Assembly: GCF_000443165.1 (NCBI RefSeq) | Contig: NZ_ATJV01000053.1 | Span: forward strand, 1-59,133 | Length of the DNA stretch: 59,133 nt | Direction: 5' to 3' | Origin: Thauera terpenica 58Eu | GTDB lineage: Bacteria; Pseudomonadota; Gammaproteobacteria; Burkholderiales; Rhodocyclaceae | Shown: positions 1 to 59,133 of the stretch, in pieces | How positions within the stretch are numbered: the first letter of the stretch is position 1 | How the letters are laid out: every line of letters begins with the position of its first letter | Translations under genes and position numbers: made by a program | The notes under the pieces: model-generated | Database searches by the model: none | Told to the model about the DNA's origin: nothing | What the model saw: the letters and a program-made list of their open reading frames with translations, nothing else

Positions 1-73
1 GGACGGGGGAAAGGGGCGAATCATGCCAAAATCTCAGAATCTAGGCCATTGTTATATAAGCGTTTGTTAATAG
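1..73 (-). other. Probable attC site of the left-most cassette, cut by window edge
   Basis: Read on the minus strand, the SIR2-like gene's stop codon runs into TTAACAAACGC and then TATAACAATGG, both resembling the R''-spacer start of attC sites. The matching right arm would lie left of base 1, so the hairpin cannot be verified. Which of the two motifs is the true start is unclear. Confidence 0.45.
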
Positions 74-738
74 TGCACCAACGCCGCTGGAATGGGTTCT
101 CCATACTTTTGTTTTCGATAGGCTATAGCACCACCATCAAACCCATCCCAATAAGGAATTTTATTTAGTGCTAATGCATCTTCTAAAAGAGTGTCATAGT
201 TGGTTGTGAAAATATTGACAGCTTTTCTTCGCTCATGAACACCAGCGGATGCGTGATTAAATAGAGTGTCAACAAATTCTAAATGTGCTTCGATGTCTAC
301 AATTGGTTTAGACAAAGAGCCTTCTTCAACTGTATTTCCATCCTTGTCCTCAACATAGCCACACCGGATAACATTTGAGATAGACTCAAGAATTTTATTA
401 TGTACATCCTCTAGGGTTGCTAAATCAACTTCCACCCCACGAATTACAGTTTTCTTTTCTTTATTTCTTTCAGCTAATGCAGCATAGTCGCCAAGATGAC
501 TAAGAACATGCTCTATATGGCACTGCTCTGGCAGCTCTTCAAACAGTGGAGTGATAATATCGTCATATAACTTCTTATGACTAGCTTCTATATCCTTCTT
601 AACTTTATTCGTTAAAGGGTACATTAACGGTAATTTAGCATCGAAACTTATTCCTGCACCCAATAGCCAACTTTGCTCACTACACTTCAAGTGTTCCTCT
701 ACTTGCAAGAACAACTCGTCATCAATCAAATCATCCAT
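67..738 (-). CDS. SIR2-like domain protein, C-terminally truncated (integron cassette gene)
   Basis: A 223-aa protein carrying two hallmarks of SIR2-like NAD-binding domains: a glycine-rich GAGIS motif near residue 28 and TTNYD near residue 178, where the Asn is normally catalytic. Full-length members continue to an LHG motif supplying the catalytic His and usually a further C-terminal part. Here the reading frame stops shortly after TTNYD, directly at the cassette's attC-like end, so the catalytic His appears to be missing. SIR2-like NADases are common anti-phage effectors, so the ancestor was probably a defence gene. The present product is either a remnant or a shortened NAD-binding protein. 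The gene is strongly AT-rich compared with the host. It is the fourth cassette counted from attI. Confidence 0.75.
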   Translation of the reverse strand: MDDLIDDELFLQVEEHLKCSEQSWLLGAGISFDAKLPLMYPLTNKVKKDIEASHKKLYDDIITPLFEELPEQCHIEHVLSHLGDYAALAERNKEKKTVIRGVEVDLATLEDVHNKILESISNVIRCGYVEDKDGNTVEEGSLSKPIVDIEAHLEFVDTLFNHASAGVHERRKAVNIFTTNYDTLLEDALALNKIPYWDGFDGGAIAYRKQKYGEPIPAALVHY

Positions 739-783
739 TTTCTTTCCTTCTTATAGAGTTGTACCGAAGCTTGCAACCAGAGC

Positions 784-883
784 GTTATAACGCCTGAGCT
801 CAGGTGCGTTTGAGGAGACGCCTGCTTTTGCGACAGCAAAAGTGGGTGGCGGGTCAAACGTCACCTGCAGCGATTTGTTGGGC
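784..883 (-). other. attC recombination site
   Basis: In cassette orientation the site opens with GCCCAAC (matches RYYYAAC) and closes with GCGTTATAA. The arms CAGGTG-A-CGTTTGA and TCAAACGCACCTG pair with one extra unpaired A, the extrahelical base expected in folded attC strands. An inner hairpin CTTTTGC/GCAAAAG lies between them. The site follows the stop of the 900-2516 gene and precedes the SIR2-like cassette. Confidence 0.85.
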
Positions 884-899
884 GGCAGCTTCACCTCGC

Positions 900-2516
900 T
901 TACCTACCGGGCAGAGGGAGGTGTTTACCGCAGTGACCTATTAATACGCGCCTTGATGCTTGGTCGACCTCAAAATGCACGCGAATAGTAGATTTTGGAT
1001 CATCCGCGACGCCGACCTTTAGATGCTTAAGCATTTCGACCTCCCGCCCATCAAAATCAAACTTGCGATAGGCCGAATATTGTTTGTTGTTGGCAACCGT
1101 ATCGGATTCTCTCGCGGCAAATTCATTATTAGTAAAAGTCGCACGGGCGTCAGTGTCCCCCCCTTTGAGATAGGCGGGTAGATATTCGGTTACTAGCCGG
1201 TTCAACATGTCCAAGAGCCGCCGATTTTGGGCAAACGAACCGACCTCCCTTGCGCTTTCCACGGCAGAAGGCAGAACTACGAGACGTTTTGGGTACACCT
1301 TAGCAAGTAAACTCAAGCACTCCTCAGGGCTTGGACCTTTCGAGTCGGCCGCGACCTCGATTAAGTCTCTGACGATTTCCTCATCTTCAGGCAAATCTAC
1401 CGCGACTTCGCTTCTCTGGCTGTTGATGTATGCGCTTTGCTTGATCTGTTTTTCGAGGTCTTGAACTTTCTCCTCACTTTCCAGCAACGTGAACTCCAAG
1501 CTCTCTTTTTGTTGCTGTGCTTGATCGAGGTCAGCACTGAGTTGGGATAGTTCTTCGTAGACCATCCCGAGTTCATCTCGTAACGCATCATCTGGTTTTT
1601 CAGCCAAGTCGGCGATACGTCTTTCAAGCCTCAACTTAGCCGACAGATTTCTTACGCCCTCGGGCCTTATTCGGTTTCGTTGCCTTGGGATATTGGTGTT
1701 GTGACTGACGCGCCCCAAGATGAAGCACTCTATTTTATGTGGAGTATCTAACTCGGCGGGAATGTCTCTGGGTAGGATTCTGTAAGCAAAAACCCTGCCA
1801 TCTCTGTGCGGCACGCGAATGATATTGACCGCACCTGACCATGCAGAGTATTCGCGGCCAAGAACCTCCGCCATGTCGTAGCTGTTGAAATCTTTGGTGG
1901 CACCGACAACCTGTGCCAAGCCAAACAACATGTTTTGCAGCCTTTGCGGATCAACGGTGTACCTACCGTCATTGTCGGGGCTAACAATTACCAGCGGGTA
2001 ATTACGCGATGAATTGTTAATGTCCGCCAAGAGGCCACGGTACGAATCCAAGCCGTCCCCCACCCACTTTACGGCCGATCCGATACTGCCAGGTGAGAAT
2101 TGAACGTTTGGCTCATCTTGCACGTTCGAAAAAATGAACTTTACAACGCGAGGTCGGCTCGCCTGAACGGGGTCGGAAACGAGAATGCTTTGCTCTTCCG
2201 TATAAACGACGCACGAGAAATGGGCTGGTCCACCATCTTCGTCTTTCAGTCCAAGTTCCGTAACCCACTGCCTACCTGTGACGTTCGGGTCAGAATGCTT
2301 AAGCACCCACGAATACAGCCTGAAGTTATCCGCAATTGCTCTATCCGTCCTCAAATAAGCTTTTGGAGTTCCGCCTGTACGTTCTCCGGGAATTGTTATG
2401 TCTCGAATGACTACGCGTTCCCCCAATTTTTCAGATAACCAGCCTGATATGCCTCGGAGCACTTGAAGCGCTGGATTTTCCCCAACCAGCTCAATTTCAT
2501 TTGCGTAAACAAGCAC
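900..2516 (-). CDS. Large cassette-encoded coiled-coil protein of unknown function
   Basis: A 538-aa protein that I do not recognise as a named family. Residues about 1-290 look globular. About 295-365 is rich in Glu/Gln/Leu/Lys heptads and should form a coiled coil. The last roughly 50 residues contain the pattern RVHFEVD then IGHCGKHLP, which from memory resembles a small C-terminal domain recurring in conflict-system proteins; that link is tentative. There is no signal peptide or membrane segment. It sits alone in a cassette of about 1.8 kb, long for an integron cassette, with attC sites on both sides. The region 2517-2596 upstream is its leader and contains no gene. Function cannot be assigned. 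Confidence 0.7.
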   Translation of the reverse strand: MLVYANEIELVGENPALQVLRGISGWLSEKLGERVVIRDITIPGERTGGTPKAYLRTDRAIADNFRLYSWVLKHSDPNVTGRQWVTELGLKDEDGGPAHFSCVVYTEEQSILVSDPVQASRPRVVKFIFSNVQDEPNVQFSPGSIGSAVKWVGDGLDSYRGLLADINNSSRNYPLVIVSPDNDGRYTVDPQRLQNMLFGLAQVVGATKDFNSYDMAEVLGREYSAWSGAVNIIRVPHRDGRVFAYRILPRDIPAELDTPHKIECFILGRVSHNTNIPRQRNRIRPEGVRNLSAKLRLERRIADLAEKPDDALRDELGMVYEELSQLSADLDQAQQQKESLEFTLLESEEKVQDLEKQIKQSAYINSQRSEVAVDLPEDEEIVRDLIEVAADSKGPSPEECLSLLAKVYPKRLVVLPSAVESAREVGSFAQNRRLLDMLNRLVTEYLPAYLKGGDTDARATFTNNEFAARESDTVANNKQYSAYRKFDFDGREVEMLKHLKVGVADDPKSTIRVHFEVDQASRRVLIGHCGKHLPLPGR

Positions 2517-2596
2517 AATAAATCCCCCATGTTCCCCGTTCGATCAGTAGCTGGTTGTATCAAGCTCGGTACGTTCTAGCACTCGCTGTCTCTGCC

Positions 2597-2673
2597 GCTC
2601 AACGTTTGGTTAAGGGGCCGGCTTTAGCCGGTCCCGAGTGAGCGAAGCGAGCGACTTGAACCACTTGTTAGGT
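2597..2673 (-). other. attC recombination site
   Basis: Minus-strand reading starts ACCTAACAAGTGG and ends at GTTGAGC, which fits the GTTRRRY core. GGTT-C-AAG pairs with CTTAACC, leaving one bulged C, and GGG-A-CCGGCT pairs with AGCCGGCCC, leaving a bulged A. This is the usual imperfect attC hairpin. It separates the cold-shock cassette gene from the coiled-coil cassette. Confidence 0.85.
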
Positions 2674-2678
2674 TTAGC

Positions 2679-3350
2679 TTACACAAACCATGTGACTGCA
2701 CCGACGACACAAATGATCGGAACGGACGCAATAACCAAAAATAGACCAAGGCAACCTGAATTGGATGATGAATAAGAGCTCCGGCTTTCTTGTTGCTCTT
2801 TAGGTTGTTCGCGCAGCCATGCCTGGTGACAGGATTTGCAATATAGCCTATTCAGTCCTCTATTCCAGGCAAGGACTGTTCTCTCGTCGTGACTGGAGAC
2901 CGCTCGGCACTTTGAGCATGAGAACAGTTTGTTTGCAGGCTGCTTCTTTCTGCTTGATATGAAGAAAATAACTAGTAGAAAAATTGCGCCAGGCACCAAG
3001 GCTGACTCTGGTGCGCCTGTTTTTATGAATAGACCTAATGAGATAGCAAGAAGTACAGCCAGAGCAAAGTAAGCAAAATAATCTAGCCCATCTTTCTTGA
3101 CGGGCTCTGTGATTATTCTTTTAGAGCTCCCTGAGTTGGAAAGTGATACACCTTCAAGCAGCACGTGCGTTGCTTTGAGGCGACCTTGGGAGTCTTTGGC
3201 AACTTCAAAAATGACGGCGTCACCAACTTCAGGCTTGCGAGTTGCCTTTTTGACGCTTGAGATGTGGAAGAAAACCTGTTCGTTTTTACCTTCAGGACTG
3301 ATGAAGCCGAAGCCTTTATCATCCTTCCATGAAACTATTTTTCCTTTCAT
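2679..3350 (-). CDS. Cold-shock-domain membrane protein with zinc ribbon (cassette gene)
   Basis: The protein of about 223 aa begins with a cold-shock domain: residues 1-67 contain DKGFGFI and VFFHIS, the RNP1/RNP2-type nucleic-acid-binding strands. Two membrane segments follow at about 92-130, then a CSKC ... CKSC zinc ribbon at about 143-175, a Ser-rich linker, and a final hydrophobic segment at the C-terminus. I chose ATG at 3350 because the longer frame from 3398 would begin inside the neighbouring attC site and adds no domain. Cold-shock domains fused to membrane segments occur in bacteria, but an added zinc ribbon is less familiar. RNA or single-stranded DNA binding at the inner membrane is an inference. 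Confidence 0.75.
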   Translation of the reverse strand: MKGKIVSWKDDKGFGFISPEGKNEQVFFHISSVKKATRKPEVGDAVIFEVAKDSQGRLKATHVLLEGVSLSNSGSSKRIITEPVKKDGLDYFAYFALAVLLAISLGLFIKTGAPESALVPGAIFLLVIFFISSRKKQPANKLFSCSKCRAVSSHDERTVLAWNRGLNRLYCKSCHQAWLREQPKEQQESRSSYSSSNSGCLGLFLVIASVPIICVVGAVTWFV

Positions 3351-3379
3351 TCTTGTGGAACTCTCATTTTTAACAGCGT

Positions 3380-3451
3380 ACCTAACGACCAAGCTCACTG
3401 GCGGCTATGGAGCGTAGCGGAATAGCCGTCCAGTGCAGCGCCTTGTTATAT
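3380..3451 (-). other. attC recombination site
   Basis: Minus-strand TATAACAAGGC opens the site and GTTAGGT (GTTRRRY) closes it. CACTGG-A-CGGCTAT pairs with ATAGCCGCCAGTG, giving a long stem with one extrahelical A and a small loop. It directly follows the stop codon of the 3453-3965 gene. Confidence 0.9.
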
Positions 3452-3452
3452 T

Positions 3453-3965
3453 TTAACTGTATGCAGCAAGATAAGCGTCAGAGAATCTACGCCAAATTGG
3501 CTGAAGGTTTTCAAAATCCAATTTCCCATTGGATATTCCGCCTTTCATACTGCCCAACTGGACTTCGTCCGTAAGCACCTCGCTCTGGTTCTGCCAATGA
3601 TCTTTAAGGTGTTTAGGCTTCTTTGGCGTGGGATACCGACCATCCCAAATAATATACTCTGCCAAAATATTGAATAGAGATTCTTCCTCATCTGTTATTG
3701 ATAGGCCTGCTGTCGCAGCGAGATCAACAAGCTTGTGATTTTTGCTAAATTCAGTTTTTCGAGCAACACAATGAGCCTTGAAAATCAGCTCGAATGACAT
3801 TCCAATCAACATTTTATAGGTTGCCCAGCAATTCACCTCAAGATTACGGTTTTCTTGCATTGCAACCCATAGGGTTCTAGCGGACACCAACAGATCATGC
3901 GACTTACTGTGCCAATATGCAGAGGTGCCTTGCCGCAATTCAAATTGCTTTTCATATGCATCCAT
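3453..3965 (-). CDS. HEPN-like hypothetical protein (cassette gene)
   Basis: A 170-aa, largely helical protein. The stretch from residue about 50 to 90, with FELIFKAH, ARKTEF, KNHKLVDL and a following short helix, resembles HEPN-type four-helix proteins, in which an Arg and His form an RNase or nucleotide-binding site. The strict Rx4-6H spacing is not clearly present, so catalytic activity is doubtful. It lies 6 bp downstream of the SHOCT membrane gene with no attC between, so the two probably travel and are expressed as one cassette. It could be an unrelated helical protein. Confidence 0.55.
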   Translation of the reverse strand: MDAYEKQFELRQGTSAYWHSKSHDLLVSARTLWVAMQENRNLEVNCWATYKMLIGMSFELIFKAHCVARKTEFSKNHKLVDLAATAGLSITDEEESLFNILAEYIIWDGRYPTPKKPKHLKDHWQNQSEVLTDEVQLGSMKGGISNGKLDFENLQPIWRRFSDAYLAAYS

Positions 3966-3971
3966 AAATCG

Positions 3972-4556
3972 TCATGCCCGCTTTAGAAGTTTTCTCCTAG
4001 CCTCGTTAAACTCCTCCTCTGATATATGACCATCTTCCTTAAGCTTTGCCCATTTAATAAGCTCATCTGCAACGGAGTATTGTTTGAGCTTTTCTCCCTT
4101 TATGATATCCACCTCACCTAAAGCCACTGTATTCGATGGGTTTTTAGGTTTAGTTGCAAAAATTCCGTTGACTTCGATCCATTCGCTATGGTTAGAAAGT
4201 GGATTGATAAAGAGATGTTTCACAAAAACCAAATATGCTATACAAATTCCAGCGAACACTAGAGAAATGATCAGCTCTTCGCCCAGACGATCCCATCGGT
4301 CTTCTGCATTCAAAGTGGTTGCGCAGTAAGCTGCAGAGATAATGCAACCCACCAAAATGAGAGAGACATATCCACGAAAGTTTCTAGTTGCTGTGGTTAC
4401 ATGGGAAAAATCTTCATTCTTTTTCATCATGAATATCCCAAATGCTAAAAATAAAGTGGGAATTACCCCTACAAGAAACCCTATAGATGGAAGCATAAGC
4501 AATCCAAATATTAATATTTTACTTTGGTCGCTGCTGTTTAATGGTTGATTGCTCAC
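3972..4556 (-). CDS. Membrane protein with C-terminal SHOCT domain (first cassette gene)
   Basis: A 194-aa protein starting at GTG 4556 with AAAGGA about 8 bp upstream. Hydrophobic segments at about 14-43, 62-80 and 92-112 suggest three or four membrane helices. The last about 32 residues ([17 protein letters not shown] then [11 protein letters not shown]) fit the SHOCT domain, a short helical module found at ends of many bacterial membrane proteins. It is the cassette gene closest to attI, hence the one best placed to be transcribed from an integron promoter. The following HEPN-like gene shares its cassette. Cellular role unknown. Confidence 0.75.
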
Positions 4557-4570
4557 ACAATATCCTTTGG

Positions 4571-4690
4571 AATATAACGTGTTTTAGCCCGCAGTTCTGC
4601 GGGGTTGTGCGGAACCCTGCGGTATATCCGGTCGAAACCCGCAAGACGAAGTGCTTGATGTCAATCGCATTTCAGAGTTATTCTGTATTT
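4571..4690 (-). other. Integron attI region and divergent promoter region
   Basis: The stretch between the first cassette gene and intI contains a minus-strand GTTATAT at 4572-4578 that could be the attI core where cassette DNA begins. A perfect 7-bp inverted repeat, CCCGCAG/CTGCGGG, lies at 4588-4603 and may be an integrase- or regulator-binding structure. For intI, TTGATG (4655-4660) and TTATTC (4678-4683) are spaced 17 bp. That would start RNA close to the ATG at 4691, so a leaderless message is possible; no Shine-Dalgarno is seen. Confidence 0.6.
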
Positions 4691-4698
4691 ATGTACAG
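4683..4698 (+). promoter_or_regulatory. LexA (SOS) box overlapping intI start codon
   Basis: CTGTATTTATGTACAG is a full CTGT-N8-ACAG LexA site, very close to the E. coli consensus. It abuts the candidate -10 and contains the ATG at 4691. LexA control of integron integrases is established for class 1 and Vibrio integrons. Its presence here implies that integrase expression rises after DNA damage. Confidence 0.88.
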
Positions 4699-5716
4699 CC
4701 CTAACCCAGCCGGCAAACCCCGCAGCCCTCGGAGCGAACCACCCGCCCCGCCGCTGACGGCTGTGCGGCTGCTCGACCAGGTACGGGAGCGAATTCGGTA
4801 CAAGCATTACAGTTTGCGGACTGAGCAGCAATACGTTTATTGGGTACGTGCGTTCGTCCGCTTCCACGCGCTGCGCCACCCTCGCGAGATGGGCGCACCC
4901 GAGGTAGAGCAGTTCCTGAGTTGGCTCGCCGTGGAGCGCAAGGTGGCGGTGTCCACTCACAAGCAGGCGCTGGCCGCGTTGCTGTTTCTCTATCGTAGCG
5001 TCCTGGGCGTCGATCTGCCTTGGCTGTCGCAATTCGAGCGCCCGAAGACGCCGGTTCGTCTTCCGACGGTGCTGTCCCGCGAAGAAGTCAGCGCGCTACT
5101 GAACGCGATCGAGGGTCCGGTGGGCGATCTCGCTGGTCTGGTGTATGGGACAGGGATGCGCCTGATGGAAGCGCTGCGCCTGCGCGTCAAGGATGTCGAC
5201 TTCCAGCGCAGACTGATCGTGGTGCGCGAGGGCAAGGGCAACAAAGATCGCGTGGTGATGTTGCCCGACCGTTGCGAGAATGCCCTGCGCGAACAACTGC
5301 GACGAGCGCATCTGCTGTGGGCGCAGGATCGTGCGGACGGGGTTCCGGGGGTGGAGATGTCGGAGTCGCTCATGCGCAAGTATCCGCGCGCAGCCGAGTC
5401 CTGGCCCTGGTTCTGGGTGTGGCCCTCGCCCACCTTGTCGGTCGATCCGCGCTCGGGCGTGCGCAGACGCCATCATCTATATGAAGAGCGCTTGCAGCGG
5501 GCGCTGCGTCAAGCGGTCCAGAAGGCCGGCATCGCGCGTCATGTCACGGTCCACACGCTGCGCCACTCGTTCGCCACGCACTTGCTCGAGGGTGGTTACG
5601 ATATCCGCACCGTGCAGGAACTGCTCGGCCATGCCGATGTTTCGACCACGATGATCTACACGCATGTACTCAACCGCGGTGGCCGAGGCGTTGTGTCCCC
5701 ATTCGACCGACTATGA
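4691..5716 (+). CDS. intI: Integron integrase IntI (tyrosine recombinase)
   Basis: A 341-aa site-specific recombinase that captures and excises attC-bounded cassettes. The N-terminal SAM-like domain is followed by the catalytic domain with the first Arg in [10 protein letters not shown], the HTLRHSFAT box, and the nucleophile Tyr in TMIYTHV. The region around [20 protein letters not shown] is the extra patch that distinguishes integron integrases from other XerC/D-like recombinases, and the C-terminus [14 protein letters not shown] is also typical. The frame stays open back to 4541, but family members begin near 4691. Cassettes lie on the opposite strand as expected. Catalytic residues appear intact. 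Confidence 0.96.
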
Positions 5717-5848
5717 CCGGCCGCACAAGGAAATCAGTATCGTCGCGAACTCTCGCCGGCTTCCAACTTCCGCCGACGTCCCCCCGGGGCGATGCCTTTC
5801 ACGCGTTTCCATTCGCCCCCGCCCGCTCGAAAGTACCCGCCCCTCCCC

Positions 5849-5854
5849 TATAAT
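5849..5854 (+). promoter_or_regulatory. Candidate -10 element for purC
   Basis: A perfect TATAAT lies 32 bp before the purC GTG. A -35 element 17 bp upstream is poor (CTCGAA region), so this is only a candidate. Confidence 0.45.
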
Positions 5855-5885
5855 TCCGCCTTTGCCAGCAACCCGAGGCCCTACC

Positions 5886-6821
5886 GTGGCGACGCCCCTT
5901 TTCGAGACTTCCATCAAGAGCTTGCCGCTGCTTGGCCGCGGCAAGGTGCGCGACATCTATGCCGTCGACGACGCGACGCTGCTGATCGTGACCAGCGACC
6001 GCTTGTCGGCCTTTGACGTGATCCTGCCCGATCCGATTCCGGACAAGGGCCGCGTGCTGGTGGCGCTGGCGAATTTCTGGTTCGACAAGCTCGGCCACAT
6101 CCTGCCCAACCAGCTCACCGGCATCGACCCCGAAACCGTGGTCGCCGCCGACGAGCGCGACCAGGTGCGCGGGCGCGCGCTGGTGGTGAAGCGCCTGACG
6201 CCGCTGCCGATCGAGGCGGTGGTGCGGGGCTATGTGATCGGTTCGGGGTGGAAGGATTACCAGGCCACTGGCGCCATCTGCGGCATTGCCCTGCCCGCCG
6301 GCTTGCAGCAGGCGGCGAAGCTGCCGGCGCCGATCTTCACGCCTTCGTCCAAGGCCGACATGGGCGAGCACGACGAGAACATCTCGTTTGAACAAGCCCA
6401 GGCACGCTGCACGACGATGCTCAAGGACGCGCTCGCCGGCACCGGCAAGACGGGCGCCCAGTTGGCCGAAGAGGCCCGCACGGCGGCGATTGCGCTGTAT
6501 TCCGCGGCCGCCGATTACGCCGCAGGCCGCGGCATCCTCATCGCCGACACCAAGTTCGAGTTCGGCATCGACGCGGCCGGCACGCTGCACCTGATCGACG
6601 AGGCGCTCACGCCCGATTCCTCGCGTTTCTGGCCCGCCGACAGCTACCGCGAAGGCATCAGTCCGCCGTCCTTCGACAAGCAGTTCGTGCGTGACTACCT
6701 GGAAACGCTCGACTGGAACAAGACCGCGCCCGGCCCCAAGCTGCCGGCCGAGGTGATCGAGCACACCGCAGGCAAGTACCGCGAAGCCTACGAGCGCCTG
6801 ACCGGCCAGGCCCTGGCCTGA
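5886..6821 (+). CDS. purC: Phosphoribosylaminoimidazole-succinocarboxamide synthase (SAICAR synthase)
   Basis: A 311-aa enzyme that joins CAIR and aspartate using ATP in purine synthesis. Recognisable blocks are [15 protein letters not shown] and [10 protein letters not shown] at the start, [13 protein letters not shown], and [15 protein letters not shown] near the middle, all typical of the long SAICAR synthase form. I use GTG 5886, preceded by CGAGG; the frame is open further upstream to 5664 but those residues do not belong to the family. It marks the chromosomal side of the integron. purH and purD are elsewhere in the window, so the pathway is dispersed. Confidence 0.96.
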
Positions 6822-6931
6822 GCGGCCGGCTTGCGTGCGCGGCACGGGAGGGCCGATCGGGGCACGATTGCTGCGCTGAACGGTCCCAGCCTTCGCACAG
6901 CCCCCTATTCATATAAGAGAGCCCCCCGCAC

Positions 6932-9040
6932 ATGAACGCTACCGTCGCCAATCCCTTGCTCGACTTTTCGGGCATGCCGCGCTTTGCCGATATCAAGCCG
7001 GAACACGTCGAACCCGCCATCCGCGGCCTGATCGACGAGAACCGCGCCCTCATCGAACGCCTCACCGCCGAAACCGCCACGCCGACCTGGGACGACTTCG
7101 TCAGCCCGATGGATGAGGCCGGCGAACGCCTCGGTCGCGCCTGGGGCGTGGTCGGCCATCTGCACAGCGTGTTCGACGTGCCCGAATGGCGCGAGGCCTA
7201 CAACGCCATGCTGCCCGACATCTCGCGCTTCTTTGCCGAAGTGGGACAGAACCTGGCGCTGTTCGAGAAGTACAAGGCGCTGCACGACAGCGCGGAATTC
7301 GCCACCCTGTCGCCGGTGCGCCAGCGCATCCTCGAGCACGCCCTGCGCGACTTCCGCCTGTCCGGCGCCGAACTGGCCGACGAACTCAAGCCGCGCTTCC
7401 AGGCCATCCAGGAAGAACAATCGCAGCTCGCCGCCAAGTTCTCCGAGAACCTGCTCGACGCCACCAACGCCCACGCCGAGTGGGTCAGCGATGAGGCCGG
7501 GCTGGCCGGCATCCCTGAGGATGCGCGCGCAGCCGCACGCGAAGCGGCCCAAGCCGAGGCCAAGCCGGGCTGGAAGTTCACCCTGCAGATGCCGTCCTAC
7601 CTGCCGGTGCTGCAATACGCCGACGACCGCGAGCTGCGCGCACGCATGTACCGCGCCAACGCCACCCGCGCTTCCGAGCTCGGCAATCCGGAGCTCGACA
7701 ACGGCCCGCTGATCGGCCGCATCCTCGCCCTGCGTCATGAAGAGGCGCGCATGCTCGGCTACCGCAACTACGCCGAAGTGTCGCTGGTGCCCAAGATGGC
7801 CGACACGCCCGAGCAGGTGCTGGGCTTCCTGCACGATCTCGCCGCCAAGGCCAAGCCCTTTGCCGAGAAGGATCTGGAAGAGCTGCAGGCTTTCGCCAAG
7901 GCGGAGCTCGGCATCGACCGCCTCGAGCCCTGGGATCTGGGCTACGCCTCCGAAAAACTGCGCCAGGCGCGCTACGCCTACTCTGACCAGGAGGTGAAGC
8001 AGTACTTCCCCGAGCCCAAGGTGCTCGACGGCCTGTTCGGGGTGATCCGCGCACTGTACGGCGTTGACATCCTGCCCGACGAGGCGCCGAAGTGGGACCC
8101 GGACGTGCGCTTCTTTCGCATCGAGAAGGATGGTGAAAGGGGCAACGAACTCGTCGGCCACTTCTACCTCGACCTGCACGCGCGCAGCACCAAGCGCGGC
8201 GGCGCGTGGATGGATTCGGCCCGCAGCCGCCATCGCAACACCTGGGGCAGCGACAGCCCGGTGGCCTATCTGGTGTGCAACTTCCCCGGACCGGTGGGTG
8301 GCAAACCCGCCACCTTCACCCACGACGACGTGCTCACGCTGTTCCACGAGTGCGGCCACGGCCTGCATCACCTGCTCACCAAGGTGGATGAGCTCGCGGT
8401 CTCCGGCATCCACGGCGTGGAATGGGACGCGGTCGAGCTGCCCAGCCAGTTCATGGAAAACTTCTGCTGGGAATGGGACGTGCTGCAAGGCATGACCGCC
8501 CATGTCGACACCGGCGCGCCGCTGCCGCGTGCGCTGTACGACAAGATGATCGCCGCCAAGAACTTCCAGAGCGGCATGCAGACCGTGCGCCAGCTCGAGT
8601 TCTCGATGTTCGACCTGCGCCTGCACGGCGAGTTGGGCGCCAGCGCAGATGAAAGCGGGGATGCCGGCGCGGCGCCGGTGCCGATCGAACGCGTGATGGC
8701 CGTGCTCGACGAAGTGCGCAAGGAAGTGGCGGTGATGATTCCGCCCGCCTGGCACCGTTTCCCGCACAGCTTCGCGCACATCTTTGCCGGCGGCTACGCG
8801 GCGGGTTACTACAGCTACAAGTGGGCAGAAGTGCTGTCCGCCGACGCCTTCGAAGCTTTCGAAGAAGCCGGCGCCGGCCGCGGCAGCCTGCTCGACCCCG
8901 AAACCGGCGCGCGCTTCTGGCGCGAGATCCTCGCCGTCGGCGGCAGCCGCCCGGCACTGGAATCCTTCAAGGCCTTCCGCGGCCGCGAACCGAGGCCGGA
9001 CGCACTGCTGCGTCACAGCGGGATGGTGGCGCAGGAATGA
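6932..9040 (+). CDS. prlC: Oligopeptidase A (M3 zinc metallopeptidase)
   Basis: A 702-aa cytoplasmic peptidase that degrades short peptides, including cleaved signal peptides. The thimet-oligopeptidase catalytic motif is visible as TLFHECGHGLHH, giving the HExxH zinc site, with the third ligand expected in the VEWDAVELPSQFMENF segment. Length fits E. coli PrlC (about 680 aa). The ATG at 6932 follows an AAGAGAG Shine-Dalgarno. It stands alone, about 110 bp after purC and 70 bp before the fic-like gene. Confidence 0.95.
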   Translation: MNATVANPLLDFSGMPRFADIKPEHVEPAIRGLIDENRALIERLTAETATPTWDDFVSPMDEAGERLGRAWGVVGHLHSVFDVPEWREAYNAMLPDISRFFAEVGQNLALFEKYKALHDSAEFATLSPVRQRILEHALRDFRLSGAELADELKPRFQAIQEEQSQLAAKFSENLLDATNAHAEWVSDEAGLAGIPEDARAAAREAAQAEAKPGWKFTLQMPSYLPVLQYADDRELRARMYRANATRASELGNPELDNGPLIGRILALRHEEARMLGYRNYAEVSLVPKMADTPEQVLGFLHDLAAKAKPFAEKDLEELQAFAKAELGIDRLEPWDLGYASEKLRQARYAYSDQEVKQYFPEPKVLDGLFGVIRALYGVDILPDEAPKWDPDVRFFRIEKDGERGNELVGHFYLDLHARSTKRGGAWMDSARSRHRNTWGSDSPVAYLVCNFPGPVGGKPATFTHDDVLTLFHECGHGLHHLLTKVDELAVSGIHGVEWDAVELPSQFMENFCWEWDVLQGMTAHVDTGAPLPRALYDKMIAAKNFQSGMQTVRQLEFSMFDLRLHGELGASADESGDAGAAPVPIERVMAVLDEVRKEVAVMIPPAWHRFPHSFAHIFAGGYAAGYYSYKWAEVLSADAFEAFEEAGAGRGSLLDPETGARFWREILAVGGSRPALESFKAFRGREPRPDALLRHSGMVAQE

Positions 9041-9051
9041 AAATCAGTCTT

Positions 9052-9098
9052 TTGACAAAGCACAATAGTAGTGCAATCATTAAGCACGATATTAGTGC
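9052..9098 (+). promoter_or_regulatory. Promoter with two tandem palindromic operators for the Fic-family gene
   Basis: A perfect -35 TTGACA sits at 9052-9057. Two near-identical palindromes, GCACAATAGTAGTGC (9060-9074) and GCACGATATTAGTGC (9084-9098), both GCAC-N7-GTGC, lie 24 bp apart centre to centre. That places them on the same face of DNA over the spacer and start region. The -10 is weak (around 9075-9084). The arrangement suggests repression by the winged-helix N-terminus of the gene product itself or another dimeric repressor. Confidence 0.65.
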
Positions 9099-9110
9099 GA
9101 TGATGCTGAG

Positions 9111-10676
9111 ATGGCCACTCCCAACGAGAAGCTTGCCGCATCGCTGGAAGAGCTCAAGACGCTTCAATACAAAGGGCTGCGCGTCATTCGCAGCGCAGCC
9201 CTGTCGCGCACGCACCGCGAGCGTCTGAGCAGGGCGGGCTATCTGCAGGAGGTCATCAAAGGCTGGTATTTGCCCGCCCGACCGGAAGTATCCAGCGCCA
9301 GTCTCGAAGGCAGCACAGCCGCCTGGTTCGCCGGCATGCGCGACTTTGTCGCCGGCTACTGCGAGGACCGGTTCGGCGAAAGCTGGCACCTGAGCCCGGA
9401 CCAATCCCTGCTGCTGCGCTCCGGTGAGCGCAGCTTGCCACGGCAACTGCAGGTCTGGTCTAGCGCCGGTAATAACCAGTTGGTGTCCTTGCCCCACGCT
9501 TGCTCCTTGTTTATCTACCGGGCACCCGCACTGCTGCCCGCCGAACCGCATGCCGAAGATCAAGGCATCCGCCTCGTAACGCTGGCGGCTGCGCTCACGG
9601 CCGTGTCAGCAGCTTTCTTTATTCAGCAGCCACTGGCTGCGCGCGTGGCACTGGGGATGGTCGACGACACCGCAGAGCTGTTGCAACGCTTGCTCGACGG
9701 CTCCCACTCCGTCATCGCCGGACGGCTGGCGGCTGCGTTTCGGGCGGTAGGCCGTGCTGACTTCGCAAACAACATCACCCAAACCATGCGCAGTGCCGGC
9801 TACACGGTTCAGGAGGTTTCACCGTTCGACCTGCCACCGCTGCTGCTGCGTGCTGGCCAAGCCGTGTCACCCCACGTGCAACGCCTGCGCCTGAACTGGG
9901 CGGCGATGCGCGACGCTGTCATCGCCGCATTCCCGCCACCCAAGCCCCCACCGACCGACCCGATGCAAGCCCTCCGGGACATCGAGGAGCGCTACCTGGC
10001 GGACGCCTACCACTCGTTGTCGATCGAGGGTTACCACGTAAGCGCGGATCTGATCGAGAAAGTGCGCAACGGCGTCTGGGATTCGGAAGGCCCTGACCGC
10101 CAGCAGCGCGACGCCATGGCCGCCAAGGGCTATTTCGAGGCCTACAAGCTCGTGCGGGATTTCATCCTCAAAACGATGCGAGAACCAGCACAAGCGGTCG
10201 CGCCACAGAGTTTACGCGAGGCGATGAACACCTGGTATCTGGCGCTATTCAGCCCCAGCGTGCAAGCTGGCCTGCTCAAACCTTCGGATCTCGCCGGCTG
10301 GCGCAACAGCCAGGTGTTGATCCGCGGTGCGCTGCACGTGCCACCGGCCAAGGAAGCTGTGCGCGAAGCCATGCCCGTACTGTTCGAACTCATCGAAAGC
10401 GAGCCACACCCCGCTGCACGGGCCATTCTTGGGCACTTCCTGTTCGTCTTCATTCACCCTTACATGGATGGCAATGGTCGCCTGGCGCGTTTCTTGATGA
10501 ACGCAATGCTCGTCACCGGTGGCTATGTGTGGACCGTCATTCCAGTGCAGCAGCGACAGACCTATATGGAGGTGCTGGAGCAAGCCAGTTCCTACGGCGA
10601 GATCGAACCGTTCGCAAGATTTGTCGCCCAACTGACGCGTGATCAGCTCTCAAGCCCCCTGCCGCGACCAAGCTGA
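9111..10676 (+). CDS. Fic-family protein with N-terminal AbiEi-like winged helix
   Basis: A 521-aa protein. The Fic AMP-transferase core carries HPYMDGNGRLAR at about residues 448-459, matching HxFx(D/E)GNGRxxR with Tyr replacing Phe. The auto-inhibitory motif (S/T)xxxE(G/N) is present as SLSIEG near residue 305, so activity is probably self-restrained. Residues about 5-60 (YKGLRVIRSAALSRTHRERL, GYLQEVIKGWYL) resemble the winged helix of AbiEi-type antitoxins, suggesting DNA binding and autoregulation through the two operators just upstream. The target protein is unknown. It is a single-gene unit between prlC and xthA, so if toxic it is likely controlled in cis. Confidence 0.85.
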   Translation: MATPNEKLAASLEELKTLQYKGLRVIRSAALSRTHRERLSRAGYLQEVIKGWYLPARPEVSSASLEGSTAAWFAGMRDFVAGYCEDRFGESWHLSPDQSLLLRSGERSLPRQLQVWSSAGNNQLVSLPHACSLFIYRAPALLPAEPHAEDQGIRLVTLAAALTAVSAAFFIQQPLAARVALGMVDDTAELLQRLLDGSHSVIAGRLAAAFRAVGRADFANNITQTMRSAGYTVQEVSPFDLPPLLLRAGQAVSPHVQRLRLNWAAMRDAVIAAFPPPKPPPTDPMQALRDIEERYLADAYHSLSIEGYHVSADLIEKVRNGVWDSEGPDRQQRDAMAAKGYFEAYKLVRDFILKTMREPAQAVAPQSLREAMNTWYLALFSPSVQAGLLKPSDLAGWRNSQVLIRGALHVPPAKEAVREAMPVLFELIESEPHPAARAILGHFLFVFIHPYMDGNGRLARFLMNAMLVTGGYVWTVIPVQQRQTYMEVLEQASSYGEIEPFARFVAQLTRDQLSSPLPRPS

Positions 10677-10767
10677 TTCAGATCGGCATGATTCACTCAC
10701 CTGCCCCAGCACTTGCACGCTCTACACGCTGAAGAATTTCCCAATAATCCCAATAGGTTAAAAACCA

Positions 10768-11541
10768 ATGAAACTTGTCACCTGGAACGTCAACTCGCTC
10801 AAGGTCCGCCTGCCCCAGGTCCTCGACTGGCTCGCCGCGCACAAGCCGGACGCGCTCTGCCTGCAGGAGCTCAAGCTCGAGGACAAGGTCTTTCCGCGCG
10901 CGGAGATCGAAGCGGCGGGCTACCACGCCGTCTTCATCGGCCAGAAGACCTATAACGGCGTCGCCATCCTCAGCCCGCAGCCGATCGACGAAGCCACGGT
11001 GGTGCGCAACATCCCCGGCTTCGAGGACGAGCAAAAGCGCCTCATTGCGGCGACGATCGACGGCGTGCGCGTGGTGTGCGGCTACTTCCCCAACGGCCAG
11101 GCGGTGGGCTCGGACAAGTTCGAATACAAGCTGAAGTGGCTTGCCGCGCTCACCGACTGGCTGGCCACGGAGCTGAAGACGCACGAGCGCCTGGTGCTGG
11201 CGGGCGACTTCAACATCGCGCCCGAAGACCGCGACGCCCACCCCGACTGGAAGGACGAGATCCACGTCTCCGAGCCCGAGCGCGCCGCCTTCCGCGCGCT
11301 GCAGGACCTCGGCCTGATCGATAGCTTTCGCCTGTTCGAGCAGCCCGAGCGGGTGTTTTCGTGGTGGGACTACCGCATGCTGGCCTTCCGGCGCAATTTC
11401 GGCCTGCGCATCGATCACCTGCTGGTGTCGCCCGCGCTGCGCGAAGCCTGTCGCAGTTGCACGGTGGACAAGGAACCGCGCCGGCTGGAACGGCCGTCTG
11501 ACCACGCGCCGGTAGTGCTGGAACTGGATATGGGGGCGTGA
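10768..11541 (+). CDS. xthA: Exodeoxyribonuclease III (AP endonuclease)
   Basis: A 257-aa EEP-fold nuclease that removes abasic-site and 3'-blocked ends in base-excision repair. Motifs: [22 protein letters not shown] (metal-binding Glu), [15 protein letters not shown] (Asp/Asn), and the C-terminal [12 protein letters not shown] with the catalytic His. Length and motifs match ExoIII/XthA. No obvious operon partner; the Crp/Fnr gene begins 13 bp downstream and could be co-transcribed. Confidence 0.95.
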
Positions 11542-11554
11542 CGGCCATCGCCGA

Positions 11555-12283
11555 ATGACTGACAATGGACCGATGACAACGCACCCAGACTCCCCCAGCA
11601 CGCCCAGCACCCCGAGCACCGACAGCGAACGCCTGGAGGATTGCTACCCGGTGCTGGCCGCGCTTTCCGCCCCCGCACGCGAGCGTCTGCTGCGCGCGGC
11701 GCAGTGGATGCGCGTGCCGTCCGGGGCGATGCTGTTCGACGACCTGCAAAGCTGCGAGGGCTTTCCCTTCGTCATCGAGGGCTCGGTGCGCGTCAGCAAG
11801 TGCGCGCCGAGCGGGCGCGAGCTGCCGCTGTACCGCGTTGGCCCGGGCGAGACCTGCATCATTTCCTCGTCCTGCCTGCTGGGCCATGAGGACTACAACG
11901 CGCGCGGCGTCACCGAAGCTGACACCTTGCTGATGATGCTGCCCAAGCCGGTGTTCGATGAAATGCTGGGCGAGCGCCCCTTCCGCGAATTCATCTTTCA
12001 TCTGTTTGCCGAGCGCATTGCCGACCTCATGCAGCTCATCGAGGAGGTGGCCTTCCGCAAACTCGATCAGCGCCTCGCGACCTTGCTGCTGGGCAAGGGC
12101 CGCCTGCTGCACGTGACCCACCAGCAGCTTGCCGATGAGCTCGGCAGCGTGCGCGAGATCGTCAGCCGCCTGCTCAAGAATCTGGCCGATCAGGGGCTGG
12201 TGCGCCTGGCGCGCGAGCAGGTGGAGATCCTCGACCCGGCAGGACTGCGCAAGCTGTCAGCAGAGGGCTCGAGCAAGCCCTGA
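11555..12283 (+). CDS. Crp/Fnr-family transcriptional regulator
   Basis: A 242-aa regulator with a cupin-type effector domain (about 35-150), dimer helix (about 150-175) and winged helix at about 185-225. The recognition helix reads VREIVSRLLK, with the E..SR arrangement of FNR-type proteins. The effector pocket lacks the cAMP-binding signature of CRP. Cysteines occur in CIISSSC and one further upstream, but not the four-Cys cluster of FNR, so the signal is unknown; redox or a sulfur species is possible. ATG 11573 is an alternative start. The palindrome and DUF2892 gene just downstream are likely targets. Confidence 0.85.
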   Translation: MTDNGPMTTHPDSPSTPSTPSTDSERLEDCYPVLAALSAPARERLLRAAQWMRVPSGAMLFDDLQSCEGFPFVIEGSVRVSKCAPSGRELPLYRVGPGETCIISSSCLLGHEDYNARGVTEADTLLMMLPKPVFDEMLGERPFREFIFHLFAERIADLMQLIEEVAFRKLDQRLATLLLGKGRLLHVTHQQLADELGSVREIVSRLLKNLADQGLVRLAREQVEILDPAGLRKLSAEGSSKP

Positions 12284-12304
12284 GCGCACGCTCTTGACGG
12301 GCTA

Positions 12305-12320
12305 TGTAACCATGGTTACA
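12305..12320. promoter_or_regulatory. Perfect 16-bp palindrome, candidate Crp/Fnr-type operator
   Basis: TGTAACCATGGTTACA is its own reverse complement and has the GTA-N8-TAC form known for some Crp/Fnr-family sites. It lies in the 113-bp gap between the regulator and the DUF2892 gene, about 77 bp before the latter's start. A looser GTTACTTGTTACC follows at about 12370. Confidence 0.6.
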
Positions 12321-12396
12321 GACGCAGGACATGCCGACGTGATCCAATCACCTCACTGTCCCGTTTCTGTTACTTGTTACCTGTTAGGAGAACCCC

Positions 12397-12588
12397 ATGA
12401 AGACAAACGTTGGCGGCATCGACAAGATTTTGCGCATCCTGGTCGGCCTCGGTCTGATCGCCTGGGCGCTGATGGGTGGTCCGGTTTGGGCGTGGATCGG
12501 CATTCTGCCGCTACTCACCGGCGCCATGGGCTGGTGCCCGGCCTACACGCTGCTGGGCATGAACACCTGCCCGCTGAAGAAGAAGTAA
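12397..12588 (+). CDS. DUF2892 small membrane protein
   Basis: A 63-aa protein beginning MKTNVGGIDKILRIL, with two hydrophobic segments (about 8-28 and 30-48) around the GWCPAYTLLGMNTCPL motif. This is the DUF2892 module also found as the membrane part of YgaP-type rhodaneses, where it is linked to sulfur handling; function is not settled. GGAG precedes the ATG. The paired cysteines in CPAY and TCPL are conserved features of the family. It is followed by a strong terminator and likely regulated by the upstream Crp/Fnr protein. Confidence 0.85.
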   Translation: MKTNVGGIDKILRILVGLGLIAWALMGGPVWAWIGILPLLTGAMGWCPAYTLLGMNTCPLKKK

Positions 12589-12605
12589 GTCCCCGCAGCA
12601 CCAAG

Positions 12606-12633
12606 AAAAAGCCGGCTCAGAGCCGGCTTTTTT
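12606..12633. terminator. Bidirectional rho-independent terminator
   Basis: AAAAAGCCGGCTC, a two-base loop, then the complementary arm ending in TTTTTT. The A-run on one side and T-run on the other allow it to stop both the DUF2892 transcript and the oppositely oriented rsmA operon. Confidence 0.9.
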
Positions 12634-12665
12634 GCTTTGGTTTTCAGGCTGTAGCGCATGCCCGA

Positions 12666-13499
12666 TCAATTCTGCGCGCGCGCGCTGCAATGGTTGGCGA
12701 TGGCGACAAACTGCTCGAGCGACAGCCTTTCACCACGCAGGCCAGCATCGATGCCCAGCGCCTCGAAGTCGCTGTCGGTCATGAAGCTGCGCAGGGTGTT
12801 CTTCAAGGTCTTGCGGCGCTGACCGAAGGCGGCGGTGACGATCTGCCCGAACAGCACCGAGTCCTTCGCCCCCAGCTGGTCCTTGGGCAAGGGGGCCATG
12901 CGCACGATGCTGGACATGACCTTGGGCGCCGGTCGAAAGGCACCGGGCGGCACATCAAACATCCGCCCCATGCGAAAGCGGTACTGCAGCATCACCGACA
13001 GGCGGCCGTATTCCTCGGTGCCGGGCTCGGCCACCATGCGCATCACCACCTCTTTCTGCAGCATGAAGGTCATGTCCTTCACCTGGTCGGCGAAGTCGGC
13101 GAGATGAAAAAGGATGGGCGTGGAGATGTTGTAGGGCAGATTGCCGACGATGCGCAGCGCGGGCTCGCGGTCTGCACTCGGGCTGCCATCCGGCATTGCC
13201 GTCAGGCTGGAAAAATCGAACTTCAGCGCGTCGCCCGCGTGCACCGTGATCTGCTCCGGCGTGTAGCGTTCATGCAGGCGGGCGATCAGGTCGCGATCGA
13301 TCTCGACCACATGCAGATGCCCGAGGCGCTCGATCAGGGGCGCGGTCATCGCGCCCAGGCCAGGGCCGATCTCGACCAGCAGTTCGCCCGGCTGGGGGCG
13401 GATGGCGTCGACAATCTTGCGGATGATGTTGGGGTCGGACAGGAAGTTCTGACCAAAGCGCTTGCGTGCGCGGTGGCCGTCGGTCTCGCGGTCTTGCAT
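12666..13499 (-). CDS. rsmA: 16S rRNA dimethyladenosine transferase
   Basis: A 277-aa SAM-dependent methyltransferase that dimethylates two adjacent adenines near the 3' end of 16S rRNA. Motifs: KRFGQNFLSD at the N-terminus, VEIGPGLGAMT (SAM binding), VEIDRDL and NLPYNIS (target-adenine motif IV). The ATG has AAGGATT upstream. It is the last gene of the lptD-surA-pdxA-rsmA unit, the same order as in many proteobacteria. Confidence 0.96.
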   Translation of the reverse strand: MQDRETDGHRARKRFGQNFLSDPNIIRKIVDAIRPQPGELLVEIGPGLGAMTAPLIERLGHLHVVEIDRDLIARLHERYTPEQITVHAGDALKFDFSSLTAMPDGSPSADREPALRIVGNLPYNISTPILFHLADFADQVKDMTFMLQKEVVMRMVAEPGTEEYGRLSVMLQYRFRMGRMFDVPPGAFRPAPKVMSSIVRMAPLPKDQLGAKDSVLFGQIVTAAFGQRRKTLKNTLRSFMTDSDFEALGIDAGLRGERLSLEQFVAIANHCSARAQN

Positions 13500-13536
13500 G
13501 GGAATCCTTGTTGCCGTGCGCGCTTACAGCGCTGTG

Positions 13537-14568
13537 TTACGACGCTGAGGTGGTGGCATGGGCGGCGCGTGCGATCACCATCATCGCCGCCAGATCGATT
13601 GCAGCGAACAGGCTGCCGGGGTCGGCGCGACCGCTGCCGGCAAGCTCGAGCGCGGTGCCATGGTCGACTGAAGTACGGATGATGGGCAGACCCAGCGTGA
13701 CGTTCACGCCGCCACCGAAGCTGGCGTGCTTGAGTACCGGCAGACCCTGGTCGTGATACATCGCCAGCGCCACATCACCCTTTTCCAGGGTATGGGGCAC
13801 GAACAAGGTGTCGGCCGGCAAGGGGCCGATGAGCTGCATGCCCTCGCCGCGCAGGCGTTCGAGCACCGGTTCGATGACCTCGATCTCCTCGCGCCCCATG
13901 TGCCCGCCTTCGCCGGCGTGCGGGTTGAGCCCCGCCACCAGGATGCGCGGCTGGGCAATGCCGAAGTCGGTGATGAGCGCCGCATGAACGATGCGCAGGG
14001 TCTCTTCCAGCGCCTGCGGCGTGATCGCCGCCGGCACCTGGGACAGCGGCAGGTGGGTGGTGACGAGCGCGACCCGCAAGCCGCCACCGACCAGCATCAT
14101 CACCACACGTGGGGTCGCGGTGTGCTCGGCGAGGTATTCGGTGTGACCGCTGAAAGGCATGGCAGCGGCCGCACCCAGGCTTTCGCAGATCACCCCTTTG
14201 TGCACTGGCGCGGTGACCATGGCGGCAAACTCGCCGCGCTTGCAGCCGGCGATCGCACGGTCGAGCAGGTCGAGCACGTAACGGCCATTTGCTGCATCGA
14301 GCACGCCTGGCCGCGACGGTGTGGCCAGAGGCAGGTGCAGCACTTCAAGTACGCCGGAGCCGGGCTCGGCGTGCGCGTTCCAGGGCTCGAACCGTGTCGT
14401 AAAACCCGCGCGCGCGCCACGTTCACGCAGCAGATCGATGTCGCCCAGGACGACGGGGCGCAGCGGCCAGTCACGCTCCGCCAGGCGGGCGCACAACTCC
14501 GGCCCGATGCCGGCGGGCTCGCCGCTGGTGATGGCAAGGGCCGGCTTCGGCCTCTTGTCAGCGCTCAC
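13537..14568 (-). CDS. pdxA: 4-hydroxythreonine-4-phosphate dehydrogenase
   Basis: A 343-aa NAD(P)-dependent enzyme of pyridoxal phosphate synthesis. Visible family blocks: LAITSGEPAGIGPEL near the N-terminus, PFSGHTEYLAEHT, LNPHAGEGGHMGREE and AMYHDQGLPVLKH, the latter two including metal-binding histidines. The GTG start overlaps the surA stop by 3-4 bp (GTGA), so translation is probably coupled. Confidence 0.95.
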   Translation of the reverse strand: MSADKRPKPALAITSGEPAGIGPELCARLAERDWPLRPVVLGDIDLLRERGARAGFTTRFEPWNAHAEPGSGVLEVLHLPLATPSRPGVLDAANGRYVLDLLDRAIAGCKRGEFAAMVTAPVHKGVICESLGAAAAMPFSGHTEYLAEHTATPRVVMMLVGGGLRVALVTTHLPLSQVPAAITPQALEETLRIVHAALITDFGIAQPRILVAGLNPHAGEGGHMGREEIEVIEPVLERLRGEGMQLIGPLPADTLFVPHTLEKGDVALAMYHDQGLPVLKHASFGGGVNVTLGLPIIRTSVDHGTALELAGSGRADPGSLFAAIDLAAMMVIARAAHATTSAS

Positions 14569-15881
14569 TCGCGCTCCAGGCGCACATCAACATAGGTGCT
14601 GTCACGCAACTGGCGCAGCCAGTCGTCGTAGGCCTCGTCGCCCTTACGCTCGCGCAGTGCTGCGCGAGCAGCGTTGCGCTTGCGCTCGTCGGTGACGTCC
14701 TGCAAGCGACGCTGCACCACCTGGATGAGGTGCCAGCCGAAAGGCGACTGCACCGGCGGACTGATCTCGCCCGGCTGCAGTGCGTTCATCGCGCGCTCGA
14801 ACTCGGGCACCGTGTCGCCCGCGCTCAACCAGCCCAGGTCACCGCCCTTGGCCGCCGACAGGTCGGACGAGTTGGCCTTGGCCAGCTCAGCGAAGTCGCC
14901 GCCATTGACGATGCGCTCGCGAATCCCGCGCAAGCGCGCCTCTACATCGGCATCACTCAGCACTTCCGAGGTCTTGATCAGGATGTGGCGGGCATGGGTC
15001 TGTTCGAGCTTCTGCACCGCGGCATCGCCGCCGCCGCGTCGATCCACCAGTCGCACGATATGCAGGCCGGAGGCGCTGCGCAGCACCGGCGAAGTCTCGC
15101 CCGGCCGCATGTTGCGCACGGCTTCGGCAAACAGCGCCGGCAGACGGTCGAGCGGCCGCCAGCCCAGGCTGCCCCCTGACAGACCATCGGGAGCGTCCGA
15201 CACCTCAGCCGCCACGCGGGCAAAATCTTCACCCGAGCGCAGGCGAACCATCACGCGCTCGGCGCGCGCACGCAGGGCCTCGATCTGTTGCGGTGATGCA
15301 CTTTCCGGGGCGCCCAGCAGGATGTGTGCGACCTCGAACTCCTGGCCGGAAAAGGCATCCGGGTTGTTGGCGAGAAAGTTGTCGATCTCGGCATCGGAGA
15401 CGACAACCTTGCTATCCACCTCGCGCTCGCGCAGGCGGGTCAGCAGGATCTCGGTGCGAATCTCGTCGCGGAAGCGCGTCCACGACACGCCGTCCCTGTC
15501 CAGCGTGGCGCGCAGCTGATCCATGCTGAGTTTGTTGTTGGCGGCGATGCGGTCGATGGCGCGCTCGAGCGTGGCGTCGTCCACCCGCAGCGAGGTCTCG
15601 CGCGCGAGCTGGAGCTGGGCACGCTCGACGATGAGACGTTCGAGCAGCTGGCGTTCGAGCACCTCGGTCGGCGGCAATTCGACGTTCTGGCGCTGCAACT
15701 GGCGTACCGTCTGATCGACACGGGCACGCAGCTGCAAGGAGGTAATGACTTCGTCGTTGACCACCGCAACGATGCGATCGACCTCGACGGATCTGGACGC
15801 CGCATGCGCGGGCAGGCTGAGCGCAGCACAGGCGAGGCCGGCTGCCAGCAGAAGACGGGTACGGGACAGGGAGCGGTTCAT
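14565..15881 (-). CDS. surA: Periplasmic chaperone / peptidyl-prolyl isomerase SurA
   Basis: A 438-aa secreted chaperone that escorts outer-membrane proteins to the BAM complex. The signal peptide is at residues 1-27 (RTRLLLAAGLACAALSLPAHA), followed by the chaperone domain starting VDRIVAVVNDEVIT. Two parvulin domains are visible, each with HILL/HILI at the start and a GGSLGW/GGDLGW at the end. The frame is open to 15962, inside lptD, but the signal peptide fixes the start at 15881, 31 bp after the lptD stop. Confidence 0.95.
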   Translation of the reverse strand: MNRSLSRTRLLLAAGLACAALSLPAHAASRSVEVDRIVAVVNDEVITSLQLRARVDQTVRQLQRQNVELPPTEVLERQLLERLIVERAQLQLARETSLRVDDATLERAIDRIAANNKLSMDQLRATLDRDGVSWTRFRDEIRTEILLTRLREREVDSKVVVSDAEIDNFLANNPDAFSGQEFEVAHILLGAPESASPQQIEALRARAERVMVRLRSGEDFARVAAEVSDAPDGLSGGSLGWRPLDRLPALFAEAVRNMRPGETSPVLRSASGLHIVRLVDRRGGGDAAVQKLEQTHARHILIKTSEVLSDADVEARLRGIRERIVNGGDFAELAKANSSDLSAAKGGDLGWLSAGDTVPEFERAMNALQPGEISPPVQSPFGWHLIQVVQRRLQDVTDERKRNAARAALRERKGDEAYDDWLRQLRDSTYVDVRLERE

Positions 15882-15912
15882 GGTATCCAGGGGTGATGAG
15901 GCTCGGACGCAG

Positions 15913-18390
15913 TCAGTCGAAACCGAACACGCGATCCGCCGAAGAGTCGTTGATCTTGCCATAGCCAGGCACGCTGCGCGTGATCAGGCTGAGCGGATTG
16001 GAGCCAATGCCGGCGAGGTCGTTGAGTTCGAGCTGGACGTAAATGGCCTTGGAGACATCGTCACGCTCGATCGCGAAGCGGTGCATGGCGACGCGGAACA
16101 CCCAGCAGCCGCCGTCGTACTCCAGGCCACCGATGGCTTCGGTGACGCGATCGTCAAGCAGGGAGTGCGTCACCCGGCCCACGCCGTACCAGCCACGACC
16201 CAGCGGCCATTGCCCGGACACGTCGACGTCCTCCAGACCGACAAGGTTCTCGGCGATACGCAGGTTGGGCGCATAGCGGTAGCTCAGGTTGAGCACCTTG
16301 GCGTAGTCGGGCTGATAGCGCACGCTGGCGTTGACGCGGTCCGTCCGCGTCGTCTCGGTGTTGTACTGCACGTAGGAGCTGACCGAAAACTCCTTCGAGA
16401 TACGCCCACCCAGTCCGGCAAGCAGTTCGGTGCCGCGGCCGGCGTCACGCAGCTCATCCGCGCTGTAAAGATAGACCTCTTGATCGGAAAAATAATAGCG
16501 CTGGCCGAGCATGGCGCGCAGGCGTTCGACGCCGCTCTCGGCATCGATGAGGCGGGTGGTCACCGCCGCCGTGAGGTCGTTGGCGTCGCCGATGCGGTCG
16601 GTGCCGGAAAAACGATTCTCCGCAAACATCTGCGCGAAGCCCACATCGAAGCGGCTGGCGTCGAAGAGCGGGATATCTTTCTGGTCACGCGAGGGCACGC
16701 GCAGATAGTAAAGCCGCGGCTCCAGCGTCTGCAGATACTGCCCACCGAAGATGAAGGTGTCACGCTCGAAGAAAAGCCCGGTGTCGGCGGACATGATGGG
16801 CAGGGAACGGGTGATGGCTTCACGCCCGTTCGGCGTGAGCGGCGAGCGGTCGAGATCGTAGCGCGAGTAGTGCACACCCACCTTGGGGGTGAAGAACCAG
16901 GCGGCGCCGGCGAGCGGCAAGGACAGCTGAGGGTAGACGACGAAACGCGTGCCCTCGTCCTTGTTCAGGTCGGCATCCTCGTGGGCAAACCTGACCAGTT
17001 CGCTATCGAAGTCCGCGACCAGCCCGGCGGGCAGGTCGGGACGCGCACCTGACACCTTCAGCTGCGGCAGTCGACGATAAGGCGAGATGTTGCGCGAGTC
17101 GGGGTCGGGGCTCAGGGTCTGGTAGCTCTGCGCCAGCAGGGAGGCCGTCCACCAGCTTGAACCGTGATACACGAGCTGCCCCTGGCGGAGCAGGTTCACC
17201 TGCGAGGCCACGCCGACACGCGAGGACAGGTCCTCGAAGTAGGCATCATCCGAAACCGAGTTGTAATCGATCGCGCCATACAGGCTGGGCGTGATGCGCT
17301 GCTGATGCTGCACCGACGCCAGGGTACGCCGCTCGCCGCTCTCGCGATCCTTCCCCATCCACTCGGTCTGCACCGTGCCGCGGTAGTCGTCGGCCATGTA
17401 ACGGAACTCGCCGCCGAGCTGGAGCCCGCGCCGGCCCATGATGCGCGGCGCGATGGTGGCGTCGTAGTTGGGCGCGATGTTCCAGTAATAAGGCGCGGTG
17501 AGATCGACCCCGGTCTTGTTCGACGAACCGAAGGTCGGCGGCAAGAGGCCGGACTGGCGCTGCCCGGTGAGCGGGAACTCCGCCCACGGCATCCAGAAGA
17601 TAGGCGTATCCATGAACACGATCGAGCCACCGTGGGCGGTGCCCACCTCGCGGTCGTAGTCGAGTTCGAGTTCGCGCGCCTTGATGTACCAGTCCGGATT
17701 GCTGGCCTCGCAGGTGGTCCAGGTGGCGTTCTTGAGCCGGTACTGATTCTCGCCTTCCAGTCGCAACTCGTCGGCCTTGCCGCTGCCGGCCACGATGCGG
17801 GATTCCTCGCCGCTGAGGTTGGGCTGACGCTGACGTGAGAGCTGATAGACGGGCGACTCGAAGCTGCCGGTGCTCTGGCCGATCACCAGCGTGGCCTTCG
17901 GGCCGACGATGGTGTCATCGCCCTGGCGCAGCTCCACGTTGCCTTCCGCCAAGGCCTCATCGGTCGGTTCGCGGTAGGTGACACGGTCGGCGGTGAGGAT
18001 GGTGTCGTCACGCTGCAGTTCGGCCTCACCCTCGGCGACGAGCTCGATCGTGCGCGCGCCGACGATGCGCAGGGCCTTCACCGAAGTACTGCCCGCGGGC
18101 AGGGCGAGCGCAGGCACGGGCTGGGTGACGGACACGCGCGCCTGCGCGGGTGAACCGGGTGCTGGCGAAACGGCGTCTGCCGCAGGCGCCACCTTGGGGC
18201 TTGCAGCCGACGCCGCACCTGGTTTGGGCGTGCGCGCAGCCGGTGGCAGCGGTGCTGGCCTGGCGGTTCGTTTGGCCTCGGGCACAAGATCGGGCGACAC
18301 CAGCAGCGGCGGCAAGCCGGCAGCGATGGCGGTGCCGGACATCCAGCACAGCAAAAGGGGAATCAGACGCAGGCGGGTATTGAGGGGCAT
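15913..18390 (-). CDS. lptD: LPS-assembly outer-membrane protein LptD
   Basis: An 825-aa protein that inserts lipopolysaccharide into the outer leaflet together with LptE. Signal peptide at residues 1-24; a Pro/Ala-rich linker of about 80 residues; an LptA-like jellyroll (about 105-215) with AEGEAELQRDDTILTADRV; then a large beta-barrel. Cysteines in TCEASNPDWY and in GGCWVFRVAMHR match the conserved disulfide partners. It leads the leftward lptD-surA-pdxA-rsmA operon and diverges from amgK. Confidence 0.95.
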   Translation of the reverse strand: MPLNTRLRLIPLLLCWMSGTAIAAGLPPLLVSPDLVPEAKRTARPAPLPPAARTPKPGAASAASPKVAPAADAVSPAPGSPAQARVSVTQPVPALALPAGSTSVKALRIVGARTIELVAEGEAELQRDDTILTADRVTYREPTDEALAEGNVELRQGDDTIVGPKATLVIGQSTGSFESPVYQLSRQRQPNLSGEESRIVAGSGKADELRLEGENQYRLKNATWTTCEASNPDWYIKARELELDYDREVGTAHGGSIVFMDTPIFWMPWAEFPLTGQRQSGLLPPTFGSSNKTGVDLTAPYYWNIAPNYDATIAPRIMGRRGLQLGGEFRYMADDYRGTVQTEWMGKDRESGERRTLASVQHQQRITPSLYGAIDYNSVSDDAYFEDLSSRVGVASQVNLLRQGQLVYHGSSWWTASLLAQSYQTLSPDPDSRNISPYRRLPQLKVSGARPDLPAGLVADFDSELVRFAHEDADLNKDEGTRFVVYPQLSLPLAGAAWFFTPKVGVHYSRYDLDRSPLTPNGREAITRSLPIMSADTGLFFERDTFIFGGQYLQTLEPRLYYLRVPSRDQKDIPLFDASRFDVGFAQMFAENRFSGTDRIGDANDLTAAVTTRLIDAESGVERLRAMLGQRYYFSDQEVYLYSADELRDAGRGTELLAGLGGRISKEFSVSSYVQYNTETTRTDRVNASVRYQPDYAKVLNLSYRYAPNLRIAENLVGLEDVDVSGQWPLGRGWYGVGRVTHSLLDDRVTEAIGGLEYDGGCWVFRVAMHRFAIERDDVSKAIYVQLELNDLAGIGSNPLSLITRSVPGYGKINDSSADRVFGFD

Positions 18391-18489
18391 GACAGGCTAG
18401 CTTTTCCTGTCGTTCGCAGGGCAATCCCCCGTCGCACGACCGTGTTGATAAACTCGCGGATTGTACACGAACACCCGTGGAGAACTTGT

Positions 18490-19548
18490 TTGCAACGTCT
18501 CGAAGAACTGCGAAGCTGGCTCGCGTCCGCCCTGCCCGACCAGGCCTTCACGCTCGCCCCGGCCTCGGCCGACGCCAGCTTCCGCCGCTATTTCCGCGTC
18601 AGCTTTGCCGACGGCAGCCCCTCACGCATCGTCATGGACGCCCCGCCCGAGAAGGAAGACAGCCGCCCCTGGCTGCAGGTCGCCGAACTGCTCCGCAGCG
18701 CCGGCGCCCACGTTCCCGAGGTGCTGGCTACGGATGTCGAGCGCGGCTTCCTGCTGCTGTCCGACCTTGGCTCGACGACTTATCTCACCGCCCTCAGGGG
18801 CAGCGAGTCGCCGACGAATGAATTGCAGCACACGGCCCATCTGCAACACGCCGCCAACCTCTATGCCGACGCCCTCGGCACCCTCGCCGCCATCCAGTGT
18901 GCGAGCCGCCCCGGTGTGCTGCCCGACTACGATCGCAGCCTGCTCCTGCGCGAGATGATGCTGTTTCCCGAGTGGTACCTCAGCCGCCACAAGGGGGTGA
19001 CGCTGAGCGATGCCGACACGGCGACGCTTCACGCCGTGTTCGAGCGCATCCTCGCGGTGAACCTCGACGAACCCAAGGTGTTCGTGCATCGCGACTATCA
19101 CTCGCGCAATCTGATGCTGCTCGAGCCCGCCGCCGGCCTCGGCGCCAACCCGGGCATCATCGACTTCCAGGACGCGGTGTACGGCCCCATCACCTACGAC
19201 TTGGCCTCCCTGTTCAAGGACGCCTACATCCGCTGGGACGAAGACTTCATCCTCGACCTGCTGGTGCGCTACTGGGAAACGGCAAGAAAGCTCGGTCTGC
19301 CGGTGCGCGCAGAGTTCAGCGATTTCTTTCGGGACTTCGAGTGGATGGGCGTGCAACGTCACCTCAAGGTGCTCGGCATCTTCGCCCGCCTCCACCACCG
19401 CGATGGCAAGGACGGCTACCTGGCCGACATGCCCCTGGTGATGGACTACCTGCGTCGCGCCTGCAAGCGCTACCGCGAACTCGGGCCGCTGCTGAAGCTG
19501 CTCAACCGCATCGACCCCGAAGACACCCGCGTCGGCTATACCTTCTGA
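18490..19548 (+). CDS. amgK: N-acetylmuramate/N-acetylglucosamine kinase (AmgK)
   Basis: A 352-aa aminoglycoside-phosphotransferase-fold sugar kinase that makes MurNAc-1-phosphate in the MurU cell-wall recycling route. Kinase motifs: FVHRDYHSRNLMLL (catalytic loop) and GIIDFQDAVYGPITYDLASL (metal-binding Asp). I prefer TTG 18490, with GGAG about 9 bp upstream, over the upstream GTG 18442, which has no ribosome-binding site and adds a non-family stretch. Position next to lptD and before murU matches Pseudomonas, where this route bypasses the fosfomycin target. Confidence 0.9.
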   Translation: MQRLEELRSWLASALPDQAFTLAPASADASFRRYFRVSFADGSPSRIVMDAPPEKEDSRPWLQVAELLRSAGAHVPEVLATDVERGFLLLSDLGSTTYLTALRGSESPTNELQHTAHLQHAANLYADALGTLAAIQCASRPGVLPDYDRSLLLREMMLFPEWYLSRHKGVTLSDADTATLHAVFERILAVNLDEPKVFVHRDYHSRNLMLLEPAAGLGANPGIIDFQDAVYGPITYDLASLFKDAYIRWDEDFILDLLVRYWETARKLGLPVRAEFSDFFRDFEWMGVQRHLKVLGIFARLHHRDGKDGYLADMPLVMDYLRRACKRYRELGPLLKLLNRIDPEDTRVGYTF

Positions 19549-19572
19549 CGCCCGTATTTTGAAATCCGTATT

Positions 19573-20334
19573 TTGACCACTCCTCCCAAAGCCATGATCC
19601 TTGCCGCCGGCCGCGGCGAGCGCATGCGCCCCCTCACCGATCACACGCCCAAGCCCCTGCTCTCAGTCGGTGGCAAGCCCCTCATCGTGTGGCACATCGA
19701 AGGCCTGCGCGCCGCAGGCGTGACCGAAATCGTCATCAATCACGCCCATCTTGGCCACCGCCTGATAGACGCGCTCGGTGACGGCCACGCGCTGGGGGTG
19801 CGCCTCTGCTGGTCAGCCGAGCCGCTTGCACTGGAAACCGCCGGCGGCATCCGCCACGCACTGCCGCTTCTGGGCGAGGCCCCCTTCATCGTTGTCAATG
19901 GCGACGTGTTTTGCGATGCCGACCTGGGGGCGTTGTGCCGCGCCGCTCAAGCCCTGGGCGCGGGCCCCGGCCTCACCCAGGGCGAGCTCGCCCACCTGCT
20001 GATGGTGGACAACCCCGAGCATCACCCTGCGGGCGACTTCCACCTCGACGCCGGCGCACACTTGCACGCTGAGGGCAGCCCGCGCCTCACCTTCTCCGGC
20101 CTGGGCGCCTATCATCCCGCGCTCTTCGCCGAGCTCGCCGACGGCAACGCTGCCAGGCTTGCGCCGCTGCTGCGCACCGCCATGGACGCGGGCCGGGTCA
20201 GCGGCGCTCACCACGGCGGGCGCTGGGTCGACGTCGGCACACCGGCCCGGCTCGCGGCGCTGGACGCAGCCTTGAACGCCGAGCGGGTCGCAGCGGAAAA
20301 GGCCGGCTTGCGCACCCTGCGCGGCGCACACTGA
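19573..20334 (+). CDS. murU: N-acetylmuramate-1-phosphate uridylyltransferase (MurU)
   Basis: A 253-aa sugar-nucleotide pyrophosphorylase-fold enzyme converting MurNAc-1-phosphate to UDP-MurNAc. The start contains AMILAAGRGERMRPLT and TPKPLLSVGGKPLI, the nucleotide-binding loop, and VVNGDVFCD supplies a metal-binding Asp. TTG 19573 is used as start; it has no good Shine-Dalgarno, and ATG 19591 (just before the nucleotide loop) is an alternative. An 11-bp direct repeat, CCGTATTTTGA, occurs at 19552 and 19566, the second copy overlapping the start. Confidence 0.92.
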   Translation: MTTPPKAMILAAGRGERMRPLTDHTPKPLLSVGGKPLIVWHIEGLRAAGVTEIVINHAHLGHRLIDALGDGHALGVRLCWSAEPLALETAGGIRHALPLLGEAPFIVVNGDVFCDADLGALCRAAQALGAGPGLTQGELAHLLMVDNPEHHPAGDFHLDAGAHLHAEGSPRLTFSGLGAYHPALFAELADGNAARLAPLLRTAMDAGRVSGAHHGGRWVDVGTPARLAALDAALNAERVAAEKAGLRTLRGAH

Positions 20335-20431
20335 CGCACTTGTGGACCGACCCGCAGTCACAGCGCACACGCGTCCCGCGCTGTGTCCCGCCCCGAATGC
20401 AGCCGATCAGCCCATGCCATAATCCATCGCC

Positions 20432-21787
20432 ATGAACGCACCGACCACGCCCGAGCTCCACCCCGCCCTCGACCTCGCCCCTTTTCGTGCCCGCCGTGAG
20501 CGCCTGCTCGCGCGCATGAAGGCCAAGGGCGGTGGCGTCGCCATCCTGCACACCGCGCCCGAGCGCATCCGCAACCGTGACGCCCACTACCCCTACCGCC
20601 ACGACAGCTACTTCTATTACCTCACCGCGTTTCGCGAACCCGAGGCCGTCATCGTGCTGGTCGCGGGCGAGGACACGAAGCAGATCCTCTTTTGCCGCGA
20701 GAAGGACGAAGAGCGCGAGGTCTGGGACGGTTTTCGCTACGGCCCTGCAGCGGCGCGCGAGATCTTCGGTTTTGACGAAGCATGGACCATCGGCGATCTG
20801 GAAAAACGCCTGCCCGACTACCTCGCTGACCAGCCGCTGCTGTGGACCGGCCTGGGCTACGACAACACCTGGGACGCCAAGGTCCTCGGCGCCCTCAACG
20901 CGGTGCGCGACAAGGCCCGCAGCGGCCTCACGCCGCCGCACTCGGTGCGTGACCTGCGTGCCGAGCTCGACGAGATGCGCCTCATCAAGGACGCCTCCGA
21001 GCTGGCCACGATGCGCCGCGCCGCACGCATCTCCGCCGCCGCCCACTGCCGCGCGATGCAGGCGACACGGGCCGGCCGCTTCGAGTACGAGATCGAGGCC
21101 GAGCTGCTGCACAGCTTTCGCCGCGCGGGAAGCCAGGCCCCCGCCTACACCTCGATCGTGGCCGGCGGGGCCAACGCCTGCGTGCTGCACTACGTCGACA
21201 ACGACCACCTTCTGCACGACGGCGAGCTGCTGCTCATCGACGCCGGCTGCGAACTGGACGGTTACGCCTCGGACATCACCCGCACTTTCCCGGTCAACGG
21301 CCGCTTCAGCGGCGCGCAACGCGAAGTGTACGAAATGGTGCTGGCCGCACAGGATGCCGCCCGTGAGGCCACCCGCCCGGGCGCGCACTGGAACGAGCCC
21401 CACGACGCCGCGGTGAAGGTGCTCGCCCAGGGCATGCTCGACCTCGGGCTGATCAAGGGCAGCCTCGATGGCGTGCTGGAGAACGGCGACTATCGCCGCT
21501 TCTACATGCATCGCACCGGCCACTGGCTGGGCATGGACGTGCATGACGCGGGCGAATACAAGCTCGACGGCGAGTGGCGTGCGCTGCAGGAGGGCATGGT
21601 GCTGACGATCGAACCCGGCTGCTACATCCGCGCCGCCGCCGACGTGCCCGAACACTTGTGGAACATCGGCATCCGCATCGAAGATGATGCCGTGGTGACC
21701 GCCAAGGGCTGCGAGCTCATCACCGCGGACGTGCCCAAGACCATCGCCGACATCGAAGCCTTGATGCGGGAGACGCCTCATGTCTAA
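20432..21787 (+). CDS. pepP: Xaa-Pro aminopeptidase P
   Basis: A 451-aa dimanganese peptidase removing N-terminal residues before proline. Metal and active-site segments are visible: LLIDAGCELDGYASDITRTF (two Asp ligands), HRTGHWLGMDVHD (His), MVLTIEPGCYI (Glu) and IRIEDDAVVT (Glu). Length fits E. coli PepP (441 aa). It overlaps ubiH by a few bases, matching the common pepP-ubiH order. Confidence 0.95.
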   Translation: MNAPTTPELHPALDLAPFRARRERLLARMKAKGGGVAILHTAPERIRNRDAHYPYRHDSYFYYLTAFREPEAVIVLVAGEDTKQILFCREKDEEREVWDGFRYGPAAAREIFGFDEAWTIGDLEKRLPDYLADQPLLWTGLGYDNTWDAKVLGALNAVRDKARSGLTPPHSVRDLRAELDEMRLIKDASELATMRRAARISAAAHCRAMQATRAGRFEYEIEAELLHSFRRAGSQAPAYTSIVAGGANACVLHYVDNDHLLHDGELLLIDAGCELDGYASDITRTFPVNGRFSGAQREVYEMVLAAQDAAREATRPGAHWNEPHDAAVKVLAQGMLDLGLIKGSLDGVLENGDYRRFYMHRTGHWLGMDVHDAGEYKLDGEWRALQEGMVLTIEPGCYIRAAADVPEHLWNIGIRIEDDAVVTAKGCELITADVPKTIADIEALMRETPHV

Positions 21788-22973
21788 CGAAGGCACGCGC
21801 AGCACGCACGACCTGCTGATCATAGGCGCCGGCCCGGTCGGCCTGGCACTGGCGCTGGCGCTCAAGGACGCAGGGCTCGACATCGTGCTCGCCGATGCCC
21901 GCCCGCGTACGGTGGTGAGCGCAGACCCGCGCGACCTCGCGCTCGCCCACGGCAGCCGCCTCACGCTGCAGCGCCTGGGCGTGTGGGATGCCATCGCCAC
22001 CACGGCCATTGAACACATCCACATCTCGCAGCAAGGCGGCTTCGGACGCACGCTTCTCGACGCCGCCGAACACGAGCTGCCCGCGCTGGGCTACGTCGTA
22101 TCGGCAGGCGGGCTCACCGCCGCCTTGCGTGCGGCGGTGGACGCGGCCGGCATTGCGGTCATGGACGAAACCGAAGTCCTCAATCTGGCACCCGGTGCCG
22201 ACGACATCATCGCCAGCCTGGGCGGACCGGGGCGCCCGGCCACCACCCTGAGCGCGCGTCTGGCCGTGTGCGCCGAGGGTGGCTTGCGCGCCGGCGACCC
22301 GAACGTGATCGAGCACGACTACCAGCAGCACGCCCTGATCGCTCAGCTCGGCGTCGCCGGCGGCCACCGCAGCACCGCTTTCGAGCGCTTCACCGACGAA
22401 GGCCCGCTTGCCTTGCTGCCCAAGGACGGGGGCTACGCGCTCGTCCATGTGGTGCGCCCAGACAGCGCGGACGCGCTCCTCGCGCTCGACGATGCGGCCT
22501 ACCTGGCTCGCCTGCAGGCCCACATCGGCAATCGCGCGCGCCTCACCAACGTGAGCAAGCGGCTGCGCTATGCGCTCGTGCTGCGCTACCGCAAATCCGC
22601 GATCGGCCAGCGCACGGTGTGGCTGGGCAACGCCGCGCAGACCCTGCACCCGGTCGCAGGGCAAGGCTTCAACCTCGCGCTGCGCGACGTGTGGGCGCTC
22701 GCCGACACACTGCTGCGTCATTGCAGCGAGGCTGCGCCCGGCGCCCGGCGCGACCCCGGCAACACCCGCGTGCTCAGCGACTATGCCCGCCGCCGCGGGC
22801 TCGACCGCCTGGGTACGATACGTTTCACCGACACCCTGGCGCGTGTTTTCAGCAACGACATCGCGCCCTTGCGTCACGCCCGCGGCGCCGCGTTGTTCGC
22901 GCTCGATGTGTGCCCACCCCTGCGCCACTTCATCGCCCGCCGCATGATGTTCGGTGCTCGCGCCTGGCCCTGA
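21780..22973 (+). CDS. ubiH: FAD-dependent ubiquinone-biosynthesis hydroxylase (UbiH-like)
   Basis: A 397-aa flavoprotein monooxygenase of the UbiH/UbiF/VisC family acting on the ubiquinone ring. The ADP-binding fold is IIGAGPVGLALALALKDAG near the N-terminus, the second FAD motif is WLGNAAQTLHPVAGQGFNL near residue 280. Location directly after pepP with an 8-bp overlap supports UbiH, but which ring position it hydroxylates cannot be told from sequence alone. Confidence 0.88.
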   Translation: MSNEGTRSTHDLLIIGAGPVGLALALALKDAGLDIVLADARPRTVVSADPRDLALAHGSRLTLQRLGVWDAIATTAIEHIHISQQGGFGRTLLDAAEHELPALGYVVSAGGLTAALRAAVDAAGIAVMDETEVLNLAPGADDIIASLGGPGRPATTLSARLAVCAEGGLRAGDPNVIEHDYQQHALIAQLGVAGGHRSTAFERFTDEGPLALLPKDGGYALVHVVRPDSADALLALDDAAYLARLQAHIGNRARLTNVSKRLRYALVLRYRKSAIGQRTVWLGNAAQTLHPVAGQGFNLALRDVWALADTLLRHCSEAAPGARRDPGNTRVLSDYARRRGLDRLGTIRFTDTLARVFSNDIAPLRHARGAALFALDVCPPLRHFIARRMMFGARAWP

Positions 22974-23110
22974 ACCTCGCTGCGCTGGGCGGGCCACGCA
23001 GGCGGGCAAACCCCCTGTGGGAGTGTAATTTCGGCATCCTCAAGTGGCGCGGGGCGGCAGGCGGCGCCGTCATCGGTTAAAATCCCGCTTTTTGCCGCCT
23101 GACCAGACAC

Positions 23111-24133
23111 ATGCAGTTTGCCGGTTTCACCTTGCGCAACAATCTTTTCGTCGCTCCGATGGCCGGAGTGACGGACCGTCCTTTCCGCCAGTTGTGCAAG
23201 AAACTCGGCGCCGGCGTCGCCGTGTCCGAGATGGTCACCTCCAACTCCCTGCTCTACGGCAGCGAGAAGACCCAGCGCCGTGCCAATCATGAGGGCGAGG
23301 TCGATCCCATCTCGGTGCAGATCGCGGGCGCAGACCCGGCCATGATGGCCGAGGCCGCGCGCCACAACGCCGACCGCGGCGCACAGATCATCGACATCAA
23401 CATGGGCTGCCCAGCCAAGAAGGTGTGCAACGTGATGGCGGGCTCGGCGCTGATGCAGGACGAGGCGCTGGTCGCCCGCATCCTCAACGCGGTGGTCAAG
23501 GCCGTGCCGCACACGCCGGTCACGCTCAAGTTTCGCACCGGCTGGAATCAGGACAACCGCAACGCCCCGGTGATCGCGCGCATCGCCGAAGATTGCGGCA
23601 TCCAGGCCATTGCCATCCATGGCCGCACGCGCGCTGACCAGTATCGGGGCGACGCCGAATACGACACCATCGCTCACGTCAAGACCCTGGTGCGCATCCC
23701 GGTGATTGCCAATGGCGACATCACCACGCCGCAGAAAGCCAGGCAGGTGCTCGAGTACACCGGCGCGGACGGCATCATGATCGGCCGCGCGGCGCAGGGC
23801 CGACCGTGGATCTTTCGTGAGATCGAACACTTCCTTGCGACGGGCGAAGTGCTCCCGCCGCCGCTGGTCAGCGAGATCAATCAGGTGTGCCGCGAACACC
23901 TCACCGATCTGTATGCCTTCTATGGCGACGAACGTGGGGTCAAGATCGCGCGCAAGCACATTTCCTGGTACACCAAGGGCCTTGTCGGCTCAGCCGCCTT
24001 TCGCCGCACCATGAACCAGATTCCCGACATCCCCGCGCAGCTCGCCGCAGTGGATGAATTTTTCGGTCGTCTCGCCGAAGCCGATCTCCGCCTGAGCTAC
24101 GAGACCGAACCCGCGCAGGAACTCGCAGCATGA
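23111..24133 (+). CDS. dusB: tRNA-dihydrouridine synthase B
   Basis: A 340-aa FMN enzyme that reduces specific uridines in tRNA. Family blocks: APMAGVTDRPFRQL (FMN binding), DINMGCPAKKVCN (containing the catalytic Cys), HGRTRADQYRGDAEY and IMIGRAAQGRPWIF. It overlaps fis by 4 bp (ATGA), the well-known dusB-fis operon. Confidence 0.96.
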   Translation: MQFAGFTLRNNLFVAPMAGVTDRPFRQLCKKLGAGVAVSEMVTSNSLLYGSEKTQRRANHEGEVDPISVQIAGADPAMMAEAARHNADRGAQIIDINMGCPAKKVCNVMAGSALMQDEALVARILNAVVKAVPHTPVTLKFRTGWNQDNRNAPVIARIAEDCGIQAIAIHGRTRADQYRGDAEYDTIAHVKTLVRIPVIANGDITTPQKARQVLEYTGADGIMIGRAAQGRPWIFREIEHFLATGEVLPPPLVSEINQVCREHLTDLYAFYGDERGVKIARKHISWYTKGLVGSAAFRRTMNQIPDIPAQLAAVDEFFGRLAEADLRLSYETEPAQELAA

Positions 24134-24369
24134 ATGCCCGCAGCAACGAGATCGCGGACGCCGTCGTCCGCACGCTGGATCAATACTTCCGCGACCTCGA
24201 CGGCGAAAAACCGGCCGCCATTCATGACATGGTGATCCGCAACGTCGAGCGCCCGATGCTGGAGTTCATCCTCCAGCAGGCCAAGGGCAATCAGACCGTC
24301 GCCGCCGACATGCTTGGCATCAACCGCAACACGCTGCGGCGCAAGCTCACCGACTACGATCTGCTGTAG
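24130..24369 (+). CDS. fis: DNA-binding protein Fis
   Basis: A 79-aa nucleoid-associated protein. The C-terminal helix-turn-helix QTVAADMLGINRNTLRRKL is characteristic of Fis/NtrC-type DNA-binding domains, preceded by a helical dimer region containing VERPMLEFILQQAKGN. It is shorter than the enteric 98-aa Fis, as usual in betaproteobacteria. It is translated with dusB. Confidence 0.95.
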   Translation: MNARSNEIADAVVRTLDQYFRDLDGEKPAAIHDMVIRNVERPMLEFILQQAKGNQTVAADMLGINRNTLRRKLTDYDLL

Positions 24370-24456
24370 GCGCACAGCCACCGCCGGATCGCGCGCCGTG
24401 CTCAAGCCCGGCGCCTCGATTCCACCTGTTTTTCAATCCTCGCTTCCGGTCCCACG

Positions 24457-26052
24457 ATGAAAGTCACTCAAGCCCTGATCAGTGTTTCCGACAAACGCGG
24501 CGTGCTCGATTTCGCCCGCGAACTCGCCACGCTCGGCGTCAAACTGCTATCGACCGGCGGCACCGCCAGCATGCTGCGCGAAGCCGGCCTCACGGTCACC
24601 GACGTCTCCGAGCACACCGGCTTCCCGGAGATGCTCGACGGCCGCGTCAAGACCCTGCACCCCAAGGTGCATGGCGGCATCCTCGCGCGCCGCGACCTGA
24701 CCGAACACATGGACACGATTGCCGCGCACGACATCGGCCGCATCGACCTCGTGGTGGTGAATCTCTACCCCTTCCAGCAGACCGTGGCCAAGCCCGACTG
24801 CACCCTGGAGGACGCGATCGAGAACATCGACATCGGCGGCCCGACCATGGTGCGCGCTGCGGCCAAGAACCATGGCAATGAAGAAGGCGGGGTGGGCATC
24901 GTCACCGACCCCGAGGACTATGCGGCCATCGTCAGCGAACTCCAGTCCAATGGCAGCAAGCTCAGCCACAAGACGCGCTTCGCGCTCGCGGTGAAAGCCT
25001 TCACCCACACCGCACGCTACGACTCGGCGATCTCCAACTACCTCACCGCGCTGGTCACCAACGACGCCGGTGACGTGTCGCTGCAGAGCTACCCCGAGCG
25101 CCTGCAACTGGCCTTCGACAAGGTGCAGGACCTGCGCTACGGCGAGAACCCGCACCAGAGCGCAGCCTTCTACCGCCAGCCCGGCGCCGCCGAAGGTGGG
25201 GTTGCCGGCTATACGCAGCTGCAGGGCAAGGAATTGTCCTACAACAACATCGCCGACGCCGATGCGGCCTGGGAGTGTGTGAAGGCCTTCGAGCACGACG
25301 GCGCAGCCGCGGCCTGTGTCATCGTCAAGCACGCCAACCCCTGTGGCGTGGCAGTGGGCGCGAGCGCCCTGGAAGCCTATACCAAGGCCTTCTCCACCGA
25401 CCCGACCTCGGCCTTCGGCGGCATCATCGCCTTCAATGGCGAAGTCGACCGCAGCACGGCGGAGGCGGTGTCGGCGCAGTTCCTCGAAGTGCTGATCGCG
25501 CCCTCCTACAGCGCCGACGCGCTCGAGCTGCTCGCCAGCAAGAAGAACGTGCGCGTGCTCACCTGCGCGCTCGGCGAGCCCACCAGCGCCTTCGACTACA
25601 AGCGCGTGGGCGGTGGCCTGCTGGTGCAGAGCGCGGACGACGCCCGCATCCAGCTCGCTGACCTCAAGGTGCTCACCCGTCGCGCGCCGTCAGAGAGCGA
25701 GCTGCGCGACCTGCTGTTCGCCTGGCGTGTGGCCAAATACGTCAAGTCCAACGCCATCGTGTACTGCAAGGACGGCATGACTGTCGGCGTTGGCGCAGGC
25801 CAGATGAGCCGCGTCGACTCCGCCCGCATCGCCAGGATCAAGGCCGAGAACGCCGGGCTGAACATCGCGGGCTGTGTGGTCGCCTCCGACGCCTTCTTCC
25901 CCTTCCGCGACGGCCTGGACGTGCTGGCTCAGGCCGGCGCCACCGCAGTGATCCAGCCCGGTGGCTCGATGCGTGACGAGGAGGTGATCGCTGCCGCCGA
26001 CGAGCACGATATCGCCATGGTGTTCACCGGCTTTCGCCACTTCCGCCACTGA
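24457..26052 (+). CDS. purH: AICAR transformylase / IMP cyclohydrolase
   Basis: A 531-aa bifunctional enzyme completing IMP synthesis. The N-terminal IMP cyclohydrolase begins [15 protein letters not shown] with the STGGTA loop and [14 protein letters not shown]. The C-terminal transformylase contains [15 protein letters not shown] and [12 protein letters not shown]. purD follows 13 bp later, so the two are co-transcribed, as in many proteobacteria. Confidence 0.97.
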
Positions 26053-26065
26053 TCCGGAGCATTTC

Positions 26066-27343
26066 ATGAAAGTCCTCGTCATCGGCGCCGGCGGCCGCGA
26101 ACATGCGATCGCCTGGAAACTCGCGCAATCGCCCAGGATCACCGAGGTGCTGGTGGCGCCAGGCAATCCCGGCACGGCGCGCGAGCCCAAGCTGCGCAAC
26201 CTGGCACCGAGCGCGGTGGCCGATCTGGTCGAACTGGCGCAGCGCGAGCAAGTGGGCTTCACCGTGGTCGGCCCCGAGGCGCCGCTCGCCGCCGGCGTGG
26301 TCGATGCCTTCCGTGCTGCCCAACTGCCGATCTTCGGCCCGACCCGGGCCGCGGCCCAGCTCGAGAGCTCGAAGGATTTCGCCAAGCAGTTCCTCGTCCG
26401 TCACAACATCCCTACGGCGAAATACGAGACTTTCTCGGACGCGGCGGTGGCCCATGCCTACATCGAACGCGAAGGCGCACCGATCGTGATCAAGGCCGAC
26501 GGCCTGGCGGCAGGCAAGGGCGTGGTGGTGGCGATGAGCGCGGACGAGGCTCACGCCGCAATCAACATGATGCTGCTCGACAACAAGATGGGCGATGCGG
26601 GCGCACGCGTGGTCATCGAAGAGTTCATGGAGGGCGAGGAAGCCAGCTTCATCGTCATGGCCGACGGCAGGAATGCGCTCGCGCTGGCCACCAGCCAGGA
26701 CCACAAGCGCCTGCTGGACGGCGACCGGGGGCCGAACACCGGCGGCATGGGCGCCTACTCGCCCGCGCCGGTGGTCACGCCCGAGGTGCACGCGCGCGTG
26801 ATGCGCGAGGTCATCCAGCCCACGCTGGCCGGCATGGCCGCCGAAGGCCTGCCCTACACCGGCTTTCTGTACGCCGGCCTGATGATCGATGGCGAGGGCA
26901 GTCCGCGCGTGGTGGAGTTCAACTGCCGCCTGGGCGACCCGGAAACGCAGCCCATCCTGATGCGGCTCAAGAGTGATCTCGCCGATCTGGTCGAAGCAGC
27001 GATTGCCGGCACACTCGATCAGAGCAAAGCCGAATGGGACCCGCGTTTCGCCCTTGGCGTCGTGCTCGCAGCTGCGGGCTATCCGGACAGTCCGCGCAAG
27101 GGTGACCCGATCACCGGCCTGCCCACGCATGCGCTCGCAGATGCGCACGTGTTCCATGCCGGCACGGCCGAACAGGATGGCCAGGTCGTGACCGCCGGCG
27201 GGCGCGTGCTGTGCGTGACCGCACTGGGCGAGGACGTGCACGCGGCACAGCAGCGCGCCTACGCGCTCGCCGCCGCCATCCATTTCGACGGCTGCCAGTA
27301 TCGCCGCGACATTGGCCACCGCGGCCTGGCACGTGCGAGCTGA
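26066..27343 (+). CDS. purD: Phosphoribosylamine-glycine ligase
   Basis: A 425-aa ATP-grasp enzyme making GAR from phosphoribosylamine and glycine. It opens MKVLVIGAGGREHAIAWKL; the ATP-grasp region holds IKADGLAAGKGVVVA, and the metal site lies in VVEFNCRLGDPETQ. hemF starts 6 bp after its stop, suggesting purH-purD-hemF form one transcript. Confidence 0.97.
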   Translation: MKVLVIGAGGREHAIAWKLAQSPRITEVLVAPGNPGTAREPKLRNLAPSAVADLVELAQREQVGFTVVGPEAPLAAGVVDAFRAAQLPIFGPTRAAAQLESSKDFAKQFLVRHNIPTAKYETFSDAAVAHAYIEREGAPIVIKADGLAAGKGVVVAMSADEAHAAINMMLLDNKMGDAGARVVIEEFMEGEEASFIVMADGRNALALATSQDHKRLLDGDRGPNTGGMGAYSPAPVVTPEVHARVMREVIQPTLAGMAAEGLPYTGFLYAGLMIDGEGSPRVVEFNCRLGDPETQPILMRLKSDLADLVEAAIAGTLDQSKAEWDPRFALGVVLAAAGYPDSPRKGDPITGLPTHALADAHVFHAGTAEQDGQVVTAGGRVLCVTALGEDVHAAQQRAYALAAAIHFDGCQYRRDIGHRGLARAS

Positions 27344-27349
27344 AGCGCG

Positions 27350-28258
27350 ATGAATCCCGCCACCCTCAAGCCCTGGTTCAGCACGCTGCAGCAGACCATC
27401 GTCAGCCACCTGGAAGCCTTTGATGGCAAGCTTTTCCAGACTGACAGCTGGGAGAGGCCTGGCGGTGGTGGCGGGCTGACCCGCGTCATCGAGGAGGGCA
27501 ATTTCTTCGAGCGCGGCGGGGTGAATTTTTCCCATGTAATGGGTGAGGCCATGCCGGCCTCAGCCACCGCGCATCGCCCCGAACTCGCAGGTCGCCGCTT
27601 CGAGGCCATGGGCGTGTCGCTGGTGCTTCACCCGCGCAATCCGCATTGCCCGACGGTGCACATGAACGTGCGCTGCTTCCTCGCCCTGGCCGAAGGCAAG
27701 GCGCCGGTGTGGTGGTTCGGCGGCGGCATGGATCTGACGCCCTACTATCCGCTCGAAGAAGACGTGCGCCACTTCCACGCCACCTGCAAGGCCGCCATCC
27801 TGCCCTTCGGCGGCGAAGCCGAGTACGCGCGCCTGAAGGACTGGTGCGACCGCTACTTCTTCCTCAAGCATCGCAATGAACCCCGTGGCGTCGGCGGGCT
27901 GTTCTTCGACGATCTCGGTGCCGACGGCCAGACCGACTTCGACACCGCCTTCGGTCTTACCCAGTCAGTGGGCAATGCCTTCCTTCCCGCTTACCTGCCC
28001 ATCATCGAACGCCGCAAGGACCTTGCTTTTGATGAGCGCGAACGCGACTTCCAGGCCTACCGGCGCGGGCGCTACGTGGAGTTCAATCTGGTCTTCGACC
28101 GCGGCACCTTGTTCGGCCTGCAGTCGGGCGGACGCACCGAGTCCATCCTGATGTCGATGCCGCCGATGGTGAAGTGGCGCTACGACTGGCATCCCGAGCC
28201 CGGCTCAGCCGAAGCCCGGCTTTACGAGGACTACCTCAGGCCGCGCGACTGGGCCTGA
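27350..28258 (+). CDS. hemF: Oxygen-dependent coproporphyrinogen III oxidase
   Basis: A 302-aa enzyme that decarboxylates coproporphyrinogen III with molecular oxygen. Signature blocks: [30 protein letters not shown] and [16 protein letters not shown], the last being the family signature. It adds an aerobic heme step to the heme genes elsewhere in the window (hemA, hemC, hemD). Confidence 0.97.
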
Positions 28259-28336
28259 GTACGCGCCCCGTCGGGCTGAAGGGCGTGCTGTGTTACTGAA
28301 CGCAGCTGCGCCCAGCACACAACAACAAGACTCCGC

Positions 28337-29563
28337 TCAGGCGGGCAGCAGGGCCAGGCGGGATTTCTGCCCGCCCGCCACGAGCTCAGCGGCTGCGCGG
28401 TAGTGGCCTTGCGCCTCGTCCCTGCGTTCGAGACTCTCCAGCAGGTGGGCAAGCGCGAGATAGGCCTCGACTGTGGCGCCATGCTGGATGGAAGACTCGA
28501 GGTAGCTCTGCGCCTTGCCCCACAGTTGGGCATTGATGCACAACTGGCCCAGAGAAAACAGCAAGCCCGCATCACGCGCCTGCTGCGGCAACCAGCTCTC
28601 GGCCTTTTGCAGGCAGGCACGGATGTCGCCCTCGCCTACCGCACACCACGCGTACTGACGCGCAAGGTCAGAGTCCCAGCGCTCGTCGAGCAGGCGCTCG
28701 ACCTGCTTGCGCGCAAGCTCACCATGGCCCACGCGCGCCAGCAGCGGCAACACGCGCTCGATCAAGCCACGGTCCTGCAGCTCATTGGTCGGAATCTGCT
28801 TCCAGTACGCGCCCAGCGCTGCGCCGTCGCCCGCGAGCTCGCGCATGCGCTCGACGTGAGCACGGCGCAACATCGGCGCCGCCTGCTCTTCAGTCAGCGC
28901 CTTGTGCTTGCGCAATTGTCGAACGGTGGCGACCAGTTCCTCCCAGCGCCCCAGCGCCGAGGCCACGCTGGCCTCGAGGCGCAGCATGGCAATATGCCTA
29001 TGCCCAGCCTCGCGCAAGCTCGCCAGACGCGCCCCCGCCTCGTCGAAACGACGCCCCTCGACGGCAAGCTCGGCTTCGGTCATCAAGAGTGCGACATCGT
29101 CCCTGGCGCCTTGCTTCGCGCTCTGCTCGGCGGCATGCCCGAGCCATTCGCGATATCGCTGCTCATCGTGCAAGGCGTGGGCGGCACGCGCGGCAACGAG
29201 CGCGGCCACTGATGCCTCATCACCGATTTCGTAGGCGCGTGACGCCGACTTGAGCGATTGTGCGAAGCGACCTTCAAACAGCGCATGGATGGAATCGGTC
29301 AGCGCGCGGCCTGCGCGTTCACGCCGGCGTCGCTCGCGCCACTGTGCGACCCGGGTCGGCAGTTGCAGGGTTCGGCTGATCAGACGCATGAGCGCGTACC
29401 CAAGGGCAGAGCCCACGACCACGATGACCACGAGCAGATTCAGCGACAACTGCACGCGCCAGGGCGGCATCACCAGCAGAACGTAACCATCGTTGAGGCC
29501 GGCCACCATCGCCACACCGACGGCAATGGCGAAGATGCCAATCAGCCAGATCAGAGTACGCAT
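28337..29563 (-). CDS. hemY: HemY-like TPR membrane protein
   Basis: A 408-aa inner-membrane protein of the proteobacterial HemY type (not the protoporphyrinogen oxidase of the same name). Two membrane helices occur at about residues 4-22 and 40-60, followed by the HemY N-terminal domain and helical TPR-like repeats to the end. It is the last gene of hemC-hemD-hemX-hemY. Its biochemical role is not established; it is linked to heme synthesis by gene order. Confidence 0.9.
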   Translation of the reverse strand: MRTLIWLIGIFAIAVGVAMVAGLNDGYVLLVMPPWRVQLSLNLLVVIVVVGSALGYALMRLISRTLQLPTRVAQWRERRRRERAGRALTDSIHALFEGRFAQSLKSASRAYEIGDEASVAALVAARAAHALHDEQRYREWLGHAAEQSAKQGARDDVALLMTEAELAVEGRRFDEAGARLASLREAGHRHIAMLRLEASVASALGRWEELVATVRQLRKHKALTEEQAAPMLRRAHVERMRELAGDGAALGAYWKQIPTNELQDRGLIERVLPLLARVGHGELARKQVERLLDERWDSDLARQYAWCAVGEGDIRACLQKAESWLPQQARDAGLLFSLGQLCINAQLWGKAQSYLESSIQHGATVEAYLALAHLLESLERRDEAQGHYRAAAELVAGGQKSRLALLPA

Positions 29564-29573
29564 CGCGGCCCCC

Positions 29574-30890
29574 TCACTGTGCCGCGGACGCGGCGGGCGC
29601 GTCCGGCTCGGCGTCGGCAGCAGGCGGCGAAACGGTCTCGTCGGCGTTTGCGGCAGCTTGCGAAGCGAGCTCAGGAGACTCCTCGACTCGCTCCTGAGAC
29701 GACAGCTCAGCTGCCGCGTCCGGCATCGAACCGAGCTGCGCCGCCCCGCCCCGCACCTGCATGATGCGCAGCGCGGTAAAACTCTCGGTGAGTGTGGGCA
29801 ACTCGGTCCGGATGGCCACGGCCTCGAGCGCGCTGAGCTCCTGCAACGCCATCTTCACGCGCTCGTCGCGCTGGTCGAAGAAGCGCTCGATCCAGACCCG
29901 TGCCTGCGCGAGATCGGCACCATAGGTGCGAGCGTCGCGGGCGAGCAGCGCCAGACGCGCGGTGAGCAGCCTGATCTTGAGGTTTTCACGCAGGAAAGCA
30001 TTCTGCGCCGGCGCCAGCAGCACCGGGTCGTCCTGGTCGAGACGCTCCATGCGCACCAGACCGCGCACTTCGCGCCACACATCGTCGGCCAGCTCACGTG
30101 CGAGGCCGATTCCTTTCGTCATCCAGTCGCCCCCTGCGGCAGCATCGGCATCGGCCGTGGCTGCCGCCATGGCAGGCGCTGGCAACTGACCCTCGTAGGC
30201 CAGCGGCATGGCATCGGCACGCTCGAGAAGTCGCTCCAGGCGCAGACCCAGACCAGACACATCGACAACGGGCTGTAATTTCAGCGCCTCGATGTCATGC
30301 GCAAGCGCCCGCCGCAGCGGGGCGTACTGGCCGCGGTCGTGCGTCGCCAGCCGGGCATCGGCCTGATTGAGCGCAATCAGTGCCGCCTCCACGTTGCCGG
30401 CGAGCTGGAGTTGCTGGGCCGCCAGGGCAACCGCCTGCTCGACCTCCGCCACCACGCCGTCTTCGCGCGAGCGGGAAAATTCCTGATACAGCGCCTCGAG
30501 CGCGGCGGCCTGACCCTCGGTCGCTTCAACCTTGGATTCGAGCGCACCCAGCTTGCCCTGCAAGGAGGCCATGGTCTCCTGCTGCTGACGCACGATGCCG
30601 CGCGCCTCGCTGGCCAGGCTCTCGCTCTCGGCGAGGCGGCTGGCCAGCGTTTCACGCAGCTGGGCGGACTGGGTGTGCGTGTCGCGCGCCTGCCACACGG
30701 ACCAAGCGGCCGCGCCACCCGCTGTGAGCGCCACCAGCAAGGCCCACCAGGCGATGGTCTGGCGCGCTGACACGGTTTCGGCGGCGCCGGGCTGGCTCGT
30801 CGGTGTCGATTGTTCGGGCATGGAGGCGTCCTTGCGGGATGATTGGGCGGCGCCCGGCGGCAGGGTCAGTGCGGGAATTTCTTCGTTCAT
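29574..30890 (-). CDS. hemX: HemX-like membrane protein
   Basis: A 438-aa protein with one membrane helix at about residues 45-65 (TIAWWALLVALTAGGAAAW), then a long coiled coil to about residue 150 and a mostly helical periplasmic part with an Ala/Pro/Glu-rich tail. This matches the HemX family, often mislabelled a uroporphyrinogen methyltransferase although no methyltransferase motif is visible here. It lies 9 bp after hemD. Confidence 0.9.
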   Translation of the reverse strand: MNEEIPALTLPPGAAQSSRKDASMPEQSTPTSQPGAAETVSARQTIAWWALLVALTAGGAAAWSVWQARDTHTQSAQLRETLASRLAESESLASEARGIVRQQQETMASLQGKLGALESKVEATEGQAAALEALYQEFSRSREDGVVAEVEQAVALAAQQLQLAGNVEAALIALNQADARLATHDRGQYAPLRRALAHDIEALKLQPVVDVSGLGLRLERLLERADAMPLAYEGQLPAPAMAAATADADAAAGGDWMTKGIGLARELADDVWREVRGLVRMERLDQDDPVLLAPAQNAFLRENLKIRLLTARLALLARDARTYGADLAQARVWIERFFDQRDERVKMALQELSALEAVAIRTELPTLTESFTALRIMQVRGGAAQLGSMPDAAAELSSQERVEESPELASQAAANADETVSPPAADAEPDAPAASAAQ

Positions 30891-30899
30891 GGTTGCAGT

Positions 30900-31685
30900 T
30901 TAACCAAAGTGCTTCGTCAATGCCTGCAGCAGACCGTCGTCACCGGCCTCGGTCTCGATGACGTTGACAAAGCCAGCGGCGCGCGCTTCGGTGCCGATGC
31001 GCGCGTGCGAGGCGAACACCACGACTTCGCGCAAGGCGTGCATTGCGTGCTCACCCAGCATCACCTTCAGGTTGCGTACGCCCTCGCTGCTGGTCAACAA
31101 CAGCGCATCGAGTTCGCCACGCGCCGCCGGCTCGAGCAGCAGCGCCGGGTCAAGCTGCGGACAGGAGCGCTGGTAGCAGGTGACGTATTCCACCTCGGCG
31201 CCACGCGTGCGCAGCGTGTCCCGAATCAGGTCGCGCCCGCCATCGCCACGAAAGATCAGCACCTTGCGCCCACCCATGGCCGCCGCAGAGAACTCGGGCA
31301 AGGCCAGTACCGACTCGCTATCGAAGCCGTCCTGCGGCACCACCGCATCACTGAAACCACGCTCGATCAGCACCTTCTCGCTGCCCTTGCCCACGGTCGC
31401 CACACGCAGTCCGGACGGCCAGGTGCGGCGCGCGCCGACAAACTCGAGCGCATGATGAATGGCATTGGGGCTGACGAAAAAGGCGAAGTCAAACTCGTCC
31501 AGACGCGGCACGATGGCCTCGAGCTCGGCAGTATCGGGCGCCGGAGCGATCGCCAGCACGGGAAAGCGGATTGCGCGTCCACCGCCCGCCTCTATGCGTC
31601 GGCACAGGGAGTCGGCCTGCTCCAGGGGTCGCGTCACGACCAGCGTGCGGCCTGCCAGCGGCGCCTGCGTGGACTCAGTCGACAT
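30900..31685 (-). CDS. hemD: Uroporphyrinogen-III synthase
   Basis: A 261-aa enzyme closing hydroxymethylbilane to uroporphyrinogen III. The family is poorly conserved; visible blocks are AGRTLVVTRPLEQA, FAFFVSPNAIHHAL, and LLTSSEGVRNL in the second half, together with strict hemC-hemD order. The frame is open into hemC (to 31832) but the ATG at 31685, 7 bp beyond the hemC stop, fits the family start. Confidence 0.92.
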   Translation of the reverse strand: MSTESTQAPLAGRTLVVTRPLEQADSLCRRIEAGGGRAIRFPVLAIAPAPDTAELEAIVPRLDEFDFAFFVSPNAIHHALEFVGARRTWPSGLRVATVGKGSEKVLIERGFSDAVVPQDGFDSESVLALPEFSAAAMGGRKVLIFRGDGGRDLIRDTLRTRGAEVEYVTCYQRSCPQLDPALLLEPAARGELDALLLTSSEGVRNLKVMLGEHAMHALREVVVFASHARIGTEARAAGFVNVIETEAGDDGLLQALTKHFG

Positions 31686-31692
31686 GTGCAAC

Positions 31693-32637
31693 TCAGCCAA
31701 TGTCCGCAAGAATCGCTTCCGCGCCCTGCGCACGCAGATCCTCGGCCAGAGCCTTGCCCAGCGCCTCGGCCGCGGCCGCCGCGCCCTCGCTCTGGGCACG
31801 CACGATTTCGCTGCCATCCGGGCGGGCGACAAAGCCGCGCAGCCAGATCCTGCCCTCGCGCATCAGCGCATAGGCGCCCAGCGGCACCTCGCAGCTGCCG
31901 GCCAGCGCGCGCGCCACCGCACGTTCGGCGAGTACGCAGGCAGTGGTGTCGGCGTCAACCAGGGGCTGCAGCCAGCCGATGATGTCCTTGCGCGCCGCCA
32001 GGCATTCGATGCCCAGCGCGCCCTGGCCGGCTGATGGCAGCGACACCTCGGCCGGCATCACCGAGCGGATGCGCTCACCCATCCCGAGCCGGGTAAGGCC
32101 GGCAGCAGCGAGGATGATGGCGTCGTACTGGCCTTCGTCGAGCTTGCGCAGACGGGTGTCGAGATTGCCACGCAGGCTGGTCACGCCCAGAAAGGGATAT
32201 TGCGCATGGATCTGCGATTCGCGACGCAGCGAGGAGGTGCCCACCACCGCGCCTGGCGGCATGTCGGCGAGGCTTTCGTAGCGGTTGGAGACAAAGGCGT
32301 CGAGCGGGCTTTCGCGCGCGGTGATGCAGGGCAGGGCGAACTCCTCACCCATCAGCATCGGCACGTCCTTCATCGAATGCACGGCGATGTCGGCACGGCC
32401 GTCGAGCAGCGCGTTCTCGAGTTCCTTGACGAACAGTCCCTTGCCGCCGACCTTGGCCAGCGGTCGGTCGAGGATCTGGTCGCCACGCGTGGTCATGCCC
32501 AGCAGTTCGACGCGACAGGCGGGATACAATCCCTCGAGGCGGGCCTTGATATGCTCTGCCTGCCACAGGGCAAGACGACTTTCACGGGTGGCGATGACGA
32601 TACGCTCGGGGTTCGCTAGGCTCACGATTGGGATCAC
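31693..32637 (-). CDS. hemC: Hydroxymethylbilane synthase (porphobilinogen deaminase)
   Basis: A 314-aa enzyme polymerising four porphobilinogens. It starts with [32 protein letters not shown] and [11 protein letters not shown] form the catalytic part, and the Cys of [12 protein letters not shown] carries the dipyrromethane cofactor. It leads the hemCDXY operon and diverges from the thioredoxin-fold gene. Confidence 0.97.
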
Positions 32638-32656
32638 TCAAGAACAGGATTCGGTC

Positions 32657-33196
32657 ATGCTAGGGATGCTCGACTTTCGCCGCACCGCAGCATCAGGGTT
32701 CGCACCAATGGTGCGCAAGGTGGCTGCGATTCTAGCATGCGTGCCGATGGCGCTCTCAGCGGCACCGCCCATGCAGCCCAAGGCGATGGAGACCTTGCCG
32801 CAGGCGACCAACCTCGCACGTGATGCGGCGACGATGCGCGAAAAACGCATGCCGATGCTGGTGCTTTACAGCCAGCACGGCTGTCATTTTTGCGCAACCG
32901 CGCGTAGTTATCTGGCGCCGATGGCGGCGGCCGAGATCAGAGGCCGGCATGTCCTCTTCCGTCAGATCGACATCGACTCCGATGCCGGGCTGGTGGATTT
33001 CTCGGGCACGCAGTCAAGCCATCGCGCCGTGGCAAAGGCACAGAAGGCGAGCTTCACGCCCACGGTGAGGCTGTTCGACGCTGACGGCCGCGCCATTGGC
33101 GAGGACATCGTCGGACTGCGGCTGGAGGACTTCTATGGCCTGTATGTCGACAACGCGATCGCACAAGCACGTCGCCACATGGGCGCCAGTGACTGA
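32657..33196 (+). CDS. Secreted thioredoxin-fold protein
   Basis: A 179-aa protein with a hydrophobic export signal at about residues 19-36 (VRKVAAILACVPMALSAA) and a thioredoxin-like domain containing the CHFC redox pair in YSQHGCHFCATARSYL. A cis-Pro segment SFTPTVRLFDADGR follows, as in periplasmic DsbC/SoxW-like reductases. ATG 32657 has AGGA seven bases upstream; ATG 32708, directly before the signal sequence and after CAGGG, is a reasonable alternative. The redox partner is unknown. It lies between hemC (divergent) and ppc. Confidence 0.8.
   Translation: MLGMLDFRRTAASGFAPMVRKVAAILACVPMALSAAPPMQPKAMETLPQATNLARDAATMREKRMPMLVLYSQHGCHFCATARSYLAPMAAAEIRGRHVLFRQIDIDSDAGLVDFSGTQSSHRAVAKAQKASFTPTVRLFDADGRAIGEDIVGLRLEDFYGLYVDNAIAQARRHMGASD
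32729..32737 (-). promoter_or_regulatory. Candidate extended -10 promoter for hemC
   Basis: On the minus strand TGCTAGAAT is an extended -10 element about 90 bp before the hemC ATG. No convincing -35 is seen. It lies inside the 5' end of the divergent thioredoxin-fold gene. Confidence 0.35.
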
Positions 33197-33265
33197 GCAT
33201 ACGAACCCCGCGCACAAAGCCTGATCGGCCGCGCGCAACCTGCAACCCTTTTAGCTCCTCTCGAG

Positions 33266-36016
33266 ATGACCCACGACAAAGACGCGCCGCTGCGCGAAGA
33301 CATCCGCCTGCTCGGCCGCCTGCTCGGCGACACCGTGCGCGACCAGCAAGGCGCAGCCGCATTCGAACTCATCGAACGCATCCGCCAGAACTCGGTGCGC
33401 TTTCACCGCGACGACGACAGCGCGGCTCGCCGCGAACTCGAGGATCTGCTCGACGCCCTGTCGCGCGAGCAGACGATCCAGGTCGTGCGCGCCTTCAGCT
33501 ACTTCTCGCACCTCGCCAACATCGCCGAGGACCAGCACCACATTCGTCGCTCGCGCGCGCACCTGATCGCCGGCTCAGCGCCGCGTGAAGGCAGTCTGGC
33601 GCACGCCATCGAGGCCGTGCTCGGCAGCGGCACGGCCGACTCCGCTGCGCTGATGGCATTCTTCGACAGCGCGCTGGTGTCGCCCGTGCTCACCGCCCAC
33701 CCCACCGAGGTGCAGCGCAAGAGCATCCTCAACTGCGAAACCGTGATCGCCCGTCTGCTCGACGAGCGTGACCGCATGCTGCTGACCCCCGACGAAGCCG
33801 AGGCCACGCTCGAGGCCCTGCGCCGCGCGGTGCTCACCCTGTGGCAGACGCGTGTTCTGCGCACCGCCAAGCTGTCGGTGATCGACGAGATCACCAACGG
33901 CCTGTCCTACTTCGACACCACCTTCCTGCGCGAACTACCGCGCCTCTACGCCGCCCTCGAAGATCGTCTTGCCGCCGCCTCCCCGGGGCTGGGCGGCACC
34001 GAACTCGCGCCCTTTCTTCAGGTTGGGAGCTGGATCGGTGGCGATCGCGACGGCAACCCCTTCGTCACCGCCGAGGTGCTTGACAAGGCCCTGGCGATGC
34101 AGGCCACGGTGGTACTCGAGTATTACCTCAACGAGTTGCATTCCCTGGGTTCGCAGTTGTCGATGAGCCAGGGGCTGGTCAGCGCCTCGGATGCGCTGCA
34201 GGCGCTGGCCGAGCGCTCGCCCGACACCTCTGCGCACCGCCGTGACGAACCTTATCGGCGCGCGGTGTCCGGCGTCTACGCCCGTCTCGCCGCCACCTAT
34301 CGAGAACTTCTCGGCACCGCGCCACCCCGCCATGCGGTGGCCAGCGCCGAACCCTATGCCGACGCCGCCGCTCTGGTAGCCGACCTCGATACCGTGCACC
34401 ACTCGCTCGTTGCCAACGGCGCGGCGACGCTGAGCCGTGGCCGCCTGCGCCAGTTGCGGCGCGCAGCCAAGGTGTTCGGCTTTCACCTCGCGCCCATCGA
34501 CCTGCGCCAGAACTCGGACGTGCACGAACGCGTCATCGCCGAACTGCTCGAGATCGCCTGCCCTGGCACCGACTATCGCGCCCAGGACGAGGCCGGCCGC
34601 TGCGCACTGCTGCTCGAGGAGCTCGCCACCGCGCGCCCACTGGCCTCGCCGCACGTGAAATATTCGGAAGAGAGCGAGGGCGAGCTGGCGATCTTTCGCA
34701 GCGCACGTCGCGCCCATCTGCGCTATGGCACGTCGGCGATCCAGAACTGCATCATCTCCAAGACCGACGACGTCTCCGACCTGCTCGAACTGGCGGTCTT
34801 GCTCAAGGAAGCCGGCCTGCTGCGCCCGCTCGAGAATGCGCTCGACGTCAACATCGTCCCGCTGTTCGAGACCATCGATGACCTCGAGAACGCCGCTGGC
34901 GTCATGGAGCGCCTGTTTTCGCTGCCGATCTATCGCGCACTGCTGGGCGCGCGCAAGCACACACAGGAAGTGATGCTGGGCTATTCGGACAGCAACAAGG
35001 ACGGCGGCTTTCTCACCTCAGGCTGGGCGCTGTACAAGGCCGAAAGCGAGCTCGTCACCACCTTCGCCCGCCATGGCGTGCGCCTGCGCCTGTTCCACGG
35101 CCGCGGCGGCTCGGTAGGCCGCGGTGGTGGGCCGAGCTATCAGGCCATACTCGCCCAGCCCGACGGCGCGGTGCAGGGCCAGATCCGGCTCACCGAGCAG
35201 GGTGAGGTGATCGGCGCCAAGTATGGCAACCCCGAAGTGGGCCGCCGCAACCTCGAGGTGCTGGTGGCGGCGACCCTGGAAACCAGCCTGCGCCCAGCCG
35301 GCGATGCGCCCACCCCACCGGCCTTCGTGGCCGCCATGCAGGCACTCTCGGATGCGGCCTGCACCGCCTACCGCGGCCTGGTGTACGAAACCGAGGGCTT
35401 CGAACGCTACTTCTGGGAGTCGACCGTGATCAGCGAGATCGCGGCGCTCAACATCGGCAGCCGCCCGGCCTCACGCAAGAAGAGCACCGCAATCGAAGAC
35501 CTGCGCGCGATTCCCTGGGTGTTCAGCTGGTCGCAATGCCGGGTGATGCTGCCGGGCTGGTACGGTTTCGGCAGCGCGGTGCAGGCCTTCCTCGCGCAGC
35601 ACCCCGAGGACGGGCTCGCGCTCCTGCAGCGCATGGCGCGCGAGTGGTCCTTCTTCGCCACGCTGCTGTCCAACATGGACATGGTGCTGGCCAAGAGCGA
35701 CCTCGCAATCGCCAGCCGCTACGCCGATCTGGTCAAGGACGTGAGCCTGCGCGAGGCGGTGTTCGGGCGCATTCGTGCCGAGCACCAGAGCACGGTGCAG
35801 GTCTTGCTGCAGATCACCGGCCAGACCGAGCTGCTCGAGGGCAACCCGCTGCTCAAGCGCTCGATCCGCAACCGCTTCCCCTATCTCGATCCGCTCAACC
35901 ACGTGCAGGTCGAACTGCTGCGCCGCCACCGCGAGCACGGCGAGGACGTGCGCATCCGCAACGGCATCCACATCTCCATCAACGGCATTGCCGCCGGGCT
36001 GCGCAACAGCGGCTGA
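33266..36016 (+). CDS. ppc: Phosphoenolpyruvate carboxylase
   Basis: A 916-aa enzyme making oxaloacetate from PEP and bicarbonate. Catalytic signatures are present: [13 protein letters not shown] (His site), [14 protein letters not shown] and [15 protein letters not shown]. The C-terminus ends [19 protein letters not shown], typical of PEPC. Its TGA is immediately followed by the reverse-strand stop of the LytTR regulator (TGATCA), with no terminator between them. Confidence 0.97.
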
Positions 36017-36793
36017 TCACAAGCGCAGCGCCTGCCGTACCGCCGGCCACTGGCGGCGGCTCACCGGCAGGCGCTCATCGACGCCCTTGAGCAGCACCTC
36101 CCAGTGGCCCTCGGCCTCAGGCTCGCCGACGCGCTCCACGCCCTGCACCGCCGCGCGCGCGACCAGGCAGTTGCGATGCAGGCGCAGCAGGCGCTGGGGG
36201 AACTCCTGCTCGAGCTGGACGAGGGATTCATCGAGCACATAGTCGCGCGCTAGCGTGCGCGCGGTGACGTACTTCAGCTCGGCCTTCAGGTAGAGCACCT
36301 CCTCGATCGCCAGCAGCAAGATGCGGCCGCGCTCGCTGATGCTGAAATGTCGACGCTCACCCGGCGCCAGCGCGGCAAGCCCCTGGTCGCTGAGCGCCTG
36401 CGCACTGCCCAGCTTGGCCAGCGCCATCGCCAGACGTTCGGCCCGCACAGGTTTGAGCAGGTAGTCGATCGCCGCAAGCTCGAAAGCTTCGACCGCGTAC
36501 TGGTCATAGGCGGTAACGAAGATCACCGGCACGGGCGCAGGCAGGCGCGCGAGATGACGCGCGAGCTCGACCCCGTCCATGGCCGGCATGCGAATGTCGG
36601 CCAGCACCACGTCAGCGCAAGCGGTTTCGAGCAGGCGCAGGGCTTCGATGCCGTTGGCGGCCATGCCGACGACGACGCTGGGGCAGGTGGCGGCGATGTC
36701 GCCGAGCAGATCGCGCAGACGGGCGCGCGCAGGCGCCTCATCATCGACGATCAGCACGCGCAGCGCGCCCGGCAGCTGGGCAGGGATGTTCAT
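36017..36793 (-). CDS. algR: LytTR-family response regulator (AlgR-like)
   Basis: A 258-aa response regulator. The receiver domain shows IVDDEAPARARLRDLL, the phospho-acceptor Asp in VLADIRMPAMDG and the Lys in YLLKPV. The C-terminal LytTR DNA-binding domain contains YLKAELKYVTART and FPQRLLRLHRNCLVA. It overlaps its histidine kinase gene by 4 bp. In Pseudomonas, AlgR/AlgZ sits between argH and hemC, controlling type IV pili and exopolysaccharide. Here the same neighbourhood is kept, but ppc and the thioredoxin gene are inserted before hemC. Confidence 0.88.
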   Translation of the reverse strand: MNIPAQLPGALRVLIVDDEAPARARLRDLLGDIAATCPSVVVGMAANGIEALRLLETACADVVLADIRMPAMDGVELARHLARLPAPVPVIFVTAYDQYAVEAFELAAIDYLLKPVRAERLAMALAKLGSAQALSDQGLAALAPGERRHFSISERGRILLLAIEEVLYLKAELKYVTARTLARDYVLDESLVQLEQEFPQRLLRLHRNCLVARAAVQGVERVGEPEAEGHWEVLLKGVDERLPVSRRQWPAVRQALRL

Positions 36794-37818
36794 GGCGGCG
36801 AGGTCCGATAGGGCAGACGGATGCGGACACGATAGCGTCCGTTGCTACAGGCGTTGTCGAGTCCGGCCTCGAGATCGAAGAACAGCATCAGGCGCTCGCG
36901 GATGTTGTCCAGCGCCATGCGGTTACCCTCTGGATGGCGTGCGACCCCGGACACCGGGTTGTCCACCTCGAGGCGCAACTCATCGCCGCGGCGCTCGATG
37001 CGCACGCGCACCTCGCCACTTTCGGCCGACGGTTCGATGCCGTGATACACCGCGTTTTCGAGCAAGGGCTGCAACAACAGCGCGGGCACCTGGGCGCGCA
37101 TCAATGCGGCGTGCTCGGGCGTGCCGGAAACGGGCAAGTCCCAGCGCACCGCCAGACGCTCTCCCAGGCGCAGGCGCTCGAGGTCGATATAGCGCTCGCA
37201 CAGCGCCATTTCATCGCCGAGCGGGACCAGCTCCCGGTTTTCACGCATCAATACACGAAACAGGTCGGCGAGTTCTTCCAGCGCACGCTCGGCACGGCGC
37301 GGATCGCTGCGAATCACGCCCAGCACGCCATTGAGGCTGTTGAACAGAAAGTGCGGGCGAATGCGGGCGCTCAGCGCCTGCAGACGTGCCTCGGCCAGTG
37401 CCGGCGAATAGCGCCGGTTGCGGTAGTCGAAATAGAACAGGCACAACAAGGCCGCCGCCAGCGCCCAGGCCAGATGGCGGAACAGGCTGCCACCGTCGAT
37501 GAGGGGATAACTGAGCACCACCGCCAGCACCACCAGCGCCAGCACCCCGGCCTGCGCAAGCTGCGCTGGCCACGCCCGCAGCCAGGGCGATGCCAGATAA
37601 AGCAGCAGCACGATGAACAGCAGCGGCAGCTCGACGCGCCCCGCCATCAAGGCCGCCTCAGCGAGCAGGCGCCCGCCTTCATCCACACGTACCAGCAAGG
37701 TGGCGAGCGCGAACAGATTGACCACCACCAACAGGCGCAGGATGACACCGAGATTGCGGAAATCCGGCAGCGTCGCCGGTGCGCCAAGTGCCGCGGATTT
37801 TTGCTTTATACTTTCCAT
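36790..37818 (-). CDS. algZ: LytS-type sensor histidine kinase (AlgZ/FimS-like)
   Basis: A 342-aa membrane kinase. Four to five hydrophobic helices occupy about residues 25-130. The His-kinase domain of the LytS type contains the phospho-accepting His in [14 protein letters not shown] (about residue 153), the N box [16 protein letters not shown] and a short G box. AlgZ-type proteins often lack classical G boxes, so catalytic activity should not be assumed. It pairs with the overlapping AlgR-like gene and diverges from argH. A GATGGAAAGT direct repeat spans the start, so the initiating ATG could be a few codons off. Confidence 0.85.
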
Positions 37819-37916
37819 CGACTTTCCATCGCACTTCCGTGCCGCAACGGCGGCGGAACCCCCTCATGCATGGCCTGTCGCACCGGGCCGGCCGACACTC
37901 TTTCCCGAAACGCATT

Positions 37917-39362
<1,446 letters not shown>

Positions 39363-39373
39363 ACAGGCACCCG

Positions 39374-40660
39374 ATGAGCGCGGAGCGCATTGGCAAGTAC
39401 GAGATTCGCCGCCCGCTCGGCGAAGGGGCCACCAGCATCGTCTTCCTGGCCTGGGACCCCTTCAATCTGCGTGAGGTGGCGATCAAGCAGCTGCGCCCCG
39501 AAGTGCTCAAGGACCGCGAGCGCGGTCGCCTGTATCGCCAGCTGTTCGCCAATGAAGCCGCCTTCTCCGGGCGGCTGCTCCACCCCCACATCGTGCAGAT
39601 CCACGATGCAATGGTGGATGACGACACCGCCTACGTGGTCATGGACTACGTGCCCGGGGGCACGCTCGAGCGCCTCACCCGCGCCGGCTCACTGCCCAGC
39701 TTCGAGCGCGTCATCGAGATCGTGTTCAAGGCGACACGGGCGCTGGATTATGCCTTTCACCAGGGGGTCACGCACCGCGACATCAAACCCGCGAACATCC
39801 TGCTGATGAGCCCGGAAGGCAGCGACATCCGCATCTCGGACTTTGGCGCCGCGCTCAATACGGCGCGCGAGACCACGCAGATCTCCGGCGTCGGCTCACC
39901 CGCCTACATGTCGCCACAACAGGTGCGCGAAGTGCCGCTGGACCATCGCACCGACATCTATTCGCTCGGCGTGGTGATGTTCGAGCTGCTCACCGGCCGC
40001 CTGCCCTTCGAGAGCGACAACAACTACAGCCTGCTCTACCGCATCGCCAACGAGACCTTGCCGCTGCCGTCGGACCTGCGCCCGGACGTACCCGAAGCGC
40101 TCGACCGCATCGTTCGTCGCGCCACCGAGTCCGACATCGAGCACCGCTACCAGGACTGGGCCGAGTTCTCCCACGACCTCGCCCTGGCGTTCCGCAATCA
40201 CAGCGTCGAGATCGGCCGCGACTCGGTGCCGGAAGCAGAGCGCTTCGACACCCTGCGCACGATGCAGTTCTTTCAGGAGTTCTCCGACGCCGAGCTGTGG
40301 GAAGTGATCCGCGTGTCACAGTTCAGCCGGGTGCAGGCTGGCACGCTGATCATGAAGGAGGATGAGGGCGGCGATTCGATCTGCTTCATCATCGATGGCG
40401 AGGCGCGCGTGAAGAAGCGCGGGCGCTTGCTGCATGTACTGAGCGCGGGCGAGTGCTTCGGTGAAGTGGCGGTGTTCTCGGCCGCGGCGGGTGTGCGCTC
40501 GGCCTCGGTCGAAGCCGCCACCGAAACCCGGCTGCTGACCCTGCGCGCCCACGCCCTGCGCCGCGCCAGCAACGTCTGCCGCATGCATTTCTACAAGGCC
40601 TTCCTCGAGGTGCTGGCGACCCGTCTGTCGCACGCCAGCGCCCGCCTCGCCAACCTATGA
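39374..40660 (+). CDS. Serine/threonine protein kinase with C-terminal cyclic-nucleotide-binding domain
   Basis: A 428-aa fusion. Residues about 7-265 form an Hanks-type kinase: LGEGATSIVFLAW (Gly loop), VAIKQL (ATP Lys), THRDIKPANILL (catalytic loop), ISDFGAAL (DFG) and GSPAYMSPQQV (activation segment end). Residues about 295-415 look like a cNMP-binding cupin: TLIMKEDEGGDSICFIIDGEARVKK and GECFGEVAVFSAAAGVRSA, but with no clear Arg-Ala pocket for cAMP. No membrane segment. It overlaps the fructosamine-kinase-like gene by 4 bp and may be regulated through the C-terminal ligand domain; the ligand and substrates are unknown. Confidence 0.9.
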   Translation: MSAERIGKYEIRRPLGEGATSIVFLAWDPFNLREVAIKQLRPEVLKDRERGRLYRQLFANEAAFSGRLLHPHIVQIHDAMVDDDTAYVVMDYVPGGTLERLTRAGSLPSFERVIEIVFKATRALDYAFHQGVTHRDIKPANILLMSPEGSDIRISDFGAALNTARETTQISGVGSPAYMSPQQVREVPLDHRTDIYSLGVVMFELLTGRLPFESDNNYSLLYRIANETLPLPSDLRPDVPEALDRIVRRATESDIEHRYQDWAEFSHDLALAFRNHSVEIGRDSVPEAERFDTLRTMQFFQEFSDAELWEVIRVSQFSRVQAGTLIMKEDEGGDSICFIIDGEARVKKRGRLLHVLSAGECFGEVAVFSAAAGVRSASVEAATETRLLTLRAHALRRASNVCRMHFYKAFLEVLATRLSHASARLANL

Positions 40661-41562
40661 ACCACCCTGCCCTGCCCCTGATCGAACACGCCATCCGCGA
40701 GCGCGTCGGCCACCAGTTCAGCATTCGCAGCACGCGCGCGGTGAGCGGCGGCGACATCAACGACACCGTGGTCGTCGCCGATGGGGCGGAGCACTATTTC
40801 GTCAAGCTGGGCAAGGCCGAGCGCCTGCCCATGTACGAGGCCGAAGTCGACGGCCTGCTGGCGCTGGCGGCGACGGGCTGCATGCGCACGCCAGTGCCGA
40901 TCGCCTGCGGCGACGATATGGAGCACGCCTTTCTGGTGCTCGAGTATCTCGAACTACAGCCCTTGCAATCCGACGAAGACGGTGCCCGCTTCGCGCAGGC
41001 GCTGACGCAGCTGCATCAGAACACCGGCGCGCAATTTGGCTGGCGACGCGACAACCATCTCGGCAGCACGCCACAGCTCAACACCCCCACCGACAACTGG
41101 GCGCTGTTCTTCATCGAGCATAGGCTGCGCCCGCAGTTCGCCCTCGCACGCGCAAACGGCTTCAGCGGCGAACTGCAAAAACAGGGCGAGCGCCTGTTCG
41201 CTCGAGTACCGGCCCTGTTCCTGGACTATCGCCCGCGCGCAAGCCTGGTGCACGGCGATCTCTGGCACGGCAACGCGGCCATGCTCGCCGACGGTACGCC
41301 CGCAATCTTCGACCCCGCGGTGCATTACGGTGACCGCGAAGCGGATCTGGCCATGAGCGAATTGTTCGGCGGCTTTCCGGGGCGCTTCTACGCTGAATAC
41401 CGTCGCCTCTGGCCGCTGGCGGAAGGCTACGAAGAGCGCAAGCTGCTCTACAGCCTGTATCACCTGCTCAACCATCTGAACCTGTTCGGACGAGGGTATC
41501 TGAGAGAGACGCTGCGTCTGGCGACGCGGCTCAACACGCATCTGTCCATGCAAAGGATTTGA
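40657..41562 (+). CDS. Fructosamine/ketosamine kinase family protein
   Basis: A 301-aa protein-deglycating kinase-like enzyme. N-terminal SGGDINDTVVVADG and FVKLGKAERLPMYEAEVDGL form the nucleotide-binding part; LVHGDLWHGNAAML is the catalytic loop and AIFDPAVHYGDREADLAM the metal-binding segment, all typical of fructosamine-3-kinase family members that phosphorylate glycated lysines or related sugars. It is co-translated with the upstream Ser/Thr kinase. Confidence 0.92.
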   Translation: MNHPALPLIEHAIRERVGHQFSIRSTRAVSGGDINDTVVVADGAEHYFVKLGKAERLPMYEAEVDGLLALAATGCMRTPVPIACGDDMEHAFLVLEYLELQPLQSDEDGARFAQALTQLHQNTGAQFGWRRDNHLGSTPQLNTPTDNWALFFIEHRLRPQFALARANGFSGELQKQGERLFARVPALFLDYRPRASLVHGDLWHGNAAMLADGTPAIFDPAVHYGDREADLAMSELFGGFPGRFYAEYRRLWPLAEGYEERKLLYSLYHLLNHLNLFGRGYLRETLRLATRLNTHLSMQRI

Positions 41563-41716
41563 TCAGCGCAGGCAAATGCAGCGCCCCGTTCCAGGCCACA
41601 ACGCCCACAGCACCTGTCGGGTTTTTTTACATGTCACGCAAGAAACACGCTGAATGGAGCCCCGGAACGCACAGCATCGTGCACAACAGCCCGCCACCAC
41701 TGCCACTCAAAGAACC

Positions 41717-41733
41717 TTGCACGATTCTTGCTT
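41717..41733 (+). promoter_or_regulatory. Candidate sigma-54 (-24/-12) promoter of the HPr-rel-A cluster
   Basis: TTGCACGATTCTTGCTT matches the sigma-54 pattern TGGCACG-N4-TTGCT with one mismatch in the -24 GG (TG here) and correct 10-bp spacing to the -12 GC. It lies about 100 bp before the Tat-signal gene, in an otherwise gene-free 268-bp gap (41563-41830). Sigma-54 control would require an enhancer-binding activator that is not in this window. Confidence 0.6.
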
Positions 41734-41830
41734 ATGTCTACTCTGTCACGATCCGTCCGGTTTTCACGGCGGATGGAGAAATGGCGTGCTATTTTAATCC
41801 TCAAGATAGGTGCACCTTGTTGGTGATGCG

Positions 41831-42448
41831 ATGACCCAGACTCAAGTAAAAAACGCTTCCGATAGCGATGCCGCGAACGAACAAGCCTCCGGGCTGAGTG
41901 TGCGCCGCCGCAAACTGCTGGGCGGAGTGGCGGCCAGCCCCTTGCTGCTGAGCGTCGCGAGCCGTCCGGTCTGGGCCCAGGGCGGGATGTGCACGCCTTC
42001 GGCACTGGCGTCTGCAAACCTGTCGGGACAGCATGGCTTCACCGGCTGCGGCATCTCGGCGGGATTCTGGAAAACAAAAAAGAACTGGTGGCCAACGCCC
42101 TCCAACACTGCGTTTCACTCCATCTTTCCAAAGATCCGGTACAACAACATCATCATCCACGAGCTGAACACGTTCGGTGGTCCGACTACGCTCGGTGACG
42201 TCATTGATGGAGCCTTTACTGGCGAAGATCCCGGCAACCTGGCATTCATCTTGATTGGCGCCTACCTCAATGCGCTTGCTTTCCCAAGCGGCGGCGGGGC
42301 ACCAGGGTATGCGTATACCGCACAGCAGATTGTCAATGCCTACGGCCTGCTCGACCACGGGACCAAGCCTGCTTTCATAACCCTGAAAGACACGCTTGAT
42401 ATTGCGAACAACACGTATGATGCGACCACGGCAAAGCCTTGGGATTGA
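41831..42448 (+). CDS. Tat-signal secreted protein, candidate substrate of the HPr-rel-A system
   Basis: A 205-aa protein that I do not recognise as a known enzyme. Residues about 20-50 are a twin-arginine signal (SVRRRKLLGGVAASPLLLSV, then PVWA), so it should be exported folded by Tat. The mature part has a Cys in GGMCTP and one in FTGCGISAGFWKTKK, with a run of aromatic residues, then a helical, Gly/Ala/Tyr-rich half. It is the first gene of the cluster, directly upstream of the PqqD-like gene. That makes it a natural candidate for modification by the following kinase and nucleotidyltransferase; this role is inferred from position only. Confidence 0.7.
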   Translation: MTQTQVKNASDSDAANEQASGLSVRRRKLLGGVAASPLLLSVASRPVWAQGGMCTPSALASANLSGQHGFTGCGISAGFWKTKKNWWPTPSNTAFHSIFPKIRYNNIIIHELNTFGGPTTLGDVIDGAFTGEDPGNLAFILIGAYLNALAFPSGGGAPGYAYTAQQIVNAYGLLDHGTKPAFITLKDTLDIANNTYDATTAKPWD

Positions 42449-42720
42449 GCGCGACACCTGATCAAGACCTGCAGCTTGATGCGGATTTTCGCGAGTTCCG
42501 GATCTGGGATGGAGATGTGGTGCTCTATGACAGTCAGAGCGGAAACACGCATCGCCTGCTTCACCCGGCCGGGCTCATCATCGACGCTCTGAGCCGCGCT
42601 GAACGACTCTCACCCCTTGCACTGTACGAGACCTGTTCAAGCGCACATGCGCTCGATCGAGGTGCTTTCGAGCAGACTCTGACGCTGTTGATCGACCTGG
42701 GCGTCCTGGCCCCTTCCTGA
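42445..42720 (+). CDS. PqqD-family peptide chaperone (HPr-rel-A system)
   Basis: A protein of about 91 aa that starts at a TTG overlapping the previous stop (TTGA; TTG 42439 is possible). The region FREFRIWDGDVVLYDSQSGN, then HRLLHPAGLIIDAL resembles PqqD/RRE-type small winged helix domains that bind peptide substrates for modifying enzymes. It pairs with the HprK-related kinase immediately downstream (stop and start one base apart), an arrangement known as the HPr-rel-A system. The client is unknown. Confidence 0.75.
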   Translation: MSATPDQDLQLDADFREFRIWDGDVVLYDSQSGNTHRLLHPAGLIIDALSRAERLSPLALYETCSSAHALDRGAFEQTLTLLIDLGVLAPS

Positions 42721-42721
42721 C

Positions 42722-43642
42722 TTGTTACTTGGCGACCTGACTCACGATCAGCTCTCGAGCTGCCTGCGCGGAAACGGCTTGCGCCTGCAGACCGGACCCT
42801 TCGTGTTCCGCATCAACTCCCCTCTGCCCAAGGTCGCTGAAAGCCTCCATCTGCTCTACGACGCCTTCCCGCTCGCAGAACCCGACGCCTTTGCCGATTT
42901 TCATGTGCGCATCCGCATTTCCTCTGGTCTGCGGCGTGTACTGCGGCCGCAATCCATCTTTGATCTGGACGGCATCGAGCCCTTCAAGCCCTTGCCCGGC
43001 AAGCAGGCTTTCGCCCTGCTCGAGTGGGGCATGAACTGGTGCATCTACAGCCATGCCCACCAGTTCCTGATCATCCATGGTGCTGTGCTGGAAAAACACG
43101 GCCGTGCCATCCTGCTGCCCGCCCCCTCAGGCTCCGGCAAGAGCACCCTGTGCGCAGCCCTGATGTGCCGCGGCTGGCGGCTGCTGTCGGACGAGCTCAT
43201 CCTGATCGACCCTGAGACGGCCGAGATCCACTCCCTGTGCCGCCCGGTCAGCCTCAAGAACCGCTCGATCGATGTCATGCGCGCCTTCGCACCCGACGCC
43301 CTCATCACCGCCCCCATCCCGGACACCTCCAAGGGCACGGTGGCACACATGCGGCCAAGCGCAACGAGCTTCGCCGGCATTCAGGACCACGCCCTGCCCT
43401 GGCGGGTGGTGTTTCCGCGCTACCGTGAACACAGCGCAACGCAGATCTCGCCGCTGTCTCGGGCAGACACCTTCATGCGCCTGGTGGACAACGCGTTCAA
43501 CTACACCTTGCTCGGCACCCTCGGCTTCCGGACACTGGCCCGGGTGATCGACCGTGTGCAGGGCCTGGACGCCGAATACAGCGCACTGGACGACATCATC
43601 GCGCGCCTGGATGCGCTGGTGGCCGCAGAGGTCGCGCGATGA
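42722..43642 (+). CDS. HprK-related kinase A
   Basis: A 306-aa protein with a P-loop PAPSGSGKSTLCAAL near residue 135 and SDELILID downstream, the pattern of HPr kinase/phosphorylase-like proteins. The N-terminus (SSCLRGNGLRLQTGPFVFRI) matches HprK-related kinase A. Homologous kinases in lasso-peptide clusters phosphorylate peptides, so peptide or protein phosphorylation is a sound guess. TTG start at 42722. It overlaps the nucleotidyltransferase by 4 bp. Confidence 0.85.
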   Translation: MLLGDLTHDQLSSCLRGNGLRLQTGPFVFRINSPLPKVAESLHLLYDAFPLAEPDAFADFHVRIRISSGLRRVLRPQSIFDLDGIEPFKPLPGKQAFALLEWGMNWCIYSHAHQFLIIHGAVLEKHGRAILLPAPSGSGKSTLCAALMCRGWRLLSDELILIDPETAEIHSLCRPVSLKNRSIDVMRAFAPDALITAPIPDTSKGTVAHMRPSATSFAGIQDHALPWRVVFPRYREHSATQISPLSRADTFMRLVDNAFNYTLLGTLGFRTLARVIDRVQGLDAEYSALDDIIARLDALVAAEVAR

Positions 43643-44796
43643 GTCTGCCCGCCTGCCTGCTGATCGAGACCCTGCTCGCACCCGAGCGCGCGCCAGTGCT
43701 GACGATGGCCGAATGGGAGACCCTCATCGGCCAGGCACGCGCCTCCCAGCTGCTGATCCGGCTGGCAACGCTACTGCGAGAACAAAGCCTGTTGCAGGAT
43801 ATCCCGCCCGCGCCACGGCGCCATCTGGAAAGCAGCCTGCGCCTGCACCAGCGCCAGCTGCAGGCGGTACGCTGGGAGGTGGAGCACCTGATGCTGGCAT
43901 TCAGGCAGGCCGAGATACCACTGGTCTTGCTCAAGGGCGCAGCCTACGCCGTGGCCGAGTTGCCACCGGGGCGATGCCGGATGTTCAGTGACTTCGATGT
44001 CCTCGTCAGGCGCGATCAGCTCGAGCGCATCGAGACCATCCTGATGATGCACGGCTGGTCCTCGGCGGACCAGAACGAGTACGACCAGCGCTACTACCGG
44101 ACCTGGATGCACGAACTGCCGCCGATGCGCCACATCCTGCGCCAAAGCGTGATCGACGTGCATCACAACCTGATACCCGACACGGCCCGCCTGCGCCCTG
44201 ATCCGGAACGGCTGCTGGCAGCCTCGGTGCCCTGCGCCCACCGGCCTGAAGTCCGCGTGCTGTGTGGCAAGGACATGATTCTGCACAGCGCAGTCCATCT
44301 CTTCCACGATGGCGAATTCGATCACGCCCTGCGCGACCTGTTCGACATTCGCGACCTGGTCGCGCACTTCATCACGGATGAGGACCGCTGGCGCGCACTC
44401 ATCGCGCGCGCCGAGGAGCTGAAACTGTCACAGCCCCTCCATTACGCGCTTCGCTATCTGCAGCGCACGCTAAGGGTGAACATTCCGCATGCCGTGCACA
44501 CCGTCCTGCGCCGGAACGAGCCTGGAAAGCTCGGCGTCGGCGTGCAGGACAGCGTATTCGGGCGCGGCCTGCTGCCCAAGCACGGAAGCTGCGACGACAG
44601 ACTCTCCGGGCTCGCCAGAACAGCCCTGTATATCAGGGGCCATGCCCTCAGGATGCCGCCCAGGCTGCTGCTGCCGCACCTGCTGCGCAAGGCGCTGATG
44701 CGCAGCAACCTGCTCGCGGACCCGGCCGCCCCGCGCCGCCAGGAACCCCTGGCAGGCGCTGCGACATCCACGGCCGGGAGGCCGCGACGACCTTAA
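43639..44796 (+). CDS. Nucleotidyltransferase-family protein (HPr-rel-A system)
   Basis: A 385-aa protein of the minimal-nucleotidyltransferase type (NTP_transf_5-like). The core [19 protein letters not shown] and [12 protein letters not shown], with its paired Asp in DFDVLV, fits metal-dependent nucleotidyl transfer. An N-terminal helical region and an Arg/Pro-rich C-terminus flank it. It ends the cluster. Its TAA overlaps the reverse-strand stop of grxD (TTAA). It may add a nucleotide or related group to the kinase's product; this is inferred. Confidence 0.78.
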
Positions 44797-45116
44797 GCGG
44801 CGGCGCCGGCGTCCTTCAGCAGCTGCTGCAGCTCACCGTTCTCATACATCTCGCGCATGATGTCGCTACCGCCGACGAACTCGCCCTTGACGTAGAGCTG
44901 CGGGATGGTGGGCCAGTTGGAAAAAGCCTTGATGCCCTGGCGGATCTCATCATCGGAGAGCACGTTGACCGCGAGCACCTCCTGCACACCACAGCCCTTC
45001 AGGATCTGGACGGCGGCAGAGGAGAAGCCGCACTGCGGGAACTGCGGCGAACCCTTCATGTAAAGCACCACGTCGTTATTGGTGACCTGGTCGCGGATGA
45101 CGTCTTGAACGCTCAT
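44793..45116 (-). CDS. grxD: Monothiol glutaredoxin (Grx4/GrxD)
   Basis: A 107-aa iron-sulfur-carrying glutaredoxin. The monothiol active site CGFS lies in [18 protein letters not shown]; the glutathione-binding [19 protein letters not shown] follows. The upstream frame is open to 45674 but has no matching domain; ATG 45116 fits the family start. It has its own strong promoter with an IscR-like site. Confidence 0.95.
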
Positions 45117-45128
45117 GATTGTCGCCTT

Positions 45129-45182
45129 AAAAGTTGAGTTTAATAGTCGGGTAATTCTAGGGATACGGCTGCCCAGCGTCAA
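45129..45182 (-). promoter_or_regulatory. grxD promoter with IscR-like operator
   Basis: On the minus strand, TTGACG (45177-45182) and TAGAAT (45154-45159) are spaced by 17 bp, a good sigma-70 promoter. Immediately downstream, CCGACTATTAAACTCAACT (about 45133-45151) resembles a type-1 IscR site (YYGACTRWWWYAGTCRR) with two mismatches, suggesting repression tied to iron-sulfur status. Confidence 0.55.
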
Positions 45183-45246
45183 TATCAGTTTTGGCCAAAA
45201 CACAGCCAGCGCATGGCCACAGGCTGGTCGGCATCCGGACCGGGGC

Positions 45247-46107
45247 TCAGACCCGTCCCAGCCAGCGTCCACCGGAGACACGCTCGATGCCGGCGATATC
45301 CTTCCACGAGGCGATGGCAGCGAAGCCGCCATCGGCCAGCAGGCCGCGAACGGCAACGGCCTGATCGTAGCCGTGCTCGAGAAACAACCAACCATCCGGC
45401 TCCAGCCGCGCCGGTGCCTGCATGACGATTTCGGCGAGATCGTCCAGGCCCGCCGGGCCGGCAGCGAGCGCCCCGGGCGGCTCGAAGCGCACATCGCCCT
45501 GTTCGAGGTGTGGATCACCCGCCGCAACGTAAGGCGGATTGGCCACGATGAGATGGAAGCGCTCTTCACCCAAGGCGGCGAACCAGTCACTGTGGACGAA
45601 GGACACGCTGGCGCCCAGGCGTGCGGCGTTGGCCATCGCCACCCACAGCGCCTCGCGTGAGCGATCCAGCGCAATCACATCCGCATCGTCCAGCTCCAGC
45701 GCCAGCGTCACCGCCAGAGCGCCGCTGCCTGTCCCCATGTCGAGCACGCGCATGTCCTTGCGGCCCGCAAAATGGGCGAGCGCCAGTTCCACCAGCAGCT
45801 CGGTGTCGGGACGCGGAATCAGCACCGCCGGCGTGACCATGAACTCGCGCCCGAAAAACTCGCGCTCACCCGTGAGATAGGCAACCGGCTCGCCCGCCAT
45901 GCGGCGCTCGACGAGCGCGCGATAGGCGCTCCAGTCCTCGCCGTCCAGTCGCTGCTCCGGCCAGGCCACCAGCCGCGCCGCAGGACACTGCAGCACAAAG
46001 CGCAACAGCACGCGCGCGTCCATGAGCTCGATGCGCGTGCGCGCCCATCCCAGTGCGCCGGCGATGTCCACGCTGCCGGGGGCCTGCGTTGGCTCATTGG
46101 CGCTCAT
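45247..46107 (-). CDS. prmC: Release-factor glutamine methyltransferase
   Basis: A 286-aa SAM methyltransferase modifying the GGQ Gln of RF1/RF2. The SAM site is [18 protein letters not shown] and the target-Gln motif is NPPY in [12 protein letters not shown]. It overlaps prfA (its substrate gene) by one base, the usual hemA-prfA-prmC order. Confidence 0.95.
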
Positions 46108-47186
46108 CAGTCGTCCCCCAGTGCGGCGAGCAGCTCGGCCTGATGCTCCAGCGTCAGCGCGTCGATGAGTTCGTCCAGATCGCCCTGCATGACGTCATCG
46201 AGCTTGTACAGCGTGAGGTTGATGCGGTGATCGGTCACCCGCCCCTGAGGGAAATTGTAGGTGCGGATGCGCGCGGAGCGGTCACCGCTGCCGATGAGGG
46301 TCTTGCGCTGCGCGGCCTCCGCGCTGTGCTGGGCGTGCACCTTGGCATCGTAGAGGCGCGCCGCCAGCACCGCCAGCGCCTGCGCCTTGTTGCGATGCTG
46401 TGAGCGATCGTCCTGACACTCCACCACGATGCCGGAGGGGATGTGGGTGATGCGCACCGCCGAATCGGTCTTGTTGATATGCTGCCCGCCCGCCCCCGAA
46501 GCGCGGAAGGTGTCGATGCGCAGATCGGCCGGGTTGATGTCCACCGCCGTCACCTCATCGGCCTCCGGCAACACCGCGACGGTGCACGCCGAAGTGTGGA
46601 TACGGCCCTGGGTCTCGGTCACCGGCACACGCTGCACACGATGGCCGCCAGACTCGAACTTGAGCCTAGAAAAGGCACCACTACCGCTGACGCGGGCGAT
46701 CACTTCCTTGTAGCCACCCAGATCGGACGCGCTCACCGACACCAGCTCGACTCGCCAGCCGTGCTGCTCCGCATAGCGCGCGTACATGCGCAGCAGGTCG
46801 CCGGCAAACAGCGCCGCTTCGTCGCCGCCGGTGCCGGCACGGATCTCGAGAAAGAGGTTGCGCCCGTCGTTGGGGTCACGCGGCAGCAGCGCGCGCTGCA
46901 ACTCATCTTCCAGCGCATCGATACGCGCCTCGCCGGCCTCGAGCTCGAGCTCGCCCAGCTCGCGCATCTCTGCATCAGCGAGCATCTCGCGCGCAGTCGC
47001 GCAGTCGGCCTCAGCCTGCCGGAACGACAGGTAGAGAGCGACCACCGGCTCGATCTCGGCGCGTTCGCGCGACAGGTCGCGAAACGCGTTCATGTCGTGC
47101 GCCGCGTCCTCGGCAGCGAGCATGCGGTCGAGCTCTTCCAGACGCCGGTCGAGGTGTTCCAGTTTGTCGCGGATACTTTGTTTCAT
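46107..47186 (-). CDS. prfA: Peptide chain release factor 1
   Basis: A 359-aa release factor for UAA/UAG. The catalytic GGQ loop is in [20 protein letters not shown], and the codon-recognition domain holds [17 protein letters not shown] (PxT-type motif PVT). It sits between hemA and prmC. Confidence 0.97.
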
Positions 47187-47243
47187 GAATGAGGCAGTGC
47201 CGGTGCTCGCCCCACATGCAGGCGCGCAGACCGGCGCGCTGCG

Positions 47244-48497
47244 CTAGCCTTGGCGGGGGAGATTGAAGAGCTGGTGCACGAGCTGGCCGACTTCGGCCTT
47301 GTGCTCGTCATCGGCTTGGCTGAGGTAGCGCGTCGGTCCGTGCAGGAGCTTGTTGGCGAGGCCGTGCGAGAGCGCCTCGAGCACCTTGCAGGGATCGTCG
47401 CCCTTGGCCAGCAAGCGCATGGCGCGCTCGAGTTCGGTCCGGCGCAGCACCTCGGCGTGTTCGCGCAGGGCGCGGATGGCGGGCACGGTCTGGCGTGCAG
47501 ACATCCAGTGCAGGAAACCATCCACCCGCGTGCTGATGATCTGCTCGGCCTCGATCACCGCCTGCTGACGCGACTCCATGCCGGCATCGACCACCTGCGC
47601 GAGATCGTCTACCGTGTACAGGAAGATGTCGTCAAGTTCGCCGACTTCGGGCTCGATGTCGCGCGGCACAGCCAGGTCGACCATCACGATCGGGCGGTGA
47701 CGGCGGACCTTCACCGCGCGCTCGACCATGCCCAGGCCGACGATGGGCAGGGGCGCTGCCGTACAGGACACGACCACATCGAAGCGCGCCAGAGCGTCAC
47801 CGATCTGATCGATGCGCATGGTCTGCGCGCCGAAGCGCGAGGCCAGTGCGAGTGCGCGTTCTTCGGTGCGGTTGGCGACCGTCATCGACTTTGGCTGCGC
47901 CCCGGCAAAGTGTGCGGCGCACAATTCGATCATCTCGCCCGCGCCGATGAAGAGCACATGCTGATCGGCCACACGTTCGAAGATGCGCGCGGTCAGGTTG
48001 ACCGCCGCTGCCGCCATCGACACCGTATTGGCGCCGATCGCGGTGGTCGATCGCACTTCCTTTGCCACCGCAAAGGTGTTCTGGAACAGCTTGTGCAGCA
48101 GCGTGCCCATCGTACCCGCCTGCTCGGCGTGGCGCACCGCATCCTTTACCTGCCCCAGGATCTGCGGCTCACCGATGACCATCGAGTCCAGCCCGCTGGC
48201 AACCCGAAACACGTGACGAATCGCGTCGCGCTGCGGATAGGCATAAAGGTAGGGCGAGACGTCGTTGAGCGCGACATGATGAAAGCGCGCCAGCCAATCA
48301 GCCGCATGCTGCGGCTGCTCGGCAGCAAAATAGAGTTCGGTACGGTTGCAGGTGGACAGGATGGCTGCCTCGCGTACCGATTCGGCATGCGCCAGATCGT
48401 ACAAGGCCAGCGCCAGCTTCTCAGGCTGAAACGCAACGCGTTCGCGAATGGCGAGCGGCGCTGTGTGGTGATTCAGGCCAAGGGCATAAAGCTGCAT
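47244..48497 (-). CDS. hemA: Glutamyl-tRNA reductase
   Basis: A 417-aa NADPH enzyme that starts C5-pathway tetrapyrrole synthesis. The active-site Cys is in [20 protein letters not shown] binding is in [17 protein letters not shown]; the dimer helix lies near the C-terminus. It feeds the heme genes hemC, hemD and hemF elsewhere in the window. It leads hemA-prfA-prmC with its own promoter. Confidence 0.97.
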
Positions 48498-48539
48498 TCG
48501 GGATCAGGTCAGTGAGCGCACTGCGATGGGCGGGCGCGC

Positions 48540-48548
48540 ATTATAGCA
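48540..48548 (-). promoter_or_regulatory. Extended -10 promoter of hemA
   Basis: The minus strand shows TGCTATAAT, an extended -10 element, about 43 bp before the hemA ATG. The palindrome CCCCGATCGGGG (48550-48561) lies in the spacer and could be an operator; a -35 is not convincing. Confidence 0.6.
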
Positions 48549-48590
48549 CCCCGATCGGGGCTCAAAAATTGAGCGGAATCAGCCACTTCA

Positions 48591-49002
48591 TCAGGCGCGC
48601 GGGGCACGCTCCGCGTACGCGCAGTAACCCGGTCGCGGGCCGCGCTGAGGATGCCGGCGACAAGTCTCGGGGCGCTGCTCATAAACGCTGCAGCGGCGCG
48701 TGAGCGCATCAAGGAAGCGACAATCCCCGCTTGCCCGACGCGCCAGCGTGAAGCGGCTGTGTTTGAAGTTGAAATGCTCGATCAGACCCGCCTTGCTCAG
48801 GCGTCGAGCGATCTGCTTGGGCGCTTCGTGCTCGGCTTCGAAGGGCTCAACGAGCGCAAGGCGCACCAGATCCGCAAGCCCGACTTCCACGGGGCATCGT
48901 GCAGCAGTTGGCTGAACAATGAGTGCACAAGCCATTGCGATACCGTGTCCAGGTATCGAGCCGATCGATATCGCCAAGACTTGATCGTGCTGCAGTTGCC
49001 AT
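48591..49002 (-). pseudogene. YkgJ-family cysteine-cluster protein, frameshifted
   Basis: Two adjacent minus-strand frames together make one YkgJ-type protein. The first part (from ATG 49002) has RLDTWTRYRNGLCTHCSANC and CTMP. The second has VEVGLADLVRLALVEPFEAE and the C-terminal block with GDCRF, CSVYEQRPETCRRHP and YCAY. Removing one base from the run of four G/C at 48891-48894 joins CTMP directly to VEVGLADL, as intact homologues read. The family is a small putative metal-cluster protein. Either the gene is broken or the run is a sequencing error. Confidence 0.8.
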
Positions 49003-49304
49003 ACGAAGCTGATCCTGTTTTGCTGATGATCGTGCGCGATCAAGGGCACTGCACACCCAGGCCAAGAACACGGATACGCCGAACCCGCATATCAGCAGTC
49101 TCTCAGCCCCGGTCGGAAGCCTTGAGACCCTCGCGCGATTCCGGGGAAGGATTTCGCGCAACCGCACATGCCCATGATTGTAAGTTCAGAGAGGCCGATT
49201 GGCACTCGCTGTTGCCGCAACTGCCAGGGAATCTGGGGGCTGCAACTTGGCTTTCCTCTCGTTTGTCGCCGTAATGCCCGGCACGAACGACGAAAGGAAA
49301 TGCC
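49003..49304. other. Non-coding stretch between YkgJ remnant and island genes
   Basis: No gene supported. It marks the change from core hemA-prfA genes to the accessory island. An imperfect inverted repeat surrounds about 49250-49300 (TTTCCTCTCGTTTGTCGCC against GGCACGAACGACGAAAGGA), directly before the HTH gene at 49305, possibly its operator. Confidence 0.4.
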
Positions 49305-49742
49305 ATGCAAACCGAACCCGCCTTCACCGAAACGGAGCTTGCACATCGGTGGAACGTCAGCATCAAGACCCTGCAACGCTGGCGCAGTGAAGAACGCGGC
49401 CCGCCGTATATCAAGCTCTCAAAGGCCGTCCGCTACCCAGTGGATGAGATCGTCACCTATGAACAGATCAATCCGTTACCTTCTGATGGAGGTCGAGGCC
49501 TTCGAGCGCAAGGCTCGGGTCACTTGGAAATCCCCAACCGGACGCCCTTTGTCCGAATCGTCACCCACAGCACGCGAAGACGCCATCAAGCAGATGATGC
49601 AGAAGCGGGCCACACGCCGCGATCAGGTTTTTTACTCCGCCAAGGACGTGGTCGACATCACTGGCTTGCCCGGTTACTGGATTCACCAGAATCAGGAACG
49701 CCTGCGGCTCGGCATTCCTTTCTACCGAATCGCAAACGGTGA
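49305..49742 (+). CDS. AlpA/MerR-like small DNA-binding protein, frame doubtful after residue ~56
   Basis: The first about 56 residues form a clear helix-turn-helix of the AlpA/excisionase type: FTETELAHRWNVSIKTLQRW followed by GPPYIKLSKAVRYPVDEIV. AGGA precedes the ATG (GAAAGGAAATG). After that, residues lose any domain character and the frame overlaps the next gene, so the real product may be shorter or the gene frameshifted. Such proteins regulate integrases or genes of mobile islands. Confidence 0.6.
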   Translation: MQTEPAFTETELAHRWNVSIKTLQRWRSEERGPPYIKLSKAVRYPVDEIVTYEQINPLPSDGGRGLRAQGSGHLEIPNRTPFVRIVTHSTRRRHQADDAEAGHTPRSGFLLRQGRGRHHWLARLLDSPESGTPAARHSFLPNRKR

Positions 49743-49866
49743 CGTCATCCGCTTCAGCATCGAGGAGATCTTCCTCTGGGAGATGCATCACCTACGCCCA
49801 TGCCGATACCCGGTCGACAGGGGCATTGATGTCAAAGAACAGCGGGGGCACCCACCTGCCACCTGA
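49459..49866 (+). CDS. Second HTH-type regulator of the mobile island
   Basis: A frame starting at ATG 49459 with IRYLLMEVEAFERKARVTWK, which itself looks like the tail of an AlpA-type HTH domain, then a second HTH/wing-like part (VFYSAKDVVDITGLPGYWI, then RLRLGIPFYRIANGDVIRFS). It overlaps the first HTH gene by nearly 300 bp in another frame. Either two coupled genes have partly fused, or a frameshift separates parts of one ancestral pair. Function unknown beyond probable DNA binding. Confidence 0.5.
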   Translation: MNRSIRYLLMEVEAFERKARVTWKSPTGRPLSESSPTAREDAIKQMMQKRATRRDQVFYSAKDVVDITGLPGYWIHQNQERLRLGIPFYRIANGDVIRFSIEEIFLWEMHHLRPCRYPVDRGIDVKEQRGHPPAT

Positions 49867-49932
49867 GAGGAAGGGGGGGGCGAGGCTGGCCGCCGCACCT
49901 ACAGGTCGAGAATTCCCGTCACGTGTTCCTAT

Positions 49933-49962
49933 TTTTCGTCGAATTGTTTCTTTAGACGAAAA
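49933..49962 (+). promoter_or_regulatory. Inverted repeat operator of the AbiE operon
   Basis: TTTTCGTC (49933-49940) and GACGAAAA (49955-49962) form a perfect 8-bp inverted repeat separated by 14 bp, ending two bases before the first possible AbiEi start. AbiEi antitoxins are known to repress their own promoters through inverted repeats, so this is the likely autoregulatory site. Confidence 0.7.
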
Positions 49963-49963
49963 T

Positions 49964-50587
49964 ATGGAACATACTCCACCCATGCTCTCCAGTACCCACA
50001 ATCAACGCGTCCTCGATCTGGCCAGCCAGAAGGGGCTACTGCGCGCCAGCGATCTGGACGCCATCAGTGCGCCGCGGGTCGTTCTGACGCGCCTGACCGC
50101 TGCGGGTCTACTAGAGAAGGTGGGGCGTGGCCTGTACCGTCTGCCGGATGCACAGGTTTCGGAATTCGAGAGCCTTGGCACCATCGCCACCAAGGTACCT
50201 CAAGCGGTGTTCTGCCTGCTTACGGCGCTGCAGTTTCATGAGCTGACCACGCAACTGCCGCGTCAGATCTGGATCGCCATGCCTCGGGGCAGCCACCCGC
50301 CCCGTGTCGACTACCCGCCCGTCAAGATGGTGCAGTTCACGGGCGATGCCTATTCGGCAGGGATTGAGGAAGTCGAACGCGACGGTGTCCGGCTCCGGGT
50401 GTACAGCGTGGCCAAGACCGTGGCGGACTGCTTCAAGCACCGCAACAAGATCGGGCTGGATGTGGCGCTGGAGGCCCTGAAGGACGCCCGGGCGCGCAGC
50501 AAGGCCTCCGTCGACGACATCTGGCGTTTCGCCAAGATATGCCGCGTGGCCAATGTGATGCGCCCCTACCTGGAGAGCGTCGGATGA
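49964..50587 (+). CDS. abiEi: AbiEi-type antitoxin / autorepressor
   Basis: A protein of about 207 aa. The N-terminal winged helix (LDLASQKGLLRASDLDAI, GLLEKVGRGLYRLPD) is the AbiEi DNA-binding domain; the C-terminal antitoxin domain contains VFCLLTALQFHELT, WIAMPRGSHPP and YSVAKTVADCFKHRNKIG. Type IV toxin-antitoxin families abort phage infection. ATG 49964 follows the operator; ATG 49982 is an alternative, neither with a clear Shine-Dalgarno. It overlaps the toxin gene by 4 bp (ATGA). Confidence 0.88.
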   Translation: MEHTPPMLSSTHNQRVLDLASQKGLLRASDLDAISAPRVVLTRLTAAGLLEKVGRGLYRLPDAQVSEFESLGTIATKVPQAVFCLLTALQFHELTTQLPRQIWIAMPRGSHPPRVDYPPVKMVQFTGDAYSAGIEEVERDGVRLRVYSVAKTVADCFKHRNKIGLDVALEALKDARARSKASVDDIWRFAKICRVANVMRPYLESVG

Positions 50588-51045
50588 GTGCGGCCACCCC
50601 AAATGTCGCGGCATCCGTCCATGCGCGTCTGCTCAATGTCGCCAAGGCGCAAGGCGTCGATTTCAATCAGGTGCTGGTGCGCTTCGCCTTGGAGCGCATC
50701 CTCTACCGGCTGACCCAGTCGCCGCACGCGGACCGCTTTCTGCTCAAAGGTGCGCTGCTGTTCACGCTCTGGTACGACATGCCACACCGGGCCACACGCG
50801 ACGCCGATCTGTTGGGTTTCGGTGCCAGTGATCTGGAGTCAGTGGCCCAAGTATTCCGGGACATCGCAGCTGTACCGGTCGACGACGGCATCGTGTTCGA
50901 CCCAGCCTCCGTCACGGTCGAGGAGATCCGCAAGGAAGCTGGCTACGGCGGCGTTCGCGTGATCATTGCGGGCGATCTGGCCAGTGAATCGCCCCGGGTT
51001 CCGTGGAGGCTGGTTGGTTTAAGTCAGGCCATGGCGGTGGCCTGA
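50584..51045 (+). pseudogene. abiEii: AbiEii-type nucleotidyltransferase toxin, truncated by an IS element
   Basis: Only about the first 133 residues are native. They include LLKGALLFTLWYDMPHRATRDADLL, read here in two parts: KGALLFTLW and the RATRDADLL nucleotidyltransferase core. At 50985 the frame runs into the IS3-family end (TGAATCGCCCCGGG) and continues for about 20 foreign residues before stopping. Intact AbiEii proteins are roughly 280-300 aa, so the toxin is almost surely dead although its antitoxin looks intact. Confidence 0.85.
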
Positions 51046-51891
51046 CTGGAGAGTTGCTTGTAGTAGTTTGCCTCAGCCTCTGCGGGCGGGATATAGCCGA
51101 TGGGTTCAAGGAGCCTGTGGTGGTTAAACCAGGACACCCATTCCAGCGTTGCCAGCTCGACGGATTCCTTGGTTTTCCAGGGCGCTCGCCGGTGGATCAT
51201 CTCCGCCTTGTACAAACCATTAATCGTTTCTGCCAAGGCGTTGTCGTAGCTGTCGCCCTTGCTGCCGACTGACGGCTCGATGCCTGCTTCGGCCAGCCGC
51301 TCGCTGTAGCGGATCGAGACGTACGAGTGGTGGATCAAGGCTTCCTCAGGACTTGGCTGGCGGGCGTACAGTGCCTGCTCCAGCGCATCGAGCACGAAGT
51401 CCGTGTGCATGGAACTGCTCACGCGCCAGCCCACAATGCGTCGGGCAAAGACGTCGATGACGAAGGCCACATAAAGCCAGCCTTGCCAGGTCGAGACGTA
51501 GGTGAAGTCCGAGACCCACAACTGGTTGGGTCGCTCGGCCTTGAACTGCCGATTGACCCGATTCAGTGGGCACGCCGCCTTGCTATCGCTGATCGTGGTG
51601 CGCACAACCTTGCCTCGCACGACGCCCCGCAGCCCCTGACGACGCATAAGCCGCTCGACTGTGCAGCGGGCCACCGCGACACCTTCCCGGTTCAGCTGCC
51701 GCCAGACTTTGTCGGCACCATAGACCTGCAAGTTTACCTGCCAGACCCGTTCGAGCTCGGGCATCAAGGCCTCGTCACGCTGCACTCTCAGGCTGCGTTG
51801 TTCAGGATTGCGCTGCAGGGCGACATGGCGCCGGTAGCCGGACGGGGCGATCTGCAATTGCTTGCAGATCGGCTCGACCCCGAAGGCATCA
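50985..51891 (-). mobile_element. IS3-family insertion-sequence remnant
   Basis: The left end TGAATCGCCCCGGGTTCC and the nearby GGAGGC resemble the terminal repeat of IS1222-like IS3 elements. It is inserted in abiEii. The OrfB reading frame fills it and runs toward 51891, where the sequence switches abruptly to an IS66-like end. OrfA and the right terminal repeat are absent, so the element is truncated. Confidence 0.8.
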
Positions 51892-51914
51892 GTAAGCGCT
51901 CCACAAACCGTCAC
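51024..51914 (-). pseudogene. IS3-family OrfB transposase, defective
   Basis: The rve-type DDE core is recognisable: LWVSDFTYVSTWQGWLYVAF, FARRIVGWRVS, and GSKGDSYDNALAETINGLYK with the catalytic Glu. The usual HHSDRGSQYVSIRY segment reads HHSYVSIRY here, a five-residue deletion that removes the second catalytic Asp. The N-terminal start (MTVCGAL) derives from the abutting IS66-like end rather than from OrfB. The protein is thus doubly damaged and should be unable to transpose. Confidence 0.88.
51892..51908 (+). repeat. Isolated IS66-like terminal end
   Basis: GTAAGCGCTCCACAAAC repeats, with one mismatch and in the same orientation, the left end of the IS66 element at 58598-58614. It directly joins the IS3 OrfB sequence, as expected for an IS66 insertion into the IS3, but no IS66 genes follow. 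Confidence 0.6.
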
Positions 51915-52317
51915 ACAATAGTCGGAAATTGCCTACAGTCATCACAGAATAGTTGCGCCGGACTGATTCTGCCGCCGACGTTTCAGCAACTGACTAGTGA
52001 TCGAATGCTATCAAGGGGAGGCTTCAAGGTACGACACGGACTGTACTCTGCCAACGGGTGCTTGTCGGCCTTTGCTGCCGGTGGCTTGATGGCGTGATCA
52101 GGCAGCAATGTGTTGGTCACCTGCCGTTCGAGCGTCGGGCGACAGCGAACGGCGGCTTCTCCGTCCTGCCAACGGGAACTACCGACCCTCAACAGCCGTT
52201 CGGCCTTTTCGCCCCAATGACCGGAGTGCAGCGATTGCTGCCCTTGCCAACCGCTGTCGCTACCGTTGGCACTGTAGAGCGGGACGTCTTTGCGTAGCGT
52301 ACTGTCGCGATCTCACG
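51915..52317. other. Gene-free stretch with short inverted repeats
   Basis: No supported gene. GCCGTTCG (52123-52130) and CGAACGGC (52146-52153) form an 8-bp inverted repeat, and AGCCGTTCGG recurs near 52195. It probably represents degenerate element debris beside the ATPase gene's 3' end. Confidence 0.4.
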
Positions 52318-55300
52318 TCATGTCCGCGACAGCGGCAATTCTTTGAATTCTTCGCCAAGGAACCGAAACTTGTGACGGAAAAGTCCAGCGAGCTTGGTAT
52401 CCGCGGTCGCAAAGAAGATCTGTCGAGACCCATTGATCGCCAAGTGGCGCAGATGGTCCAGGAACGACAGGACGTTGATGTCATCCACGTGTGCAACCGG
52501 ATCGTCGAAGAGCAATACTGGCGGGCCGGAGCGAAGGCGGCCGTTCATCGCCAGGAAAAGTGAAAGTGCAAAGGCGGCCCGCTGTCCGGTGCTCATTTGA
52601 TCGAGTTCCACCTTGCCGCCCGACTTGCGGCGGACGATAGCCAGGGCGCCACCGTCGACCTTCAGTTCAAACTCATTGGGCATGTGTATGCTAGCGAACG
52701 TGCGCGCAATCTCCTGCGCGTTCTCGGCAAGAATCTGGTTGGTCAGTTCTCCGCCTGAGCTTTGTTGCGTCAAGGAAATCAGAACGCCCTCGGCATCCAC
52801 CAGCCGCGTAATCTTCGTAGCGCACACCGTGATCTTGTCAACATGCTCTGCGACTGCCTTGGATTCCTTCTCGAGTGCTGCATCGTTCGACCCTTCCTGT
52901 GCGATGGCAGTAGCGACCCTTGCCACAAGCTGCTGGGTCATGGAAAGATCAACCGCAAGTTCGTTGGCGGTCATATTTGCGCCGATCGCCATCATCGACG
53001 CGAGCGCTTGCCGAGCGCTGAGCGCGGCTTCCACGTTGGAGACCTGCTTTTGAGCCGCCTTCGCGAGCGCGTCGGCACCGTCGGGAAGCTCGATCGATAG
53101 CCGTTCGGCCAAATCTTCGCATTCCCGCTCGATATCAGCCGATTCCTGCAGGGCGTTCCTAGACGCTTCTTGAGAAATCGAAAGCGCTTTCTTGTGCTCC
53201 GCTTGCGCAAGGTGCAAATCATCGAGCGATGGCAGCTCAGCCAGTCCCGCTGCTAGCAACCTGTTGGAGAGATCTTCTGCAGAGAGGCCATCGGCCTGCA
53301 ACTGCTGGATCTGCCTCTGTACCGTCTCAAGGCTTGCCCGTTCGCGGTCTAGCAGTGCTTTCTCCTGATCGATCTGTGCGAGCGCTTCACGAACTACTGT
53401 CGATCGAGTGCCGTCACCCAGGAATGCCCGAATAGGATCGAGTGCCGACTGGGCCGAATGGACAACGACCAGTTCCTCCTCTGCCCGCGCAATTTCCGTT
53501 TGGAGCAGCGCCGCCTGCGATGACGTGTTGCTGTCGACCTCGGACATCATCCGGATGAGCAACTGACCGCTCTCGAACTCCGTGTGGCAAATCGGGCAGT
53601 GGTCGGGATTTGGGACGCGCTGCAAGATGTCTTGGGCTGTCGCACGCAGGCGCTGCATGAGCACCGTCAGGCTGCTCTGGGTTCTCTCTAAGCGCTGAAG
53701 AGACGCTCGGGCTGCGGTTGCCTGACGTTGAAGCTCCTGCGCGCGCGCCCGGACTGACGAAAGGGCTACCTCGACGCTCTGGTCCAGCAGGTGCTCCGCG
53801 ACGTTCGCGCACCTGTCGCTGGCTACGGGCGCTAGTTTTGCCGCTCGTGTGCGGAAGCTGTCTTGCCTCTCCCGCACTTGCTTGGCCAACTGCGCAAAAT
53901 CCGTGCGCCCGTATGGCAACAGCGCCTCGACCGCAGCGATACGGTCCGCCGCCGTCTGCGTGGCGCGCTGGGCCTTGGATTGCTCCAGTCTGGCAGCCTT
54001 GGCGCGTGCATCCAACGCCGAGGCCTTGCTGGCCTCCTCGTTCAGGTTCGCCAAGAGCTGCAGCGCGCTTTGCGGATCGCTATGCAGGACATCGACTGAC
54101 GAATGACGAAGTAGTTCTGTTGCTGAGACCGCCTCTTGCAACATCTCGCGCAAGGCAGCGATACCGCCTTTGTCTTCCGGGGGCTGTAGCCATCCCAGCC
54201 GCTTCACAGCGGCAAGCAATTCCAGGAAGAGACTGTCGGAGAGCTTCGGCGCATTCTTGATGGTATCGACACGTGCAGAAGCCGCCGCCTTCAGTTGCTG
54301 ACAGGTCTCGCTCTCGCGGCGTAGCCCCTTCAACTCGTCGCGCACTTGTTCCATCACCCGTCGAAGGCGATCGGCCAGGTGCTCAGCAGCCGCTCCGAGC
54401 ACAAGACGCGTGACGTCGGCGCCGATCTGATCCGAACTCGCCGATACGCTGAGATTGACAGCAGCATCGGTATCAAGAAAGTTAAACTTACCGAAGCTGT
54501 CCTGAATACTGACCTTCTTGAGTTCGGTCTTCGCATACCAGTTCGAGTGGCGCGCTCGCAGTCGCGCCGCATCAGCCGTGGAGCAGAGCTTCTCTGCTGT
54601 GCCACCCAACTCCAAGGTCACAGCGGTCGGGTCTAGCAAGACGGAGGAACGTCGGTTTCGTCCGCAGTAGGCAAACTCAATCGCTTCGAGTAGCGAGGTC
54701 TTTCCCACGCCGTTGCTGCCGACAATGAGATTGACACGCCCCAAAGGGTGGTCCTTCTGCTCAGGCTGGGGCCGAAATCCCTTGATGGTCAGCCGTTTCA
54801 GAAAGTGGCCGGCCGCCGCCTTTTCTGCCGGCAGTAGCGCCATCGGAGAGACCGGCCTTGCGGCCTTGTCCTTTGAGCCAGCAACGATACGACGAACAGC
54901 GTCGGGTACCGAGATTTCGTCGTCCAAAATGAAACCTAGCCCGTGCTGCTCTAGCGTTTGCGACCAAGTGGTCGCCAGATCCGCTGGCAGTGCGCCAGCG
55001 GGCGCGGCCGGGCTACCCTTTCCAAGAAGGGTGGGTACATCGCCTTCCCGTACCACCTGTTTGCGGGCGTATTCGCGATCAGCCTCAACTATGGCTTTCA
55101 ATCGGCCAAACTCCCCGCGCGCGGCCTCTTCGTCGCTCGTGACGAAATAGAGGTAGTGGCTCCATCGCAGATCCGTGGCGACCTGTGTGGAGAAGTACAT
55201 CGGCGAAAGCACTTCTTCTTGATAGCGCTTGAGAGATGCAGCCGTTGTCGCCAACCGATCGTTCAGATCGAAGTAGCGGATTGCATACTCGCGCGCGCCG

Positions 55301-55395
55301 AAACGATCGACCCCGCGGAATACCCCGGGGCTCACGTCTTCGAGATCCGGGTATCGACCCCTGAGGATCGCTTCCACCTGCTGGGCATTGATCAT
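52318..55395 (-). CDS. Rad50/SMC-like ATPase of a two-gene candidate conflict system
   Basis: A 1025-aa protein. Residues 1-135 form an N-terminal domain outside the ATPase (YAIRYFDLNDRL, LRWSHYLYFV, VEADREYARKQVV), which I link tentatively to middle components of ABC-three-component systems. The ATPase starts about residue 205: FLKRLTIKGFRP, Walker A GSNGVGKTSLLEAIEF, a long helical middle with a CPIC zinc-hook motif near residue 598 (PDHCPICHTEF), and at the end signature STGQRAAFALSLFL, Walker B PVLLFDDPVAHVDD and a switch-like FFATAD. It overlaps the nitrilase-like gene by 4 bp. Likely senses or processes DNA ends; the partner's activity is the likely effector. Defence role is inferred. 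Confidence 0.85.
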   Translation of the reverse strand: MINAQQVEAILRGRYPDLEDVSPGVFRGVDRFGAREYAIRYFDLNDRLATTAASLKRYQEEVLSPMYFSTQVATDLRWSHYLYFVTSDEEAARGEFGRLKAIVEADREYARKQVVREGDVPTLLGKGSPAAPAGALPADLATTWSQTLEQHGLGFILDDEISVPDAVRRIVAGSKDKAARPVSPMALLPAEKAAAGHFLKRLTIKGFRPQPEQKDHPLGRVNLIVGSNGVGKTSLLEAIEFAYCGRNRRSSVLLDPTAVTLELGGTAEKLCSTADAARLRARHSNWYAKTELKKVSIQDSFGKFNFLDTDAAVNLSVSASSDQIGADVTRLVLGAAAEHLADRLRRVMEQVRDELKGLRRESETCQQLKAAASARVDTIKNAPKLSDSLFLELLAAVKRLGWLQPPEDKGGIAALREMLQEAVSATELLRHSSVDVLHSDPQSALQLLANLNEEASKASALDARAKAARLEQSKAQRATQTAADRIAAVEALLPYGRTDFAQLAKQVRERQDSFRTRAAKLAPVASDRCANVAEHLLDQSVEVALSSVRARAQELQRQATAARASLQRLERTQSSLTVLMQRLRATAQDILQRVPNPDHCPICHTEFESGQLLIRMMSEVDSNTSSQAALLQTEIARAEEELVVVHSAQSALDPIRAFLGDGTRSTVVREALAQIDQEKALLDRERASLETVQRQIQQLQADGLSAEDLSNRLLAAGLAELPSLDDLHLAQAEHKKALSISQEASRNALQESADIERECEDLAERLSIELPDGADALAKAAQKQVSNVEAALSARQALASMMAIGANMTANELAVDLSMTQQLVARVATAIAQEGSNDAALEKESKAVAEHVDKITVCATKITRLVDAEGVLISLTQQSSGGELTNQILAENAQEIARTFASIHMPNEFELKVDGGALAIVRRKSGGKVELDQMSTGQRAAFALSLFLAMNGRLRSGPPVLLFDDPVAHVDDINVLSFLDHLRHLAINGSRQIFFATADTKLAGLFRHKFRFLGEEFKELPLSRT

Positions 55396-57212
55396 GACCT
55401 ATCTTCCGCGAAATCCACCGGCGAAGCGCCGGCGGGAATGTCGATAAGATTCATACCTTGCGGCCCGCGAGCGCCATAGTCGTTATCTCTCCGAAAGACA
55501 ACGCACAGCCGATCCTGCGCACGAACGATCGCATCCGTGAGCTCGTCGCCGTACTTGCCCTGCCTGATGGCGACACTGAGCGCATGGTCTACTAGGGCCT
55601 TAGTGAGCTTCTGGTGAATGACATCGACCTCCGCATCGTCAGCCTGATCAGCCAGATATACGAGCGCGGCCGATCCGCGCCCTCCTGCGGACGGCTCTAC
55701 GTTGTGGTGCGGCGCCTCCCGGCGCCATGCAAAGCGGAAGCCGTCAGCCAGATCCCGCACAGGCGCGGGCCATGGCACAGGATTCTGAGTCAGTCTGATC
55801 GCGTCATGTGCGCGCTGCAGTCGCCTTCTGCGAAAGGCGACGCCCGGTCTCGTAGGTTCGATCTCCTGATGGACCGTCACCCTTCGAATCGATTCCTCGT
55901 CCCTATCCAGTTGGAACGCATCGAGCTCGTTGACTGCGTACCACGTCGTTGGATTACCACGAGGGCCAACAAGAATTTCTATGGCTCGCTCTACGGCAAG
56001 TGGGCTTGCTTGCGCTGTCTGCTGCAGCGGACCTGCAATGGCCTGATAGCTGGCCAGTGCGACCGCGAATCCGTCGTGGGCAATCGCGCCGGCTTCCCAG
56101 GCGTCCATGGCTGAGTTCCATGTCCAGCGCTCTTCGACCGCGACAAAGCTCTTTGGCACGATGGCTTGCTCGCCTGCAAAGAGCAGCTTCTGCTTTTGCA
56201 GTTGAAGGATCTGACCTTCGTAGTTCAGGAAGAAGGAATGCCATCGTTGTGCCAACACGCTGTAGTAAAGCCCTCGTCGGTGCAGTTCGTCGATCAAGCC
56301 ATCGTCCGCGCCGAACTTCGCTGGCGGCGCATACCAAGCGGACCCGGCGACGTTCTCCCAGTCGGCAACCTTACCACCGCCCTTCACCTCCTTGACGTTC
56401 TGGGCCCAGTTCAAACACAGCAGTTCGACATGGCTGCTGGTGCCGACGGCACACAGCCGCGCACGATAAGCAGCATAGTCGGCGTGAGCAGGCTTCGGAT
56501 TGAGCTGGATGTGGATGAGCAAGCAGTTGAGGTGAGCCTGATCGACGTGGCTGGAAAAATCGAAAGCATCTGAACAGATGATCGACAACAGACTCATTTT
56601 GCCGGCGCCACGATTGAATGCGTATACAGCCTGCCCGACGCACAGCGAAGTTTGCTCAATATCGCGGTAATCCCTGCACGCGACGGTCTTGAACTGCGCA
56701 AGTAGAAACAGCACCTTTTGCCCACTGGCGTCTTGGGCCCAGAAAACGTAGAGCAATGTGTCCACGTAGCGCCGTTGCGCCACCTGCCGCGGGTCGAGCA
56801 GCTCGTGGTAAAACACGCACTCATTCCCTGCGTTGCAGCGCTCAGCCAGTGACTGGATTTCCACCGGTGGGATGCTCTCACAACCGAGAACCCAGAGAGC
56901 GCCTACCGGCGGGCGATGTTGTCCCGCAATAATTTCGTCTACGACTGTCCAGGGCGTGCAGTATTCAGGCGCAACCACCAAATCTGCGTGAGCTTGAACT
57001 GCAGCGGAGAGAAAGCCGCTGCAAAGAGCGTGACCGATCCTCGCGTCCGCGTGGCCGACCCGCACGTCATTTGCCTCGATGACGCCTGAGGGCTGCAGCA
57101 GAAGGGCACGATAGGGTTCCCGCGCGGGATTGAGCGCCTGCAGCGTAGCGAGCGTAAGCGGGCGCGGACGCTGAGCCAAGACATCCTCAACGTCAACAAT
57201 TGTGATTGCCAC
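55392..57212 (-). CDS. Nitrilase-superfamily protein of the two-gene candidate conflict system
   Basis: A 606-aa protein starting at GTG 57212 with an excellent GGAGGAG Shine-Dalgarno 8 bp upstream; the open frame to 57350 is unlikely to be translated. Residues about 30-300 fit a carbon-nitrogen hydrolase: Glu in ADLVVAPEYCTP, Lys in FLLAQFKTVACRDY and nucleophile Cys in LLSIICSDAFDFS, the classic E-K-C triad. About 300 further residues have no recognised fold and end in an acidic tail. Nitrilase domains serve as effectors or accessory domains in some anti-phage reverse-transcriptase systems. The substrate is unknown. The ATPase gene is translationally coupled behind it. Confidence 0.78.
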   Translation of the reverse strand: MAITIVDVEDVLAQRPRPLTLATLQALNPAREPYRALLLQPSGVIEANDVRVGHADARIGHALCSGFLSAAVQAHADLVVAPEYCTPWTVVDEIIAGQHRPPVGALWVLGCESIPPVEIQSLAERCNAGNECVFYHELLDPRQVAQRRYVDTLLYVFWAQDASGQKVLFLLAQFKTVACRDYRDIEQTSLCVGQAVYAFNRGAGKMSLLSIICSDAFDFSSHVDQAHLNCLLIHIQLNPKPAHADYAAYRARLCAVGTSSHVELLCLNWAQNVKEVKGGGKVADWENVAGSAWYAPPAKFGADDGLIDELHRRGLYYSVLAQRWHSFFLNYEGQILQLQKQKLLFAGEQAIVPKSFVAVEERWTWNSAMDAWEAGAIAHDGFAVALASYQAIAGPLQQTAQASPLAVERAIEILVGPRGNPTTWYAVNELDAFQLDRDEESIRRVTVHQEIEPTRPGVAFRRRRLQRAHDAIRLTQNPVPWPAPVRDLADGFRFAWRREAPHHNVEPSAGGRGSAALVYLADQADDAEVDVIHQKLTKALVDHALSVAIRQGKYGDELTDAIVRAQDRLCVVFRRDNDYGARGPQGMNLIDIPAGASPVDFAEDRS

Positions 57213-57815
57213 TGAGCCTCTCCTCCAGCAGATGGCGTTAGCGTACCGCTGGGTGAGGTTTGCATCCCAGCAGCGACTTACGCCTCTTGTTTCGTTGGTC
57301 GTTCGCAGTGTAACGATTCGGTCGAGCGTACTCGATTCAACTTCGAGCATTGCTCCCGTTGCAGGAGGGAAAATTATCTGATTTGTCGCGCCAGATGAAG
57401 GAGACGGAAAGACCCTAGCCTAATGGTCACCATTCGAGTCGGTTGGGCAAGGGCGCCGCTGACTGGCAGTCCAGTTGCGAGACAGGTAGCAACGAGTTGC
57501 GAGTTCTGGATAACGACTGGTCTCGCCGCCCGCCGACACTCGGCCGCCAAACTTGAACGACCGCAGTTAGTCTCCTCCCGACGCTCGATCGGCGACCTTG
57601 AACGACAGGTCATGGCCGATTGGGTGAGGTCACCAACGGCCGCTTTGTAGAGTTCCAGTTCGCTGAGACGGGATTTGGCTGAGCGGGCGCTCAGGAGCGA
57701 GCTGACTGGCCGGATTGGGTCGGATCCAGCCGTTCCTTCCCCGCGGGACCTTCCAGGCTTCCATCGCGCTGTGCGAGACATTGGACAGTCGACGCCGTTT
57801 CGTCCAAAGCGCGTA
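57213..57815. other. Gene-free region upstream of the ATPase/nitrilase operon
   Basis: About 600 bp with no supported gene in any frame. It must contain the operon promoter reading leftward, but no clear -35/-10 pair stands out. It resembles degenerate intergenic island DNA. Confidence 0.4.
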
Positions 57816-58088
57816 TTACAACGCCCCCGGTCTCGGGGACTTTGAGCTCAGGCATAGCTCATCCTGCTCCGTGCCAGGTTTGAGTACGCCCGAGTGCATC
57901 AGAAAGTCCGTGATGCTCTTGACATTCGTCCCGGGCGGAACCTCCTGAAGTCTGTACTCCCCGAGATGCGCCGCAATGGCGCGTCGGATCAGCATCTCGG
58001 GCGTGATGCCCAACTCGGCGGCCCTCGCCTCGATGTGCTCCGGCGTCGTCTCATTGTCCGAGAACGAGACAGTGAAGACTTTTGTCAT
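57816..58088 (-). CDS. Small ribbon-helix-helix-like orphan protein
   Basis: A 90-aa protein from ATG 58088, preceded by GGAGAGGG. The first 45 residues (TKVFTVSFSD, IEARAAELGITPEMLIRRAI) look like a strand followed by two helices, similar to CopG/Arc-type DNA-binding or antitoxin proteins, with a charged, flexible tail. No obvious toxin partner lies beside it. It reads divergent from the DUF4926 gene and toward the ATPase/nitrilase operon; a link is not shown. Confidence 0.6.
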   Translation of the reverse strand: MTKVFTVSFSDNETTPEHIEARAAELGITPEMLIRRAIAAHLGEYRLQEVPPGTNVKSITDFLMHSGVLKPGTEQDELCLSSKSPRPGAL

Positions 58089-58371
58089 GATTGCCCTCTC
58101 CGTGAGTCCCGAATCAGTTTCGCTTCGAAGCAAACGACGATCAGCGGATTCGATCCAGGCCAAGCCTACCCCCTCTCCTGTCCTGCTACCCCCTCGTCAC
58201 AATCACCGACTGCGAGCTTCACGCCAGGCGAAACGGCGCGCTCGCGCGCAAGCACTGGTACGCTGATGCAGAGGATGTGTCCACTCGCATACTGGAAGCA
58301 CGATTCACCTTTTCCGATAGCGATAGGGCGCAGCCAAGCCAAGCAGCAGTACCACGTGAAGGAGTCATGAG

Positions 58372-58584
58372 ATGGCGACTTTTTCTGATCTCGAGGTTGT
58401 CTATGCCCGATTCGGCTTCCCTGACAAAGGGATTCAAGCTGGTCAAGTTGGCACGGTCGTGCATGTATTCAGCCATCCGAGCGAGGCGTACCTTGTTGAG
58501 TTTGCTACAGAGAACGGCGAAGCAATAGCGACAGTGGCGGCCGAGCCTCAGGAGTTGGCTCGGCAAAACAGCTCTGTGCCGTAG
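58372..58584 (+). CDS. DUF4926 domain protein
   Basis: A 70-aa protein with GQVGTVVHVFSHPSEAYLVEF and a following NGE.IATV, the small beta-barrel DUF4926 pattern. GGAG precedes the ATG. DUF4926 genes often sit next to a DUF6883-type partner; none is intact here. The stretch before it (58089-58371) contains no supported gene. Confidence 0.75.
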   Translation: MATFSDLEVVYARFGFPDKGIQAGQVGTVVHVFSHPSEAYLVEFATENGEAIATVAAEPQELARQNSSVP

Positions 58585-58679
58585 TAGTAGCATGAGAGTA
58601 AGCGCTCCACGAACCCCATCCTTACATAGCCGCGGGTGAGGCGGCATGCTCAGGCTTCCGTTTCTCAGGGAGCACGAGC

Positions 58680-58997
58680 ATGTCGGAGCGCAGCGAGTTC
58701 TGGTTGTCGCACCTGTCGGCGATTGAAGCCGAGGGCATCACCACCAAGGCGTATGCCGAGCGTGAGGGATTGTCGGCGCAAGCCCTCTATCAGTGGCGCA
58801 AGCGCAGGGTGGCCGAGGCTCGCTCCAGTCGCACCCCGCTCGGGGGGTTTGCTGCGATCCAGGTCGAGCCCTCGATAGCAGCCCGCGCTGGCTGCACGGT
58901 GGTGATTGATTCCGGGTTGCGGCTCGAGTGTGCCGCGCTGCCCAGCGTCGACTGGCTGGCCACCTTATCGGCAGCACTGCGCGAGCGGGGACGTTGA
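58680..58997 (+). CDS. tnpA: IS66 accessory protein TnpA
   Basis: A 105-aa protein with an N-terminal helix-turn-helix (EAEGITTKAYAEREGLSAQA, LYQWRKRR), typical of IS66 TnpA. ATG follows GGGAGCACGAGC. The stop overlaps the tnpB ATG (TGATG), so translation is coupled. Confidence 0.9.
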   Translation: MSERSEFWLSHLSAIEAEGITTKAYAEREGLSAQALYQWRKRRVAEARSSRTPLGGFAAIQVEPSIAARAGCTVVIDSGLRLECAALPSVDWLATLSAALRERGR

Positions 58998-59133
58998 TGC
59001 ATCCGGGACACACCCTCGGTGCGGTGTATCTGTATCGCTCGAGCATCGATTTCCGCAAATCCATCGGCGGGCTGTCGGCGCTGGTCGAGCAGGAATTGGG
59101 TCTGAACCCGTTCGGCGATGCGCTGTACCTGTT
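58997..59133 (+). CDS. tnpB: IS66 accessory protein TnpB, partial
   Basis: The visible 45 residues (AVYLYRSSIDFRKSIGGLSA, EQELGLNPFGDALYL) match the IS66 Orf2/TnpB family closely. The gene continues past the window. Confidence 0.92.
   Translation, partial: MHPGHTLGAVYLYRSSIDFRKSIGGLSALVEQELGLNPFGDALYL

Follow-up and report, generated by a model that had tools for sequence, protein, structure and literature searches.

A nitrilase-like protein and a Rad50-like ATPase form a gene pair best read as a deep variant of two-gene Lamassu

Two long genes in the 59,133-nucleotide stretch of Thauera terpenica 58Eu DNA analyzed here (the window) raise the question of whether they form an immune module and, if so, whether this module belongs to a known system. 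The original prediction described a Rad50/SMC-like ATPase gene and a nitrilase-superfamily gene overlapping by 4 bp. Both open reading frames were found in place, joined by an ATGA overlap on the minus strand with the effector gene first (Table 1). The GTG start at 57212 is preceded 7 nt by a GGAGGAG stretch, as read by eye; promoter and terminator scans gave no signal exceeding that of shuffled sequences. Compared with the related locus L011, purifying selection was found on the nitrilase gene (dN 0.057, dS 0.33) and on the ATPase gene (dN 0.063, dS 0.31).

Table 1. Positions of the gene pair and its sequence features in the window.
Feature	Position	Strand	Basis or remark
LmuA-like effector, 606 aa	55392..57212	-	putative divergent nitrilase (C-N hydrolase) domain ~30–340 plus C-terminal part
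LmuB-like Rad50/SMC ATPase, 1025 aa	52318..55395	-	profile matches
GGAGGAG, ribosome-binding-like stretch	57220..57226	-	by eye
Glu83 of PE motif, proposed general base	56964..56966	-	alignment
Lys175 (QFK motif)	56688..56690	-	alignment
Glu186, possible second nitrilase glutamate	56655..56657	-	invariant in 30/30
Cys213 (ICSD motif), proposed nucleophile	56574..56576	-	alignment
ATPase N-terminal extra domain, residues 1–195	54811..55395	-	profile, weak evidence
Walker A GSNGVGKTS, residues 226–234	54694..54720	-	motif, alignment
CPIC zinc-hook-like motif, residues 600–603	53587..53598	-	Cys, Pro, Cys invariant in 23 aligned ATPases
ABC signature STGQR, residues 935–939	52579..52593	-	motif, alignment
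Walker B LLFDDP, residues 961–966	52498..52515	-	motif, alignment

The 606-aa protein of the window had no match in Pfam, PADLOC 2.0.0 or NCBIfam 20.0, and a genome carrying the pair would therefore be scored without its effector. Glu83, Lys175 and Cys213, i.e., the nitrilase triad that had been predicted, were invariant in all 30 aligned nitrilase-like proteins. Kinship with the superfamily rose above background when a profile of genuine C-N hydrolases was run against 148 proteins: the top seven ranks were taken by seven of the eight family members, five of them clear of the rest (27.0–35.7) and two (21.9 and 20.7) close to the best other protein (19.4), with the eighth member at rank 21. In the profile alignment with genuine C-N hydrolases, Glu and Cys were in register and Lys was one column off. 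Pfam CN_hydrolase was matched by 2 of the 30 members, with a best value of 0.0064 that is not significant alone. The family profile gave only a weak, 37-column match (probability 11.8) to a profile of all 27 C-N hydrolase reference domains, which were left from 30 slices after dropping three with an internal stop; with the 16 amidase-like domains alone the match covered 132 columns (probability 26.8, P 6.8e-4). Four PDB chains were found with the nitrilase profile at E up to 10 (1.4–1.9, not significant), all of them nitrilase-superfamily proteins aligned at the PE motif. Comparisons of both the nitrilase and the C-N hydrolase profiles with the 148 proteins argue against a chance assignment, and support that the 606-aa protein contains a divergent nitrilase-superfamily domain with a conserved triad.

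In the ATPase, the predicted Walker A, signature, Walker B and CPIC motifs were all located, and HVDD (969–972) comes after Walker B. The ATPase alignment comprised 23 of the 30 pairs, because the starts of seven clade-B ATPases (L017, L020–L023, L025, L026) are unsettled and these were omitted. Cys600 and Cys603 were kept in 23 of 23 sequences. The place of the catalytic Glu in Walker B was occupied by Asp in 16 of them and by Glu in seven, with no Gln found.

The neighborhood survey proposed with the original prediction showed conserved pairing, with both genes side by side at 29 of 30 related loci, each of which had been located by way of the nitrilase. A genome scan of a collection of 84,980 species yielded at least 26 relatives of the nitrilase. 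Here, the ATPase adjoins it in the same order and on the same strand at 25 of 26 loci, and the remaining locus without ATPase is a 100-residue nitrilase relic. On plasmids the genes were adjacent at four of four loci, three of them haloarchaeal; a plasmid search by tblastn with the ATPase at 1e-10 returned the same four records as three nitrilase searches combined, so from this side, too, a nitrilase abuts in four of four. Carriers are Proteobacteria, a Holophagae MAG and Halobacteria, and among 369 genomes of the class only the window's own has the pair. Searches of phage records and of viral contigs yielded no relatives. Across 23 pairs, nitrilase and ATPase identity matrices are in agreement, with a Mantel r of 0.98 that none of 5000 permutations reached, in a comparison dominated by three clades. 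With up to four ORFs of at least 110 aa considered on each side, no third gene was common to more than three of the 29 loci, and therefore the two genes seem to suffice as a unit.

Enrichment of defense genes near the pair, for which the survey was also meant, was not shown. At 1e-15, the 112 neighbors (the two nearest on each side at 29 loci, out of 214 picked) matched 112 PADLOC families, compared with 102 for 110 control proteins (two long proteins of 112 were omitted). We cannot claim enrichment from these numbers because the tally counts families matched (the first 25 listed) and not proteins, and because the control stretches happened to contain Hma, Septu and DISARM-like genes.

The pair had been thought to lack a named counterpart. 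This did not hold, since the genome of the window also has a PADLOC two-gene Lamassu, LmuA PDLC03850 with LmuB PDLC03861 (G000:C66:542-5942), whose LmuA can be aligned with the window nitrilase over the catalytic part, and since a 2023 review, in its available text, includes C-N hydrolase among the LmuA effector domains (PMC10586767); we hence dismissed the view that the pair is without precedent. Like the window pair, the PDLC03850/PDLC03861 pair consists of two overlapping genes with the effector first. The alignment of LmuA PDLC03850 with the nitrilase family profile spans 246 columns and keeps Glu, Lys and Cys in register, but this LmuA has Asn at the place of Glu186. When the nitrilase profile was run against the 148 proteins, the eight family members were followed by two PDLC03850 LmuA ORFs scoring 57.5 and 52.5, and the best of the 138 others reached 25.7. 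In the reverse direction, the PDLC03850 model does not recognize the window effector; of eight family nitrilases scanned, one reached it at 0.001, i.e., L011 at 2.2e-4 over matching coordinates. With the C-N hydrolase profile, LmuA PDLC03850 of this genome scored 18.7 (rank 10 of 148, not above background), and a sequence search of the PDB gave it no relative, the one chain returned having an E of 0.27.

On the ATPase side, all 23 aligned proteins matched the PADLOC LmuB models PDLC03859 and PDLC03865 at 1e-10 or better, which bears out the predicted Lamassu-like character. In the PADLOC run the window ATPase matched PDLC03859 at 4.1e-37, compared with 1e-50 or better for clear LmuB proteins in other genomes. 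Within its own genome it was the best match to this model (3.4e-34), ahead of SbcC-looking (1.1e-17) and SMC-looking (3.3e-8) proteins. At 1e-5 PDLC03859 found matches in 14 of 14 control genomes; at 1e-50 none of the 14 matched, but the window ATPase was also missed. LmuB PDLC03861 resembles the window ATPase in its Walker B DDP, in a C-x2-C motif and probably in a related N-terminal domain, but is longer (1207 versus 1025 aa) and alignable by BLAST at the heads only (37% in a stretch of 120 C-terminal residues and 42% in one of 48 around Walker A). With the ATPase N-terminal profile, two PDLC03861 LmuB ORFs ranked first outside the family, barely (24.0 and 23.7 versus 21.1), and Trp78 and Glu104 are shared with them. 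On this weak evidence, the PADLOC-type LmuB encoded in the genome of the window possibly has the extra domain as well. Among the 369 class genomes the N-terminal profile matched only the two ATPases of the window's genome, the second being itself a profile row, and therefore no other partner was seen.

LmuB is described in the available text of PMC10586767 as a protein of about 650 aa in which a Walker B Glu to Gln exchange is general. The window ATPase is longer and its family lacks this Gln. However, of four proteins matching LmuB models, those of PDLC03861 and PDLC03865 have Asp at this place and the two of PDLC03859 have Gln and Thr, respectively; we therefore do not treat a Walker B without Gln as excluding Lamassu. 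Likewise, the lack of an LmuC, with no ORF of at least 110 aa common to the 29 loci, does not exclude it, because this small middle component is absent from some Lamassu systems and two-gene Lamassu exist (PMC12409362, available text). The same text describes an original two-gene Lamassu type I, with which the pair, compared by description and not by sequence, shares the layout and the LmuB-like ATPase. ABC-3C or Lamassu type II (DdmABC with a Cap4 effector), as described there, likewise joins an SMC-like ATPase to an effector, but comprises three genes, one of them for a small middle component, and its effector is a nuclease and not a nitrilase. Nitrilase likeness is also shared with DRT systems, where RT-nitrilase fusions are given for unknown RT classes 1 and 5 (PMC8934634, available text): five family nitrilases matched the DRT model PDLC03804 (0.037 to 8.5e-4) within residues 155–222. 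The window nitrilase is instead paired with a Rad50-like ATPase; neither window protein had a Pfam reverse transcriptase match, nor do the loci have a third gene in common. Taken together, these comparisons are best read as pointing to a deep variant of two-gene Lamassu for which PADLOC, NCBIfam and Pfam have no model.

A separate, unnamed two-component defense that merely looks like Lamassu, its nitrilase effector having been combined with a Rad50-type sensor independently of LmuA/LmuB, appears unlikely to us. It would agree with an effector covered by no library model, with the single family nitrilase in eight that reaches PDLC03850, with the absent Lamassu Gln and with a tree of ATPase heads (31 rows) that did not resolve the deep branching, where the target group needs 3 changes and branches extend up to 10 changes per column. 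Against it stand the PDLC03850 LmuA scores far above background and, barely, the ranking of the PDLC03861 LmuB ORFs together with the shared Trp78 and Glu104.

The ATPase has ABC heads and a CPxC hook in common with Rad50/SbcC, Rad50 ATPases are its nearest solved structures by profile, and an AddAB-like nuclease and helicase flank three haloarchaeal loci. It differs from Rad50/SbcC in its extra N-terminal domain and the Walker B Asp of bacterial members. One may think of a module akin to SbcCD/Rad50-Mre11 that repairs DNA or maintains the genome, with the nitrilase as an accessory enzyme. We hold this to be quite improbable: the neighbor of the ATPase is a nitrilase instead of the phosphoesterase Mre11/SbcD, and the nitrilase is the abutting gene in all 29 pairs, which were found via the nitrilase. 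Moreover, the spread is patchy, with plasmid carriage and variable neighbors, and from this distribution a housekeeping Rad50 was thought unlikely. Very improbable, in our view, is a toxin-antitoxin-like addiction pair in which the ATPase holds a toxic nitrilase for plasmid upkeep and not for immunity, even with four copies on plasmids and a nitrilase without ATPase seen just as one relic. A 1025-aa ATPase would be an unusually costly antitoxin, nine of the 26 genome-scan contigs exceed 500 kb and therefore many copies may be chromosomal, and the kin system PDLC03850/PDLC03861 is filed as defense.

Returning to the Lamassu variant, we consider it fairly probable that the two genes make up an immune module complete in itself and working like Lamassu, with the ATPase sensing DNA and setting the nitrilase free. 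What was observed is that the genes go together, that residues for catalysis and for ATPase function are conserved, and that there is kinship with the LmuA/LmuB pair and with C-N hydrolases; the Lamassu mechanism described in PMC10586767 and PMC12409362 also speaks for this reading. The LmuB-like ATPase would dimerize via its CPxC hook and monitor the cell for abnormal phage or plasmid DNA, i.e., ends, hairpins or replication intermediates. It would restrain the nitrilase, probably through the C-terminal part of the latter and its own N-terminal extra domain, and could free it upon binding of DNA and ATP. The freed nitrilase may then assemble into an active oligomer, in which Cys213, Glu83 and Lys175 would cleave a C-N bond of some cell component or else carry out an acyl transfer, and the infected cell would stop growing, an abortive outcome.

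A tentative and, taken as a whole, somewhat unlikely extension is that the pair represents a distinct immune lineage, either predating the divergence of the bacteria and haloarchaea that carry it or moved from one domain to the other by plasmids. Its sensor would be Rad50-like, with an N-terminal regulatory domain of its own and a Walker B that is apparently competent for hydrolysis (Asp/Glu, not Gln), and would reversibly control an oligomer-activated nitrilase destroying a C-N-bonded metabolite that is new as an immune target.

Nitrilase domains, as also found in DRT systems, and Rad50-like sensors are both recurring components of immunity, and the pair brings them together. Thirty natural pairs from bacteria and archaea offer material for finding the nitrilase target during cell shutdown, and two related pairs in one genome permit a direct test of partner specificity.

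Around the pair, an island with a broken AbiE pair and two IS families had been predicted. AbiEi is a complete PADLOC match (3–200 of 201), and the second IS family is based on an HTH_Tnp_1 match at 58680–58997 that lies below the cut-off (20.4 of 24.1 bits). The PADLOC match of AbiEii covers just 1–139 of 299, and its ORF ends within an IS3-family transposase gene of the opposite strand.

The two-gene operon of the original prediction was found on the minus strand, where a 606-aa frame is followed by a 1025-aa ATPase frame with a four-base overlap (ATGA). All four motifs ascribed to the ATPase were located, i.e., Walker A, CPIC, an STGQR signature and an LLFDDP Walker B, and both its heads match SMC_N, AAA_21 and similar Pfam families. 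Its N-terminal extra domain of about 195 residues had no Pfam match. The 606-aa protein gave zero matches at E ≤ 1 in Pfam, PADLOC and NCBIfam and, searched alone against the PDB, chance-level matches only (best E 0.66). The broken AbiE pair is likewise present, beyond the 3' end of the operon, with the second AbiE gene ending prematurely at an IS3-family transposase. Upstream of the operon, a small ORF on the same strand (57816–58163) weakly matches a ribbon-helix-helix family (PutA_1st, E 0.018).

Features of the window and the Lamassu pair elsewhere in the same genome
Feature	Location	Strand	Basis or remark
606-aa nitrilase-like protein (first gene)	55392–57212	-	open reading frame
1025-aa Rad50/SMC-like ATPase	52318–55395	-	open reading frame
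597-aa LmuA (PDLC03850, 9e-279) overlapping 1207-aa LmuB (PDLC03861, E 0)	G000:C66:542–5942 (locus L065)		PADLOC
IntI-like tyrosine recombinase	4541–5716	+	by eye
Cassette-like genes	67–4556	- (opposite IntI-like gene)	GC as low as 46%
attC-like site (one)	2597–2673		consensus
SIR2-like ORF	67–738		by eye

Effector and ATPase form a true pair. Scanning 84,980 species, each represented by one genome, for one degenerate peptide pattern (counts are hence a lower bound), we found at least 26 loci in Bordetella, Pseudomonas, Acidovorax, Paracidovorax, Variovorax, Xanthomonas, Rhodanobacter, Pandoraea and others, as well as in one Holophagae MAG and four haloarchaea. Co-occurrence of homologues had been proposed as a check, and the two genes are adjacent, with order and strand kept, in 25 of 26 genome loci. 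The exception, a Pseudoduganella locus (L027, 10001–10300), is a decayed copy, i.e., a 100-residue effector remnant with no ATPase match. By tblastn against 72,556 plasmids, we found the effector in Polaromonas naphthalenivorans pPNAP01 and in three haloarchaeal plasmids (Natrarchaeobaculum, Natronorubrum, strain DL31), adjoined by the ATPase in all four; the ATPase query at 1e-10 returned the same four records and no others. The pPNAP01 copy lies two genes from genes for HamA and a helicase, which carry the annotation of a Hachiman pair. As all genome loci were retrieved via the nitrilase, they show that it accompanies the ATPase; the reverse direction was examined in the plasmids and with a profile of the ATPase N-terminus, whose only matches across 369 class genomes were two ATPases, both encoded in the window's own genome.

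The effector falls into three clades, with identities of 58–88% (window-like), 29–31% (second) and 15–18% (haloarchaeal). Identity matrices of both proteins agree (Mantel r 0.98 over 23 pairs, with the three clades as the dominant contribution), and both genes are under purifying selection. Judged by the assigned start codons, the four-base overlap occurs in 17 of 30 pairs, that of the window included; in the remainder the genes abut, overlap differently or have uncertain starts, and in one locus (L002) the annotated start sits downstream. Within four ORFs per side, no neighbour was common to more than three of 29 loci. Directly downstream of the pair, three haloarchaeal loci (L004, L030, L031) carry two conserved genes of 862 and 953 aa, labelled PD-(D/E)XK nuclease and ATP-dependent DNA helicase in the L004 annotation. 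L003, L004 and L030 have an integrase and a ParA gene in common. In L008 and L009, a 415-aa gene resembling, by eye, Mrr-type restriction enzymes lies directly upstream on the same strand (8540–9787).

The first gene is a predicted nitrilase. Glu83, Lys175, Glu186 and Cys213 are among the residues invariant in 30 bacterial and archaeal proteins. Compared with 16 amidase-like CN hydrolases from related genomes, the family profile aligned over 132 columns (P 6.8e-4); Glu83 and Cys213 line up, Lys175 is displaced by one column, and when all 27 CN hydrolases were used only 37 columns matched. In the reverse test, an amidase-like profile was scored against 148 proteins, drawn from the window and from ten loci. 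Seven of the eight family members took the top seven places, five with a distinct margin over the other proteins, and the eighth member ranked 21st. A PDB profile search returned four chains at non-significant E-values (1.4–1.9), every one of the nitrilase superfamily. Pfam CN_hydrolase was matched by two of 30 members (best 0.0064), and the PADLOC RT-nitrilase model of DRT by five (best 8.5e-4).

Profile comparisons suggest that the window pair is kin to Lamassu. One member (L011) matches the LmuA model PDLC03850 at 2.2e-4, with three of 30 below E 1. Of 299 phylum genomes, two contain PDLC03850, the window's own genome among them. Against this own-genome LmuA, the family profile aligned over 246 columns (probability 85, P 6.4e-6), and Glu83, Lys175 and Cys213 fall on Glu, Lys and Cys. 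Two PDLC03850 ORFs scored 57.5 and 52.5 with this profile, compared with at best 25.7 among 138 others of the 148 proteins. The CN-hydrolase profile alone does not single out this LmuA; the alignment with the window family, together with its own motifs (FPEC, QPKL, LLCFDW, QCNPAPSH), points to a nitrilase here too. The own-genome Lamassu pair adjoins, by eye, TrbJ- and TrbL-like conjugation genes. In genome G655 (L066, 10001–16750), a PDLC03850/PDLC03861 pair is fragmented, and its ATPase stretch contains, on the opposite strand, an ORF that by eye resembles a transposase.

For the ATPase, the window protein and the own-genome PDLC03861 LmuB have similar heads (37% over 120 C-terminal residues, 42% over 48 residues around Walker A), whereas the N-terminal domain is less surely common, with Trp78 and Glu104 in both. 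Two PDLC03861 ORFs were the top non-family scores of the N-terminal profile, yet near background. The window ATPase was the best own-genome match of LmuB model PDLC03859, ahead of SbcC-like and SMC-like proteins; at 1e-5 this model matches in 14 of 14 control genomes, and the window ATPase falls short of 1e-50, the level of clear LmuB. The pair is best read as a probable deep variant of two-gene Lamassu whose effector is a nitrilase, and may, less probably, be a separate lineage.

According to two reviews, LmuB is likely a Rad50-like sensor of DNA structures, and LmuA is an effector whose N-terminal enzymes are diverse and include C-N hydrolase, with a variable C-terminal part for docking; type I has two genes and type II three, and recent preprints reportedly show release of activated LmuA and its assembly into a homotetramer (PMC10586767, PMC12409362). 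The window pair fits with its nitrilase part first, extra C-terminal part and hook-bearing ATPase, but differs in ATPase length and in the absence of Walker B Gln, and lacks a middle component. Vibrio Lamassu is read in a review as hydrolysis-poor; in contrast, window-family ATPases have Asp (16 of 23) or Glu (7) in Walker B, which may leave ATP turnover possible.

We found no report of Lamassu joined with a nitrilase in openly licensed literature and do not claim its absence from print. 'Lamassu-Amidase', a DefenseFinder label, was not found there. Papers that name nitrilase together with phage defence do occur in it, among them PMC8934634, which covers RT classes. Among the openly licensed literature searched, Lamassu and a C-N hydrolase term occur together in PMC10586767 only.

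At the other end of the window, positions 1–5716 look like an integron, with the recombinase, cassette-like genes and attC-like site listed in the table.
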